A DNA stretch of 50,517 nt from a virus: positions 1 to 50,517 of IMG/VR virus record IMGVR_UViG_3300027708_000100. The stretch is one strand, 5' to 3'. Below are positions 1 to 50,517 of the stretch, one piece after another. A program made the translations under genes and the position numbers. Under the pieces are notes generated by a model that saw only the letters and a program-made list of their open reading frames with translations, did not search any database and had not been told where the DNA came from. The number at the start of each line of letters is the position of its first letter. Within the stretch, counting starts at the first letter, position 1.

Positions 1-135
1 CCAAGGGTAAATATTATAGACATTAATGCTGTTGTAAATCCAGATGAGACAAGTGTTGATATTGTCATTGAATTTACTATTCTCAATACAACTGCTCCAA
101 TAAAACTAGAATTAACGCTAGAGAGAACACGATAA
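1..135 (+). CDS. 25: Baseplate wedge protein gp25, C-terminal fragment
   Basis: Frame 1 is open from the first base to TAA at 133-135 and encodes the last 44 residues of a protein whose start lies outside the window. The visible piece contains NIIDINAVVNPDETSVDI followed by a beta-strand-rich end closing in LERTR. This looks like the C-terminus of the GPW/gp25 lysozyme-like baseplate family, in which gp25 joins gp6 and gp53 in the wedge. The stop is immediately followed by the ATG of gp6, matching the 25-6 order common in aquatic T4-like phages. The assignment rests on a short fragment plus position. Confidence 0.75.
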   Translation, partial: PRVNIIDINAVVNPDETSVDIVIEFTILNTTAPIKLELTLERTR

Positions 136-1971
136 ATGGCTACCAGTAATAAAAAGATAAATGTCACAACATTAGATTTTGATGACATTAAAAACAACCT
201 TAAAGAATTTTTAAGTGGACAACAAGAATTTCAAGATTATGATTTTGAAGGTTCTGCCATGTCTGTTCTATTAGATGTGTTAGCATATAATACTCATTAT
301 AATGCGCTGTATAATAATATGGCTATTAATGAGATGTTTTTAGATTCTGCCAGAAAACGCAATAGCGTAGTTTCTTTATCTAAAATGCTTGGGTATTCTC
401 CACGTTCTGCCACATGTTCAACTGCTACTGTTAGTGTAACATTTTCTGCTCCAGGAAATCCTGCCACAAATTTAGTTTTACCAGCATATACTCCATTCAA
501 TACTACAGTAGATGGAGTAAATTATACATTTTATACAACAGGTGCAGTTGGCGCTACTAGTTCTACTGGTGTGTTTACTTTTCAAAATATACAACTTACT
601 GAAGGAACACCATTATCATTCAACTTTACTGTTGGTACTGGAAGCCGATACGTAATTCCAAATCCAAATGTTGATTTAAATACACTATCAGTAAGAATTC
701 AAGAAAATGCATCTTCATCAGTTTATACTGCATTTACTAAAGCAGAAACTATTATTGGTGCCAATTCAACCAGTAAAATATATTGGGTAAAAGAAATCGA
801 TGAAGCTCTTTATGAAATAACATTTGGAGACAATAATATTGGAGCAGCATTACAAAATGGAAATATTGTACATTTAAATTATTTTGTTTCAAGTTTAGAT
901 GCACCAAATAAAGCAAGAACTTTTTCATATAGTGGTGGCACATTAATTGCAGGAGCAAATGTTAGTGTAACTACTACTGGTATTTCTTCTAATGGCGCAG
1001 CAGCTGAGGATATCGATAGCATTCGTTTTAATGCTCCGAGAATGTATTCCGCACAAAATAGAGCGGTTACTCCAGACGATTATAAAGCTATTGTATATTC
1101 ATTATTTTCTGACGCAGCATCTGTAACATGCTGGGGTGGTGAAGATAATGTTCCTCCCGTTTATGGTAAGGTGTATGTTTGTGTTAAACCAAAAGACGCA
1201 AACAAACTTACAACAACACAAAAATCTGCATTAATATCTACAATTCTGCAGCAACGAAATGTAGTTTCTGTTATCCCAACAATTGTAGATCCAGAATATA
1301 TTAATATTGGATTAACAACAACAGTATATTATAATGAACAAGCAACAGCAAAATCTTCTTCGGATATTGCTGCTCTTGTAACAAATACAATTAATGCATA
1401 TAATGTTAATGAACTAGATAGATTTGATGGTGTATTTAGATTCTCTAAATTAAGTAAATTAATTGATAATTCTGATCAAGCAATTGTTAGTAATATAACA
1501 ACTGTTTTACTACGTAGAGCACTACTTGTTCGCTATAATACATCAGCCCAATATCTACTTAATATTATTAATCCTATTTGGAGTTCAGGATCTCCTGAAG
1601 AATCATTTAAGAGCACTGGATTTTATATCGCAGGAAGTGATGAGATTCATTATCTCGATGACGACGGTATTCAACATGTTCGCTTGTTTAAATATGGCGC
1701 AAATGGTATTAAAGTTATTGTAAATCCAACAATTGGAAATATAGATTATAATAATGGTGTTGTAGATATTAAAAATTTACATATTACGGCTTTGGCAGAT
1801 TTAGATTTAGAAATTTCAATACGCCCATTATCTAATGATGTAGTATCAGCATTAACACAAATTGTTCATATTGCACCAGAACATTTAAAGGTTGTAGCAA
1901 TACCTGATGCAACAGCTTCTGGCGACCTACGTGGTGGTTATAATTATACCTTTACTTCTAGTCGTTCATAA
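136..1971 (+). CDS. 6: Baseplate wedge protein gp6 (baseplate J-like)
   Basis: This 611-residue protein is close to the length of T4 gp6 (about 660). The N-terminus (residues 10-90) carries the typical gp6 signature: a LDFDDIKNNLKEFL start, FEGSAMSVLLDVLAYNTHYNA, then NEMFLDSARKRNSVVSLSKMLGY. A baseplate-J-like middle part has the segment APRMYSAQNRAVTPDDYKA at about residues 305-323. gp6 dimers form the continuous ring that links the wedges around the hub. The start ATG directly abuts the stop of gp25, and the next gene begins 2 bases after its stop, so these genes are almost certainly translated from one message. Confidence 0.93.
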   Translation: MATSNKKINVTTLDFDDIKNNLKEFLSGQQEFQDYDFEGSAMSVLLDVLAYNTHYNALYNNMAINEMFLDSARKRNSVVSLSKMLGYSPRSATCSTATVSVTFSAPGNPATNLVLPAYTPFNTTVDGVNYTFYTTGAVGATSSTGVFTFQNIQLTEGTPLSFNFTVGTGSRYVIPNPNVDLNTLSVRIQENASSSVYTAFTKAETIIGANSTSKIYWVKEIDEALYEITFGDNNIGAALQNGNIVHLNYFVSSLDAPNKARTFSYSGGTLIAGANVSVTTTGISSNGAAAEDIDSIRFNAPRMYSAQNRAVTPDDYKAIVYSLFSDAASVTCWGGEDNVPPVYGKVYVCVKPKDANKLTTTQKSALISTILQQRNVVSVIPTIVDPEYINIGLTTTVYYNEQATAKSSSDIAALVTNTINAYNVNELDRFDGVFRFSKLSKLIDNSDQAIVSNITTVLLRRALLVRYNTSAQYLLNIINPIWSSGSPEESFKSTGFYIAGSDEIHYLDDDGIQHVRLFKYGANGIKVIVNPTIGNIDYNNGVVDIKNLHITALADLDLEISIRPLSNDVVSALTQIVHIAPEHLKVVAIPDATASGDLRGGYNYTFTSSRS

Positions 1972-1973
1972 TA

Positions 1974-4139
1974 ATGGCAATTAAAAAACCTAAAATATCA
2001 TCCATAGTAGCATCTCAGCTACCTGAATTCGTCAGGGATGAATATCAAACATTCGTTGATTTTTTAAAAGCATATTACGAGTTTTTAGAAAATACTCAAG
2101 AAGATCCTGTAACTCTAAAAGATTTAGATACAACTCTTGATTCTTTTATCACTTACTTTAAATCTGAACTTGCGCAAAAATTACCATATTCTACAGTTGA
2201 TGAGAGATTCTTATTAACAAGAATTAAAGATTTATACCTAGCAAAAGGTAGTGAATCATCATTTCGTTTATTATTCAGAATCTTATTTAATAAAGAAATT
2301 GAAATTGATTATCCTTCAACTCAGATGCTACGTGCTTCTGATGGTAAATGGAATCAAGACGTTTCAGTTTTTGTTAAAATATTAGTTGGTAATCCTCAGG
2401 ATATTGTTGGTAAATTAGTAGACGTAGTTACTACAACCAAAGTTATTAGAGTTTTAGTAGATCGACGCCAATATGTTGAAGTTGAAGTTGATCGTGCAAT
2501 TAGAATATCAGATAATGTCTATGAATTTATTTTAGATCGTAGATTTTTTGGAACAGTATCAGTTGGTGATACTTTAAGATATCTTGATAATAATAATAAT
2601 TTAGTTTTTAATGGTATTATTTTACCAACCACATCAGCATTAGTTGTTGAAAAACCAGGAACTGGTTTTAAAGTTGGTGATCTTTATAATATTACAAACT
2701 TTAATGGTTATGGAACTATTCTAAAAGTTGCAGCAGTAGATGCATCTGGCGGTATAGCTCAGGGACAATTTATTAAATATGGTATTGGGTATACTACTGA
2801 TTTTAGTTCTTCTATAACTTCGCAGAAAGGTCAAGACCTCTCATCAAGTATTGGAACTATTATTAATCGTGTAGATACTGCAACAACTACAATTAATCTA
2901 CAAGGTACACTAAGTGTAACTAATAATTCAACAACAGTAACAGGTACCAGTTCTTTCTTTACTACTGAAGTTGCAGCTGGTGATTATTTATTTTTACCAA
3001 ATGGTTATTATACTGTTAGTAGTGTTACTAACAATACGACTTTAGTATTAACATCTGCGTATCTTGGAACTACTCAATCTAGTTTATCTACTATTCAAAG
3101 AGCAAGACCTGGTGGTGGATTACGCAACTTTGTTAAATTAGGCATTGCTGAAAGCATGGCTGGTTTTTCTGAAAGTGGATCTATTAATACTGCTGATTAT
3201 AATTTACCAGTAACTACTACTCTAACTGGGACACTTACTGCTACAAATGGTAGTCCAACTGTTACTGGTTCTGGAACTTTGTTTTCTTCACAAGTGGCAT
3301 ATGGTGATTATTTAACTTTAGGTTCTGGAACATATATTGTTTCAACTGTTAATAGTGATACTAGTATAACATTAAGTTCAAATTATACTGGCACAACTTC
3401 AAGTTCTCTAACATCTGTATCCAACTTACGCCCTGCAGGAATTGACGGAACGTATGCTGGTTTAACTATCAGAGAGTTTGGAATTAGTAGTGTTAGCTCA
3501 GTAACAACAGTAACTGAACCTGCCATTATTCGCGTATCTCTTGGATCTCTTGCTAAATATCCAGGATATTATGTTACTAATGATGGTTTCTTAGATGATG
3601 CTGTTTATATTCAGGATAGTCGCTATTATCAAGCATTTTCTTATGTAATTAAAATTGATCAATCTTTAAATACATATAAAACTATTGTTAAAAATTTAAT
3701 ACATCCATCGGGTATGGCTATATTCGGTGAGTATGACTTACGTAATGAATTTACAATTAATACTGCAATAGAATCATTAATCAAGATTCTTTCTATTACA
3801 GTAAATGATACAGCGAAATCAGGAACTAATTTAGAGATTAAAGATATCTCTAAAACTATAAATTCTGTTGTATATGATCATTATTTAAATAATGGGTATA
3901 CTTTAGATGATGACACGGTAAGTCCAATTGATATTGTTGGAACTGACCTAAATAGAACATTACCGTATTTTAATATACAAAAACCACTTGGAACGCAACC
4001 TACCTATGCTGGCGCTACTGAAGATTCTACAGCAGCACCAACAGATTCTGGTGGAATTATATTGTTTAACCCATATGGAGAAGCAGGATTCTTTTTAAAT
4101 GATTCTGGGTCATATGTTGGCGTACCATCTACATTCTAA
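1974..4139 (+). CDS. Baseplate/virion structural protein in the gp7 slot
   Basis: This 721-residue protein lies between gp6 and gp8, where T4 has the wedge organiser gp7, but I see no clear resemblance to T4 gp7 and it is shorter (T4 about 1030). The N-terminus (residues 10-120) has QLPEFVRDEYQTFVDFLKAY and KGSESSFRLLFRILF, which I associate with structural proteins of cyanophage-type T4-like phages. Two copies of a TTVTG-type beta module lie at about residues 310-365 (nt 2901-3066) and 415-475 (nt 3219-3399). The ending is Gly/Ser/Asp-rich. A wedge role follows from position; the exact T4 equivalence is uncertain. Confidence 0.65.
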   Translation: MAIKKPKISSIVASQLPEFVRDEYQTFVDFLKAYYEFLENTQEDPVTLKDLDTTLDSFITYFKSELAQKLPYSTVDERFLLTRIKDLYLAKGSESSFRLLFRILFNKEIEIDYPSTQMLRASDGKWNQDVSVFVKILVGNPQDIVGKLVDVVTTTKVIRVLVDRRQYVEVEVDRAIRISDNVYEFILDRRFFGTVSVGDTLRYLDNNNNLVFNGIILPTTSALVVEKPGTGFKVGDLYNITNFNGYGTILKVAAVDASGGIAQGQFIKYGIGYTTDFSSSITSQKGQDLSSSIGTIINRVDTATTTINLQGTLSVTNNSTTVTGTSSFFTTEVAAGDYLFLPNGYYTVSSVTNNTTLVLTSAYLGTTQSSLSTIQRARPGGGLRNFVKLGIAESMAGFSESGSINTADYNLPVTTTLTGTLTATNGSPTVTGSGTLFSSQVAYGDYLTLGSGTYIVSTVNSDTSITLSSNYTGTTSSSLTSVSNLRPAGIDGTYAGLTIREFGISSVSSVTTVTEPAIIRVSLGSLAKYPGYYVTNDGFLDDAVYIQDSRYYQAFSYVIKIDQSLNTYKTIVKNLIHPSGMAIFGEYDLRNEFTINTAIESLIKILSITVNDTAKSGTNLEIKDISKTINSVVYDHYLNNGYTLDDDTVSPIDIVGTDLNRTLPYFNIQKPLGTQPTYAGATEDSTAAPTDSGGIILFNPYGEAGFFLNDSGSYVGVPSTF

Positions 4140-4152
4140 TTAAGGAGATATA

Positions 4153-4596
4153 ATGAATTTACAAGACACATTTAAACCTACTGGCGAACTTGAAGTAGTA
4201 GTTCGAGATAGTCTAGGTAATATTAAACAAGCATTTAAAGCAAAAAATTTAGTTGTTGCAGCAGGTAAAACTTATATTGCTTCACGTATTGTTGGAACTT
4301 CTTCTAACATTATGTCCCATATGGCTATTGGCACATCAACATCAACTCCAACTTCAACAGATACGCAGTTAGGTACTGAGGCTGGTCGTGTTACTTTGGC
4401 TTCTGCCTCTAACTCTGCAAATGCTATAACTTACACTGCTACATTCCCAGCAGGCACAGCTACTGGTGCTATTACTGAGGCTGCAGTTTTAAACTCTTCT
4501 ACTACTGGCACTATGCTTTGCCGCACAACTTTCCCAGTTGTTAATAAAGCAGCTGGTGATTCTATTGCTGTTACTTGGGTAGTTACAATTAGCTAA
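4153..4596 (+). CDS. Small virion structural protein (beta-rich, unknown)
   Basis: A 147-residue, Thr/Ala/Ser-rich protein preceded by a strong ribosome site (TAAGGAG 7-8 bases before ATG). It opens with GELEVVVRDSLGNIKQ, then a segment with NLVVAAGKTYIASRI and MSHMAIGTSTSTPT. The architecture (strand, 'K-N-L-V-x-x-x-G-K' turn, then alternating short strands) recalls the ends of the 616-residue protein at 20427-22277, which has YKNIVTTYGKDMLLNTTF and a similar C-terminal strand pattern. No signal peptide or membrane segment is visible. Wedged between two baseplate genes, it is probably a baseplate or fibre-attachment component; function unknown. Confidence 0.6.
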   Translation: MNLQDTFKPTGELEVVVRDSLGNIKQAFKAKNLVVAAGKTYIASRIVGTSSNIMSHMAIGTSTSTPTSTDTQLGTEAGRVTLASASNSANAITYTATFPAGTATGAITEAAVLNSSTTGTMLCRTTFPVVNKAAGDSIAVTWVVTIS

Positions 4597-4609
4597 TCGG
4601 AAAATATAA

Positions 4610-7426
4610 ATGTCATCATTACTAAAATCTCCGTTAGACAATGCTATTGCTAGCGCAGTATATAATGAAATTCAAAACCGAAGCGCAAGATACTATTATT
4701 TCTTAGGGGAAACTTTACGTTGGACGGATGAAACAAATCCTCCAATCCCTGTTGATAGTTATTCGTATGAACTTGCGACACGTAATGAAATTATTACAAT
4801 GAAGGGGATTAACTCCACTGATGTGGCTTTTGTTATTCCACGTAAAGACTGGGTTACAGGTCAAATATGGGATATGTATGATGACCAATATAGTACTGAA
4901 GTTCAAGGTATTAATTTAATTGGTGGAGGATATGGCTATTCATCAACTCCTACAATTACTATTACTGGTGGTGGCGGTAGTGGTGCTTCTGCTGCAGCAA
5001 GTTTAACTGATGGTGTAATAACAGGTATAACACTTTCATCTCGTGGTTCTGGATACACGTCTATTCCAACAGTTGCTGTTTCAGGTGGTGGTGGGACAGG
5101 TGCTATTGCTACTGCAGTAGTTACTATTGCTCCATCTGGTGCACAAAGACTAGAAGATACTAATTGCTATGTATTAACTGATGAATTTAACGTATATAAA
5201 TGTTTAGATAATAATAACAATGCAGTTTCTACATATAAACCAGTTGGTACTGTTGTAGATCCAGTTATTATGCCAGATGGATATATGTGGAAATATTTGT
5301 ACAGTATTCCAATTGCATTACGTAATAAATTTTTAACTGACGTTTATATGCCAGTTGTTAACTCAATTCGCTCTCAGTTCTATTCTGGTGGTGAATTATT
5401 AAATGTTAAAATTGATAATGCAGGTCAAAACTATACTTTTGCAAATATTAGTGTTTCTGGAGATGGATACCGCCCAGCAGATCCGCTATTATTGAAATCA
5501 ATAACCCTGTCATCGGGTGGTACTGGATATACTTCAGGTGCCACATTATCTATTGCTCCTCCATTTAACGGAGCAAATACATGGGTTTCAGGTGTTGGTA
5601 TCCTTCTTGGTCAGAAAGTTGAGTATAATAATAACCTTTATGAAGCAACAGTTTCTGGAGCTCTTGCTTCTCCAGGTCCATCCCACAAATCTGGTGTAGT
5701 TGCTAATGGCACTTCTGCTCTTAAATATATTGGAACTCGCGCAACTGGAACATTAACTGTTTCTAGTGGCGTTGTTACTAGTTATACTTTAAATGGGCAA
5801 GTATTCGATATTACAATTACTAATGGTGGGTTAGGATATAGTTCTGCGCCAACATTAACTATGGCTGGCGGTAGTGGTTCAGGATTTATCGGTCAAGCCG
5901 TAATGAATGGAACATCAGTATCTAGAGTTTATATTTCTGACTCTGGCCAGAATTATACTTCTTTGCCAACAATAGCATTTGGAACTTCATGGGCATCAAC
6001 AACAGCAGTAACAGTCGGCCAACAGCTTTATTATTCAAATAGACTTTATACAGTTACTGTTGCTGGAACTACTAGTTCTACTGCTCCAACAATTACAGGT
6101 TCTGTGGCAACTATTCCAGTAACAAATGGTGGAGCAGGATATGTATCTTCTCCTACGTTTATTGTGAGTAATCCAGACGTTTCTTCTGGTAGTGCTGCTA
6201 TTGTTACTGCAAATATTTCTGGTGGAGTAATTACTTCTATTACAGTATCATCAGGTGGAACAGGTTATATTAATATTCCAACAGTAACATTCTCAGGTGG
6301 TGGCGGTGGTGTAGGATTAGTTCTTGGAACACCTACTCTACAAACTGCTACTAATGGAACTGCAACACTAAAATATGCTGGCGTTACTGCAACAGGAACA
6401 GTTAATTTAAAATATGGTTCTGGATATTCGTCATTACCAGTCATAACTATTACTCCAGTTTCAGCAGGTAGTGGTGCTACTGGGTATTTTGTTGGTGTTA
6501 AATCTGAAGCAAAACTTACTCCATTAATTTCAAATGGCCAAATTACTTCTGTTAGTATTGATGATGGTGGCGTGGGTTATACTTATGCAAACTTATCAGT
6601 GTCAGGAGATGGAGATTCTGGACAAGTAACCGCAGATTTATCTCCAGGTGATATCAACACACTACAAGCAAATACAGAATTATTAACACCAGATGGTCGT
6701 ATTATGGCATACCCAATTATTTCTGGTGGCTATGGTTACGGCTCAGATTTTCCAGTAACTATTACTGGTGATGGTACAGGTGCTTCTGCAATTGCCCATG
6801 TATTAAATGGTACAGTAAAGAAAATTGAAGTTATAAATTATGGTTTAGGATATAAATGGTGTAAAGTATCATTTGACCAAGGAAGTGGGGTTGGTGCGCT
6901 TGCTCGTGGTGTCCAAGCTCCATATGGTGGTCATGGTAAAGACCCAATTACTGGCATGTTTGCTAAAAGATTAATGTTTTATAGTAATATGTCCAAAGAT
7001 ACAAATCAAGGGTTTACTGTAAATAATGATTTCCGTCAATTAGGGATTATTAAAAACCCAAGACAATTTGGTGCATATGGTAACTTGGCAAGTAGCCTTG
7101 CTTCTGCTTGTTATGTTATTACAGCATATGTTGATACGGTTAATTTTACACAAGATATGCAAGTTCGTCTAGGCTCATCTACTGGTCCGTTATTTAGAAT
7201 AGTAGCTTTGACTACAACTGGTGTTTTATTACAATCTCTTGATAACGCAGTTCCAGTTGTTGGTAATGTATTTTTAAATGCTGCAGGAAATACTTTTGCG
7301 GCATCAGGGGTAACTCCTCCAACAGCAGATAAATATTCAGGTAATATATTGTTTATAGATAATAAAGTAGCCTTTACCCCAACTGCGGATCAAAACGTAA
7401 CACTGCGAACTGTTATAAATTTCTAA
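4610..7426 (+). CDS. 8: Baseplate wedge protein gp8, expanded by inserted modules
   Basis: At 938 residues this is almost three times T4 gp8 (334). The gp8 core is recognisable in three pieces: residues 1-96 with VAFVIPRKDW (T4 has a matching IPRRDW), residues 178-260 with YKCLDNNNN and PDGYMWKYLYSIP (T4 DGYVWEYLFEIP), and residues 772-938 with FYSNM, NDFRQLGI and the terminal QNVTLRTVINF. The rest is inserted material: GxGY glycine-rich repeats at about 97-178 and in several blocks from 261 to 770, plus two CBM5/12-like segments beginning at nt 5577 and 5981. gp8 dimerises and links gp7, gp10 and gp6 in the wedge; the insertions presumably face the outside. A short AT-rich spacer and a weak ribosome site precede the start. 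Confidence 0.85.
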   Translation: MSSLLKSPLDNAIASAVYNEIQNRSARYYYFLGETLRWTDETNPPIPVDSYSYELATRNEIITMKGINSTDVAFVIPRKDWVTGQIWDMYDDQYSTEVQGINLIGGGYGYSSTPTITITGGGGSGASAAASLTDGVITGITLSSRGSGYTSIPTVAVSGGGGTGAIATAVVTIAPSGAQRLEDTNCYVLTDEFNVYKCLDNNNNAVSTYKPVGTVVDPVIMPDGYMWKYLYSIPIALRNKFLTDVYMPVVNSIRSQFYSGGELLNVKIDNAGQNYTFANISVSGDGYRPADPLLLKSITLSSGGTGYTSGATLSIAPPFNGANTWVSGVGILLGQKVEYNNNLYEATVSGALASPGPSHKSGVVANGTSALKYIGTRATGTLTVSSGVVTSYTLNGQVFDITITNGGLGYSSAPTLTMAGGSGSGFIGQAVMNGTSVSRVYISDSGQNYTSLPTIAFGTSWASTTAVTVGQQLYYSNRLYTVTVAGTTSSTAPTITGSVATIPVTNGGAGYVSSPTFIVSNPDVSSGSAAIVTANISGGVITSITVSSGGTGYINIPTVTFSGGGGGVGLVLGTPTLQTATNGTATLKYAGVTATGTVNLKYGSGYSSLPVITITPVSAGSGATGYFVGVKSEAKLTPLISNGQITSVSIDDGGVGYTYANLSVSGDGDSGQVTADLSPGDINTLQANTELLTPDGRIMAYPIISGGYGYGSDFPVTITGDGTGASAIAHVLNGTVKKIEVINYGLGYKWCKVSFDQGSGVGALARGVQAPYGGHGKDPITGMFAKRLMFYSNMSKDTNQGFTVNNDFRQLGIIKNPRQFGAYGNLASSLASACYVITAYVDTVNFTQDMQVRLGSSTGPLFRIVALTTTGVLLQSLDNAVPVVGNVFLNAAGNTFAASGVTPPTADKYSGNILFIDNKVAFTPTADQNVTLRTVINF
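4900..6880 (+). repeat. GxGY glycine-rich repeats within gp8
   Basis: Repeated protein motif of the form [ST]xGxGYxSxPTVTxSGGGGxGA followed by a short strand containing GxITSITV. Clear copies start near nt 4921, 5026, 5500, 5821, 5938, 6112, 6250, 6412, 6550, 6721 and 6835. They lie outside the three recognisable gp8 core segments, so they are insertions. The same motif is present in gp14 and gp18 of this phage. Confidence 0.85.
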
Positions 7427-7427
7427 C

Positions 7428-7434
7428 ATAAATA
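7428..7434 (+). promoter_or_regulatory. Late-type promoter box (ATAAATA)
   Basis: ATAAATA directly after the gp8 stop, about 26 bases before the ATG of the 2204-residue gene. It matches the T4 late -10 element TATAAATA at 7 of 8 positions and has no -35 element, as expected for a sliding-clamp-activated late promoter. The predicted start is near 7440, leaving a leader with the purine-rich AAAGAGTAAAAG. Confidence 0.5.
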
Positions 7435-7459
7435 AACAAATAACTTAAAGAGTAAAAGA

Positions 7460-10400
7460 ATGCTAGATTTCAATACCGAACCGTATAATGATGATTTCGA
7501 TGAAACTAAAAAGTTTTATCGTATTTTATATCGCCCATCCTTTGCGGTTCAGGCTCGCGAATTAACTCAAATGCAGAGCATTCTGCAGAATCAAATTAAA
7601 CGCCATGGTGATGCTATCTTTAAACAAGGTGCCATGGTTATCCCTGGTCAAGCGTCTATTCAAACTTCCACGCAGCCTGGAAATGGTGCTGATTATGTAA
7701 AATTACAAAGTTTATATAATGGAGTAGCAGTTGAAACATTCCTATCTTCTTTACTTGGTAAAACTTTAATTGGTCAAACTACTGGTGTAAAAGCAACAGT
7801 TACTTTTGTGCAAAGCGCACAAAGTGGCGATCCAACTACACTGTATCTAAACTATATCGTATCAGGAACAGATACAACAACCAAAACTTTTGCTTCTAAT
7901 GAAGTTTTAATAACATCTGATAATATATACTCAGTTGCAGTACAAAATGCTACAGGATCTACTGGAAAGGGTTCATTGGCCACCATTAATACTGGTGTTT
8001 ACTATATTAATGGTAATTTCTGTTTAGTAGATTCACAAACTATTGTTCTTGACAAGTATACAGCAAATCCAACTTATCGTATTGGTCTTTCTATTAGTGA
8101 AGAAATTATTACACCAGAGCAAGACGAAACTCTTTTAGATAATGCTCAGAATTCATTCAATTATGCAGCTCCTGGAGCGCATCGTTATTATATTGATTTA
8201 CAATTAACTAAAGTTGCAGTTAATGCTGTAACAGATTCTAACTTTATCGAATTGATTCGTGTTACTGATGGTGGTGTTAAAACTATTGTTGAAACCACTC
8301 AATATTCTTTAATTGGCGATGAACTTGCTCGTCGCACATATGATGAATCAGGCGATTATATCGTTAATGGTTTTGATGTTGATATTCGTGAACATCGTAA
8401 TAATAATCGTGGGACATGGGCATCAAATGCTGCATATCTAATTGGTGATATTGTAACCTATAATGGTATTACTTACACTGCATTAAATTCTGCAACTTCT
8501 ATTACAACACCACCAACTCATACATCAAGTTCTGCTTACGATGGTCCAGGTTCTACTGGTGTTAACTGGAACTATGATCTGGCTCCATTATATAATCGTG
8601 GTATTAATTTAAATGGTGATGAAACTAAACTTGCTGTTGGTATTGAACCAGGTAAAGGATATGTTCATGGATATGAAGTTGAAAAAACTGCCATAACATA
8701 TGTTCCTGTTCCTAAAGCACGTGATTACGTTCAAGCAACTGCTTCAGTAATTGATACTACTATTGGTAATTATATGTTGGTTACCAATGTAAATAATTTA
8801 CCACCAGTAGATACTTTAGATCTAGTATATCTATACAATAATATTACTGGATCAGGAAATCGTGGTGTTGCTACAGGAACTGCAGTTGGTACTGCTCGTA
8901 TTAGATTTATGGAATGGCATACTACCCTTCCAGTTGGATCTACTGCAGTTTATAAACTTGGTTTATTTGATGTTCAAATGAATACTGGATATTCATTTAA
9001 TGCTGATGTTAAATCTGTATATTACAGTCGTAGCAATTCAAAATTAAACTTTACTGCTGATATTAGTCCAGTTCTTACTCCATTAATTGGTTCTGTTACT
9101 GCTGCAGGAACTACTGTTACTGGTGTTAGCACATCTTTCTTGACCGATCTTAAAAATAATGATTTAATTCTTATCGGTGGTATTAATGGAAGCTATCGTA
9201 GGGTTGCTGGTACACCATCGGCTCAGGGTACTTTAGTTGTAGATTCTACAATAACTGTTACTGGTGCAACTATTGCTAAATGTACTACTCAAATTCTAGA
9301 ATCAAATAAACAATCATTAATATATTCACTACCGTATAATGCAATACGTTCTATGCGAACTGCTGGTACTGGTGGAACTAATAATACTACATTTTATTGC
9401 TATCAGAAATTTACTCAAACTGCAACTGGAACATCAGTAACTTTAAGTACTTCTGGCACATTTGCGCCAGCAGCAGAACAAACAAATTATATTGTAGTTG
9501 ATAATGATTCTACTGCTGGCGGTACAGTTATTACTCCAGTATCAATAACCCCTTCTGGGTCAACATGTAATATTGTTGTTCCTGCTGGTCAGTCTGGACG
9601 CTCCATTACTGTTATTGCAGCAGTTATTAGAAATGGTTCTGGATTTGAAAAAACCAAAACTTTAACTAATACTTCTGAAACCTTTATTACACAAACTGCT
9701 GCTCAAGCCAGTGTTATTTACTTAGATAAAGCAGATTTATTTAAAATTGTAAGTATTACAATGGCTCCAGGAGTTGCGTTTGGTTCTACTCCTTCTTCTG
9801 CTCAGTATACTGTTGATATTTCAAATAGATATACCATTGATGCTGGCCAAAGATTTAGCCATTATGACTGGGCAACACTAACATTAAATCCATCTTTTGC
9901 TGCACCATCAAACCCAATTAAAGTAACTTATCAATATTTTGAGCATGGCGCAGGCGATTACTTTGATGTTAATTCATATAGCGGTATTGATTATAAACAA
10001 ATTCCTACATTATTAAGAGATGCTATTGATTATCGCCCACGTGTGGCCAATAAATCACTTGGTTCTAGAAACTTTACTGGAACTGGAAGTATTGTTTCTG
10101 GTGTTCCAAAACGTGGCCAAGCAGCAACAGCAGATTATAGTTATTATTTACCAAGAAAAGATAAAATTGCAGTAGATATTAATGGTAATTTATTTAATGT
10201 CATTGGAGTTTCTGCATTAGCTCCAGGATACCCAGCTGACCCTGCGTTAGGAATGGTATTATATTCATTAGACCTCTCTGCGTATACATTTACTGCTGAT
10301 GCTAATAATATATTGGCTAGGAAAGTTGACAACAAACGCTATACAATGCGCGACATTGGCAAATTAGAAAGCAGAATTAATAATTTAGAATATTATACTT

Positions 10401-13400
10401 CATTATCATTACTCGAGCAAGAAACTCAGTCATTAAAAATTACAGATTCATCAGGTCTTGACCGAATGAAGAATGGTTTTGTTGTTGATAACTTCTCTGG
10501 TAGTAAATTAGCAAATAGTAAATCTCAGGATTATCTGTGTGCAATTGACATGGAAAATAATCGTTTACGCCCATTTTATACAATGTATAACGTAAACTTA
10601 TTAGAAAAATATTCTAATACTGCTGCTCGTAATGCAGCGAATTACCAATTAACTGGTGATATTATTACATTACCATATACAACTACACCATTAATTACTC
10701 AAGTATACGCTTCTCGTTTAGAAAATATTAATCCATTTGCTATATTTACTTTCCTTGGTGATGTTCAATTAAATCCACCAACTGATGACTGGTTTGAAAC
10801 AAATCGTTTACCAGATATTATTCAGCAAGTAGAAGGTAATTATAATACAATTTTAAATATTGCTGAAAAAGCTGGTGCTCTTGGAACTGTTTGGAATGCA
10901 TGGCAAACTGAATGGACTGGTATAAGTGTTGTTGGAGATGTTCAATATACTGGTTCTGCTGCAGGTTATGCTCAGCAATATGGTATTACAAATGGTAATT
11001 TTAGTTTAAATGGTGGTTGGGGTAGATATGCTGGTAGTTATGCTACAACTCAAACTACAGCAACTCAGATTGGTCAATCAAGAACTGGAATTAATACAAC
11101 TCTTGCATTAAAAACTGATTACGAGACTGTTTCAGATCTAACAGTATCAACTGCAGTTATTCCTTTTATTCGTTCCAGAAATATTCTTATTCAAGCAAAA
11201 AAATTAAAACCACTAACTAAATTCTATCCATACTTTGATGGTATAGATATTAGTGTGTTTTGCACACCAGCAACAAAATTAATTTATACACCAACTTCAG
11301 GCACTTTTGACTATACTACAAACGTAGGTGGACAGGCTTCTGAAGCTAAACGTAGAATTGCTGGGGATTCTCAAGTATGTTTAAATACAGGTGATGTTAT
11401 TAGTAATGCTGGTAATACTGCATCTGCTGTTGTTGTGAATGTTTATTTAGATACTAGTAATGCATATTGTTTGAGTATTGTTAATATTAAAGGAACATTT
11501 AGCACTAGTGATATTATTTCTGGTTCTATAAGTGGTGCACAAGGAACTGTTGTTTCATTAACCACTCCCGCCAATTTAGTTACTACTGGTCGTGGTGATG
11601 TAGAGTTTTTATATAATATACCACAAACTGATGCAATCCGTTTTAGAACAGGTAAACGAGAATTTAGATTAGTTGATTCTAGTACTTATAGTGGTAATTA
11701 TACTTCTCGTGGAATTGCATCTTATGAAGCTACTGGTACTTTAACAACTAAACAATCAACTATTAATGCAGTTAGAAACGCACAGTTGGTACAAGAACAG
11801 GTTAGTGATAATCAAACTATCTGGCAAAGTGAGACTAAATCACTGGGTAGCGGTGGTGTTTGGTATGATCCGCTGGCACAATCTTTCTTAATACAACAAA
11901 ATGGTGGAGCATTCTTAACTTCAATTGATGTTTTCTTTGGAACTAAAGATACACAAATACCAGTTACATTACAGATCCGTGAAATGGTTAATGGATCACC
12001 TGGGAAGAACATTCTCCCCTTTAGCGTAGTAACTAAACGTCCAGAAGATGTGAGTTTATCTGCAAACTCAGTAACCATGCCAGATGGAACTCAGAAACCT
12101 AGTTATGATACACCAACTAGATTTACGTTTGAAAGTCCAGTTTATGTTCAAGATAATACTGAGTATTGTTTTGTTCTTCAGTCAGACTCAAACGCATATA
12201 ATGTATGGATTTCTTACATGGGCGATCAAATTCCTGGATCTGGAAGAACTATTTCTGAACAACCATATGCTGGTGTAATGTTTAAGTCTCAGAATGCTTC
12301 TACTTGGACACCTGATCAAAATGCTGATATTAAATTTACTATAAATCGCGCAGTATTTAATACTTCTGTTATTGGTTCTGTTGACTTTGTTAACGATGTT
12401 CTACCATATGATACATTAGATATTGATCCATTCCAAACTACTTCTAGTTCTAACGTAGTTCGTGTTTGGCACTATGACCATGGAATGCCATCGGGGTCAA
12501 CTGTAGATATTTCTGCAGTTAACTGCAATGATCCAGGAACTGGAACTATTACTGCTTCTACTTCAAGCACTACTGTTACTGGCGTTGGAACATTATTTAA
12601 TACTGAACTGTCAGTTGGATCAAACATCTATAATGCTCAAGATGTATTAATTGGTTCTGTTTCTTCAATTGCAAGTAATACGTCACTAACATTATCTTCT
12701 AATGCTGCAGTTGCTTGCTCAGCTGGTTCTACATATCAGTATGTTGCTCCAGTAAATGGAATTCCTGCAATTCAGATCTATGGTACTCATACTATTAGTA
12801 ATGTAGACAGTAATTGCTATACTTTTACTACAAGTTCTAATGCAACATCGAGTGGATATACTGGCGGAACATTTGTAAAAGCTAACAAAAATATTCAATA
12901 TGATATTGTAAATCCATATGTTCAGATTCAGACTTTCTCTGATACAATTACATCATTCTCTGTTAAAACAACTTCTGGTAAATCAGTTGATGGATCTCAA
13001 TCTGCATATGTTATTGATTCAGGATTCTCGCCAGCTTTGATTAAACAGAATAATACATTTTATACACCAAGAATGATTTGTTCAGAAACTAATGAAAGTG
13101 TTTCACTCTCTGGTGCGAAATCCGTGACGTTTAATGCTCAGTTATCAACTACAAATAATTCAGTATCTCCAATTATTGATACAACTCGTACTAGTTTAAT
13201 TGCAATTAGTAATAAATTAAATGCTCCAACGCAATCTAATACTAACGTAGATCCACTTGATAGTATTACTGCTTTTAGTTATTCTACTGGTGCTTTTAGT
13301 TTTTCTAACTCTGGATCTGCTTGGGTAGCAAGCACAGCGAAATCTGTTGGTGATCAGGTTTATTATAATAATAATCTTTACGTAGTTACATTTGCTGGTA

Positions 13401-14074
13401 CAACAGGAACTACTGCACCTTCTCATACTGCTGGTACTTTAATTAACGGAACTGCAGTATTATTATACCAAGGATATCCTGGAATTATAACATCTACAGT
13501 TTCTGCGGTAAGAACTGCAATGGCTGGTATTGGTATTGGTAAATATGTAACTATTACTGGTTCTACCACTAGCGGTAATAGTTCAACATTCTTAGTTACT
13601 GGTTTTTCTGATGATGGCACTACAGCTACTTTAAATATGGCAACATTATTTACTGCTGAAGCTGCAATATCAGGTACTACTGTTACTTCTAGACTACTAT
13701 TCTCTGACGAAATTACTCCAGTTGGAAGTTCTACTATTAGTAAATATGTGACTAATCCAGTTAAATTTGCAAACGCTTCTACTTATACACGTGTTATGAT
13801 TTCCGCAAATCTTCCTGCTGAGTCTAATGTTGCTGTATATTATAAGACTGTTACTGGTGATGCTGGAAGATTATCTAACATAAGTTGGACATTAATGACT
13901 CCAGATTCTGCTATTGTTAAGGTTGATAATGGAAATCCTACTTTTAGTGATATTACTTATACTTTAACAGGAATGCAGTCTTTTGATACTATTGCGGTTA
14001 AACTTGTTATGACTTCTACTAATAGTTCAGCTGTTCCTATTATTAAAGATTTTAGAGTTATTGCTTGTCCATAA
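7460..14074 (+). CDS. Giant baseplate-associated structural protein, DUF4815-type
   Basis: A 2204-residue protein. The first about 430 residues match the DUF4815 pattern of T4-like cyanophage structural proteins: MLDFNTEPYNDDFDETKKFY, ARELTQMQSILQNQIKRHGD, FKQGAMVIPG, and later GIEPGKGYVHGYEVEKTAI. The middle carries inserted modules: CBM5/12-like segments at nt 8413-8560 and 13312-13480, TTVTG modules near 9094-9270 and 12538-12720, and a GDxIxGxxSGAxGTV module near 11389-11570. The C-terminal third has DPLAQSFLIQ and a beta-sandwich-like region (nt 11860-12380). It occupies the T4 gp9/gp10 region, suggesting a baseplate-peripheral or fibre-connector role. Its stop overlaps the next ATG by one base (TAATG), implying coupled translation. 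Confidence 0.75.
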   Translation: MLDFNTEPYNDDFDETKKFYRILYRPSFAVQARELTQMQSILQNQIKRHGDAIFKQGAMVIPGQASIQTSTQPGNGADYVKLQSLYNGVAVETFLSSLLGKTLIGQTTGVKATVTFVQSAQSGDPTTLYLNYIVSGTDTTTKTFASNEVLITSDNIYSVAVQNATGSTGKGSLATINTGVYYINGNFCLVDSQTIVLDKYTANPTYRIGLSISEEIITPEQDETLLDNAQNSFNYAAPGAHRYYIDLQLTKVAVNAVTDSNFIELIRVTDGGVKTIVETTQYSLIGDELARRTYDESGDYIVNGFDVDIREHRNNNRGTWASNAAYLIGDIVTYNGITYTALNSATSITTPPTHTSSSAYDGPGSTGVNWNYDLAPLYNRGINLNGDETKLAVGIEPGKGYVHGYEVEKTAITYVPVPKARDYVQATASVIDTTIGNYMLVTNVNNLPPVDTLDLVYLYNNITGSGNRGVATGTAVGTARIRFMEWHTTLPVGSTAVYKLGLFDVQMNTGYSFNADVKSVYYSRSNSKLNFTADISPVLTPLIGSVTAAGTTVTGVSTSFLTDLKNNDLILIGGINGSYRRVAGTPSAQGTLVVDSTITVTGATIAKCTTQILESNKQSLIYSLPYNAIRSMRTAGTGGTNNTTFYCYQKFTQTATGTSVTLSTSGTFAPAAEQTNYIVVDNDSTAGGTVITPVSITPSGSTCNIVVPAGQSGRSITVIAAVIRNGSGFEKTKTLTNTSETFITQTAAQASVIYLDKADLFKIVSITMAPGVAFGSTPSSAQYTVDISNRYTIDAGQRFSHYDWATLTLNPSFAAPSNPIKVTYQYFEHGAGDYFDVNSYSGIDYKQIPTLLRDAIDYRPRVANKSLGSRNFTGTGSIVSGVPKRGQAATADYSYYLPRKDKIAVDINGNLFNVIGVSALAPGYPADPALGMVLYSLDLSAYTFTADANNILARKVDNKRYTMRDIGKLESRINNLEYYTSLSLLEQETQSLKITDSSGLDRMKNGFVVDNFSGSKLANSKSQDYLCAIDMENNRLRPFYTMYNVNLLEKYSNTAARNAANYQLTGDIITLPYTTTPLITQVYASRLENINPFAIFTFLGDVQLNPPTDDWFETNRLPDIIQQVEGNYNTILNIAEKAGALGTVWNAWQTEWTGISVVGDVQYTGSAAGYAQQYGITNGNFSLNGGWGRYAGSYATTQTTATQIGQSRTGINTTLALKTDYETVSDLTVSTAVIPFIRSRNILIQAKKLKPLTKFYPYFDGIDISVFCTPATKLIYTPTSGTFDYTTNVGGQASEAKRRIAGDSQVCLNTGDVISNAGNTASAVVVNVYLDTSNAYCLSIVNIKGTFSTSDIISGSISGAQGTVVSLTTPANLVTTGRGDVEFLYNIPQTDAIRFRTGKREFRLVDSSTYSGNYTSRGIASYEATGTLTTKQSTINAVRNAQLVQEQVSDNQTIWQSETKSLGSGGVWYDPLAQSFLIQQNGGAFLTSIDVFFGTKDTQIPVTLQIREMVNGSPGKNILPFSVVTKRPEDVSLSANSVTMPDGTQKPSYDTPTRFTFESPVYVQDNTEYCFVLQSDSNAYNVWISYMGDQIPGSGRTISEQPYAGVMFKSQNASTWTPDQNADIKFTINRAVFNTSVIGSVDFVNDVLPYDTLDIDPFQTTSSSNVVRVWHYDHGMPSGSTVDISAVNCNDPGTGTITASTSSTTVTGVGTLFNTELSVGSNIYNAQDVLIGSVSSIASNTSLTLSSNAAVACSAGSTYQYVAPVNGIPAIQIYGTHTISNVDSNCYTFTTSSNATSSGYTGGTFVKANKNIQYDIVNPYVQIQTFSDTITSFSVKTTSGKSVDGSQSAYVIDSGFSPALIKQNNTFYTPRMICSETNESVSLSGAKSVTFNAQLSTTNNSVSPIIDTTRTSLIAISNKLNAPTQSNTNVDPLDSITAFSYSTGAFSFSNSGSAWVASTAKSVGDQVYYNNNLYVVTFAGTTGTTAPSHTAGTLINGTAVLLYQGYPGIITSTVSAVRTAMAGIGIGKYVTITGSTTSGNSSTFLVTGFSDDGTTATLNMATLFTAEAAISGTTVTSRLLFSDEITPVGSSTISKYVTNPVKFANASTYTRVMISANLPAESNVAVYYKTVTGDAGRLSNISWTLMTPDSAIVKVDNGNPTFSDITYTLTGMQSFDTIAVKLVMTSTNSSAVPIIKDFRVIACP

Positions 14075-14298
14075 TGACTGATTTTTTAAAAGTTGAAGGA
14101 CACAACAGTTTAGTTCGAGATGTTACTACTGGTGCTATCCTAAATAATAATAGAACTGATTATGAAGAATATCTCTATAATAAGCGCATGGCAGAAGCTA
14201 GAGAAGCGGAGATATCTCAAAATACAGAAGATATAAAACAAATAAACAATGAATTACAAGATATAAAAAAGTTGATAATTCAGCTTTTATCTAAATAA
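14074..14298 (+). CDS. Small conserved coiled-coil protein after the DUF4815 gene
   Basis: A 74-residue protein. I chose ATG 14074, which overlaps the upstream stop as TAATG, over an in-frame TTG at 14065 that would sit inside the upstream gene. The N-terminal half has FLKVEGHNSLVRDVTTGAI and a Tyr-rich EEYLYNKRM. The C-terminal half (residues about 38-74) has a heptad-like pattern of Ile/Leu with Asn/Gln/Glu and is a likely coiled coil. I recall small proteins of this shape next to the same large structural gene in other T4-like aquatic phages. A structural or assembly-linker role is inferred from context. Confidence 0.7.
   Translation: MTDFLKVEGHNSLVRDVTTGAILNNNRTDYEEYLYNKRMAEAREAEISQNTEDIKQINNELQDIKKLIIQLLSK
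14291..14297 (+). promoter_or_regulatory. Late-type promoter box (CTAAATA)
   Basis: CTAAATA overlaps the last codons of the 74-residue gene, 24 bases before the ATG of the fibre-like gene at 14322. The predicted start is near 14303, with an AAGGAA ribosome site in the leader. Confidence 0.5.
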
Positions 14299-14321
14299 AT
14301 AGGATTGATTAAGGAACTTAC

Positions 14322-15461
14322 ATGGCTAATATAACATCAGCATCTATTACACTAAGAGGTACTAAAGGTAGTCCTCTTACAAATACTGAAGTTGATAATA
14401 ACTTTAGTAATTTAAACACTGCTCTAGCAACTGGACTCACAGCTGCTAGCTATACTGCAGCAGACGTTTTAACCAAATTACTCACAGTAGATGGTACCAC
14501 TTCTGGTCTAGACGCTGACTTTGTTCGCGGATTAGCCACTGCTACTACGAATACAGCTAGCACAATGGTTTCTCGTGATGCTTCTGGTAATTTCTCTGCA
14601 GGAACTATTACTGCGAACTTAACTGGTACTGCTTCTATTGCAGCTAGTTTAAATTATACAGTGGCAATTGCTGGTGGTGGAACTGGTTCCACTACTCAAG
14701 CTGGCGCACAAACCAATTTAGGTTTAGTTCCTGGAACAAACGTACAATCATATAGTGCAACTCTTGGTGGTTTGGCAGCTGCTGGTTCTGCAGCTGATAC
14801 TGCCCCATATTATACTGGTGCTGGCACTGCATCTACTCACAGTTTTACTGCTTATATGCGTGGTTTGGCAGGATCTGCTGCAGCGATTAACGCTAGAAGT
14901 ACATTAGGTTTAACAATCGGTACTGACGTACAAGCATATTCTGCCAACCTTTCTGCTCATGCATCAGTCTCTTCTGGAATTATTGCACAAACTGGTGCTG
15001 GTTCTGCAGCTGGACGTACTATTACTGCAGGCGGTGGTATTTCTGTGTCTAATGGTGATGGTGTTGCTGGTAATCCAACTATTTCTGCGGCAGTTACTTC
15101 TGTTCAAGGTGCAACTGGTGCTGTTGTAGTTTCTGTCCCTGTTACTTCTGTTCAAGGTGCAACTGGTGCTGTAACAGTTACTAATATTAGTGGATCTGCT
15201 GGATCTGCTGGATATGCTACATCTGCTGGTTCTGCTGGTTATGCTAGTTCTGCTGGTTATGCTAGTTCTTCTGGCGGTGGTTGGCCAGGGAATTTAAGTG
15301 GGTTTTATAATAACTTAGGTAACTATGGCAGTTTCTTTGATGGAGTTGCCAACTGCGGAGGGTTTGGACTATATAGCGCAAATGATGTTCAAGCCGTCTT
15401 GGGAAGATCAGGTAATTCTGTTAGCGTCAATATGAATTGTAATTGCCGTTGTAATTGCTAA
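14322..15461 (+). CDS. Fibre-like structural protein with tetracysteine C-terminus
   Basis: A 379-residue protein. The N-terminus (ITLRGTKGSPLTNTEVDNNF, residues 9-28) is typical of phage fibre proteins that attach to the virion. Next come fibre repeats: VSRDASGNFSAGTITANLTG, AGGGTGSTTQAGAQTNLGL with a partial second copy (ARSTLGLTIGTDVQAYSANL), and two copies of VTSVQGATGAV (nt about 15096-15180). A low-complexity GSAGYASSAG stretch covers nt 15196-15276. The last part changes character: aromatic/Gly-rich (GFYNNLGNYGSFFDG), ending in NMNCNCRCNC, four Cys at alternating positions at the very C-terminus, plus one upstream Cys in ANCGGFG. Probably a distal fibre or tip protein; the Cys tail suggests a metal site or a cross-linked end. 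Confidence 0.7.
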   Translation: MANITSASITLRGTKGSPLTNTEVDNNFSNLNTALATGLTAASYTAADVLTKLLTVDGTTSGLDADFVRGLATATTNTASTMVSRDASGNFSAGTITANLTGTASIAASLNYTVAIAGGGTGSTTQAGAQTNLGLVPGTNVQSYSATLGGLAAAGSAADTAPYYTGAGTASTHSFTAYMRGLAGSAAAINARSTLGLTIGTDVQAYSANLSAHASVSSGIIAQTGAGSAAGRTITAGGGISVSNGDGVAGNPTISAAVTSVQGATGAVVVSVPVTSVQGATGAVTVTNISGSAGSAGYATSAGSAGYASSAGYASSSGGGWPGNLSGFYNNLGNYGSFFDGVANCGGFGLYSANDVQAVLGRSGNSVSVNMNCNCRCNC

Positions 15462-15477
15462 TTCTATTTACTATAAT
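15449..15477 (+). promoter_or_regulatory. Putative sigma70-type promoter
   Basis: TTGTAA (15449-15454, 4 of 6 to TTGACA), a 17-base spacer and TATAAT (15472-15477, perfect -10). The -35 lies inside the end of the fibre-like gene. Predicted start about 15484, 25 bases before ATG 15509, with AGGA as ribosome site. The weak -35 in AT-rich DNA limits confidence. Confidence 0.4.
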
Positions 15478-15508
15478 AAACTAGATTAAAATAATAGGAA
15501 AATAACAA

Positions 15509-16297
15509 ATGGCCAGAAGAATTAAACTGATATTCTCAGATAGTGATTTAATTTTTAAATTACCACAAGAAGATGTTACTTACAACTTAAATGTCACATC
15601 AACTGAAATACAATTTAAAATTTCTATAGAAGATAATTTTAGTGAACCATATGCCAGTTGGACATACCTTAACTGTACACTAAATTTAGATACTGTAAAA
15701 AACATGAATCGATTTCATTCAAATATGTTAGTCGGTGTAGGATTTGCCTCTAATGAATTTTTAATGGAGCAGAAAGAAGAACATCGTATTGTTGGAAATG
15801 CTAATTTAGTTGATATTTCTGCATTTTCAAAAACTAAGCGAATACAAAATATAGCTTCGAAACGCTTGGCTACTGCTCCGATACGTTTATTTATTTATGT
15901 AAGAGATCCAAAAGATACATTTGAAGATTGGGATATTTTAGTCCACGTTCCAGCCAAAAATCATACATTTATAACAAATGTGCTACAATGGGAAGGTCCA
16001 GTTGAATTAACTGAATTTAATCATGCTATAGAATTACCTGATGCGATTACTTCTGAAGAAGATACATCGTATAATAATCCTGACTATTACAAATTTAAAG
16101 TTTTTGCTCCAGCATATAATACTGAATTAGAAGCCGAACCATGTGTGGGAGTAATTGATAGAGCTAGGATTTATATGAAAGATGGGGAAGGTAGTATTAG
16201 AGTATTGAAATCTTCTGTAGAATCAGGAGATAAGATTATTGCTAAGGTTGGTTTTGGCAACTATGTAAGATTGCATAGTATTGAGAAACAACTATAA
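15509..16297 (+). CDS. Unknown protein, 262 residues
   Basis: I do not recognise this family. The predicted protein is mixed and beta-rich with no signal peptide or membrane segment. It opens with ARRIKLIFSDSDLIFKLPQE, loosely like the opening of the 108-residue BppU-like protein at 20084 (AERIKLVQGDNLPYIRL), and contains LFIYVRDPKDTFEDWDILVHV and VGFGNYVRLHSIEK near the end. ATG 15509 follows an AGGA ribosome site. The following gene starts 2 bases after its stop. It is first in an apparent three-gene unit with a 98-residue protein and a solute-binding protein. It could be an adaptor, a structural protein or a partner of the binding protein. Confidence 0.6.
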   Translation: MARRIKLIFSDSDLIFKLPQEDVTYNLNVTSTEIQFKISIEDNFSEPYASWTYLNCTLNLDTVKNMNRFHSNMLVGVGFASNEFLMEQKEEHRIVGNANLVDISAFSKTKRIQNIASKRLATAPIRLFIYVRDPKDTFEDWDILVHVPAKNHTFITNVLQWEGPVELTEFNHAIELPDAITSEEDTSYNNPDYYKFKVFAPAYNTELEAEPCVGVIDRARIYMKDGEGSIRVLKSSVESGDKIIAKVGFGNYVRLHSIEKQL

Positions 16298-16299
16298 TA

Positions 16300-16596
16300 A
16301 TGTCATTTATTAATGAGTATTTGATAGAAATAAATGAGTTTCCAATATTTGCTAATGGCAGTTATACGGTAAAAGATTATTTTTATTATAATTCAAATAT
16401 TAAACAATATGATCATAGGTGCTTAATTGTACCAGTATCAAAAGTTTTAAATAACACTGAATTACCATCAGAAGATATAATAAAAAAATTAATAAATAAT
16501 AATGTGCCTATAATGACTAGGTTGATTGATTTAAAAGACGAAACAGAAACTTGGATTTTTAACACGAAAAGTTTAGAGGAAATAAAAAATGACTAA
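16300..16596 (+). CDS. Unknown small protein, 98 residues
   Basis: Not recognised. It has many Asn, Ile and Tyr residues, an N-terminal EYLIEINEFPIFANG, a Tyr-rich DYFYYNSNIKQYDHR, then a helix-like SEDIIKKLINNN and a strand ending TETWIFNTKSLEEIK. There is no signal peptide or membrane helix. The start is 2 bases past the preceding stop; its 3' end overlaps the solute-binding gene by 8 bases, so the three genes are probably co-translated. The overlap and consistent + strand frame make it likely to be real. Confidence 0.6.
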   Translation: MSFINEYLIEINEFPIFANGSYTVKDYFYYNSNIKQYDHRCLIVPVSKVLNNTELPSEDIIKKLINNNVPIMTRLIDLKDETETWIFNTKSLEEIKND

Positions 16597-17533
16597 GCAT
16601 GTAAAATGGGTTATCGCCCACGAACCAATCGGTTTGTTTTTGAAAGTAGCAGAAACATTCTCTGCAGAAGTTAATGCTAAAACAAATGGTGCATTTGATA
16701 TAGAAGTTCTTTCATTAACTGATTATACAAATAAGTATAATAATGGTAAGAAAATTACTAAAAATGAACTTATGCATTTAGTTGACACAGGTGCAATTGA
16801 AATGAGCCATATCTATACTACTTGGTTAGCTGACTATAATAAAGATCTACATGCATTAGATCTACCATTCCTATTCCGCGATCATGACCACGCTGATCGT
16901 GTTTTAGAAGGTACAATTGGTGTTGAATTATTAGCTGGTGTTGCTAAGAATTCTAATACACACGCTATGTCTTTCACTTACTCTGGTGGATATCGTGTTG
17001 TTCCTGCGAACTTCCGTGCTGACACTGTTGAATCATGGCAAGGTCAAGCAGTTCGTACATCTCGCAGCCCAGTTGCTGTTGAAACTTTTAAACTTCTTGG
17101 TGCAATTCCAAATAAAGATATCGCTCTTGAAGAAATGAATCAAGCTGCAGATGCTGGTATAATCTCTGCTGGTGAATCTACATATGTTCGTATCTTCCCA
17201 CTACAACAGAATGAATCTTTTAAAGTTGTTAATGACACTGCTCATAGTTTGTTTTTAACTTCTATTATCGTTAATCAAGATTTCTTTAAACAGTTTGATA
17301 CTGAAACTCAAGAAATTATGGCTACTGCTGCTTTTAATGCTGCTCGTAAAGAGCGTCGTGAATCCGTTGCTGATATTCCCAATATTCTTGCTGAATGTGA
17401 ATTTAAAGGTGTTGAGGTTGTTCGTATGTCTGCTGAAGAAGAAACTAAGTTTAAAGCTGTTACTTCTAAAGTTTACGATAAATTTGCAAATTATTTTACT
17501 CCAGGTTTAGTACAAAGTATCCAGTTGAATTAA
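16589..17533 (+). CDS. TRAP-type (DctP-like) solute-binding protein lacking a signal peptide
   Basis: A 314-residue protein, the size of a mature DctP-family periplasmic receptor. Family-like features: the opening WVIAHEPIGLFLKVAETFSAEV (strand then helix), ALDLPFLFRDHDHADRVLEG (DctP proteins have a similar LPF-F-D-A-V-G segment), SWQGQAVRTSRSP (equivalent to the ligand-contacting 'GLKIRVxxS' region) and QAADAGIISAGES (like the 'GavDG' region). In bacteria such proteins deliver carboxylates to a TRAP membrane transporter, but here no secretion signal precedes the domain and no transporter genes are nearby. It may act in the cytoplasm or virion, or bind a metabolite. It overlaps the upstream gene by 8 bases and is followed by a strong terminator. 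Confidence 0.8.
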   Translation: MTKHVKWVIAHEPIGLFLKVAETFSAEVNAKTNGAFDIEVLSLTDYTNKYNNGKKITKNELMHLVDTGAIEMSHIYTTWLADYNKDLHALDLPFLFRDHDHADRVLEGTIGVELLAGVAKNSNTHAMSFTYSGGYRVVPANFRADTVESWQGQAVRTSRSPVAVETFKLLGAIPNKDIALEEMNQAADAGIISAGESTYVRIFPLQQNESFKVVNDTAHSLFLTSIIVNQDFFKQFDTETQEIMATAAFNAARKERRESVADIPNILAECEFKGVEVVRMSAEEETKFKAVTSKVYDKFANYFTPGLVQSIQLN

Positions 17534-17551
17534 TCAATATGTTTTATTAAG

Positions 17552-17575
17552 AAGCCACTGCGGTGGCTTTTTTTT
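17552..17575 (+). terminator. Intrinsic terminator after the solute-binding-protein gene
   Basis: AAGCCAC, loop TGCG, GTGGCTT (7-bp perfect stem, 17552-17569), followed by an uninterrupted T run to 17575. It lies 18 bases after the stop codon and just upstream of a TATAAATA box, so it separates two transcription units. Confidence 0.85.
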
Positions 17576-17579
17576 CACC

Positions 17580-17587
17580 TATAAATA
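17580..17587 (+). promoter_or_regulatory. Perfect T4-late promoter box (TATAAATA)
   Basis: Exact TATAAATA between the terminator and ATG 17593. In T4 the box spans -13 to -6, which would place +1 at 17593, the A of the start codon. The transcript is therefore predicted to be leaderless or nearly so. Confidence 0.65.
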
Positions 17588-17592
17588 GTTAT

Positions 17593-18624
17593 ATGATTTT
17601 ATATTATAATATCCATGCTGTGCCTGATCTCATTAGAATGAAACATCAGAATATTCCAGTGTTTTTATCTGAAAACTATTCAGATAAATTATTCAATACG
17701 TATGAACAGTTTGGCTTAAATAAACATAATGTTATCTATGATCGCACAAAAAATATACCACACTATCTCAAAATAACTCCAGATTTACATCCAATGCCAG
17801 GTGTAGTAAATGATTATAATAAAACATTTTGGGAAATAACAGAGACTAGATGTAAAGAATTATTAAGTTTAGAAAAACCAATTAATGTTATGTGGTCTGG
17901 TGGTATTGACAGTACATTTATTCTATTTGCATTAAAATATTTTTCTAATGATCCCGATCAAGTAAGGGTTTATGGAACTTATAATAGTATACTAGAGTCT
18001 GGTGATTTATTTGATACCTATATTAAAGATAATTTTAAATTTGAAATTAAAGTTGGAACATACAATAATCATAATTATCAAGACGAAACTAGCATTTATG
18101 TTAGTGGTATGTGTGGTAATCAGTTATTTGGTCCCACAGATGATTTTTTTGCAACTGGGGATACTGCAATGTTTCATCACACATTAGGTACACCAAAAAC
18201 AATTTATGAATCATATGAAAATAATATAGATCCAGTATTATTAGAATTTTTAAATCCAATTATTAAAACTTCTCCTAAGAAACTTGAGACTGTTTCTGAT
18301 CTTAGATGGTATTGTATTTTTAACTTAGATTGGTACACTGCAATTTATGAACATAAGACTCAAATTCCATTGGATAAAGTAAATAGATTATACAGCTTTT
18401 TTAACTCAGAGTTGTTTCAAGAATGGGCTATAAATACTAAAGATCCTTTTACTAAAGTTGAGGGTAATCCTTTAACACATAGATGGCAAATGAGAGAGAT
18501 ACTAACTGAACTTATTGGAGATCCATATTATAGTTTACATAAAGATAAAAAAATATCTGCATTTTCAACGCCAAATCCAAGCTGGCTATTTTTATTAAAT
18601 GATTATCATAACATATACTATTAG
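17593..18624 (+). CDS. Asparagine-synthetase-like ATP pyrophosphatase
   Basis: A 343-residue protein. The open frame extends upstream to a GTG inside the terminator hairpin, so I chose ATG 17593 (MILYYNIHAVPD). Residues 102-107 are SGGIDS, the PP-loop ATP-binding motif of N-type ATP pyrophosphatases. Residues 171-180, SGMCGNQLFG, resemble the second conserved motif of asparagine synthetase B ('SGdGgDElfGG'). No N-terminal nucleophile Cys for glutaminase activity is present, so an amide donor other than glutamine, or amidation/ligation of another substrate by adenylation, is expected. Lasso-peptide cyclases belong to the same superfamily. It is followed 10 bases later by the radical SAM gene, probably in one unit. 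Substrate unknown. Confidence 0.72.
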   Translation: MILYYNIHAVPDLIRMKHQNIPVFLSENYSDKLFNTYEQFGLNKHNVIYDRTKNIPHYLKITPDLHPMPGVVNDYNKTFWEITETRCKELLSLEKPINVMWSGGIDSTFILFALKYFSNDPDQVRVYGTYNSILESGDLFDTYIKDNFKFEIKVGTYNNHNYQDETSIYVSGMCGNQLFGPTDDFFATGDTAMFHHTLGTPKTIYESYENNIDPVLLEFLNPIIKTSPKKLETVSDLRWYCIFNLDWYTAIYEHKTQIPLDKVNRLYSFFNSELFQEWAINTKDPFTKVEGNPLTHRWQMREILTELIGDPYYSLHKDKKISAFSTPNPSWLFLLNDYHNIYY

Positions 18625-18634
18625 GAAAAAAATA

Positions 18635-20017
18635 ATGGCGCAATTTGATATAACTGTAGTCAACCCTATTACAAATGAAAAACGTATTGTTCAATATGAT
18701 AATACAAATAACAAACTTACATGGGATGGCGAAAATATTTTACCAGAAGCAAAAACAACAATAGAGCAGCCCCAAGTAAAATTAGAAATAAGTAAAGAAC
18801 CAAAAGTTGTAAAAATTTTATTGGGTCTTTCTTGTAATTATGAGTGTAGTTATTGTAATCAAAGATATGTTCCACATGCTGAAGAAACTAATCCATCTGA
18901 TGTTCAACCATTTGTAGATAGAATGTCAACTTGGTTTGATGGAGGAGATGATGGTAAGGGAAAGGGAACTCGTTTTGAATTTTGGGGTGGTGAGCCACTA
19001 GTATACTGGAAAACTCTTAAACCTCTTGCAGAAACAATTAAATCTAAATACCCTGGCACTAAATTTAGTATGATTACAAATGGATCATTACTAGATGATG
19101 AAAAAAATGAATGGTTAGATAAGTTAGGATTTTCTATTGGATTCTCTCATGATGGACCAGGACAACATGTTCGTGGTCCAGATCCTTTTGATGATGAAAA
19201 ATCTAAACATGGAATTATTTCTCTGTTTAAATTATTTGCTCCTCAAGGTAGGATAAGTATTAATACAATGCTTAATAATAAAAATTATGATAGAATTGCA
19301 ATTGAAGAGTGGTTTATTAATTTAATTAAAAACAATATAGGTGAACACTACGTTCAATATCTTCGTATCGGTGAAGGGGCATTTGTTGATGCTTATGATG
19401 AGGGTGGAGAAAGCAGCTCTTTAAAAACAGAAGAAGAAGAAATAACATTTAGGAGAGAATCTTTAAATCAAATTCGTTCTGGTAAAATTAAACATTTTAC
19501 TATTGTTCCTGAAAAAGCACTAGAATTTATTAATACTATCAAATCTGGCACTAGAAGTGATACTCTTGGTCAAAAATGCGGAATGGATAAGAAAGAAAAT
19601 CTTTCTATTGATCTTAATGGGAATGTTTTAACCTGTCAAAACGTATCAACAGTTTCAGTTAATCCTTCTGGTATTTCTCACCACCTTGGAACAGTTGATA
19701 ATTTAAAAGATATTGAAATTAAAACAGGAACTCATTGGAGTGATAGAGAAGAGTGCCCAAAATGTCCTGTTTTACATATTTGTAAAGGTGCATGTTTCTT
19801 TTTAACTGGGAATTTATGGGAAACTACTTGTAATAATGCATTTAGTGATAATCTTCCAATCTTTGTTGCTACTATAGAAGTTCTAACTAATGGATGGTTA
19901 CCCATCTATATAGATGGTCCATTACGAGAAGATCGTAAAGATATCTTCTGGTGGGTAAATGGCAAACCAGAAAAAACACGTAAAGCCAAAAAAATTATTC
20001 CAATTACCGCAATTTAA
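18635..20017 (+). CDS. Radical SAM protein with SPASM domain
   Basis: A 460-residue protein. I use ATG 18635, which has AGGAAAAAA before it, rather than the ATG at 18599 inside the upstream gene. The [4Fe-4S]-SAM motif is Cys67-x3-Cys71-x2-Cys74 (CNYECSYC), followed by FWGGEPLVYW (the GGEP motif) and SMITNGSLL. The C-terminal SPASM domain is complete by pattern: Cys315-x13-Gly-x4-Cys334, then Cys374-x2-Cys377-x5-Cys383-x3-Cys387 and Cys399, enough for two auxiliary clusters. SPASM enzymes mostly modify peptides or proteins (sulfatase maturation, sactipeptide thioethers, PqqE). It pairs with the asparagine-synthetase-like gene and sits among fibre genes. Substrate unknown. Confidence 0.9.
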   Translation: MAQFDITVVNPITNEKRIVQYDNTNNKLTWDGENILPEAKTTIEQPQVKLEISKEPKVVKILLGLSCNYECSYCNQRYVPHAEETNPSDVQPFVDRMSTWFDGGDDGKGKGTRFEFWGGEPLVYWKTLKPLAETIKSKYPGTKFSMITNGSLLDDEKNEWLDKLGFSIGFSHDGPGQHVRGPDPFDDEKSKHGIISLFKLFAPQGRISINTMLNNKNYDRIAIEEWFINLIKNNIGEHYVQYLRIGEGAFVDAYDEGGESSSLKTEEEEITFRRESLNQIRSGKIKHFTIVPEKALEFINTIKSGTRSDTLGQKCGMDKKENLSIDLNGNVLTCQNVSTVSVNPSGISHHLGTVDNLKDIEIKTGTHWSDREECPKCPVLHICKGACFFLTGNLWETTCNNAFSDNLPIFVATIEVLTNGWLPIYIDGPLREDRKDIFWWVNGKPEKTRKAKKIIPITAI

Positions 20018-20043
20018 TACTGCAAAACCCAATTTACACATCT

Positions 20044-20068
20044 TATAAATAAAGAAGTAAGATAAATA
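20044..20068 (+). promoter_or_regulatory. Two late-type promoter boxes in tandem
   Basis: TATAAATA (20044-20051) and ATAAATA (20062-20068) between the radical SAM gene and ATG 20084. ATCTTA (20040-20045) and TAAGAT (20058-20063) form an inverted repeat around the first box. The second box would give a leader of about 10 bases containing AAGGAA. Confidence 0.55.
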
Positions 20069-20083
20069 ACATAAGGAATTCTG

Positions 20084-20410
20084 ATGGCTGAAAGGATAAA
20101 ACTGGTCCAAGGGGATAATCTACCTTATATCAGACTCACCCTTAAACATGCAACTGGGCTGCCCATAGATGTTTCTGCTGCCACAGTACAGATGTTTTTT
20201 AGAGCAAAAGGTTCTACCACGATTCTTTCTACAATAACATGTACTAAGCCAAATGGTGGAACTGATGGGGTAGTTATTTTCAATTTTTCTGGAACTTCAC
20301 TTAACGTAGATCCAGGATATTATGAAGGTGAAGTACAATTAAATTACGCTGGTACTATCCAGACAGTTTACGATACGCTTCAGTTTCAAGTAAGAGCACA
20401 ATTCGCTTAA
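20084..20410 (+). CDS. BppU-like N-terminal domain structural protein
   Basis: A 108-residue all-beta protein beginning AERIKLVQGDNLPYIRLTLK, with VSAATVQMFFRAKG, GVVIFNFSGTSLNVDPGYYEGEVQLNY and TVYDTLQFQVRAQF. This strand order and the 'G-D-x-x-P / x-G-x-Y-x-x-x-v' pattern resemble the Ig-like N-terminal domain of phage baseplate upper proteins (BppU/DUF2479), which anchors receptor-binding proteins. It stands alone as a single domain. An AAGGAA ribosome site precedes ATG. It is followed 16 bases later by a fibre-like gene, which could be its partner. Confidence 0.65.
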   Translation: MAERIKLVQGDNLPYIRLTLKHATGLPIDVSAATVQMFFRAKGSTTILSTITCTKPNGGTDGVVIFNFSGTSLNVDPGYYEGEVQLNYAGTIQTVYDTLQFQVRAQFA

Positions 20411-20426
20411 TTAATAGGAGATTTAA

Positions 20427-22277
20427 ATGGAACAAATTAATGCACAAGATAAGATGTACAGCGGAGTTATTGGAACTTCTAATTCGTCTGAAAGTGCCAA
20501 TGCAACTGGTGTATATACAGCAACATGTTTAGATAAAGACGGTAATCTAAAGTGGACTGACACTTATAAAAATATCGTAACAACATACGGTAAAGATATG
20601 TTGTTAAACACAACTTTTAGAGCACAGACTGCTTCTTCATTCTACCTTGGTTTGTCTAAAGGTTATAAAGCATTATCAGGTTCAGTTACTAGTACTACTT
20701 CTAGTACTGCAGTTACTGGTACTAGCACTACACCTACTACTATTACGGCTACAACTCCAACAGTATCACTAGGTTCTGCTACTGTTTCAGTTACTTCTAA
20801 CGTAATTACAGTTTCTTCTACAACTGGTGTTCTACCTGGCATGGCTGTTCAATTCGGTTCAGCAATTACCAGCTCATCGCTTGCTGCTGCAACAACTTAT
20901 TACGTATTGACTGTACCTTCTGCAACTACTTTCACTGTTTCTCAGGTTCCAGGTGGTGCTGCTTATGGTGGTACTGGTTCTGCTACTTCAACAGTTACAT
21001 TTACTTCTAATACTATTAGCGTTACTTCTGCAACTGGTATCGCTCCAGGTATGACAATGTGGGTTACTGGTACTTCTACTGGTGGTTTATCAGGCGCTAC
21101 TCTAACTCTTGCTTCTGCTGCAACTATTACTTTAACAGGTACTATTGCTCTAACATCTCAAACTGTTTCAGTTACTTCTAACGTAATTACAGTTTCTTCT
21201 ACAACTGGTGTTTACGTAGGTATGCCAGTACAGTTCGGTTCAGCAATCACTAGTTCATCACTTGCTGCTGCAACTACATATTACGTAGTTTCTGTTCCAT
21301 CTTCTACTACTTTTACAGTATCACAAACTGTTGGTGGTGCTGCTTATGGTGGTACTGGTTCTGCTACTTCAACTGTAACTTTTACTTCTAACGTAATTTC
21401 TGGTTTAACTACTACTTCTTTAGCTGTTGGTAACCCAGTTATTTTCAACACTACTGGTAACGGTATTACTTCAGGTACATATTACTGGGTAACTAATATC
21501 CCAGCTGCTGGTTCTATTATGGTGTCTACAACTCCAGGTGGTACTAACGTAACTTTAACTGCTGGTTCTAACACCAACGCAACTACAACTGTTACTGGTA
21601 CTAACACAAAGTATTATGTAACTCAAGTTTCTGGTACTACATTAACAGTTTCTACAACTGCAGTATCACCAGCTTCTTACACTACTTCTACTGGTGTATT
21701 GACTACAACTTATACAACTGGTGGAGTATGGGGAACTACTCCAACTCTAACTTCTACTTCTGCTACATCTATTGCAGTTATTTTTACCACTTCTTTCTCA
21801 ACTGAAGTAGCTGTTGGTACTAAGATCTATGACTCATCTTATAACTTGATTGGTACTGTTTCTACTCTTGGTGGTGACTCAAACATTACTTTAGCTGCTA
21901 ACGCTGCATTTGCTGTTACTGCTGGTCTTGTTTACGCTGATCCTGCTCAACTAGCAACTGATACTATTTTGAGCGCACCACGCTGGCAAGAAGATTTAAA
22001 CTACGCTGCTGCAACTAGATCAACTCCATCTTTCAGCGCATCATCAGCTGGTTCTATGCAGACTTCTGCTGCAGCTTCTTTTTCAATTAATGCTACCACT
22101 GTTATTGGCGGAACATTCTTAATTGGTGGTTTGACTCAAAAGGGTTCTACTACTGCAGCGACTGCTACTGGTGCAGCTACTACAGGTGTTCTTTACTCTG
22201 CGGGTAACTTCTCTGGTGGTAACAAATCTGTTGCTTCTGGTGATACATTAAACGTAACTTACACAGCATCTGTATAA
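20427..22277 (+). CDS. Repetitive beta-rich virion/fibre protein, 616 residues
   Basis: Residues 1-75 form a distinct opening (GVYTATCLDKDGNLKWTDTY, YGKDMLLNTTF) resembling structural proteins that tether repeats to the virion. Then follows a very Ser/Thr/Val/Gly-rich region with two near-identical 77-residue repeats (nt 20781-21011 and 21162-21392). A TTVTG-related module lies near nt 21748-21910. The C-terminus (TTVIGGTFLIGGLTQKGST, SGDTLNVTYTASV) resembles the end of the 147-residue protein at 4153-4596. ATG follows TAGGAG. Likely a surface-exposed fibre or decoration; exact role unknown. Confidence 0.65.
   Translation: MEQINAQDKMYSGVIGTSNSSESANATGVYTATCLDKDGNLKWTDTYKNIVTTYGKDMLLNTTFRAQTASSFYLGLSKGYKALSGSVTSTTSSTAVTGTSTTPTTITATTPTVSLGSATVSVTSNVITVSSTTGVLPGMAVQFGSAITSSSLAAATTYYVLTVPSATTFTVSQVPGGAAYGGTGSATSTVTFTSNTISVTSATGIAPGMTMWVTGTSTGGLSGATLTLASAATITLTGTIALTSQTVSVTSNVITVSSTTGVYVGMPVQFGSAITSSSLAAATTYYVVSVPSSTTFTVSQTVGGAAYGGTGSATSTVTFTSNVISGLTTTSLAVGNPVIFNTTGNGITSGTYYWVTNIPAAGSIMVSTTPGGTNVTLTAGSNTNATTTVTGTNTKYYVTQVSGTTLTVSTTAVSPASYTTSTGVLTTTYTTGGVWGTTPTLTSTSATSIAVIFTTSFSTEVAVGTKIYDSSYNLIGTVSTLGGDSNITLAANAAFAVTAGLVYADPAQLATDTILSAPRWQEDLNYAAATRSTPSFSASSAGSMQTSAAASFSINATTVIGGTFLIGGLTQKGSTTAATATGAATTGVLYSAGNFSGGNKSVASGDTLNVTYTASV
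20781..21011 (+). repeat. Direct repeat copy 1 within the 616-residue gene
   Basis: About 231 bases (77 residues) starting ACTGTTTCAGTTACTTCTAA and encoding VTSNVITVSSTTGV, ITSSSLAAATTYYV and GGAAYGGTGSATSTVTFTSN. The second copy lies 381 bases downstream with only scattered differences, consistent with recent in-frame duplication. Confidence 0.8.
21162..21392 (+). repeat. Direct repeat copy 2 within the 616-residue gene
   Basis: Second copy of the 77-residue unit at 20781-21011, in the same frame. Most differences are synonymous or conservative, for example VLPGMAVQF in copy 1 versus VYVGMPVQF in copy 2. Confidence 0.8.
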
Positions 22278-22290
22278 TAGGGGATTAAAA

Positions 22291-22470
22291 ATGGCATTAT
22301 TTAAAAAAGAAGATAAAGTTAAAATCAAATATACTACACTGGAAGGTGTAGTTGAAGGTGCTGAGATCGATCAAGAAACATTTGAAGTAATGTATTTTGT
22401 TCGTTATACTGATCACTTTGGTTTAGAGCAAACTCGTTACTGTGACGAAAGCCAATTAGAGGCTATTTAA
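22291..22470 (+). CDS. Small basic KOW/SH3-like protein, 59 residues
   Basis: A short gene between the 616-residue and 718-residue genes: ATG 22291 (after TAGGGGATTAAAA) to TAA 22468-22470. The product begins MALFKKEDKVKIKYTTLEGV, continues with VEGAEIDQETFEVMYFVRY and ends YCDESQLEAI. The strand pattern (K-K-x-D-K-V-K-I, G-x-V-x-G, then a V-R-Y strand) suggests a single small beta-barrel such as an SH3/KOW fold. I recall proteins of this size and pattern in other aquatic T4-like phages. Role unknown. Confidence 0.75.
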   Translation: MALFKKEDKVKIKYTTLEGVVEGAEIDQETFEVMYFVRYTDHFGLEQTRYCDESQLEAI

Positions 22471-22494
22471 TAAACGCTCTGAAAGGAGTGTCTG

Positions 22495-24651
22495 ATGGCT
22501 CTCGTTATTGCTGATCGTGTTCAAGAAACAACTACATCAACAGGAACTGGTACACTAACACTAGCTGGACCAGTTTCTGGTTTCCAATCGTTTGCTGCGA
22601 TTGGTAATGGAAATACAACTTATTACGCTATTGTCTCTGGTACTGACTGGGAAGTTGGTATCGGAACATACACATCTTCTGGTACTACGTTAAGTCGTGA
22701 TACAGTACTATCTTCTTCAGCTGGCGGAAGTACTAAAATAACTGTGGCTTCAGGTGCCACGGTATTTTGTGATTATCCTGCTGGTAAAGCAGTTTATCAA
22801 GATTCTACTGGTCTTGTTTCTGTACCAACATTATCAGCTACGGCTTCTACTGCTGCCTCTGCTAATAAGGGAGCTATTAATTACAGTACTTTAGGTTATT
22901 CAGATACCAATATCTTAGCATCTTTTGCTTCAAGTGTAGCTGGTTATAACCAAATGATTTTGCAAAATACGTCAAATGATGTTAGTGCTTCTACTAACTT
23001 TATTGTGTCAAATGACGCTGGAACAGCATCTACAAACTATGGTGAGTTTGGTATTAACTCATCAACCTTTTCAGGAACAGGTTCACTTGGTAGTCCTGGC
23101 GCTGTTTATTTAACTTCCGCATCTACTGATTTAGTTCTTGGTACTGTTGGCGCAAATTCAATTCGTTTTGTAATTAATAGTGGTGCTACTGATGCAGCAA
23201 CCATTTCTAGTGCTGGTTTGTTAACTGCTAATAGCTTTGCTTCATCTTCTGCAGCAATTACTGGTGGCACAATAAACGGCACAACAATAGGTGCTTCCAC
23301 AGCTTCTAGTGGCGCATTTACATCACTATCAGCTACTGGCACAACAACTCTAGCAACATCATTGAGTGGTTTATTGAAAGCTACGAGTGGCGTAGTAAGT
23401 GCAGCAACAGCAGGTACTGATTATGTAGCAGTGGGTGGTGCTTTAGGTATTCCATCTAGTGGTACTGTTACCAACTTAACTGGTACTGCTTCTATTAACA
23501 TCAATGGTACTGTGGGAGCAACTACTGCTTCAACTGGTGCATTCACCACACTATCAGCTACTGGTGTTATTACTTCTACATTAGCAACTGGAACTGCGCC
23601 ATTCACAGTAGCTTCAACCACGCAAGTAGCTAATTTAAACGCTGCTACAGCAGGAACGGCTACCTCTGCTACAACAGCAACAAACTTAGCTGGCGGTGCT
23701 GTAGGCTCTGTACCATACCAAAACTCAGCAGGAGCAACACTATTTTTAACTGGTAACACTACAACAACCCCTCAGTTTGTTACTTCTACTGGTACTGGCA
23801 CGGTTGCACAAGCACCCACTTTAACTTCTTCTACAGGTAGCGGTAGCGTAGTTTTAGCTACAAGTCCTACTTTGGTAACTCCTGCTTTGGGAACTCCAGC
23901 AAGTGGTGTAGTAACAAACTTAACTGGTACTGCTTCTATAAACATCAATGGTACTGTAGGGGCTACAACTCCAACCACAGGTAAATTTACTACCATTACG
24001 CAATCTGCGGGTACTGCTGGCGTAGGTGGCGCACCAATTTATTTAACTACGGGTACTAACTTAACTGCAGCAGCGCAAGGTGCTATTGAGTTTGATGGTA
24101 CTGCTTTGTACATGACACCTTTTGGTACTTCAAGAGGCTCTGTGCCTACATACCAAATTCAAGTATTAAATGCCACTTATACATTAACATCACAAGTTGG
24201 CGTACAAAAACTATTAAACGCAACAACTAACGGAGCAGTAGCTGTAGCAGTAGGACTATACGAATTTGAATGTCAGTTTATGCTAACTGGTATGTCAGCC
24301 ACTTCTGGAACATTAGGTTTTGCCTTGGCTGGTACAGCTACTTATACCCAGCAATGGATGGCTCATGCTTCTAGGTCAGGCAGTGCAGCAGCTACAATCG
24401 TTACTGGTAATACCAACGCTGTGTACCAAACACAAAATACTGCGGCAAATACAGCAATTACAGGCTCTTCTACCAATACAACAGGTTCAGCATTAATTAA
24501 AGGGTTTATTCGTGTAACTGTGGCTGGTACTGTAATTCCTCAAGTATCTATGTCGGTAGCTTCTGCCGCAGTAGTACAAACTGGTGCTTATTTTAAAATT
24601 ACCCCAATAAGCGCAACAAGTACAACAACTAATATTGGTAACTGGACATAA
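22495..24651 (+). CDS. Fibre-like structural protein, 718 residues
   Basis: The N-terminus (ADRVQETTTSTGTGTLTLAG, GWxxF-like SGFQSFAAIGNGNTTYYAIV, DWEVGIGTYTSSGTTLSRDT, residues 4-80) is a widespread phage virion-attachment domain. The middle contains fibre repeats of the type NGTVGATTASTGAFTTLSAT, with copies at nt about 23275, 23503 and 23944. The C-terminal about 150 residues (nt 24160-24651) are non-repetitive: GLYEFECQFMLTGMSATSG, then TNTTGSALIKGFIRVTVAG and GAYFKITPI. This could be a jelly-roll (C1q/TNF-like) receptor-binding head, by pattern only. ATG follows AAAGGAG. A late box is not evident; it may be read through from upstream. Confidence 0.75.
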   Translation: MALVIADRVQETTTSTGTGTLTLAGPVSGFQSFAAIGNGNTTYYAIVSGTDWEVGIGTYTSSGTTLSRDTVLSSSAGGSTKITVASGATVFCDYPAGKAVYQDSTGLVSVPTLSATASTAASANKGAINYSTLGYSDTNILASFASSVAGYNQMILQNTSNDVSASTNFIVSNDAGTASTNYGEFGINSSTFSGTGSLGSPGAVYLTSASTDLVLGTVGANSIRFVINSGATDAATISSAGLLTANSFASSSAAITGGTINGTTIGASTASSGAFTSLSATGTTTLATSLSGLLKATSGVVSAATAGTDYVAVGGALGIPSSGTVTNLTGTASININGTVGATTASTGAFTTLSATGVITSTLATGTAPFTVASTTQVANLNAATAGTATSATTATNLAGGAVGSVPYQNSAGATLFLTGNTTTTPQFVTSTGTGTVAQAPTLTSSTGSGSVVLATSPTLVTPALGTPASGVVTNLTGTASININGTVGATTPTTGKFTTITQSAGTAGVGGAPIYLTTGTNLTAAAQGAIEFDGTALYMTPFGTSRGSVPTYQIQVLNATYTLTSQVGVQKLLNATTNGAVAVAVGLYEFECQFMLTGMSATSGTLGFALAGTATYTQQWMAHASRSGSAAATIVTGNTNAVYQTQNTAANTAITGSSTNTTGSALIKGFIRVTVAGTVIPQVSMSVASAAVVQTGAYFKITPISATSTTTNIGNWT
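23473..23979 (+). repeat. Direct repeats NLTGTASININGTVGATT in the 718-residue gene
   Basis: Two nearly identical 63-base copies beginning AACTTAACTGGTACTGCTTC, at about 23473-23535 and 23917-23979, 444 bases apart and in frame. A related string occurs in the fibre-like gene at about nt 14616 (LTGTASI). Confidence 0.75.
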
Positions 24652-24683
24652 TATTTTATGTTTATGGTGTTTACTACAAAACC

Positions 24684-24690
24684 ATAAATA
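24684..24690 (+). promoter_or_regulatory. Late-type promoter box (ATAAATA)
   Basis: ATAAATA lies 33 bases after the stop of the 718-residue gene. By the T4 convention +1 would be at about 24696, within one base of ATG 24695 of a 21-codon ORF that leads into the giant gene. Confidence 0.5.
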
Positions 24691-24694
24691 TAGT

Positions 24695-24760
24695 ATGTTA
24701 GCTACATATACATGGGCTGATTTATTCAGCCCATTTTCAAATCAAAACACTGGTAAATAA
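24695..24760 (+). CDS. Possible 21-residue leader ORF coupled to the giant gene
   Basis: ATG 24695 opens a 21-codon frame (MLATYTWADLFSPFSNQNTG plus K) whose TAA (24758-24760) overlaps ATG 24760 of the giant gene as TAATG. The giant gene has no visible ribosome site, so translation through this short frame could supply initiation. The frame contains a hairpin. It is too short to judge coding by composition. Confidence 0.35.
   Translation: MLATYTWADLFSPFSNQNTGK
24713..24733 (+). other. Hairpin before the giant gene (weak terminator or leader structure)
   Basis: TGGGCTGA, loop TTTAT, TCAGCCCA: a perfect 8-bp stem followed by ATTTTC-like sequence with only four T. It could be a weak terminator for the upstream fibre gene or a structure in the leader of the giant gene; the short T run makes a strong terminator unlikely. 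Confidence 0.55.
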
Positions 24761-27700
24761 TGTTTGGTTTTTCTCCCTTATCTAGTGCACCACTCAGCAG
24801 TTTATTTTCAACTGTTAGAACATACACAGTATCAATTTCAGAAACTGGAAATGCTTCTGATCCGATTATTACTGCGATAGGTAACTTTGGTGTTATAGGT
24901 TATGAATATTCAAATAAGAATTATCTTAATTTCCCAAATAATTATAGAGTATCGCCGTGGTTTACTGGTAATGCTGTAGTATCTAATGCTGCCGTACTGG
25001 CACCAGATGGAACATATACTGGGCAATTATTAAAAGAAACTGTTGCCAGCTCAGCACACTCTTTAAATTATGGTTTAACTTTACCAAAAGCAAATACAAC
25101 TTATACACTTTCTTGCTATGTAAAACCATATACTGCTGATAGAATTGTTAACTTACAGTTCCATGAAAATCCAGCATATGCATATGCTGTTATACAACTA
25201 GGCGCAAATTTATCTTCAATTGATGCTGTACCACAAGTTACACCAAGGTCATCTTACTCTAACGCATCTGGAACAGTAACTGCTGCAGCCAATGGTTGGT
25301 ACAGAGTTAATATTACTGCAACTACTGGTATACAAGGTTCTACAACAGTTAGTTTATTATTAAATAATGCTGGTGCGCAAAACTATGCTGGTAATGGAAA
25401 TTCTGGTATATATCTTTGGGGTATGCAGTTTGAAGAAGGTTCATCGCCTACTGCAGTACAAAATCCATATAGCACTGACTCTGGCGCATCACAAGTATCA
25501 TTCATTCCACAACTAACAGAAATAGCAACAATAACAACAAATTTATATAATGTTTCTGAAAATTTCTCAGATTCTACTTACTGGTATCCATTCCGTATAT
25601 CGGTAACTCCTAATTATGCAGTTGCGCCTGATGGTTCAAATACTGCATCATTATTAACAGCTACTGGCGATTATGCCAATATGGCTGTCGTTCCCAATGC
25701 AAGTACATCCGTATTTAATGTCAATCCTGGAGAATATTGGACAGTATCAATATATGTAAAATATGTAAATAATCAATATGTTTCAATACCCAATGAAGTA
25801 ACAGGTGGTGTTAGTTCACTTGCTGTTTTTGATATTATTAATGGTACCATTAATAATCAAGCATATAATTGTACTAATGCCACTATAACTTCTGTTGGTT
25901 CTGGATGGTGGAGAGTTACTGCCACAACTCTAATTCCTGCAGGAGGATCTGGTTGGAATCCGCATCCTATTTGGTTAGGACAGTATACTGGTGGGCAAAC
26001 AGGAACAGCTGCTTTGTTTTGGGGTGCACAGATGGAAAGAAGCGCCACTGCCTCAGCATATCAACAAAAACCATTGCGAGATTCAGCTGGAGTTACAGTA
26101 GTATCAAGAGATATAAAAGAAATTGGAACAACTAACTTAGTTGATTACTCGCAAAATCCTGTTAGTTGGGAATTCCGTTTATCTACTCTGCAATCAACTA
26201 CAGAGTTGGCACCTGACGGAACAAATACTGCCGTACGATACACACCAACAGCACAATATGGTGGTGTGCTTCCAGGTGCTTTAACAAATACTCCAAACTG
26301 GTTACATGATACTCCAATGGTTGGAAGTGTATGGCTTAGAGTTGCTTCTGGAACAAAACAAGTTGGACTAGGATTAAATGCTGGTGGCATGGGAGTATTT
26401 GTTACAGTTACTACAACATGGCAAAGATTTAGTAGTTCTTATACTAAATCTGCTAATTACAATGATTTCTTCAATATATACGAACCTAGCTCTACTGGCT
26501 TTGTTGATATTTACGTTTGGGGTTTCCAAGTAGAAGTAGGAACTACTGCTTCTGCATATCAAGTTAAACCAATTGTTGAATCTACCACACCACAATTATT
26601 ATTCACTCCACAACTAACTGAAACTGGAACATCAGTAGATGAATATAAAGTTGCAGCTAATCTAGTTACAGCTTCCAGTGAAAAAGCATCTAGAAATTTA
26701 TTAAACAATTCTAATAATTTTAATCAAACTCTATACTGGGGTTTGAATGGTGGATCAGTATCACCAAATTCTATTATATCTCCAGACGGAACACAAAATG
26801 CTTCCACTATTACTGGTGGGTCAGCATTCAATGGCGTAAATCAAGGATGGTATGCCACTGCTGGAACAATCTATACATATAGTGTTTATTTAAAATATAT
26901 TTCTGGATCAACTGAGTGTATACTTGGACCTGATGCAAATCCAACAAACAGTGATAGACAAATGTATGTTAATATACAAACAGGAACTATCTCTTTAACT
27001 GGAACGAAACTTATCACATCTGGTGTAACCGATGCTGGTAATGGATGGTATAGATTTTATGCAACATTCAATCAGCCAAATCCAGGATACACTGATATTA
27101 CGATTTATGAGTCTTGGAGAACTGGTGGCGCAATGCAGTTCGGTGTTTATGGAGCACAAGTTGAATATGGAAATAATGCCACTTCACTTGTAATGACTCC
27201 TCTGCAAGAATTATCCAGTAATACTCTTGCTACTACATTAACATCTCAAGAAAAATTAAATAAAAATTTAGTTGCTTATCCAGAAGATATTACTAATATT
27301 GGTTGGGGAAAACTCAACATATCATCTATTGTTCTGGCAACAGCACCAGATAATAGTTTCACTGCTAATTTAGTGACACCAAGCGCAAAAACTAATGCTC
27401 AATTTGAAGTTACTACTGGAACATTTGTAGGATTTCAGGTATACTACACTAGAATAGGACAAACATATACATTCTCAGTATATGCTAAACCAAATGGATA
27501 TAATTATATTCGATTAAGTTTTGGTAATATTGCTGGATTTGGTTTAGCGTTCTTTAATGTATTAACAGGAACTGTTGGAACTACAACAGCCAATACTGCT
27601 CCAAATAATTTTTCAGCTGCTATTGCTCCTGCTGGTAATGGATATTACAGATGTAGTATAACCTACACTGCCACAAGCATTGGAGTAGTTAATAGTGACA

Positions 27701-30700
27701 TTTACATTCTAAGTGCTGATAATCAATACAATTGGACATCAGATGGCACTAGTGGTGTATATCTATATGGTGCTCAGTTTGAAGAAGGTAGTTTATCTTC
27801 TTATGTTTCTGTTGCTAATTATGGTAATACTCAAACTACTACATCAGCAGCTGCTCCGCAGATAACTGAATCTGGTGGAGCAAATGATTCAGAAAGTTCT
27901 CAAGCAGATTTCTACCCACCAGTACTAACAGAATCTGGTTCTGCAAATGATTCAGAAACTGTATCAGCAGTTAATACAGCTACAAAGATAGAACTAGCAA
28001 GAAAGAACTTAGTTGTTAAATCAAACGTATTTGATAACACTAATTATTGGTCACAGACTGCAGCTACACCAATTCCATATGCAACTGTTTCTCCTTTTGG
28101 AACAACTGATGCTTATTTCTTAAGAGAATCTGCTACATTAAATAATGGTCATTATCTTCAACAGGTTCCACTTTGGGAAAAGGGATATCAATACACATAT
28201 AGTATATACGCCAAAGCATCTACTAGAACATATCTATTTTTATTAATTGGTTCTGGAGCAATTCCAGGACAACAGAATGCATTGTTCAATTTAACTACTG
28301 GTGCAATTAGTCAACTCAATGTGACCAATGGAACAACTGCTGCAGTGACTGATGTGGGAAATGGCTGGTGGAGATGTTCAATAACAACTCCTGCGGCAAT
28401 TTCTACAGGGTTCAGTACAATATGGGCATCTGTTGCGGATAACACACAATCAGTTAATTACACTGGTGATGGTACTTCTGGTATATACATTTATGGTGCT
28501 CAAGTTGAGAGGGGAACTGTACCAACTGCTTATGTTGATTATGAAGACACAAGTATAGTTACTGGTGGTTATTCTCTTGCTCTACCTATTACAGAAACTG
28601 GTACTGCTGTTGATTCTGAAGATCAAGTTGTTGCTGCAGCTCGTAGCACCAAAGAGTGGGCTACTACTAATTTTGTTGACTATTCACAAGATGGTACTCA
28701 ATGGGGATTAAATCCTGGAACTACAATTATATCAACTACAGAGTTGGCTCCAGATGGAACATACACTGCAGTAAGAGTTAGACCAACATTAAACTATTCT
28801 GGAGTTAGATCTAGTACTGGTGTTTGGTTACATGATACACAAATGGTTGGTAGCGCATGGGTCAAAGTAGATACTGGTACACAAGCACTACAACTTGGTC
28901 TTGGTGGTGGCGGACTTGCTACTAATATTACAGCCACAACAACTTGGACAAGAGTTTACGGAACATTGTTAAAATCTGCAAACTATAATGATAACTTCTT
29001 AGTTATGTCTATAGATGCATCTCATGGTGATTTTCTTGTTTGGGGTATTCAAGTTGAAGTGGGATCTACGCCATCAACATATCAAGTTAAACCAATAGTT
29101 GAATCTCAATATAATACCACTATATTTAATGGTGCAAGAGCAGTAGAACGAATTTCCAAAAATCGTTATTTAAACTCTGAAGATATTACTCCTTGGGGTA
29201 AGAATAATGTTACATTTAGTGTTAATTCCGTTGCCAATCCAATTGATGGCGCATTAACTGCAGATCTAGTTAGTAATACTGTTAACTTAACCAGCAATAT
29301 TAATACATCTCAAATATCAAATGGTAGTTGGATAGCTGGTACTATAATGACCAAATCCATTTATGTTAAGTATATAAGTGGTGCACCGTATTTATACTTC
29401 CAAGCAATTCCAGTTGCGATAACAGCAGTCAATAATAATGGAACTTACTTTGTCGCAGCATTTGATTTCACTACTGGATGTATTTTACAAAGTGTTTCTG
29501 GAAACTCTACTGCATCGATAATTGATGTTGGTGGTGGTTGGTTCAGACTTATTCAAACAGTTACAGTGCCATCGTCTAATACAGGAACTAGTACTCCCAT
29601 AATTGGAGATTCTTTCTTTATTGGAGCATACGGATCAACTAGTATTAGCACTACTTTTGCAGTATATGGTGCTCAGTTAGAATTTGGATCTGTTGCAACT
29701 GCATATCAATACACTGGAGCAGCAGGTGTTGGTGGTTCAAGTATAGATACGTTGGCTAATACTCTTCAATTCTCTAGAGCCAAGAATGAGATTGCCAATA
29801 AGAATTTATTGAACACAGCTTCTGCGTCAGAAACATTTACTAGTGGTTGGACAGGAAACTCAGGAACAATCGTACAAAATGCAACTATTGCACCAGATGG
29901 TATAAGTCCTGCGATTAAATTAGTTGAGGTTGCAACAGGTAGCCCAACATCTAATCAACGCATGTATTATAAACCAGCAGTAGAAGGTGGAACTGTATAT
30001 ACATACTCTGTTTATCTAAAACCTGCAGAGCGTCTTTACGCATCGGTATATTTTGAAGATAACACTCAACTTGGCGGTGGCCGAGTTGGACAATACTTAA
30101 ATTTACAAACAGGCACAATAACATCAACTTATCAAACAGGCACAAATACATTATTAGGATCTAATTTACAATCTTTACCCAATGGATGGTTTAGATATAG
30201 CTGGACTGTAAAAGCAGTATTATCACAAATAGCAAACAGCGGTGCGTATATAATCCTACGTATGGGAGATACTCCAACAAATTTTGCTTATGATGGTGAT
30301 GGTACCTCAGGTATGTATTTCTGGGGTGCTCAAATGGAAATCGGAGATACGGTAACTCCATATGTTTCTGTTTCTAGCTATGGTAATGCTCAGACAAGCA
30401 CAACTGCAGTAAATAATAATTTAACTGAAACTGGTACTGCTATTGAAACTGAAGATAATACTACTTCTGCAAATTCAGCTTTAACAGAATCTGGTACTGC
30501 TGTTGAAAATTATCAAAATACTCTAGCATCATTATCTTATTCTTATGAATCTTCAAATAATAATCTATTAAGTCTAGCAGCTGAAGACTTCTCATTATGG
30601 AATAAAAATACTGCTCCAAATGACTGGACTGTAAATACTAATGTAGCTGTTGCTCCAAATGGAACTAATACTGCTGATTTAATTATTAGACCAGCTGGTT

Positions 30701-33700
30701 TTGGTAGTTCTGTTGTATATAAATCATTCCCTTTAAATATGGCAGGTCAAACCAATACTTCGTATGTTGGTTCGATATATCTTAAAGCTGCGGGATATTC
30801 TAAAGCTAGAGTAAACTTTGAAAATAATGCATTTAATAATGTATCTTATGGAGCGTCAGTTGATTTAATCGCAGGAACTGTATATCAAGTTTTAAATGGA
30901 TCTACAGTAACTATAACTGACGCTGGTAATGGTTGGTGGAGAATTACAGTTACCGCAAGATCAGATGCTGATGGTGGTAATTATATCTTTGCATTTAGCC
31001 CAGCGGATAGTAGTTATAACCAAAGTTTTATTGGCGATGGAGCTTCTGGTATCTATGCGTGGGGTGCTCAAGTTGAATATGGAACAGTGGCAAGTCCATA
31101 CGTATCTTCTTCATTGGCAGATTCTTCTACTAATACCACAGCATTAACTGCAATTACTCCAGAATATTCTAGAACTAATATATTTAATTCATCAGAAGTA
31201 TTAACTTCTTCTCCTTGGGTAGCGACCAATGCTACTATTATTCCAGGAATAATAGACACAAACTCTGGTGCGCTTTCATACAAATTAATTGATGCTAATG
31301 CCAATACAGGAAATAAAGAAATATATCAAAATCAATATTGGATAAAAGGTGCAACATATACTGTTTCTGTATATGTAAAAGCTGCAGAAAGAGATACATT
31401 TAGAATTGGTTTACAGAATGGAACCATTATGGCTAGTTCTGGAAATGCTTATTTCTATGTACCAAATAATGGAACAGGAAATAATTTCTTTACAAATGGA
31501 TATTCAAGTAACACAATAACTTATATTGCAAATGGTTGGTATAGATGTACTGCTACATTTACTGTGAATGGAACAGGTGGTTTTGGTGGCATATACTTTA
31601 CAATGGCAACGAATGGCGGTGCTAGCACTAATACAAACTATACTGGTGATGGTACTTCTGGAATGTATTTCCTACGTCCACAAGTTGAACTTGGATCAGT
31701 TGCTACTCCATGGACTTTAAGTACCATTGACGCAGAAACTACTACAGTTGCTAATCTATCAGCAATATCTGAATCGTCAAGTAAAAACTTAATTAAATTC
31801 TCAAACGATTTCTCTAATAGCTTATGGTTCGCAGGAGGAGTTGTTAAAACATCAATTAATAATTCTGCTCCTGATGGATCTTCTAATGCATTATTATTCA
31901 CAACATTGGGTGGTGGCGGACTTCAGTCTTTCTATGAAGGTTTAATTCCAGTAACACCAAATACAACATATACATATTCATTCTATGCTAAACTTGGAAC
32001 ACTAGTTTCTAGCGAATGGTTATTTGCAGTATATAATGAAACTGCATTAACAATGATTGCATCGGATATTATTCCTTCAATCACATTAGATACAACTTGG
32101 CAGAGAGTTACATATACATTTACAACACCAGTAAACTGCTCAATAATAAGAGTATATCCATTTAGAAACTTTGGTCTGGCCACTGTTAAAACAGGATATG
32201 TTTGGGGTCCACAGTTAGAACTTGGATCAGTCGCAACAACGTATGTATATGGTTTATCAGACGTTAATACAAATACAGCAGTATTCTCGCCTGCAAGTTC
32301 AGAGAAGTTAATTAATAATAGATTAACATATTCTGAAGATTTCAATAATGGTTTATACTGGTTAAAACAAGCTGGTATGACATTCTTGCCAAATTATATT
32401 GATCCGAATGGTAATAATACAGCAACCAAGTTAGTTGAATCAACAAATAATTATTTCCAAAGAATGTATGTTGCTCATCAATTAACCAACACAATGGCAA
32501 CACTAAGTTGCTACGTTAAGTCTGATGGTTCTTCTAGAAACGTATATTTAAAACTTTGGGATAGCGTAACAGATATGGGTGTTGTGTTTAACCCATCTAC
32601 TGGTGCGTTTGTTTCTTATAGTCCTGTGGCAATTACTGGTTCATACTCAGCTACTGCGGTTGGTAATGGATGGTATAGACTGGCCATATCAACATATCTT
32701 ACTAAATCTGGTGACGTGGCTATTGGATTAACCAATGGAACTACATACGTACCATATGCTGGTGATACTACAGTTGGCGTTTATGTTTGGGGTGTACAAT
32801 TAGAAACTGGTGATACTGTAACAAATTATGTTAAGATGCCAGTCAGCGAAATAGCAACACCTAGTTTTATTACATATACAAGTTTAAGCGAACAGTCTGG
32901 AACAATATTTGATACAGTAACAGGCGATAGATTAAATAATGCTCCTTATTCGATTGAAACAGTTACTGCACAAGAATCAAATTCAAATACTATTTCTACT
33001 TCTACTTCTAGAAAAGAAATTTTAAATAAAAACACTTTATTATTCCCAGAAGATTTTACAAACTTCAACTGGGGTAAGAGTTTAATATCATTAACACCTG
33101 GAATAATTGCTCCAGACGGAACACCTACTGCATATAAACTTGGTGAAAGTTCATCAATTATTGTTGGTAATAATTACCACTATGTAGTACAATATCCTGT
33201 TACTTATTCTGCTGGAATAACTTATACAATTTCAGTATTCGCAAAAGCAGCTGAACGTACTCTACTACAAATTCAGAGTGATGCTACTAGTTCCAGTATT
33301 GTTGGAATATTTGATTTAAGTAATGGCACTTTAGGTGGCGCTCCAGGTGGTGGTGCATTGAATATAACAGGAGCAATTACCGATGCTGGTAATGGATGGT
33401 ATCGTTGTTCAGTTACTGGAATGTCTAAAGTAAACGTCAATGCTGGAATAAAAATTCTATTGGGTAATGCAGGTTACGGTAACCAGTATAATGGTGACGG
33501 AACTTCTGGATTCTATATCTGGGGTGCTCAGATTGAACAAGGTAGTTTATCTCCATATGTTTCTTATGAAAATTATGGTAACTTAAAAACTGTTCAAGCA
33601 GATTTCTATCCAGCATTACCAATAGAAAATGTATCTGCTGTTGAAAGTGAAACTGGATTCCCTGCCACTACAAGTATATTAACAGAAACTAGTACTGCTA

Positions 33701-35841
33701 ATGATAGTGAAACTAACTCGTTAACAACTTCTATATCTAATAAAGAAGTTGTTAATAAAAATTTATTTACAGCACCAGAAGATTTTACAACTGGTTGGCA
33801 ACTAGATATTTATACAAATGCTGTTACAATTCCTAGTGTTATATCTAATCCATTCGGTGGTTCTACTGCAACTAAAATAGCTGGTAATACTTCTAGTGGT
33901 ACCCATTCAATACAATGGAATGGATACTATACCAACCTTAGAATGTTTAGTGGAGTTAGTAACGCAATTAGTATCTATGTTAAAGTTGCAGAATATACTA
34001 AGTTTTATATTTGTGATGCGGGAGCAGGAACTTTTGCTGCTACATTTGATTTAACAGCAGTGACAGCTACTGTAGTTAGTAACTGTACAGCAAGTATAAC
34101 ATCTGCTGGTAATGGTTGGTATCGTTGTAGTGTAATACTGCCACCTACAATAGTATTTGGCATTTATACTAGACCAGGATTTGGTGGATACCCAAATAAT
34201 GCTATTAGTGCAGGTACATATGGTTTTTCATATACTGGCGATAATACTTCTGGTGTCTATGTTTGGGGTGCTCAGTTAGAATTAAATAATTCTGTTACAC
34301 CATATGTTTCTATTGCTGATTATGGTAATACTCAAACTCCTGCAATAATATCACCAACTGTCAGAACAGAAAAATTAAATAAGAATCTATTACCATACCC
34401 AGAGAACTTTATTGCTGGTATTAGTAGTGGTGCGATGTACCAGCAAGGGTCAGTTACTTTAACTCCAGATGCAACATTGTCTCCATTCGGATTACCTTCT
34501 TACAAATATACCATATCTGGAGCATATAGTCGTGGACTAGGATATTATTATGATCTTATTCCAAATAAACAATATACATTTAGCATATATCTAAAAGCAA
34601 TTGTTGATACTAGTTATACTTTTGCTCTTGTAACAAGAAGTTCTGGATATCTTAATCCATACGGACCAATAGAATTCCTATTAACGAATACACCACTGAC
34701 AGTTGCTGCTGGATGGACTCGCGCATCATTTACCTTCGTGCCTATTGCTGCTGCGCAAATTCAAGTACAAGATTATTCTGGTTTTATTGGTGATAGATTC
34801 TACTTCTTTGGTGCTCAATTAGAAGAAGGTACATTAACTTCGTATGCAATAGACGATGTTTATGGTAATAGTGCTCAAGCCAATGCTAACTTCTATCCAT
34901 TATTACCAATAGAAAAAGTAACTGCAATTGAAAGCGAATCTGTATCAGCAGTTAATACAATAACATTAACAGAAACTGGCACAGGAAATTCTTCTCAATC
35001 TGTAGCAGTTGCTAATAACACTACATTAACAGAAACTGGAACAGGAAATGATTCTCAATCTTATCTTGCAGTGTTTAATAATAATCTAACAGAAACTGGT
35101 AATGCTAATGATGGTAAAACTATTCAAGCTAACTTCTATCCTGCATTACCAATAGAAACTGTTACTTCAAACGAATCGTCAGCTAAGACCTTATCATTCG
35201 GTCAGTCTATTACTGAAACTGGAACTGCAACTGAGCAATATGTAACTTTATTATCATACCTAGCATCAAGATTAGAATCTAGTACTGCATCAGATTACGC
35301 AAGTACTGGATTTCCATTATTTACTAATATATCAGAAACAGTTTCAGCGAATGCTTTACAAAATGCTACTGGTTATTTTGTTGTAAATAGACAAGAAGCA
35401 TTAAATGCATTAGATATAAAGGATTATACGCTATCTCCTGGAGGTATATTAACAGAAATAGCAAATTCGTTAGATTCACAAACTGCCCAGAGTTTAGTTT
35501 CTAAAGGAATTTTAGAACAAGTAGATCTAAAAGATTATCTTGTTTCAGTGGATTTTGCTAGTTCTTATATTATAGAAAAAGTAACTGCAATTGATGGAAC
35601 TTTATCGTTCGTCTTTATTTCAATAGATTATGAGCTAGTTTCTTCTAGACCAGCCTCACAGATTGATATTATTGCTGATGAAATTTATGTAGATAATCTT
35701 GATGTATTCTACATGGACGATGCGCATATGTTTGCAGATGTATTATTAGAGTATGACCAAATTTATGTTGACAATATTGATGTTCTTTATGGAAATATTG
35801 CTAGAATTGATGATATTTCAGGTGACGAGATATACATATAA
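24760..35841 (+). CDS. Giant modular adhesin-like fibre protein, 3693 residues
   Basis: The N-terminus MFGFSPLSSAPLSSLFSTV resembles the short opening of many phage fibre proteins. From about residue 53 to 3370 the protein consists of 16 modules of about 150-200 residues. Each starts with a [KR/T]NLL-x-x-SEDF-x-x-W segment, then APDG-x-x-TA, TYTYSVYLKA, a D/N-AGNGWYR strand and a closing YVWGAQLE-x-G-x-x-x-x-Y. This is the pattern of jelly-roll domains common in phage fibres and head spikes. Modules are joined by short TETGTAxDSE linkers. The C-terminal 320 residues (from nt 34876) hold linker repeats, a helical-looking part and an acidic tail with two IYVDNxDVxY units. Position before the neck genes fits a tail or neck fibre or whisker; receptor binding is inferred. 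Confidence 0.8.
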   Translation: MFGFSPLSSAPLSSLFSTVRTYTVSISETGNASDPIITAIGNFGVIGYEYSNKNYLNFPNNYRVSPWFTGNAVVSNAAVLAPDGTYTGQLLKETVASSAHSLNYGLTLPKANTTYTLSCYVKPYTADRIVNLQFHENPAYAYAVIQLGANLSSIDAVPQVTPRSSYSNASGTVTAAANGWYRVNITATTGIQGSTTVSLLLNNAGAQNYAGNGNSGIYLWGMQFEEGSSPTAVQNPYSTDSGASQVSFIPQLTEIATITTNLYNVSENFSDSTYWYPFRISVTPNYAVAPDGSNTASLLTATGDYANMAVVPNASTSVFNVNPGEYWTVSIYVKYVNNQYVSIPNEVTGGVSSLAVFDIINGTINNQAYNCTNATITSVGSGWWRVTATTLIPAGGSGWNPHPIWLGQYTGGQTGTAALFWGAQMERSATASAYQQKPLRDSAGVTVVSRDIKEIGTTNLVDYSQNPVSWEFRLSTLQSTTELAPDGTNTAVRYTPTAQYGGVLPGALTNTPNWLHDTPMVGSVWLRVASGTKQVGLGLNAGGMGVFVTVTTTWQRFSSSYTKSANYNDFFNIYEPSSTGFVDIYVWGFQVEVGTTASAYQVKPIVESTTPQLLFTPQLTETGTSVDEYKVAANLVTASSEKASRNLLNNSNNFNQTLYWGLNGGSVSPNSIISPDGTQNASTITGGSAFNGVNQGWYATAGTIYTYSVYLKYISGSTECILGPDANPTNSDRQMYVNIQTGTISLTGTKLITSGVTDAGNGWYRFYATFNQPNPGYTDITIYESWRTGGAMQFGVYGAQVEYGNNATSLVMTPLQELSSNTLATTLTSQEKLNKNLVAYPEDITNIGWGKLNISSIVLATAPDNSFTANLVTPSAKTNAQFEVTTGTFVGFQVYYTRIGQTYTFSVYAKPNGYNYIRLSFGNIAGFGLAFFNVLTGTVGTTTANTAPNNFSAAIAPAGNGYYRCSITYTATSIGVVNSDIYILSADNQYNWTSDGTSGVYLYGAQFEEGSLSSYVSVANYGNTQTTTSAAAPQITESGGANDSESSQADFYPPVLTESGSANDSETVSAVNTATKIELARKNLVVKSNVFDNTNYWSQTAATPIPYATVSPFGTTDAYFLRESATLNNGHYLQQVPLWEKGYQYTYSIYAKASTRTYLFLLIGSGAIPGQQNALFNLTTGAISQLNVTNGTTAAVTDVGNGWWRCSITTPAAISTGFSTIWASVADNTQSVNYTGDGTSGIYIYGAQVERGTVPTAYVDYEDTSIVTGGYSLALPITETGTAVDSEDQVVAAARSTKEWATTNFVDYSQDGTQWGLNPGTTIISTTELAPDGTYTAVRVRPTLNYSGVRSSTGVWLHDTQMVGSAWVKVDTGTQALQLGLGGGGLATNITATTTWTRVYGTLLKSANYNDNFLVMSIDASHGDFLVWGIQVEVGSTPSTYQVKPIVESQYNTTIFNGARAVERISKNRYLNSEDITPWGKNNVTFSVNSVANPIDGALTADLVSNTVNLTSNINTSQISNGSWIAGTIMTKSIYVKYISGAPYLYFQAIPVAITAVNNNGTYFVAAFDFTTGCILQSVSGNSTASIIDVGGGWFRLIQTVTVPSSNTGTSTPIIGDSFFIGAYGSTSISTTFAVYGAQLEFGSVATAYQYTGAAGVGGSSIDTLANTLQFSRAKNEIANKNLLNTASASETFTSGWTGNSGTIVQNATIAPDGISPAIKLVEVATGSPTSNQRMYYKPAVEGGTVYTYSVYLKPAERLYASVYFEDNTQLGGGRVGQYLNLQTGTITSTYQTGTNTLLGSNLQSLPNGWFRYSWTVKAVLSQIANSGAYIILRMGDTPTNFAYDGDGTSGMYFWGAQMEIGDTVTPYVSVSSYGNAQTSTTAVNNNLTETGTAIETEDNTTSANSALTESGTAVENYQNTLASLSYSYESSNNNLLSLAAEDFSLWNKNTAPNDWTVNTNVAVAPNGTNTADLIIRPAGFGSSVVYKSFPLNMAGQTNTSYVGSIYLKAAGYSKARVNFENNAFNNVSYGASVDLIAGTVYQVLNGSTVTITDAGNGWWRITVTARSDADGGNYIFAFSPADSSYNQSFIGDGASGIYAWGAQVEYGTVASPYVSSSLADSSTNTTALTAITPEYSRTNIFNSSEVLTSSPWVATNATIIPGIIDTNSGALSYKLIDANANTGNKEIYQNQYWIKGATYTVSVYVKAAERDTFRIGLQNGTIMASSGNAYFYVPNNGTGNNFFTNGYSSNTITYIANGWYRCTATFTVNGTGGFGGIYFTMATNGGASTNTNYTGDGTSGMYFLRPQVELGSVATPWTLSTIDAETTTVANLSAISESSSKNLIKFSNDFSNSLWFAGGVVKTSINNSAPDGSSNALLFTTLGGGGLQSFYEGLIPVTPNTTYTYSFYAKLGTLVSSEWLFAVYNETALTMIASDIIPSITLDTTWQRVTYTFTTPVNCSIIRVYPFRNFGLATVKTGYVWGPQLELGSVATTYVYGLSDVNTNTAVFSPASSEKLINNRLTYSEDFNNGLYWLKQAGMTFLPNYIDPNGNNTATKLVESTNNYFQRMYVAHQLTNTMATLSCYVKSDGSSRNVYLKLWDSVTDMGVVFNPSTGAFVSYSPVAITGSYSATAVGNGWYRLAISTYLTKSGDVAIGLTNGTTYVPYAGDTTVGVYVWGVQLETGDTVTNYVKMPVSEIATPSFITYTSLSEQSGTIFDTVTGDRLNNAPYSIETVTAQESNSNTISTSTSRKEILNKNTLLFPEDFTNFNWGKSLISLTPGIIAPDGTPTAYKLGESSSIIVGNNYHYVVQYPVTYSAGITYTISVFAKAAERTLLQIQSDATSSSIVGIFDLSNGTLGGAPGGGALNITGAITDAGNGWYRCSVTGMSKVNVNAGIKILLGNAGYGNQYNGDGTSGFYIWGAQIEQGSLSPYVSYENYGNLKTVQADFYPALPIENVSAVESETGFPATTSILTETSTANDSETNSLTTSISNKEVVNKNLFTAPEDFTTGWQLDIYTNAVTIPSVISNPFGGSTATKIAGNTSSGTHSIQWNGYYTNLRMFSGVSNAISIYVKVAEYTKFYICDAGAGTFAATFDLTAVTATVVSNCTASITSAGNGWYRCSVILPPTIVFGIYTRPGFGGYPNNAISAGTYGFSYTGDNTSGVYVWGAQLELNNSVTPYVSIADYGNTQTPAIISPTVRTEKLNKNLLPYPENFIAGISSGAMYQQGSVTLTPDATLSPFGLPSYKYTISGAYSRGLGYYYDLIPNKQYTFSIYLKAIVDTSYTFALVTRSSGYLNPYGPIEFLLTNTPLTVAAGWTRASFTFVPIAAAQIQVQDYSGFIGDRFYFFGAQLEEGTLTSYAIDDVYGNSAQANANFYPLLPIEKVTAIESESVSAVNTITLTETGTGNSSQSVAVANNTTLTETGTGNDSQSYLAVFNNNLTETGNANDGKTIQANFYPALPIETVTSNESSAKTLSFGQSITETGTATEQYVTLLSYLASRLESSTASDYASTGFPLFTNISETVSANALQNATGYFVVNRQEALNALDIKDYTLSPGGILTEIANSLDSQTAQSLVSKGILEQVDLKDYLVSVDFASSYIIEKVTAIDGTLSFVFISIDYELVSSRPASQIDIIADEIYVDNLDVFYMDDAHMFADVLLEYDQIYVDNIDVLYGNIARIDDISGDEIYI
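24916..34875 (+). repeat. Sixteen tandem jelly-roll-like modules in the giant protein
   Basis: The closing motif (WGAQ/YGAQ or variant followed by xE) ends each module near nt 25440, 26036, 26538, 27168, 27786, 28509, 29058, 29684, 30342, 31080, 31691, 32223, 32810, 33540, 34284 and 34827. Modules 3 and 7 form a distinct subtype (VDYSQ start, WLHDTxMVGS, closing QVEVG and YQVKPIVES). Module 11 has a divergent closing FLRPQVE. Confidence 0.88.
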
Positions 35842-35844
35842 ATA
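35837..35844 (+). promoter_or_regulatory. Perfect T4-late promoter box (TATAAATA)
   Basis: TATAAATA overlaps the last codons of the giant gene, 29 bases before ATG of gp13. Predicted start about 35850; an AAAAGAGA ribosome site follows. Confidence 0.65.
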
Positions 35845-35873
35845 AATAGAAATACTAATTAAAAGAGAATCCT

Positions 35874-36839
35874 ATGGCTATTCCTACTTCAAGAGAAACC
35901 CTAAAAGAATACTGCTTAAGAGAGTTGGGCGATCCTGTTCTCGAAATTAACGTGGACGATTCTCAGCTAGAAGATCGTATTGATCAGGTGCTAGATTACT
36001 GGCGTTTATATCATTATGAGGGTATTGAACAGGTATATCTTAAGTGTCAAATTAAAGCATCAAGAATAACTCTCACTACTAATAATGCTGGTTCTTTTGG
36101 TTTAGAAGATAGACTTACTGGTGTTACCTCTGGGGCAACTGCAACAGTTACCAGAGAAAATGCTGCAGCATCTACTGGTAACACGCTATTAGTTAAGAAC
36201 GTAGTTGGCACTTTTGCTGCTGGTGAAACAATTAGCAATGGCACTATCACTGCAACTCTTGGTACAGGTACTCCTTGCGTTCTTGGCGAATACGATAAGA
36301 AATATATCGACATTGATGACTCGGTTTATGGTGTTCAGAAAGTTTTATCTGTTGGTCAAACATCTTCTTCTAAGAATATTTTCGATTTACAATATCAATT
36401 ACGTTTAAATGATTTGTATGATTTAACATCTACATCGATTATTTACTATAAAACAGTTATGTCTCATTTGGCTTTATTAGATTTAGAGTTGAATGGTCAT
36501 ACCCTTTATCGTTTTAACAGATTACAAAATCGTTTATATCTTGATATCAACTGGGCAACTGATGTTTCGTTTGGCGATTACATCATTGTTCAAGCATATA
36601 AAGCATTAGATCCAACTACCTTTACTAAAGTATGGAATGAGAATTGGATTAAGCGTTATTGCACTGCGCAGTTTAAGCGTCAGTGGGGAACTAATATGAA
36701 AAAATTTGGTGGTCTACAACTTCCAGGTGGCGTTACTCTTAATGGTAAAGATACCTATGATGAAGCCATGGTTGAGATCCAAACACTTGAAGATGAACTT
36801 CAAAATAAATCTGCTCCTCTAGAATTTTTCTTAGGATAA
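35874..36839 (+). CDS. 13: Neck protein gp13
   Basis: A 321-residue protein, close to T4 gp13 (309). The opening SRETLKEYCLRELGDPVLEI followed by DDSQLEDRIDQVLDYWRLYH is a strong gp13 signature. The C-terminal half carries YRFNRLQNRLYLDINWATD and the TFTKVWNENWIKRYCTAQFK segment typical of the family. Residues about 66-135 (nt 36069-36278) look like an inserted beta module (LTGVTSGATATV, VVGTFAAGETISNGTITATL). gp13 joins gp14 on the portal vertex to receive the tail. It has its own late box and starts the 13-14-15 set. Confidence 0.9.
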   Translation: MAIPTSRETLKEYCLRELGDPVLEINVDDSQLEDRIDQVLDYWRLYHYEGIEQVYLKCQIKASRITLTTNNAGSFGLEDRLTGVTSGATATVTRENAAASTGNTLLVKNVVGTFAAGETISNGTITATLGTGTPCVLGEYDKKYIDIDDSVYGVQKVLSVGQTSSSKNIFDLQYQLRLNDLYDLTSTSIIYYKTVMSHLALLDLELNGHTLYRFNRLQNRLYLDINWATDVSFGDYIIVQAYKALDPTTFTKVWNENWIKRYCTAQFKRQWGTNMKKFGGLQLPGGVTLNGKDTYDEAMVEIQTLEDELQNKSAPLEFFLG

Positions 36840-36840
36840 A

Positions 36841-37746
36841 ATGAGCAATCCAACAACAAACCCATATTTCACTCAAGGAATTTCGGGTGAACAAACTCTT
36901 ATAGAAAATCTTATTATTGAATCTTTAAAGATTTATGGTAATGAGATGTTCTACATACCAAGAACACTTGTCTCTAAAGATAGTGTGTTGGGTGAAGATC
37001 GTTTAAGTGAATTTAAAACTGCATATCCAATTGAAATGTATTTTGAAAATATTGATACATTCGGTGGATCTGGTACATTTATTCAGAAATTTGGTTTAGT
37101 TGTTGAACAATCTGCAACATTAGTAGTTGCTCGTAAACGCTGGAGACAGTTTATTGGTCGTTATGGTGAAACTATTGTTCCATCAAGACCATGTGAGGGT
37201 GATTTAATTTATTACCCATTGGCTGGTGACTTGTACGAAATTAAATTTGTTGAACACCAAAATCCATTCTATCAACTTGGTAAATTATACACATATAAAC
37301 TTCAAGTTGATCTATTCCAATATGCTTCTGAGCGTATTGATACTGGTGTTGCTGATATTGACTCTTTTGAAACATTAAAAACTTTCTCAACAAATACTAC
37401 AAGAAATCCAACTGGTGGGGTTACTTCTATAACAATAACTAATTCTGGGATTAATTACGCCACTGCTCCAACAGTTAATATCGTAAGCGATACTGGTACT
37501 GGAGCAACAGCAGTTGCAACTGTAGTTGGTGGTCATGTTAATAGTATTACAGTAACTAATCGTGGTACTGGTTACGTAACTTCTCCAACAATTACATTCT
37601 CTGGTAGTGGAACGCTGGCTGCAGCAACTGCTACTATCGATATTGATATTGATACAAATGGGTTTGGAGATAATAATACCTTTAAATCTGCTTCAGTTGG
37701 TGTGTTAAATTTTAATGAACAGAATCCATTCGGAGAAATTAAATAA
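36841..37746 (+). CDS. 14: Neck protein gp14 with inserted GxGY repeats
   Basis: A 301-residue protein (T4 gp14 is 256). The gp14 core covers residues 1-190: NEMFYIPRTLVSKDSVLGED, FGGSGTFIQKFGLVVEQSAT, RPCEGDLIYYPL and KFVEHQNPFYQLGKLYTYKL. Residues about 193-272 (nt 37417-37656) are two GxGY glycine-rich repeats with no counterpart in T4, and the end (NGFGDNNTF, LNFNEQNPFGEI) returns to family-like sequence. The protein forms the neck with gp13. It starts 1 base after gp13 and its stop overlaps gp15 as TAATG. Confidence 0.9.
   Translation: MSNPTTNPYFTQGISGEQTLIENLIIESLKIYGNEMFYIPRTLVSKDSVLGEDRLSEFKTAYPIEMYFENIDTFGGSGTFIQKFGLVVEQSATLVVARKRWRQFIGRYGETIVPSRPCEGDLIYYPLAGDLYEIKFVEHQNPFYQLGKLYTYKLQVDLFQYASERIDTGVADIDSFETLKTFSTNTTRNPTGGVTSITITNSGINYATAPTVNIVSDTGTGATAVATVVGGHVNSITVTNRGTGYVTSPTITFSGSGTLAAATATIDIDIDTNGFGDNNTFKSASVGVLNFNEQNPFGEIK
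37417..37656 (+). repeat. GxGY repeats within gp14
   Basis: Two units: SITITNSGINYATAPTVNIV and SITVTNRGTGYVTSPTITFS, each followed by a Gly/Thr/Ala-rich strand. They interrupt the gp14 C-terminus. Confidence 0.85.
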
Positions 37747-38495
37747 TGTTAGATGGAAATGTTTATTATCATGGTTCTATAAGAAAAGCTATTGTTGCCT
37801 TTGGTCGTTTATTCAGCGACATCTATATTGATCGTAAACAGGGTGACTCTGTTACTGGCACAACTCTACAGAGATTACAAATTCCTATTTCATATGCTCC
37901 AAAAGAAAAGTGGTTACTACGTATTGATGAACAACAAGATATTGAGAATCATACGGTAATGACTACATTGCCAAGAATATCTTTTGAAATTATTGGATAT
38001 GTTTATGATTCATCTCGTAAACTTAATAGAATGCAACAAATTAAAACTGATGCTGCTAATTCTACCAAACCAACAGTATATACTCCTGTTCCATATAATT
38101 TAGATTTATCATTATATGTTGTAACTAAGACTCAGGAAGATGGTTTACAAATTATTGAACAAATTCTTCCTACCTTTAGTCCAGAATATACACTTCAGGT
38201 TAACATGGTTCCTGAAATGGGAATTACTATGGATGTTCCTGTTATTTTAAATAGCGTATCTGTTGTTGATGAATATGATGGTACATTTACTGATAGAAGA
38301 TATGTTACACATACACTTAATTTTGAAATGAAATTAAATCTATATGGTCCAGTTTCTAGTCAGGGTGTTATCACTCAGGTTAATGCAAATGTTGGACAAG
38401 ATCAAGTTAATGGCGCTGGAAGAAAATATAATGCTACTGGTAATGTTACTACTGAAACAGTAACTTCTGAAATTTGGACAGGACAAGGTTTATAA
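37746..38495 (+). CDS. 15: Tail sheath stabiliser/completion protein gp15
   Basis: A 249-residue protein (T4 gp15 is 272). Family signatures: YYHGSIRKAIVAFGRLFSDI, RLQIPISYAPKEKWLLRI, LPRISFEIIGYVYDSSRKLN, and in the middle PVPYNLDLSLYVVTKTQEDG and EQILPTFSPEYTLQVN. gp15 forms the hexameric cap at the head-proximal end of the tail and binds the neck. The start overlaps gp14 (TAATG). The terminase gene follows after only 17 bases, so the small terminase gene found here in T4 is absent. Confidence 0.92.
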   Translation: MLDGNVYYHGSIRKAIVAFGRLFSDIYIDRKQGDSVTGTTLQRLQIPISYAPKEKWLLRIDEQQDIENHTVMTTLPRISFEIIGYVYDSSRKLNRMQQIKTDAANSTKPTVYTPVPYNLDLSLYVVTKTQEDGLQIIEQILPTFSPEYTLQVNMVPEMGITMDVPVILNSVSVVDEYDGTFTDRRYVTHTLNFEMKLNLYGPVSSQGVITQVNANVGQDQVNGAGRKYNATGNVTTETVTSEIWTGQGL

Positions 38496-38512
38496 TTGAA
38501 TAGAAATATATA

Positions 38513-40090
38513 ATGGCTGAAATATACAATTCGAACTCAAATCTTAAAGCTGCTGGCGTACAGGTTGATTTTACACCAGACAATATTCAAGAGTATATAA
38601 AATGTTCTCAAGATTATATCTATTTTATTGAAACTTATTGTTATATTGTTACTCTTGACCATGGTCTTCAGTTATTTAAATTATATCCGTGTCAGAAGAA
38701 TAAGTTACATGTTATGCATAATAATAGACGTATTATTCTTATGGAAGGTCGTCAACAAGGTAAGACAACTACTTCTGCCGCATATATCTTATGGTATACT
38801 TTATTCCAAGCGAATAAAACTGTAGCGATTTTGGCAAACAAAGCTCCATCTGCAAGAGAAGTTTTAGATCGTTACCAAACGATGTACGAGATGCTTCCTA
38901 TTTGGATGCAACAAGGTGTCACTACTTGGAACAAAGGTGATATTGAATTAGAAAATGGTTCAAAGGTATTTACTGCTGCTACTTCTACTTCTGGTATTCG
39001 TGGTAAGTCTGTTAATATGTTATACGTTGACGAAGCTGCAATTATTCCAAACAACGTGGCCGAAGAATTTTTTACGTCAGTTTACCCTACTATTTCTGCA
39101 GGTGAAACAACAAAGATTCTACTAAGTTCAACACCACTTGGTTATAATCACTTTTGGAAATTCTGGAATGATGCAGAGAATGGACGTAATGGTTTTACTC
39201 CATTGTTTATTCCTTATTGGGAAATTCCAGGTCGTGATGAGAAGTGGGCAGCTGAACAGAAAGCCATGCTTGGTGAACTTAAATATAACCAAGAAGTAAC
39301 TTGTAAGTTTCTCGGTTCTAGTTTAACTTTAATCTCTGCGGACGTTATTGCCAAGATGCCAATAGATCCAAAGATACATGAAAAAGATGGATTAGATGTT
39401 TATGTAAGACCACAAAAAGGTCATACATATTGTTTAGTGGCAGACGTAGCAAAAGGTGTTGGTGGTGACTACTCAGCTTTCCAAGTAATGGATATTACTG
39501 AATCGCCATATAGAATTGTTGCAAAATATAGAAAAAACGATATTAGTCCTTTGTTGTATCCTAACATACTATATAAAGTAGGTAAAGAATATAATGAAGC
39601 GTATATTTTATTAGAGATTAATATTAGTGAACAAGTAGCCCATATCTTGTATAATGAATTAGAGTATGAGAATATCTTGTTTGTAAATCGTCATACAACT
39701 GGGCAATATGTTGGTGCTGGTTTCGGTGGTGGTAAAACTCAATTAGGGGTTAACACCGATAAAAAGATTAAACGAATTGGATGTCATAATTTCAAGTCTT
39801 TAGTCGAGGAAAATAAACTATTAATTACTGATGCGGATACGATCTCGGAAATCTCTACTTTTATTGAGAAAAAAGGATCTTATGAAGCAGATGAAGGTTA
39901 TCATGATGATTTGGTTATGCCTTTAGTTCTCTTTGGATGGCTTACAACTCAGCCTTATTTTAAAGACCTAAATAACATAAACCTAAGAACAATTATGTAC
40001 GAAAAGCAGATTCAAGCGATTGAAGATGAACTTACTCCGTTTGGGTTCTATGATGATGGAAATGGCGATAAAGAACCACTTAATTTTTGA
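38513..40090 (+). CDS. 17: Terminase large subunit gp17 (packaging ATPase/nuclease)
   Basis: A 525-residue protein (T4 610). The ATPase half has Walker A GRQQGKT at residues 79-85, Walker B MLYVDEA at 169-175 and the coupling motif SSTPLGYNHFWKFW. The nuclease half has Asp311 in VADVAKGVGGDYSAF and HDD at 464-466 in YHDDLVMPLVLFGW. It docks on the portal, cuts concatemeric DNA and pumps it into the prohead. No ribosome site is strong (GAATAGAAATATA before ATG), and no late box is visible in the 17-base gap, so it is probably read from the gp13 promoter. Confidence 0.95.
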   Translation: MAEIYNSNSNLKAAGVQVDFTPDNIQEYIKCSQDYIYFIETYCYIVTLDHGLQLFKLYPCQKNKLHVMHNNRRIILMEGRQQGKTTTSAAYILWYTLFQANKTVAILANKAPSAREVLDRYQTMYEMLPIWMQQGVTTWNKGDIELENGSKVFTAATSTSGIRGKSVNMLYVDEAAIIPNNVAEEFFTSVYPTISAGETTKILLSSTPLGYNHFWKFWNDAENGRNGFTPLFIPYWEIPGRDEKWAAEQKAMLGELKYNQEVTCKFLGSSLTLISADVIAKMPIDPKIHEKDGLDVYVRPQKGHTYCLVADVAKGVGGDYSAFQVMDITESPYRIVAKYRKNDISPLLYPNILYKVGKEYNEAYILLEINISEQVAHILYNELEYENILFVNRHTTGQYVGAGFGGGKTQLGVNTDKKIKRIGCHNFKSLVEENKLLITDADTISEISTFIEKKGSYEADEGYHDDLVMPLVLFGWLTTQPYFKDLNNINLRTIMYEKQIQAIEDELTPFGFYDDGNGDKEPLNF

Positions 40091-40105
40091 GAAAACTGAT
40101 AAAAA

Positions 40106-40112
40106 CTAAATA
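40106..40112 (+). promoter_or_regulatory. Late-type promoter box (CTAAATA) for gp18
   Basis: CTAAATA 16 bases after the gp17 stop. By the T4 convention +1 is near 40118, the first base of a hairpin. Confidence 0.55.
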
Positions 40113-40117
40113 AATGG

Positions 40118-40136
40118 TAGACAAGATTTCTGTCTA
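40118..40136 (+). other. 5'-end hairpin in the gp18 leader
   Basis: TAGACA (40118-40123) and TGTCTA (40131-40136) form a 6-bp stem with a 7-base loop. It begins exactly at the predicted transcript start; no T run follows, so it is not a terminator. A possible mRNA-stabilising element. Confidence 0.4.
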
Positions 40137-40167
40137 AAAGTAAAACTTATTAACAAGGAGAATTACA

Positions 40168-42507
40168 ATGCCTTTCCAATTATCTCCAGGCGTTGCAGTC
40201 GTAGAAAAAGATTTTTCGGCGATCGTTCCAGCTGTATCCACTAGTCGTGGTGCTTTTGCTGGTGCTTTCCAGTGGGGTCCAGTTATGTCCCCAATTCAGG
40301 TTACTTCAGAGAACGAATTAGTTTCTCTATTTGGTAAGCCAGTTGATGCCAATGCGCAATCTTTCTTTACTGCAGCGAACTTCCTATCTTACACTAATGC
40401 ACTTTTAATCGCTCGTACTGATTGTACTGCTGCTAGAAATGCAGTTTCTTCACAATCAGGCACAGTCACTTCGATTAATAAAATTGCTGCTGGTACTGGT
40501 TATACATCAGTTCCAGCCGTAGCTTTTGGTGCTCCAAATATTTCAGGTGGTATTAATGCCACTGGTACTGCAATTCTTTCTGGTGGTTCTGTTACTGCTG
40601 CCACTGTTCTTGCTGGCGGTACTAGTTATACTGGTACTCCTACTGTAATATTCTCTGCGCCTCAGGTTGCTGGTGGTGTTGCTGCTGCAGGTACTTGTAC
40701 TGTTACTGCTGGTGCTGTTACTGCTATTACAATTACTACTGCTGGTTCAGGATATACTTCTGCACCTACTGGTACTATTTCTGGTAGTGGTACTGGTGCT
40801 ACTGTTGGTACAGTAACTATTGGTGCTTCCACTATTAATAGTATTACAATTACTAATCCAGGTACTGGTTATACTTCTGCTCCAAGTATTAATATTACTG
40901 GTGGTGTTGGTACTGGTGCTAGTTTTACTTCGAATATTACTACTGCTGGTGTAAAGATTAATAATAGTTCCGATTATCTATCATCTTTTTCAAATGGTGA
41001 AGGTGTTTACGGTGAATTTGCTGCAAAATATCCAGGAACTTTTGGTAACTCTTTATTAGTATCTATGGCTGACTCAGCTACATTTACAAACTATAATGTT
41101 ACTGCTGGTGCATTTGTCTCTGGCCAAACTTATAAAATTGCTACTGTTGGTACTACTGATTTTACTCTAATTGGTTCTGCTAATAATACAGTAGGTACTT
41201 CATTTACTGCAACTGGTACTGGTACTGGTACTGGTACCGCAACTACTTCCTGGCCATATGCTAGTCAGTTTCCAACTGCTCCAAGCACTTCTCCTTATGT
41301 GGCAAATGTTCTTGGTTCTAATGATGAACTACACGTTGTAGTTATTGACCAAGATGGTTTATGGACTGGTGCACCTGGAACAGTTTTAGAAAAATTTGCA
41401 TATGTTTCTAAAGCGTCAGATGCTAAACAATCTAATGGTACAAACAATTACTATAAGAATGTAATTAATAGTACTTCTAAGTATGTTTATTGGATGGATC
41501 ATCCAACTACTGGAACTAACTGGGGAACTGCTTCTCAAGTTGGCGCAAGTGGAACTACTTTTGTATCATTAACTGCAGCAATTACTCGCTCATTAAGTGG
41601 TGGTGTTGATGATCTGGCAGCTACTGATGGTCAATTACAAAATGCATGGGCATTATTTGCTGATGATTCTCAATATGATATTAGTTTGTGCCCACTTGGT
41701 GCTGCTTCTGCAACTGTTGCTCAATATGTTATTTCTAGTGTTTGTGAAGCACGTCTTGATTGTGTAGCATTTGTTTCACCTCAAGATACTTCAACTGGTT
41801 CACCAATTATTGGAACTGGTTCTACTGCAACTAATGCAATTATTGCTTATCGTAATCTATTATCTTCAACATCTTATGCTGTTATGGATTCTGGTTATAA
41901 GTATCAGTATGATCGTTACAATGACAAATATCGTTTTATTCCGCTAAATGGTGACGTTGCTGGTCTATGTGCTCGCACTGATAACACTAATGATCCATGG
42001 TTCTCTCCAGGTGGTTTAAATCGTGGTCAAATCAAGAACGTAGTTAAATTAGCAGTTAATCCAACTAAAGCAGATCGTGACCTTCTATATGCAGCTGGTG
42101 TAAATCCAGTTGTTACTTTCCCAGGTTCAGGTACTGTTCTATTTGGCGATAAAACACTATTGGCTAAACCATCTGCTTTCGATCGCATTAACGTACGTCG
42201 TTTGTTTATCGTTCTAGAAAAAGCAATTGCAACTGCTGCTAAATTCCAGTTGTTTGAATTTAACGACAGCTTTACACAAGCACAGTTCCGCAACTTGGTA
42301 GAACCATTCTTACGTACTGTTCAAGGTCGTCGTGGTATTACTGATTTCGTTGTTGTATGTGATAGTACAAACAACACAGGTCAAGTTATTGATTCAAATA
42401 ACTTCGTTGCTGATATCTATGTTAAGCCAGCTCGTTCTATTAACTTTATTACTCTGAACTTTATCGCTGCTCGCTCAAGCATCAGCTTTACTGAAATCGG
42501 TGCGTAA
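40168..42507 (+). CDS. 18: Tail sheath protein gp18 with inserted modules
   Basis: A 779-residue protein (T4 659). The N-terminal sheath motif is SPGVAVVEKDFSAIVPAVST, then AFQWGPVMSPIQVTSENELV. The C-terminal domain is well conserved: GVNPVVTFPGSGTVLFGDKT, RINVRRLFIVLEKAIATAAK and FQLFEFNDSFTQAQFRNLVE, ending SISFTEIGA. Between them, residues about 95-265 (nt 40450-40960) are four GxGY units, and residues about 309-360 carry a GQTYKIATVGTTDFTLIGSA module followed by a Gly-Thr run. The sheath contracts to drive the tube. The insertions probably enlarge the outward-facing domains. ATG follows AAGGAG, 56 bases after a late box. Confidence 0.93.
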   Translation: MPFQLSPGVAVVEKDFSAIVPAVSTSRGAFAGAFQWGPVMSPIQVTSENELVSLFGKPVDANAQSFFTAANFLSYTNALLIARTDCTAARNAVSSQSGTVTSINKIAAGTGYTSVPAVAFGAPNISGGINATGTAILSGGSVTAATVLAGGTSYTGTPTVIFSAPQVAGGVAAAGTCTVTAGAVTAITITTAGSGYTSAPTGTISGSGTGATVGTVTIGASTINSITITNPGTGYTSAPSINITGGVGTGASFTSNITTAGVKINNSSDYLSSFSNGEGVYGEFAAKYPGTFGNSLLVSMADSATFTNYNVTAGAFVSGQTYKIATVGTTDFTLIGSANNTVGTSFTATGTGTGTGTATTSWPYASQFPTAPSTSPYVANVLGSNDELHVVVIDQDGLWTGAPGTVLEKFAYVSKASDAKQSNGTNNYYKNVINSTSKYVYWMDHPTTGTNWGTASQVGASGTTFVSLTAAITRSLSGGVDDLAATDGQLQNAWALFADDSQYDISLCPLGAASATVAQYVISSVCEARLDCVAFVSPQDTSTGSPIIGTGSTATNAIIAYRNLLSSTSYAVMDSGYKYQYDRYNDKYRFIPLNGDVAGLCARTDNTNDPWFSPGGLNRGQIKNVVKLAVNPTKADRDLLYAAGVNPVVTFPGSGTVLFGDKTLLAKPSAFDRINVRRLFIVLEKAIATAAKFQLFEFNDSFTQAQFRNLVEPFLRTVQGRRGITDFVVVCDSTNNTGQVIDSNNFVADIYVKPARSINFITLNFIAARSSISFTEIGA
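40450..40960 (+). repeat. GxGY repeats within gp18
   Basis: Four units: AAGTGYTSVPAVAF, AGGTSYTGTPTVIF, TAGSGYTSAPTGTI and NPGTGYTSAPSINI, each with a Gly/Ala-rich partner strand. They lie between the N-terminal motif and the conserved C-terminal sheath domain. Confidence 0.88.
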
Positions 42508-42513
42508 TTAAAG

Positions 42514-42520
42514 ATAAATA
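42514..42520 (+). promoter_or_regulatory. Late-type promoter box (ATAAATA) for gp19
   Basis: ATAAATA 24 bases before ATG of the tube gene. Predicted start about 42526, leader with TAAGGAG. Confidence 0.5.
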
Positions 42521-42543
42521 AAGAAAGAACTAAGGAGAATTAA

Positions 42544-43131
42544 ATGGCAAATATTGCTGATTTTAAAGCGCAGATGTTGGGTGGCGGTGCTCGCCCAAAT
42601 CAATTCCGTGTTGAATTAACATTCCCAAGTTTTGTTACACTAGGTCCAATCGCTGGACAACGTGCTCAATTCTTGTGTAAAGCTGCTCAGTTACCAGCTT
42701 CTACTATTGAGAACATTGGTGTTCTCTATCGTGGTCGTCCAGTAAACTTTGCTGGTGAGCGTAACTTCCAACCATGGACTGTTACAATCTATAACGATAC
42801 TACTTTTGGTATTCGTAATGCACTAGAACAGTGGCAATCTGGTATTCAAAACTATGACACTACTTCTGGTCGTGTTAATCCAGTTGATTACCAAGTTGAT
42901 CTACAAGTTCATCAGTTAGATCGTTCTGGTGCAATTATCAAAACCTATAAATTTGTTGATGCTTACCCAACAGTAATTTCTGCTATTGGTTTAGATTACG
43001 AACAACAAAATGCAATTGAACAGTTTGATGTAGAGTTCCAATACAACTTCTTTACATCTGCTACTGGTGCTTCTGCTGGATTTGGTGTTAATGTTTCTAT
43101 TGACACTCCAGTTGGTAGCTTCCCAGTTTAA
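42544..43131 (+). CDS. 19: Tail tube protein gp19
   Basis: A 195-residue protein (T4 163). Signatures: ARPNQFRVELTFPSFV, AQFLCKAAQLPASTIENI, a Pro-rich RGRPVNFAGERNFQPWTVTI and the C-terminal FVDAYPTVISAIGLDYEQQN. This is the T4-like tube fold: hexameric rings stack into the DNA channel inside the sheath. Strong TAAGGAG ribosome site and its own late box; it is flanked by sheath and portal genes as in T4. Confidence 0.93.
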   Translation: MANIADFKAQMLGGGARPNQFRVELTFPSFVTLGPIAGQRAQFLCKAAQLPASTIENIGVLYRGRPVNFAGERNFQPWTVTIYNDTTFGIRNALEQWQSGIQNYDTTSGRVNPVDYQVDLQVHQLDRSGAIIKTYKFVDAYPTVISAIGLDYEQQNAIEQFDVEFQYNFFTSATGASAGFGVNVSIDTPVGSFPV

Positions 43132-43158
43132 TATTAAACAACTGAAGGGTTTTATATA

Positions 43159-44748
43159 ATGCAATTATTTGGATTTGAGATACTTCGCAAAAAGGAAAGG
43201 GAGTTAGACAGTATTGTCTCTCCTAATCCTCAAGATGGATCTACTGTAGTAAACACTGGTGTAAATGCTGGTGGTTACTATGGTATGGTCATGGACTTAG
43301 ATGGTGTTATTAAAAACGAAAACGACCTTATTCGTCGTTACCGTGAAGTTGCTACTTATAGTGACTGTGATGGCGCGATTGAAGATATTGTTAGTGAATC
43401 AATTGTATACGATGAAGAAGATCAAATAGTCACTATTAATTTAGATGACGTTGATGTTTCTGAACCTATTAAGAAAAAGATTCGTGTTGAATTTAATACA
43501 ATAACTAAACTATTAAAATTCCAAGAACGTGGTCATGAGATTTTTAGAACTTGGTATGTTGATGGTCGTGTTTACTATCATATTCTATTAGATGAAAATA
43601 ATTTAAAACAAGGAATTGTTGAGTTACGCTATATTGATCCACGCAAGATTCGTAGGATTAAAAACGTAGTTAAGTCAAGAACTCCTCAAGGTGTTGAAGT
43701 AGTAAAAGAAGTTCAAGAATATTATTTGTATAATGACAAAGGTATTACTGAACAAACAACTCAAGGTGTTAAACTATCTCTTGATTCTGTTGTTTATACA
43801 CCATCTGGGTTTTTAGACGCTAACACTGGTATGATGATGTCTTATTTGCATAAAGCAATTAAGCCAACTAATCAGTTAAAGATGATTGAAGATAGTTTAG
43901 TTATCTATCGTATTAGTCGTGCTCCTGAACGTAGAATATTTTATGTTGACGTAGGTAACCTACCAAAACTAAAAGCTGAGCAGTATGTTAATGACATCAT
44001 GAACAAGTTCCGTAATAAGATTGTTTATGATGCAACTACTGGCGAAGTGCGTGATGATCGTCGTCACCTAAGTATGATGGAAGATTTCTGGATGCCACGT
44101 CGTGAAGGTGGTAAGGGTACTGAAATTACCACACTTCCAGGTGGACAGAATTTAGGGGAAATTAATGATATTGAATATTTCCAGCAAAAGTTATATCGTG
44201 CGCTGAATGTTCCAATTGGTCGTTTGCAAGAGCAACAAGGTTTTAGTATTGGTCGTGCTCAAGAAATTAGTCGTGATGAAGTTAAGTTTAATAAATTTAT
44301 TGTAAGACTACGCCAAAAGTTTAGTCATGTATTTACTGATGCACTGCGTGTTCAGTTAATAGCAAAAAATATTATGCGCCCAGAAGAATGGGATTTAATT
44401 AAACAAGATATACGTTATAATTATGTTGAAGATAATCATTATGCAGAATTAAAAGATAATGAAATTTTGACGGGTCGTTTAAATACCCTACAAATGATTG
44501 AGCCATATCTTGGTAAATTTTATTCTATGGATTGGGTTCGTAAAAATGTTCTCCAATTAACAGAAGATGAAATTGCAGAAATGCAGAAACAAATAGATAC
44601 TGATGAAGAGTATCATAAGAGTGATGCTGAGCGAACTGGTGAATTGGCTGGTGTCACACAAGCTGCTCAACAAAATTATTTACAAGCGAATGCGCCTCAA
44701 GCACTGGAAGCTCCAACTGCTGATGCGCCAAAACCAAGTGGTCAATAA
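43159..44748 (+). CDS. 20: Portal vertex protein gp20
   Basis: A 529-residue protein (T4 524). Signatures: LIRRYREVATYSDCDGAIED, IRVEFNTITKLLKFQERGHE, VELRYIDPRKIRRIKNVV, RISRAPERRIFYVDVGNLPK and NVPIGRLQEQQGFSIGRAQE, all typical of T4-family portals. The last about 30 residues are Ala/Pro/Gln-rich. The dodecameric portal sits at one capsid vertex, nucleates prohead assembly and is the DNA gate. ATG follows GAAGGG. It is followed by the small core gene 67 after 9 bases. Confidence 0.95.
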   Translation: MQLFGFEILRKKERELDSIVSPNPQDGSTVVNTGVNAGGYYGMVMDLDGVIKNENDLIRRYREVATYSDCDGAIEDIVSESIVYDEEDQIVTINLDDVDVSEPIKKKIRVEFNTITKLLKFQERGHEIFRTWYVDGRVYYHILLDENNLKQGIVELRYIDPRKIRRIKNVVKSRTPQGVEVVKEVQEYYLYNDKGITEQTTQGVKLSLDSVVYTPSGFLDANTGMMMSYLHKAIKPTNQLKMIEDSLVIYRISRAPERRIFYVDVGNLPKLKAEQYVNDIMNKFRNKIVYDATTGEVRDDRRHLSMMEDFWMPRREGGKGTEITTLPGGQNLGEINDIEYFQQKLYRALNVPIGRLQEQQGFSIGRAQEISRDEVKFNKFIVRLRQKFSHVFTDALRVQLIAKNIMRPEEWDLIKQDIRYNYVEDNHYAELKDNEILTGRLNTLQMIEPYLGKFYSMDWVRKNVLQLTEDEIAEMQKQIDTDEEYHKSDAERTGELAGVTQAAQQNYLQANAPQALEAPTADAPKPSGQ

Positions 44749-44757
44749 GGAGATATT

Positions 44758-44943
44758 ATGAGTACATTAGATTTAGTGCAAGCGATTATTAATAAAGATG
44801 CAACTGGAATTGAAAGCGCATTTAATGACGCAATGGCAGAAAAGATTTCTGCTCGTTTAGATGATAGACGCAATGACATTGCGCAAAGTATGTTTAATCA
44901 AGAAACTGAAACATCAAGCGAAGAACCAACAGAAGAAGAATGA
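44758..44943 (+). CDS. 67: Prohead core protein gp67-like
   Basis: A 61-residue acidic protein (T4 gp67 is 80). The pattern DLVQAIINKDATGIESAFND followed by AMAEKISARLDDRRNDIAQ matches T4 gp67, and the C-terminus is Glu/Ser/Thr-rich (ETSSEEPTEEE), shorter than the T4 acidic tail. gp67 is part of the scaffold inside the prohead and is degraded by gp21. ATG follows AAGGAG; the stop overlaps the next ATG by 4 bases (ATGA). Confidence 0.8.
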   Translation: MSTLDLVQAIINKDATGIESAFNDAMAEKISARLDDRRNDIAQSMFNQETETSSEEPTEEE

Positions 44944-45485
44944 ACTACTACGAATTAAAATCTTCTCTTAAAAATACCAGCATTGTCGAACGTGTTTGGT
45001 CTTATCGTCAGTTAATTGAAAAAACTAACGAAGGTAAAATTTTAATTAATGGTTTATCTACTGATCATAAAACGATTGAAGAAGCAAGAAACTATATTAA
45101 AGAAGATTACGCTACACATCAACTAGCCGATAAAATAACAAAAGATACATACCAAGAAATTTCAGAAAATACAGTGGCTAGTATTATTAAAGAATATTAC
45201 GATATTAAAGTTACTGATACATTAATAGAATCATACATTGAACTTGCTTCTTCAAATATGTTTAGCGTTGATCCAGTCGTACAAAAGATTCGTTCATTGA
45301 ATAAACTTGATATAATGGTAGAAGGTAAATTACACTATGTTCTTGCGGATAATTCTACTGTTGCAATTAATGAAGATACTCAAGATATCCTAAATAAGAT
45401 ATTAGATAATCAAACAGAGATTATTGAGTATATGAGAGAGTCAAAAGAGAACTTCTTTCATGTGCTTGAACAAATAGAGGAATAA
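44940..45485 (+). CDS. Probable prohead core protein in the gp68 slot
   Basis: A 181-residue, mostly helical, charged protein between gp67 and gp21, where T4 has gp68 (141 residues). I cannot claim sequence similarity. Contents include IVERVWSYRQLIEKTNEGKI, a helix-rich centre and a C-terminal coiled-coil-like segment (ILNKILDNQTEIIEYMRESK). It overlaps gp67 by 4 bases. A scaffold or core role follows from position only. Confidence 0.55.
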   Translation: MNYYELKSSLKNTSIVERVWSYRQLIEKTNEGKILINGLSTDHKTIEEARNYIKEDYATHQLADKITKDTYQEISENTVASIIKEYYDIKVTDTLIESYIELASSNMFSVDPVVQKIRSLNKLDIMVEGKLHYVLADNSTVAINEDTQDILNKILDNQTEIIEYMRESKENFFHVLEQIEE

Positions 45486-45488
45486 TAA

Positions 45489-45917
45489 ATGGCTGCTATT
45501 AGATTTGACACTCTTAGAAATGTCAACCAAGAAACTATTATTAAATTCACTGGCAATGCCACTGATAGTGGTACAATTACTATTGCTGGCTTGGGTGCTT
45601 CTACTCAAGCAAGAAATGCTGCTGCTCCTGCAGTTAATATGATTAGAATTATGGCATCTGGTCTTACTAACTCTAACTTAACAATTACAAGAGGTGGTAT
45701 TGCCATTTTCCAAGGGTCTCCAGGTGCTGCGATTGACTTTGATATGACAACAAATGGTTTTTCTGATAGCGTTAATAATACATTAGATTTAGTATTTACT
45801 ATTGGAACTGCTGCAGTAACTGGTTACATTACTTTACGTAAACTTGCTGGTTGGGACACTAAAGTAGAAACTGCTACTTATGGTGCTTATGACGACGTTG
45901 CTACTGTAGGAAGCTAA
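45489..45917 (+). CDS. Beta-rich structural protein between core genes and gp21
   Basis: A 142-residue protein beginning AAIRFDTLRNVNQETIIKFT, with VNMIRIMASGLTNSNLTITR and LDLVFTIGTAAVTGYITLRK. The alternating hydrophobic pattern suggests a beta sandwich. It has no T4 counterpart at this locus as far as I can tell; similar small structural genes occur here in aquatic T4-like phages. It sits 3 bases after one gene and 2 before gp21, so expression is linked to the head genes. A capsid decoration role is possible. Confidence 0.6.
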   Translation: MAAIRFDTLRNVNQETIIKFTGNATDSGTITIAGLGASTQARNAAAPAVNMIRIMASGLTNSNLTITRGGIAIFQGSPGAAIDFDMTTNGFSDSVNNTLDLVFTIGTAAVTGYITLRKLAGWDTKVETATYGAYDDVATVGS

Positions 45918-45919
45918 TC

Positions 45920-46573
45920 ATGAAACTAATTAGAGAAGTCTACGACACAACTAACGTAATCGTTGAAGAAAAATTAGGCAAACCAAAACAATATTTTATT
46001 GAAGGTGTTTTCCTTCAATCAGAAATTAAAAATCGCAATGGTCGTATGTACAAAGAAAGTACAATGGATCGTGAAGTTGGTCGTTACTTAAAAGAAGCAG
46101 TAGAGATGAATCGCGCATACGGTGAACTCGGTCACCCAGAAGGTCCAGGTATTAATCTTGATCGTGTATCGCATATGATTACTTCTTTACGTAAAGAAGG
46201 TACGAACTATATTGGTCGTGCTAAAATTTTAGATACTCCAATGGGTCAAATCGCTAAAGGTCTTTTAGAAGGTGGCGCAAACCTTGGTGTTTCTTCAAGA
46301 GCAATGGGTTCACTCAAAACTAACGATGAGGGTGTTCAAGTTGTTCAGGACGATTTTATGCTGTCTACTGCAGCTGATATCGTTGCCGATCCTTCTGCTC
46401 CAGATGCTTACGTCAGGGGTATTATGGAAGGTAAGGAATGGACATTTGTTGATGGAAAGTTTGTGGAACAAAATATTGAAGAGGTAAAATCTTTCATTAA
46501 GAAAACTTCTTCTAGAAATCTAGAGGAAGCAAAGATTCAGGCTTTCCAACACTTTCTGAGTAAAATCAGATAA
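45920..46573 (+). CDS. 21: Prohead core protease gp21
   Basis: A 217-residue protein (T4 212). The catalytic histidine region is GELGHPEG (His72) and the serine region is LGVSSRAMGS (Ser125/Ser126), in the usual order for the U9/herpes-assemblin-like prohead proteases. Other family segments: FLQSEIKNRNGRMYKESTMD and DFMLSTAADIVADPSAPDAY. It cleaves scaffold and capsid precursors after a (L/I)xE motif during maturation. The order gp21-gp22-gp23 places enzyme before substrates. Confidence 0.94.
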   Translation: MKLIREVYDTTNVIVEEKLGKPKQYFIEGVFLQSEIKNRNGRMYKESTMDREVGRYLKEAVEMNRAYGELGHPEGPGINLDRVSHMITSLRKEGTNYIGRAKILDTPMGQIAKGLLEGGANLGVSSRAMGSLKTNDEGVQVVQDDFMLSTAADIVADPSAPDAYVRGIMEGKEWTFVDGKFVEQNIEEVKSFIKKTSSRNLEEAKIQAFQHFLSKIR

Positions 46574-46576
46574 AAA

Positions 46577-46587
46577 CTAAATAAATA
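46577..46587 (+). promoter_or_regulatory. Overlapping late-type boxes (CTAAATAAATA) for gp22
   Basis: Two overlapping TAAATA elements just after the gp21 stop, about 28 bases before ATG of gp22. A TTAGGAG ribosome site follows. Confidence 0.5.
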
Positions 46588-46614
46588 ATAGAACTATCCA
46601 GTTAGGAGAAAAAG

Positions 46615-47658
46615 ATGTCAATCGAACAAAAAATCGCTGAAATTTTAGCAGAATCTAAATCAAAGCAAGAGCAAGTAGATGAAGCAAAATTTGCAGGTAA
46701 AGAAGGTGGAAGCAATTCCGCTAAACAAGATGCTGCTTCTGGTGATCAAACACCTATCCGTTCTGCACAAAATAATGTGCCAAATGGTGGCGAAACACCA
46801 AACCCAGATAATGCACGTAACAACGTAAATCATGAAAATGAAATCGCTGGTGCAACTACTAAAAAATCAAATCCTGCTAATAGCAGTGCAGTTGCTGGTG
46901 ATCAAACTCCAGTTCGCAAAGGTACTGCTGTTAAAGGTATGAAAGAAGATATCGATGCTATGTTAGGCGATGAAGAACTTTCAGAAGAATTTAAAACTAA
47001 AGCTGCTACAATTTTTGAAGCTGCTGTTATGTCACGTGTAACTGCTGAAGTTGCTCGTTTAGAAGAAGAGTTCGAAGCAAAAGTAGCTGATACTATTGCT
47101 GAAGAAATTGAGGGTATTGTTGAACAAGTTGATGGATATCTCGGCTATATTGCTGAGCAGTGGATGACACAGAATGAAATTGCCCTTGATCGTGGTATTA
47201 AGTCTGATATTTTAGAAGGATTCGTTGAAGGATTGAAAGGTCTATTCGAAGAACATTATATTGATATTCCAGAAGAAAAGTATGACCTACTTGGCGAAAT
47301 GGAAAACACAATTGATGAACTAAAATCTAAAATTGACGAGCAAGTTGCTGCTAATGTTGAATTAACTAAAACAGTTAATGAAGCAAAGCGTAACGATATC
47401 GTTAAAACTGTAAGCGAAGGCTTGACTGATACAGAAGCTGAAAAGTTTGCTGGTCTAGTGGCTGAAGTAGCTTATGAAGATGCTGAATCTTATGAAACTA
47501 AAGTGAAGACTTTACGTGAATCATATTTCACTATTAAAACTACATCAGGTGTAACATCCGTTGTAACTGATACTCCAGTTGAAGTTATCACTGAAGCTGG
47601 ATCAAAATCTGTAGACCCAAAAATGTCTGCATACCTATCAGCACTCAACAATAAATAA
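46615..47658 (+). CDS. 22: Prohead scaffold protein gp22
   Basis: A 347-residue, Glu/Lys/Ala-rich protein (T4 269). Residues 15-110 are a polar, low-complexity segment with two TP[IV]R units (GDQTPIRS, GDQTPVRK); residues 115-300 are predicted helical and coiled-coil. Candidate gp21 cleavage sites of the (L/I)xE type include LAE, IFE, LFE and ITE. It forms the scaffold core around which gp23 assembles. It lies directly before the capsid gene, with its own late box. Confidence 0.9.
   Translation: MSIEQKIAEILAESKSKQEQVDEAKFAGKEGGSNSAKQDAASGDQTPIRSAQNNVPNGGETPNPDNARNNVNHENEIAGATTKKSNPANSSAVAGDQTPVRKGTAVKGMKEDIDAMLGDEELSEEFKTKAATIFEAAVMSRVTAEVARLEEEFEAKVADTIAEEIEGIVEQVDGYLGYIAEQWMTQNEIALDRGIKSDILEGFVEGLKGLFEEHYIDIPEEKYDLLGEMENTIDELKSKIDEQVAANVELTKTVNEAKRNDIVKTVSEGLTDTEAEKFAGLVAEVAYEDAESYETKVKTLRESYFTIKTTSGVTSVVTDTPVEVITEAGSKSVDPKMSAYLSALNNK
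47651..47657 (+). promoter_or_regulatory. Late-type promoter box (ATAAATA) for gp23
   Basis: ATAAATA overlaps the end of gp22, 27 bases before ATG of the capsid gene. Leader contains AAAAAAAGGAAA. Confidence 0.55.
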
Positions 47659-47683
47659 ATTTTTTAAAAAAAGGAAATCCAAA

Positions 47684-48976
47684 ATGGATCGCAAACAATT
47701 AATGGAAAAATGGGCACCCGTGTTAAATCACGAGGGTTCTGCTCCAATCGAATCAAATTACAAACGTGAAGTTACTGCTATTCTTCTTGAGAACCAAGAA
47801 AAAGAAATGGCAAAACAATCTGAAGCTCTTTTCGAAGCAGCTCCAGCTAACAGCGTTGGTTCTTATGGTGACACTGGCGGTATCGCTAAGTTTGATCCAG
47901 TATTGATCAGCCTAGTACGTCGTGCAATGCCACAACTTATCGCTTACGATATCGCTGGTGTTCAGCCAATGACTCAACCAACTGGTTTGATTTTCGCAAT
48001 GAAATCACGTTACAGCACTCAAGGTGGTACTGAAGCGTTGTTCAACGAAGCAAACTCTGCTTTCGCTGGTACTGGTACTCAGTCTGGTTCCGCTGCTGGT
48101 GGTGATGCTGCTGCAGGTACAGGTATTACTACTGCTGCTGCTGAGCGTCTTGGCCAAGGTGGTTCTGGTGATGGTTCTTTCGGTGCTATGTCTTTCTCAA
48201 TCGAAAAGACTTCTGTAGTTGCTAAGACTCGTGCTCTTAAAGCTGAATACTCAGTTGAACTTGCACAAGACTTAAAAGCTGTTCATGGTCTTGACGCTGA
48301 AGGCGAATTAAGCAACATCCTCTCTACTGAGATCCTTGCTGAAATCAACCGTGAAGTTGTTCGTACAGTTTATCGTACTGCTGTTGCTGGTGCTGCTGTT
48401 GGTACTGCTACTGCTGGTACTTTTGACTTAGACGTTGACTCTAATGGTCGTTGGTCTGTTGAGAAATTCAAAGGTCTAATGTTCCAAATCGAACGTGAAG
48501 CTAATGCTATCGGTCAACAAACTCGTCGTGGTCGTGGTAACTTTATCATTACTTCAGCTGACGTTGCTTCTGCTTTAGCAATGGCTGGTGTATTAGATTA
48601 TCAATCAGGTCTAACTGGTAAAAATAATCTAACTGTTGATGATACTTCTACTACTTTCGCTGGTATTCTAAACGGTAAGTATAAAGTTTATGTTGACCCA
48701 TATTCATCAAACGTATCCGCTTCACAGTTCTTCGTAGTTGGTTACAAAGGTCAATCAGCGTTTGACGCTGGCTTGTTCTATTGCCCATACGTGCCTCTCC
48801 AAATGGTTCGTGCTGTTGATCCTAACAGCTTCCAACCTAAAATTGGTTTCAAGACACGTTACGGTATGGTTGCTAACCCATTCGTTGACTTGGATGACGC
48901 ATCTGGTACTACTGGTGACTTGATCGCTAATAAGAACTACTACTACCGTCGTGTAACTGTTTCTAACCTATTGTAA
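47684..48976 (+). CDS. 23: Major capsid protein gp23 precursor
   Basis: A 430-residue protein (T4 521). Signatures: LISLVRRAMPQLIAYDIAGV, QPMTQPTGLIFAMKSRY, KTRALKAEYSVELAQDLKAV and FKTRYGMVANPF, ending with KNYYYRRVTVSNLL. A gp21-type site, Leu49-Phe50-Glu51 before Ala52, would release a 51-residue N-terminal peptide and leave about 379 residues. Codons are more C-ending than in fibre genes, as in other highly expressed genes of this phage. A strong bidirectional hairpin terminator lies 31 bases after the stop. Confidence 0.96.
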   Translation: MDRKQLMEKWAPVLNHEGSAPIESNYKREVTAILLENQEKEMAKQSEALFEAAPANSVGSYGDTGGIAKFDPVLISLVRRAMPQLIAYDIAGVQPMTQPTGLIFAMKSRYSTQGGTEALFNEANSAFAGTGTQSGSAAGGDAAAGTGITTAAAERLGQGGSGDGSFGAMSFSIEKTSVVAKTRALKAEYSVELAQDLKAVHGLDAEGELSNILSTEILAEINREVVRTVYRTAVAGAAVGTATAGTFDLDVDSNGRWSVEKFKGLMFQIEREANAIGQQTRRGRGNFIITSADVASALAMAGVLDYQSGLTGKNNLTVDDTSTTFAGILNGKYKVYVDPYSSNVSASQFFVVGYKGQSAFDAGLFYCPYVPLQMVRAVDPNSFQPKIGFKTRYGMVANPFVDLDDASGTTGDLIANKNYYYRRVTVSNLL

Positions 48977-49006
48977 TAGTTAGAATCGGTAAAACGATAA
49001 GTAATT

Positions 49007-49033
49007 AAAAAAGGAGCTTCGGCTCCTTTTTTT
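49007..49033 (+). terminator. Intrinsic terminator after gp23
   Basis: GGAGC, UUCG-type loop, GCTCC, flanked by six A on the left and seven T on the right. The A/T flanks extend the stem and would work in both directions. It ends the head-gene unit. Confidence 0.9.
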
Positions 49034-49037
49034 CTTC

Positions 49038-49044
49038 CTAAATA
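49038..49044 (+). promoter_or_regulatory. Late-type promoter box (CTAAATA) for gp3
   Basis: CTAAATA immediately after the gp23 terminator. The T4 rule puts +1 at 49050, the A of the gp3 start codon, so this would be another leaderless late message. Confidence 0.55.
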
Positions 49045-49049
49045 ACTAT

Positions 49050-49568
49050 ATGACTATTTCTATTCCAGCTGGATTAAATCCACTATCGCCAAATGGGTTC
49101 AACTTTAGTATATCTAAAGCAGCCAATGTTACATTCTTTTGTCAGCAAGCTAATTTGCCTGGTATTTCTTTAGGTGAACCTACTTTCTCTACACCATTTT
49201 CAACACAACCAATTCCAGGTGATACATTATCATATGATCCACTCGTCATTAATTTCTTAATTGATGAGAATATGTTAAATTATAATATAATATATAATTG
49301 GATTGTTGCTTTAGGATTTCCAGAATCATATACGCAATACACAACATTGCTTGCTGGTGATACTACACAATATGCTGAGCTTGCAAAAAATTTATCTGAT
49401 GCAACTTTAGAAATTTTAGATTCAAATAATAATGTAATTAGAACTGTTACATTCTATGATGCTTTCCCAACTTCTCTAGAAACTATTACATTTGCATCTA
49501 CTAATGTTGATGTATCATATGTAGTTGGAAGTGCAACATTTAAATTTGGCCACTATAAGTTTGCATAA
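49050..49568 (+). CDS. 3: Tail completion/tube tip protein gp3
   Basis: A 172-residue protein (T4 gp3 is 176). It shows FNFSISKAANVTFFCQQANL, PGISLGEP, IPGDTLSYDPLVINFLIDEN and YNIIYNWIVALGFP, matching the gp3 arrangement in T4 (PGIRIP, FEYDPLIVRFIVDE, YEWM). gp3 ends the tail tube at the head-proximal side. The gene lies between gp23 and uvsY, the order found in many aquatic T4-like phages but not in T4 itself. No ribosome site is visible upstream; see the leaderless-transcript finding. Confidence 0.85.
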   Translation: MTISIPAGLNPLSPNGFNFSISKAANVTFFCQQANLPGISLGEPTFSTPFSTQPIPGDTLSYDPLVINFLIDENMLNYNIIYNWIVALGFPESYTQYTTLLAGDTTQYAELAKNLSDATLEILDSNNNVIRTVTFYDAFPTSLETITFASTNVDVSYVVGSATFKFGHYKFA

Positions 49569-49573
49569 GTAAT

Positions 49574-49602
49574 TTGACTTTATTGCAGTTTTGTAGTATA
49601 AT
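49574..49602 (+). promoter_or_regulatory. Sigma70-type promoter for uvsY-uvsW
   Basis: TTGACT (5 of 6), 17-base spacer, TATAAT (6 of 6). Predicted start about 49609, then GAGG and ATG 49620. This is the best host-type promoter in the window. Confidence 0.8.
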
Positions 49603-49619
49603 GTTATTTTGAGGTTATT

Positions 49620-50057
49620 ATGAATATAGAACAATTGCAAGAACAGTGGGATATTGATTGCCAAATAGATGATAATTATCTTGGTGAAACTACCACAGCT
49701 ACTCCTAAACTCCACGCTAAGTATTTAAAGCTACTTGTCAATGTCAAACTTAAACATACTAAATTAAGTTCTGACTGTAACATTCTCCGTAAAAATAAAT
49801 TTAGATTATATCGTGGTGAATTATCACGTGATGAATTAACACAACTTGGTTGGGAACAATGGCAAGGTGTTAAACCATTAAAGAATGAAATGGATGAATT
49901 TCTTTCTGGTGATACAGAACTAAATACATTGAAGATTAAAATTGACTATCTAGAAACAATGATATACTTTCTTGAGTCAGTTCTTGGTCAAATTAAAGCA
50001 CGTGACTGGCAAATTAAAAGTGCAATTACTTGGAAACAGTTTCTTGCTGGAATGTAA
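49620..50057 (+). CDS. uvsY: Recombination mediator UvsY
   Basis: A 145-residue protein (T4 UvsY 137). Signatures: NIEQLQEQWDIDCQIDD, ATPKLHAKYLKLLVNVKLKH, KFRLYRGELS and, near the end, ARDWQIKSAITWKQFLAGM. UvsY loads the UvsX recombinase on gp32-coated single-stranded DNA. It has its own sigma70-like promoter, fitting early or middle expression, and its stop overlaps the ATG of uvsW (TAATG). Confidence 0.92.
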   Translation: MNIEQLQEQWDIDCQIDDNYLGETTTATPKLHAKYLKLLVNVKLKHTKLSSDCNILRKNKFRLYRGELSRDELTQLGWEQWQGVKPLKNEMDEFLSGDTELNTLKIKIDYLETMIYFLESVLGQIKARDWQIKSAITWKQFLAGM

Positions 50058-50517
50058 TGATTATAAAAATTGAAAAACTTGACGAAGTCTATGTTCGCAT
50101 ATTTTCGGATTCTAGTATTGAACAAGAAATAGTTGATTTCTTTACATACGAATATCCAGGAGCAAGATTTACTCCACAGTTTAGAGCAAGGTTGTGGGAC
50201 GGAAAAGTTCGATTATATGACGCAATACGTAAAACACTTTACCTTGGTTTAGTTCCTTACGTTGAACAATTTGCTGTAAGTAATGGTTATGCCATTGGAT
50301 ATGTAAATCAAGTTAATTATACTAATAATATAAAAAGCGCAGATGTTGAATCATACGCTAAATCTCTAGATCCACATGGTCGTGGAAAACCAATTGAAAT
50401 ACGTGACTATCAAATAGATGCAGTAACAACTGCTCTTGATAAAGAGCGCACCCTTCTACTCTCTCCAACTGCTTCTGGTAAATCATTTATCATTTATACT
50501 ATTATGCGTTGGCATAT
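50057..50517 (+). CDS. uvsW: Helicase UvsW, N-terminal fragment
   Basis: Starts at ATG 50057 overlapping the uvsY stop and runs off the window end (153 full codons). The N-terminal domain has FFTYEYPGARFTPQFRARLW followed by DGKVRLYD. The helicase domain begins IEIRDYQIDAV (Q-motif-like) and LLLSPTASGKSFIIY, with Walker A motif TASGKS. UvsW is a superfamily 2 helicase that unwinds branched DNA and R-loops, shifting T4 replication from origin to recombination mode. Confidence 0.93.
   Translation, partial: MIIKIEKLDEVYVRIFSDSSIEQEIVDFFTYEYPGARFTPQFRARLWDGKVRLYDAIRKTLYLGLVPYVEQFAVSNGYAIGYVNQVNYTNNIKSADVESYAKSLDPHGRGKPIEIRDYQIDAVTTALDKERTLLLSPTASGKSFIIYTIMRWH

Follow-up and report, generated by a model that had tools for sequence, protein, structure and literature searches.

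A radical SAM/SPASM enzyme of a T4-like phage very probably modifies an Asn-Cys tail at the end of the phage's own fibre

Our analysis suggests that a phage radical SAM enzyme very probably modifies an asparagine-cysteine (Asn-Cys) tail at the end of the phage's own fibre. The stretch of DNA analyzed here, a 50.5 kb virus record referred to as the window, is from a T4-like phage. The evidence consists of the co-occurrence of enzyme and tail, the conservation of the tail, the class of the enzyme and the set of its SPASM ligands. In many unrelated phages the enzyme occurs together with the tail, which makes the tail its apparent target. It is likely that the radical SAM/SPASM enzyme post-translationally modifies the N-C-x-C-N-C-COOH tail of the fibre encoded at 14322-15461, giving a cross-linked tip. 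We infer that the tail is the substrate, that the product is a thioether and that the modification plays a role at the receptor-binding tip, the first of these being much firmer than the second. To our knowledge, no virion protein is matured by a radical SAM enzyme, and radical SAM maturation of phage fibres was not found in the open-access literature searched on radical SAM enzymes and RiPPs.

The fibre region of the window is flanked by genes for baseplate wedge, head-tail adaptor, head closure, terminase, tail tube, portal and head maturation protease proteins. This region thus corresponds to the host-recognition cluster of T4-like marine phages, which lies between baseplate and neck and in which radical SAM cassettes have been noticed in pelagimyophages, with no function given (PMC7029224). 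The features of the region are listed below.

14322..15461, + strand: fibre or virion structural protein of 379 aa, the proposed substrate (phrog_697 structural protein, E 8e-16; phrog_24210 tail fiber, E 2e-8; same-position homologues in related phages)
15429..15461, + strand: C-terminal Asn-Cys tail, NMNCNCRCNC plus stop, the proposed modification site (conservation in 37 homologues; enzyme co-occurrence)
15509..16297, + strand: 262-aa protein between the fibre and the enzyme module, with diverged homologues in many loci and no Pfam or PHROG match
16300..16596, + strand: 98-aa protein, member of a separable DctP/AsnB-like module (in 32 of 36 AsnB-seeded loci)
16589..17533, + strand: DctP, a TRAP-type solute-binding protein of the separable module (PF03480, E 1.7e-40; in 32 of 36 AsnB-seeded loci)
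17553..17575, + strand: terminator-like hairpin and T-run after dctP (read as AGCCAC-N4-GTGGCT and then a T-run)
17580..17587, + strand: TATAAATA, a T4-late-promoter-like motif match
17593..18624, + strand: AsnB-like PP-loop ligase of 343 aa, without a glutaminase domain and with GNQLFG in place of DELFGG
18635..20017, + strand: radical SAM/SPASM enzyme of 460 aa, the proposed fibre-tail maturase

Both enzyme genes were upheld as called. The AsnB-like gene runs from an ATG at 17593, a start conserved among relatives, to a stop at 18622-18624, and the radical SAM gene from an ATG at 18635 to a stop at 20015-20017, leaving the 10 bases between them that the first-pass annotation had described. 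The fibre had been placed at 14336-15461; its true start is 14322, and its C-terminal NCNCRCNC had been overlooked. The two genes had also been placed behind a late promoter. The TATAAATA motif is indeed present, but the window contains 6 copies against 9.7 expected by chance, and none was found upstream of the AsnB-like gene in the 7 relatives checked. As a motif match with neither enrichment nor counterparts in relatives, it was rejected as a late promoter for this gene. The fibre region also encodes a repetitive protein of 3693 aa (24760-35841), possibly a giant fibre or adhesin.

The fibre ends in ...NMNCNCRCNC. Among its 37 homologues, N374, C375 and C377 are 100% conserved and N378 and C379 95%; the last six positions, N-C-x-C-N-C, are nearly invariant, while most of the preceding 70 residues are hypervariable, with a mean identity of 17% for residues 301-320 and 341-360. 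Within the tail, position -3 is tolerant (N, A, R, V), and the conservation of Asn at -5 and -1 almost reaches that of Cys. Across all distinct tails the residues between the cysteines are mostly Asn (218/256), with some Asp (14/256), and in 52 of 67 tails a Cys is the very last residue of the protein. Clustering of the tailed proteins by sequence, with the tail removed, gives 11 groups, and in several phages a single enzyme is accompanied by two or three different proteins that carry the tail. A portable C-terminal peptide on otherwise unrelated virion proteins, tied to one enzyme, has the profile expected of a substrate tag.

The link between enzyme and tail was assessed in viral contigs by four tests, which were enzyme-seeded, motif-seeded, fibre-seeded or based on an independent lineage. 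The loci are of metagenomic origin, with some redundancy and frequent truncation, and the counts are not fully independent because many loci come from related T4-like phages. The tail was found in 14 of 16 enzyme-seeded loci, and the remaining 2 are cut off upstream. Among loci with an in-frame C-terminal CNCNCNC, 43 of 60 contain the enzyme, compared with 1 of 60 chance DNA matches (p 3.5e-17), and the fraction is 43 of 47 for those with at least 2 kb downstream. Of the four loci without the enzyme among these 47, three look like chance ORFs and the fourth (L059) ends 2.4 kb downstream, while the lone enzyme-bearing control locus (L039) has an in-frame CNCNCNC inside a longer ORF.

The fibre-seeded query stops before the tail, and a CxC-tailed ORF is present in 31 of the 31 enzyme-bearing loci that it yielded. 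When the loci with 3.5 kb or more downstream are collapsed at 90% identity to a non-redundant set (n=33), 17 have both enzyme and tail, 16 have neither and 0 are discordant (Fisher p 9e-10), most of the 16 matching the fibre over a repeat segment only and true lineage negatives being few (L331, L343). The sole radical SAM gene of L331, a 166-kb genome, is distant (E 6e-11) and lies outside the fibre region. An apparent discordance, enzyme with untailed fibre, at L327-L330, L335, L338, L339, L341 and L344 was rejected, since the tail sits there on a separate ORF. A CxC-tailed structural protein is found in every enzyme locus with sufficient flank.

The independent lineage is that of the Achromobacter siphophages JWF and 2-1, whose enzyme homologues are 39-41% identical (JWF 40%). 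The JWF fibre (gp28) just upstream of the enzyme contains NCNCDCNCNCS, directly followed by a self-cleaving Hint domain (Hom_end_hint, PF05203, E 3e-12), and the locus has no AsnB-like gene. When cellular genome contigs were searched with the same codon pattern, the matches were mostly simple-repeat or frame-shifted, with no enzyme of this family within 8 kb. Two of them look real: a phage-like ORF (L223) and a fibre-like ORF with a Hint domain in a Rhodospirillales MAG (L155, 1340-2905). In L155 the CxC run is directly followed by a Hint-like CFPAGT motif, as in JWF, and no enzyme of this family lies within 8 kb.

Both enzymes might instead be host-takeover or metabolic genes that lie in the fibre region by chance. 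The hypervariable host-recognition region of T4-like phages does gather cargo genes, among them the radical SAM cassettes of pelagimyophages (PMC7029224). However, the enzyme tracks the tail and not the region, as no locus is discordant and the link recurs in the unrelated siphophage JWF. A chance location of both genes is therefore very unlikely; for the AsnB-like module, a cargo reading is plausible. The earlier proposal of a fibre substrate rather than a metabolic role was supported, and the enzyme was seen to recur in many phages, always beside a tailed structural protein.

The radical SAM motif CX3CX2C is formed by C67, C71 and C74, which are invariant among 36 viral homologues of 25-71% identity. 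The SPASM cysteines are C315-x13-G329-x4-C334, C374-x2-C377-x5-C383-x3-C387 and C399, where C315, C334, C374, C377, C383 and C387 are invariant in the same homologues and C399 occurs in at least 90% of them; the intact motif and complete SPASM set read in the first-pass annotation were thus confirmed. Radical_SAM (PF04055, E 5.5e-8) and SPASM (TIGR04085, 31.1 bits, cut-off 27) are both matched over their cut-offs, and the enzyme belongs to phrog_1802 (E 4.5e-66). Among NCBIfam equivalogs, the best matches (viperin and PapB) are far under the cut-off, PapB scoring 55.6 against 340 bits, and other known maturases are also below; the best full-length alignment is to PapB, over residues 60-388. 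The 36 homologues have no conserved eighth Cys, and the fourth Aux I ligand of anSME (Cys255) has no conserved counterpart. From the sequence, the Aux I cluster is predicted to have three protein Cys only, possibly with a non-Cys ligand.

An AlphaFold2 model of the enzyme (pLDDT 91) matches CteB best (Z 23.7 over 339 residues), followed by ChlB, anSME (Z 20.2) and TigE, with the metabolite or cofactor enzymes MoaA, viperin, BtrN and NifB clearly lower (NifB Z 10.8); these Z-scores speak to fold, not function. CteB and anSME act on peptides or proteins (PMC6231123), as does ChlB by the title of its structure entry, and the earlier assignment of the SPASM enzyme as a peptide or protein modifier was upheld. 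Residues 1-50 of the model have three strands and no helices, and the N-terminal ~55 residues show no clear recognition-element fold.

The rank of anSME among the best structural matches raises the question of whether the enzyme is a sulfatase-maturase relative that makes formylglycine from a tail Cys. The JWF homologue gp30 is annotated as a sulfatase maturase, or as plain radical SAM, in a record that names no substrate. However, TIGR03942 scores 44.1 bits against a cut-off of 349, Cys255 lacks a conserved counterpart and the tail is without a CxPxR/CxAxR consensus, making formylglycine formation highly improbable. With TIGR03942 under its cut-off, no eighth Cys and no CxPxR in the tail, membership of the anaerobic sulfatase maturases was rejected.

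The CxC tail could also be a metal- or iron-sulphur-binding fibre tip, where three tails would meet in a trimer and the enzyme would help to load or redox-tune the site. Alternating Cys would place the thiols on one face of a strand, the tail is at the extreme end of the fibre, and the tolerance at -3 would fit a ligand set defined by Cys. On the other hand, the fold neighbours CteB, ChlB, anSME and TigE are side-chain modifiers, NifB is far lower, and Asn at -5 and -1 is conserved almost to the degree of Cys. We regard such a tip as quite unlikely and favor covalent modification of the tail.

In ranthipeptides and sactipeptides, the maturases link the sulphur of Cys to carbon atoms of several residues, Asp and Asn among them. 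The tail core N(-5)C(-4)x(-3)C(-2)N(-1)C(0) permits N-x-x-C and C-x-x-N pairings alike. These overlapping spacings, the seven-Cys SPASM set and the presence of thioether-forming and Cys-oxidising enzymes among the nearest folds favor thioether cross-links. We give such links, whether they connect residues of one tail or of different tails in the trimeric fibre, at best even odds. The Aux I cluster of CteB has an open site to which a Cys of the substrate can bind, and AlbA, too, has a set of seven Cys (PMC6231123).

Based on these comparisons, we propose a mechanism for fibre maturation. The core peptide would be part of the fibre itself, at the extreme C-terminus, and no leader would have to be removed. 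As most tails already form the native end of their protein, neither a leader nor a protease would be needed. Aux I, with its three predicted protein Cys, would bind a tail Cys thiolate, and a thioether between Cys-S and a carbon of Asn or Asp would form, resulting in a cross-linked fibre tip. Where more protein lies behind the core, as in JWF, the Hint domain exactly there could cut the extra part off. We further lean, with some reserve, towards RiPP-like virion maturation in many unrelated tailed-phage lineages, where a dedicated enzyme would cross-link the portable Asn-Cys tail of receptor-binding fibres and the chemically locked tip would tolerate free variation of the neighbouring receptor-binding residues.

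The AsnB-like protein has the PP-loop SGGIDS at residues 102-107, with S102, G103, G104, D106 and S107 invariant, and, as had been noted, lacks a glutaminase domain. Its model (pLDDT 91) matches beta-lactam synthetase (Z 13.8), TsnB9 (13.6) and asparagine synthetase (12-13). A glutamine-hydrolysing asparagine synthetase was rejected (PF00733, 13.1 against 21 bits; TIGR01536, 12.9 against 267), and given the missing glutaminase domain and GNQLFG for DELFGG, the protein is not an asparagine synthetase. A PDB sequence search returned essentially PP-loop matches only, including nitrile synthetase 9lei (E 0.002) in the PP-loop alone. For the kinship to lasso-peptide cyclases suggested earlier, the common synthetase fold is the one supporting observation, and no lasso precursor, B-protein or leader peptidase family was matched among the scanned proteins of 14089-20407. 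AS-like enzymes such as TsrC, PesC and ScdTA carry out amidation or nitrile formation at peptide C-termini (PMC13060819). Compared with these and with asparagine and beta-lactam synthetases, the phage protein has the same PP-loop SGGxDS and synthetase-domain fold (Z 12-14), but it has no glutaminase domain, GNQLFG for DELFGG, and DctP or TctC plus a ~100-aa ORF as genomic partners.

The first-pass annotation suggested that the two enzymes could form one virion protein-maturation system. The maturation part is supported for the radical SAM enzyme, which co-occurs with the fibre tail, but not for the AsnB-like gene as its partner. Both genes do recur together in other phages, in 25 of 36 AsnB-seeded loci, but they separate in many others: the radical SAM gene is missing within the locus in 11 of the 36, and the AsnB-like gene is present in only 5 of 43 enzyme-bearing motif-scan loci and absent from 13 of the 31 enzyme loci of the fibre-seeded set. 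DctP and/or the 98-aa ORF, by comparison, accompany the AsnB-like gene in 33 of the 36. The AsnB-like gene therefore groups with DctP and the 98-aa ORF, and the enzyme-tail pair does not require it. The preferred reading of its product is an amide-forming, ATP-dependent enzyme from a distinct solute-binding-protein module, which in the window adjoins the radical SAM gene; most likely it adenylates a carboxylate to form an amide on an unspecified acceptor.

Both enzymes might still act sequentially on the fibre tail, combining radical modification with amidation or nitrile formation at the terminal Cys. The adjacent genes in the window, the 25 shared loci, the C-terminal activity of AS-like enzymes (PMC13060819) and the 52 of 67 exactly C-terminal tails are consistent with this, and by analogy the AsnB-like protein may act on the fibre C-terminus in phages with both genes. 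However, besides the enzyme loci without an AsnB-like gene, JWF included, some of the 11 AsnB-like loci without the enzyme are beside ribonucleotide-reductase-like, NifU and Fe-S genes, and tails with and without an AsnB-like gene show no visible difference. Sequential action is thus unlikely, and the radical SAM enzyme is favored as the tail maturase on its own.

Several features of the AsnB-like loci were also observed. In L262 and L271, the AsnB-like gene lies among ribonucleotide reductase-like and glutaredoxin-like genes, and L262 (9711-11338) has a phage DctP homologue followed by NifU-like and Fe-S assembly (Fe-S_biosyn) genes. DctP of the window (16589-17533), encoded within the virion gene region, has no obvious signal peptide, as its N-terminus coincides with the start of the mature domain. 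Many phages that share only about 60-70% identity in their radical SAM proteins have DctP sequences 82-92% identical to each other, which points to strong constraint or to recent exchange. In two large phage genomes (L374, 1028-4671; L375, 2108-7873), a second AsnB-like gene occurs with a ~105-aa ORF, TctC-type binding proteins with apparent signal peptides and a class-I glutamine amidotransferase, which is another binding-protein and amidotransferase module. In Pseudomonas phage Cygsa01 (L258, 4838-6987), a Gly-rich adhesin-like protein is followed by two nearby AsnB-like genes that are annotated as MnmA, and no CxC tail was seen in the proteins read there.

Among known systems, the SCIFF, sactipeptide and ranthipeptide maturases (CteB, AlbA, PapB, NxxcB) resemble the phage enzyme in the radical SAM and SPASM domains (CteB Z 23.7), the seven SPASM Cys, the three-Cys Aux I predicted here and a Cys-rich ribosomal substrate nearby. 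Unlike their small leader-core precursors, the phage substrate would be the C-terminus of a large virion fibre, with an alternating NC repeat; the phage system has no clear RRE and misses all equivalog cut-offs, and no exporter or protease was seen in the enzyme locus. QhpD (for amine dehydrogenase) and anSME (for sulfatase) modify a residue inside a protein used by the cell, not a natural product. The phage enzyme would share with them the protein-directed action and shares, with anSME, the fold (Z 20.2), but it is phage-encoded, and its putative substrate is not an enzyme and has a C-terminal repeat tail without a formylglycine consensus. JWF gp30 (40% identity) is of the same family as the enzyme of the window, which matches phrog_1802 at E 4.5e-66, with an NC repeat in the adjoining fibre, and differs from the window in its Hint domain after the tail, the lack of an AsnB-like gene and its siphophage origin.

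If the proposed maturation is true, phage fibres carry RiPP-type chemistry, and the recurrent radical SAM gene annotated without function in the host-recognition region of T4-like phages is accounted for. The tail would be a portable, self-contained C-terminal tag for enzymatic modification. It would also matter to producers of recombinant fibres, whose product would be unmodified if the enzyme were not supplied.

Further tail flavours were observed beside more distant radical SAM proteins. In L031, L040, L109, L335 and L341, a 67-79-aa protein (...HTH.FYDDYST.CNCNCNCNC[ST]RGIL or VCECQCACACGRGTL) adjoins a tandem array of 2-4 radical SAM genes that are more distant; this looks like another version of the system, in which the Cys run is followed by further residues. 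In L025, L099 and L131, another tail flavour, CNCNCNCDCSDDSGGG or CNCNCNCNCTS, is found with radical SAM proteins of 24-25% identity.
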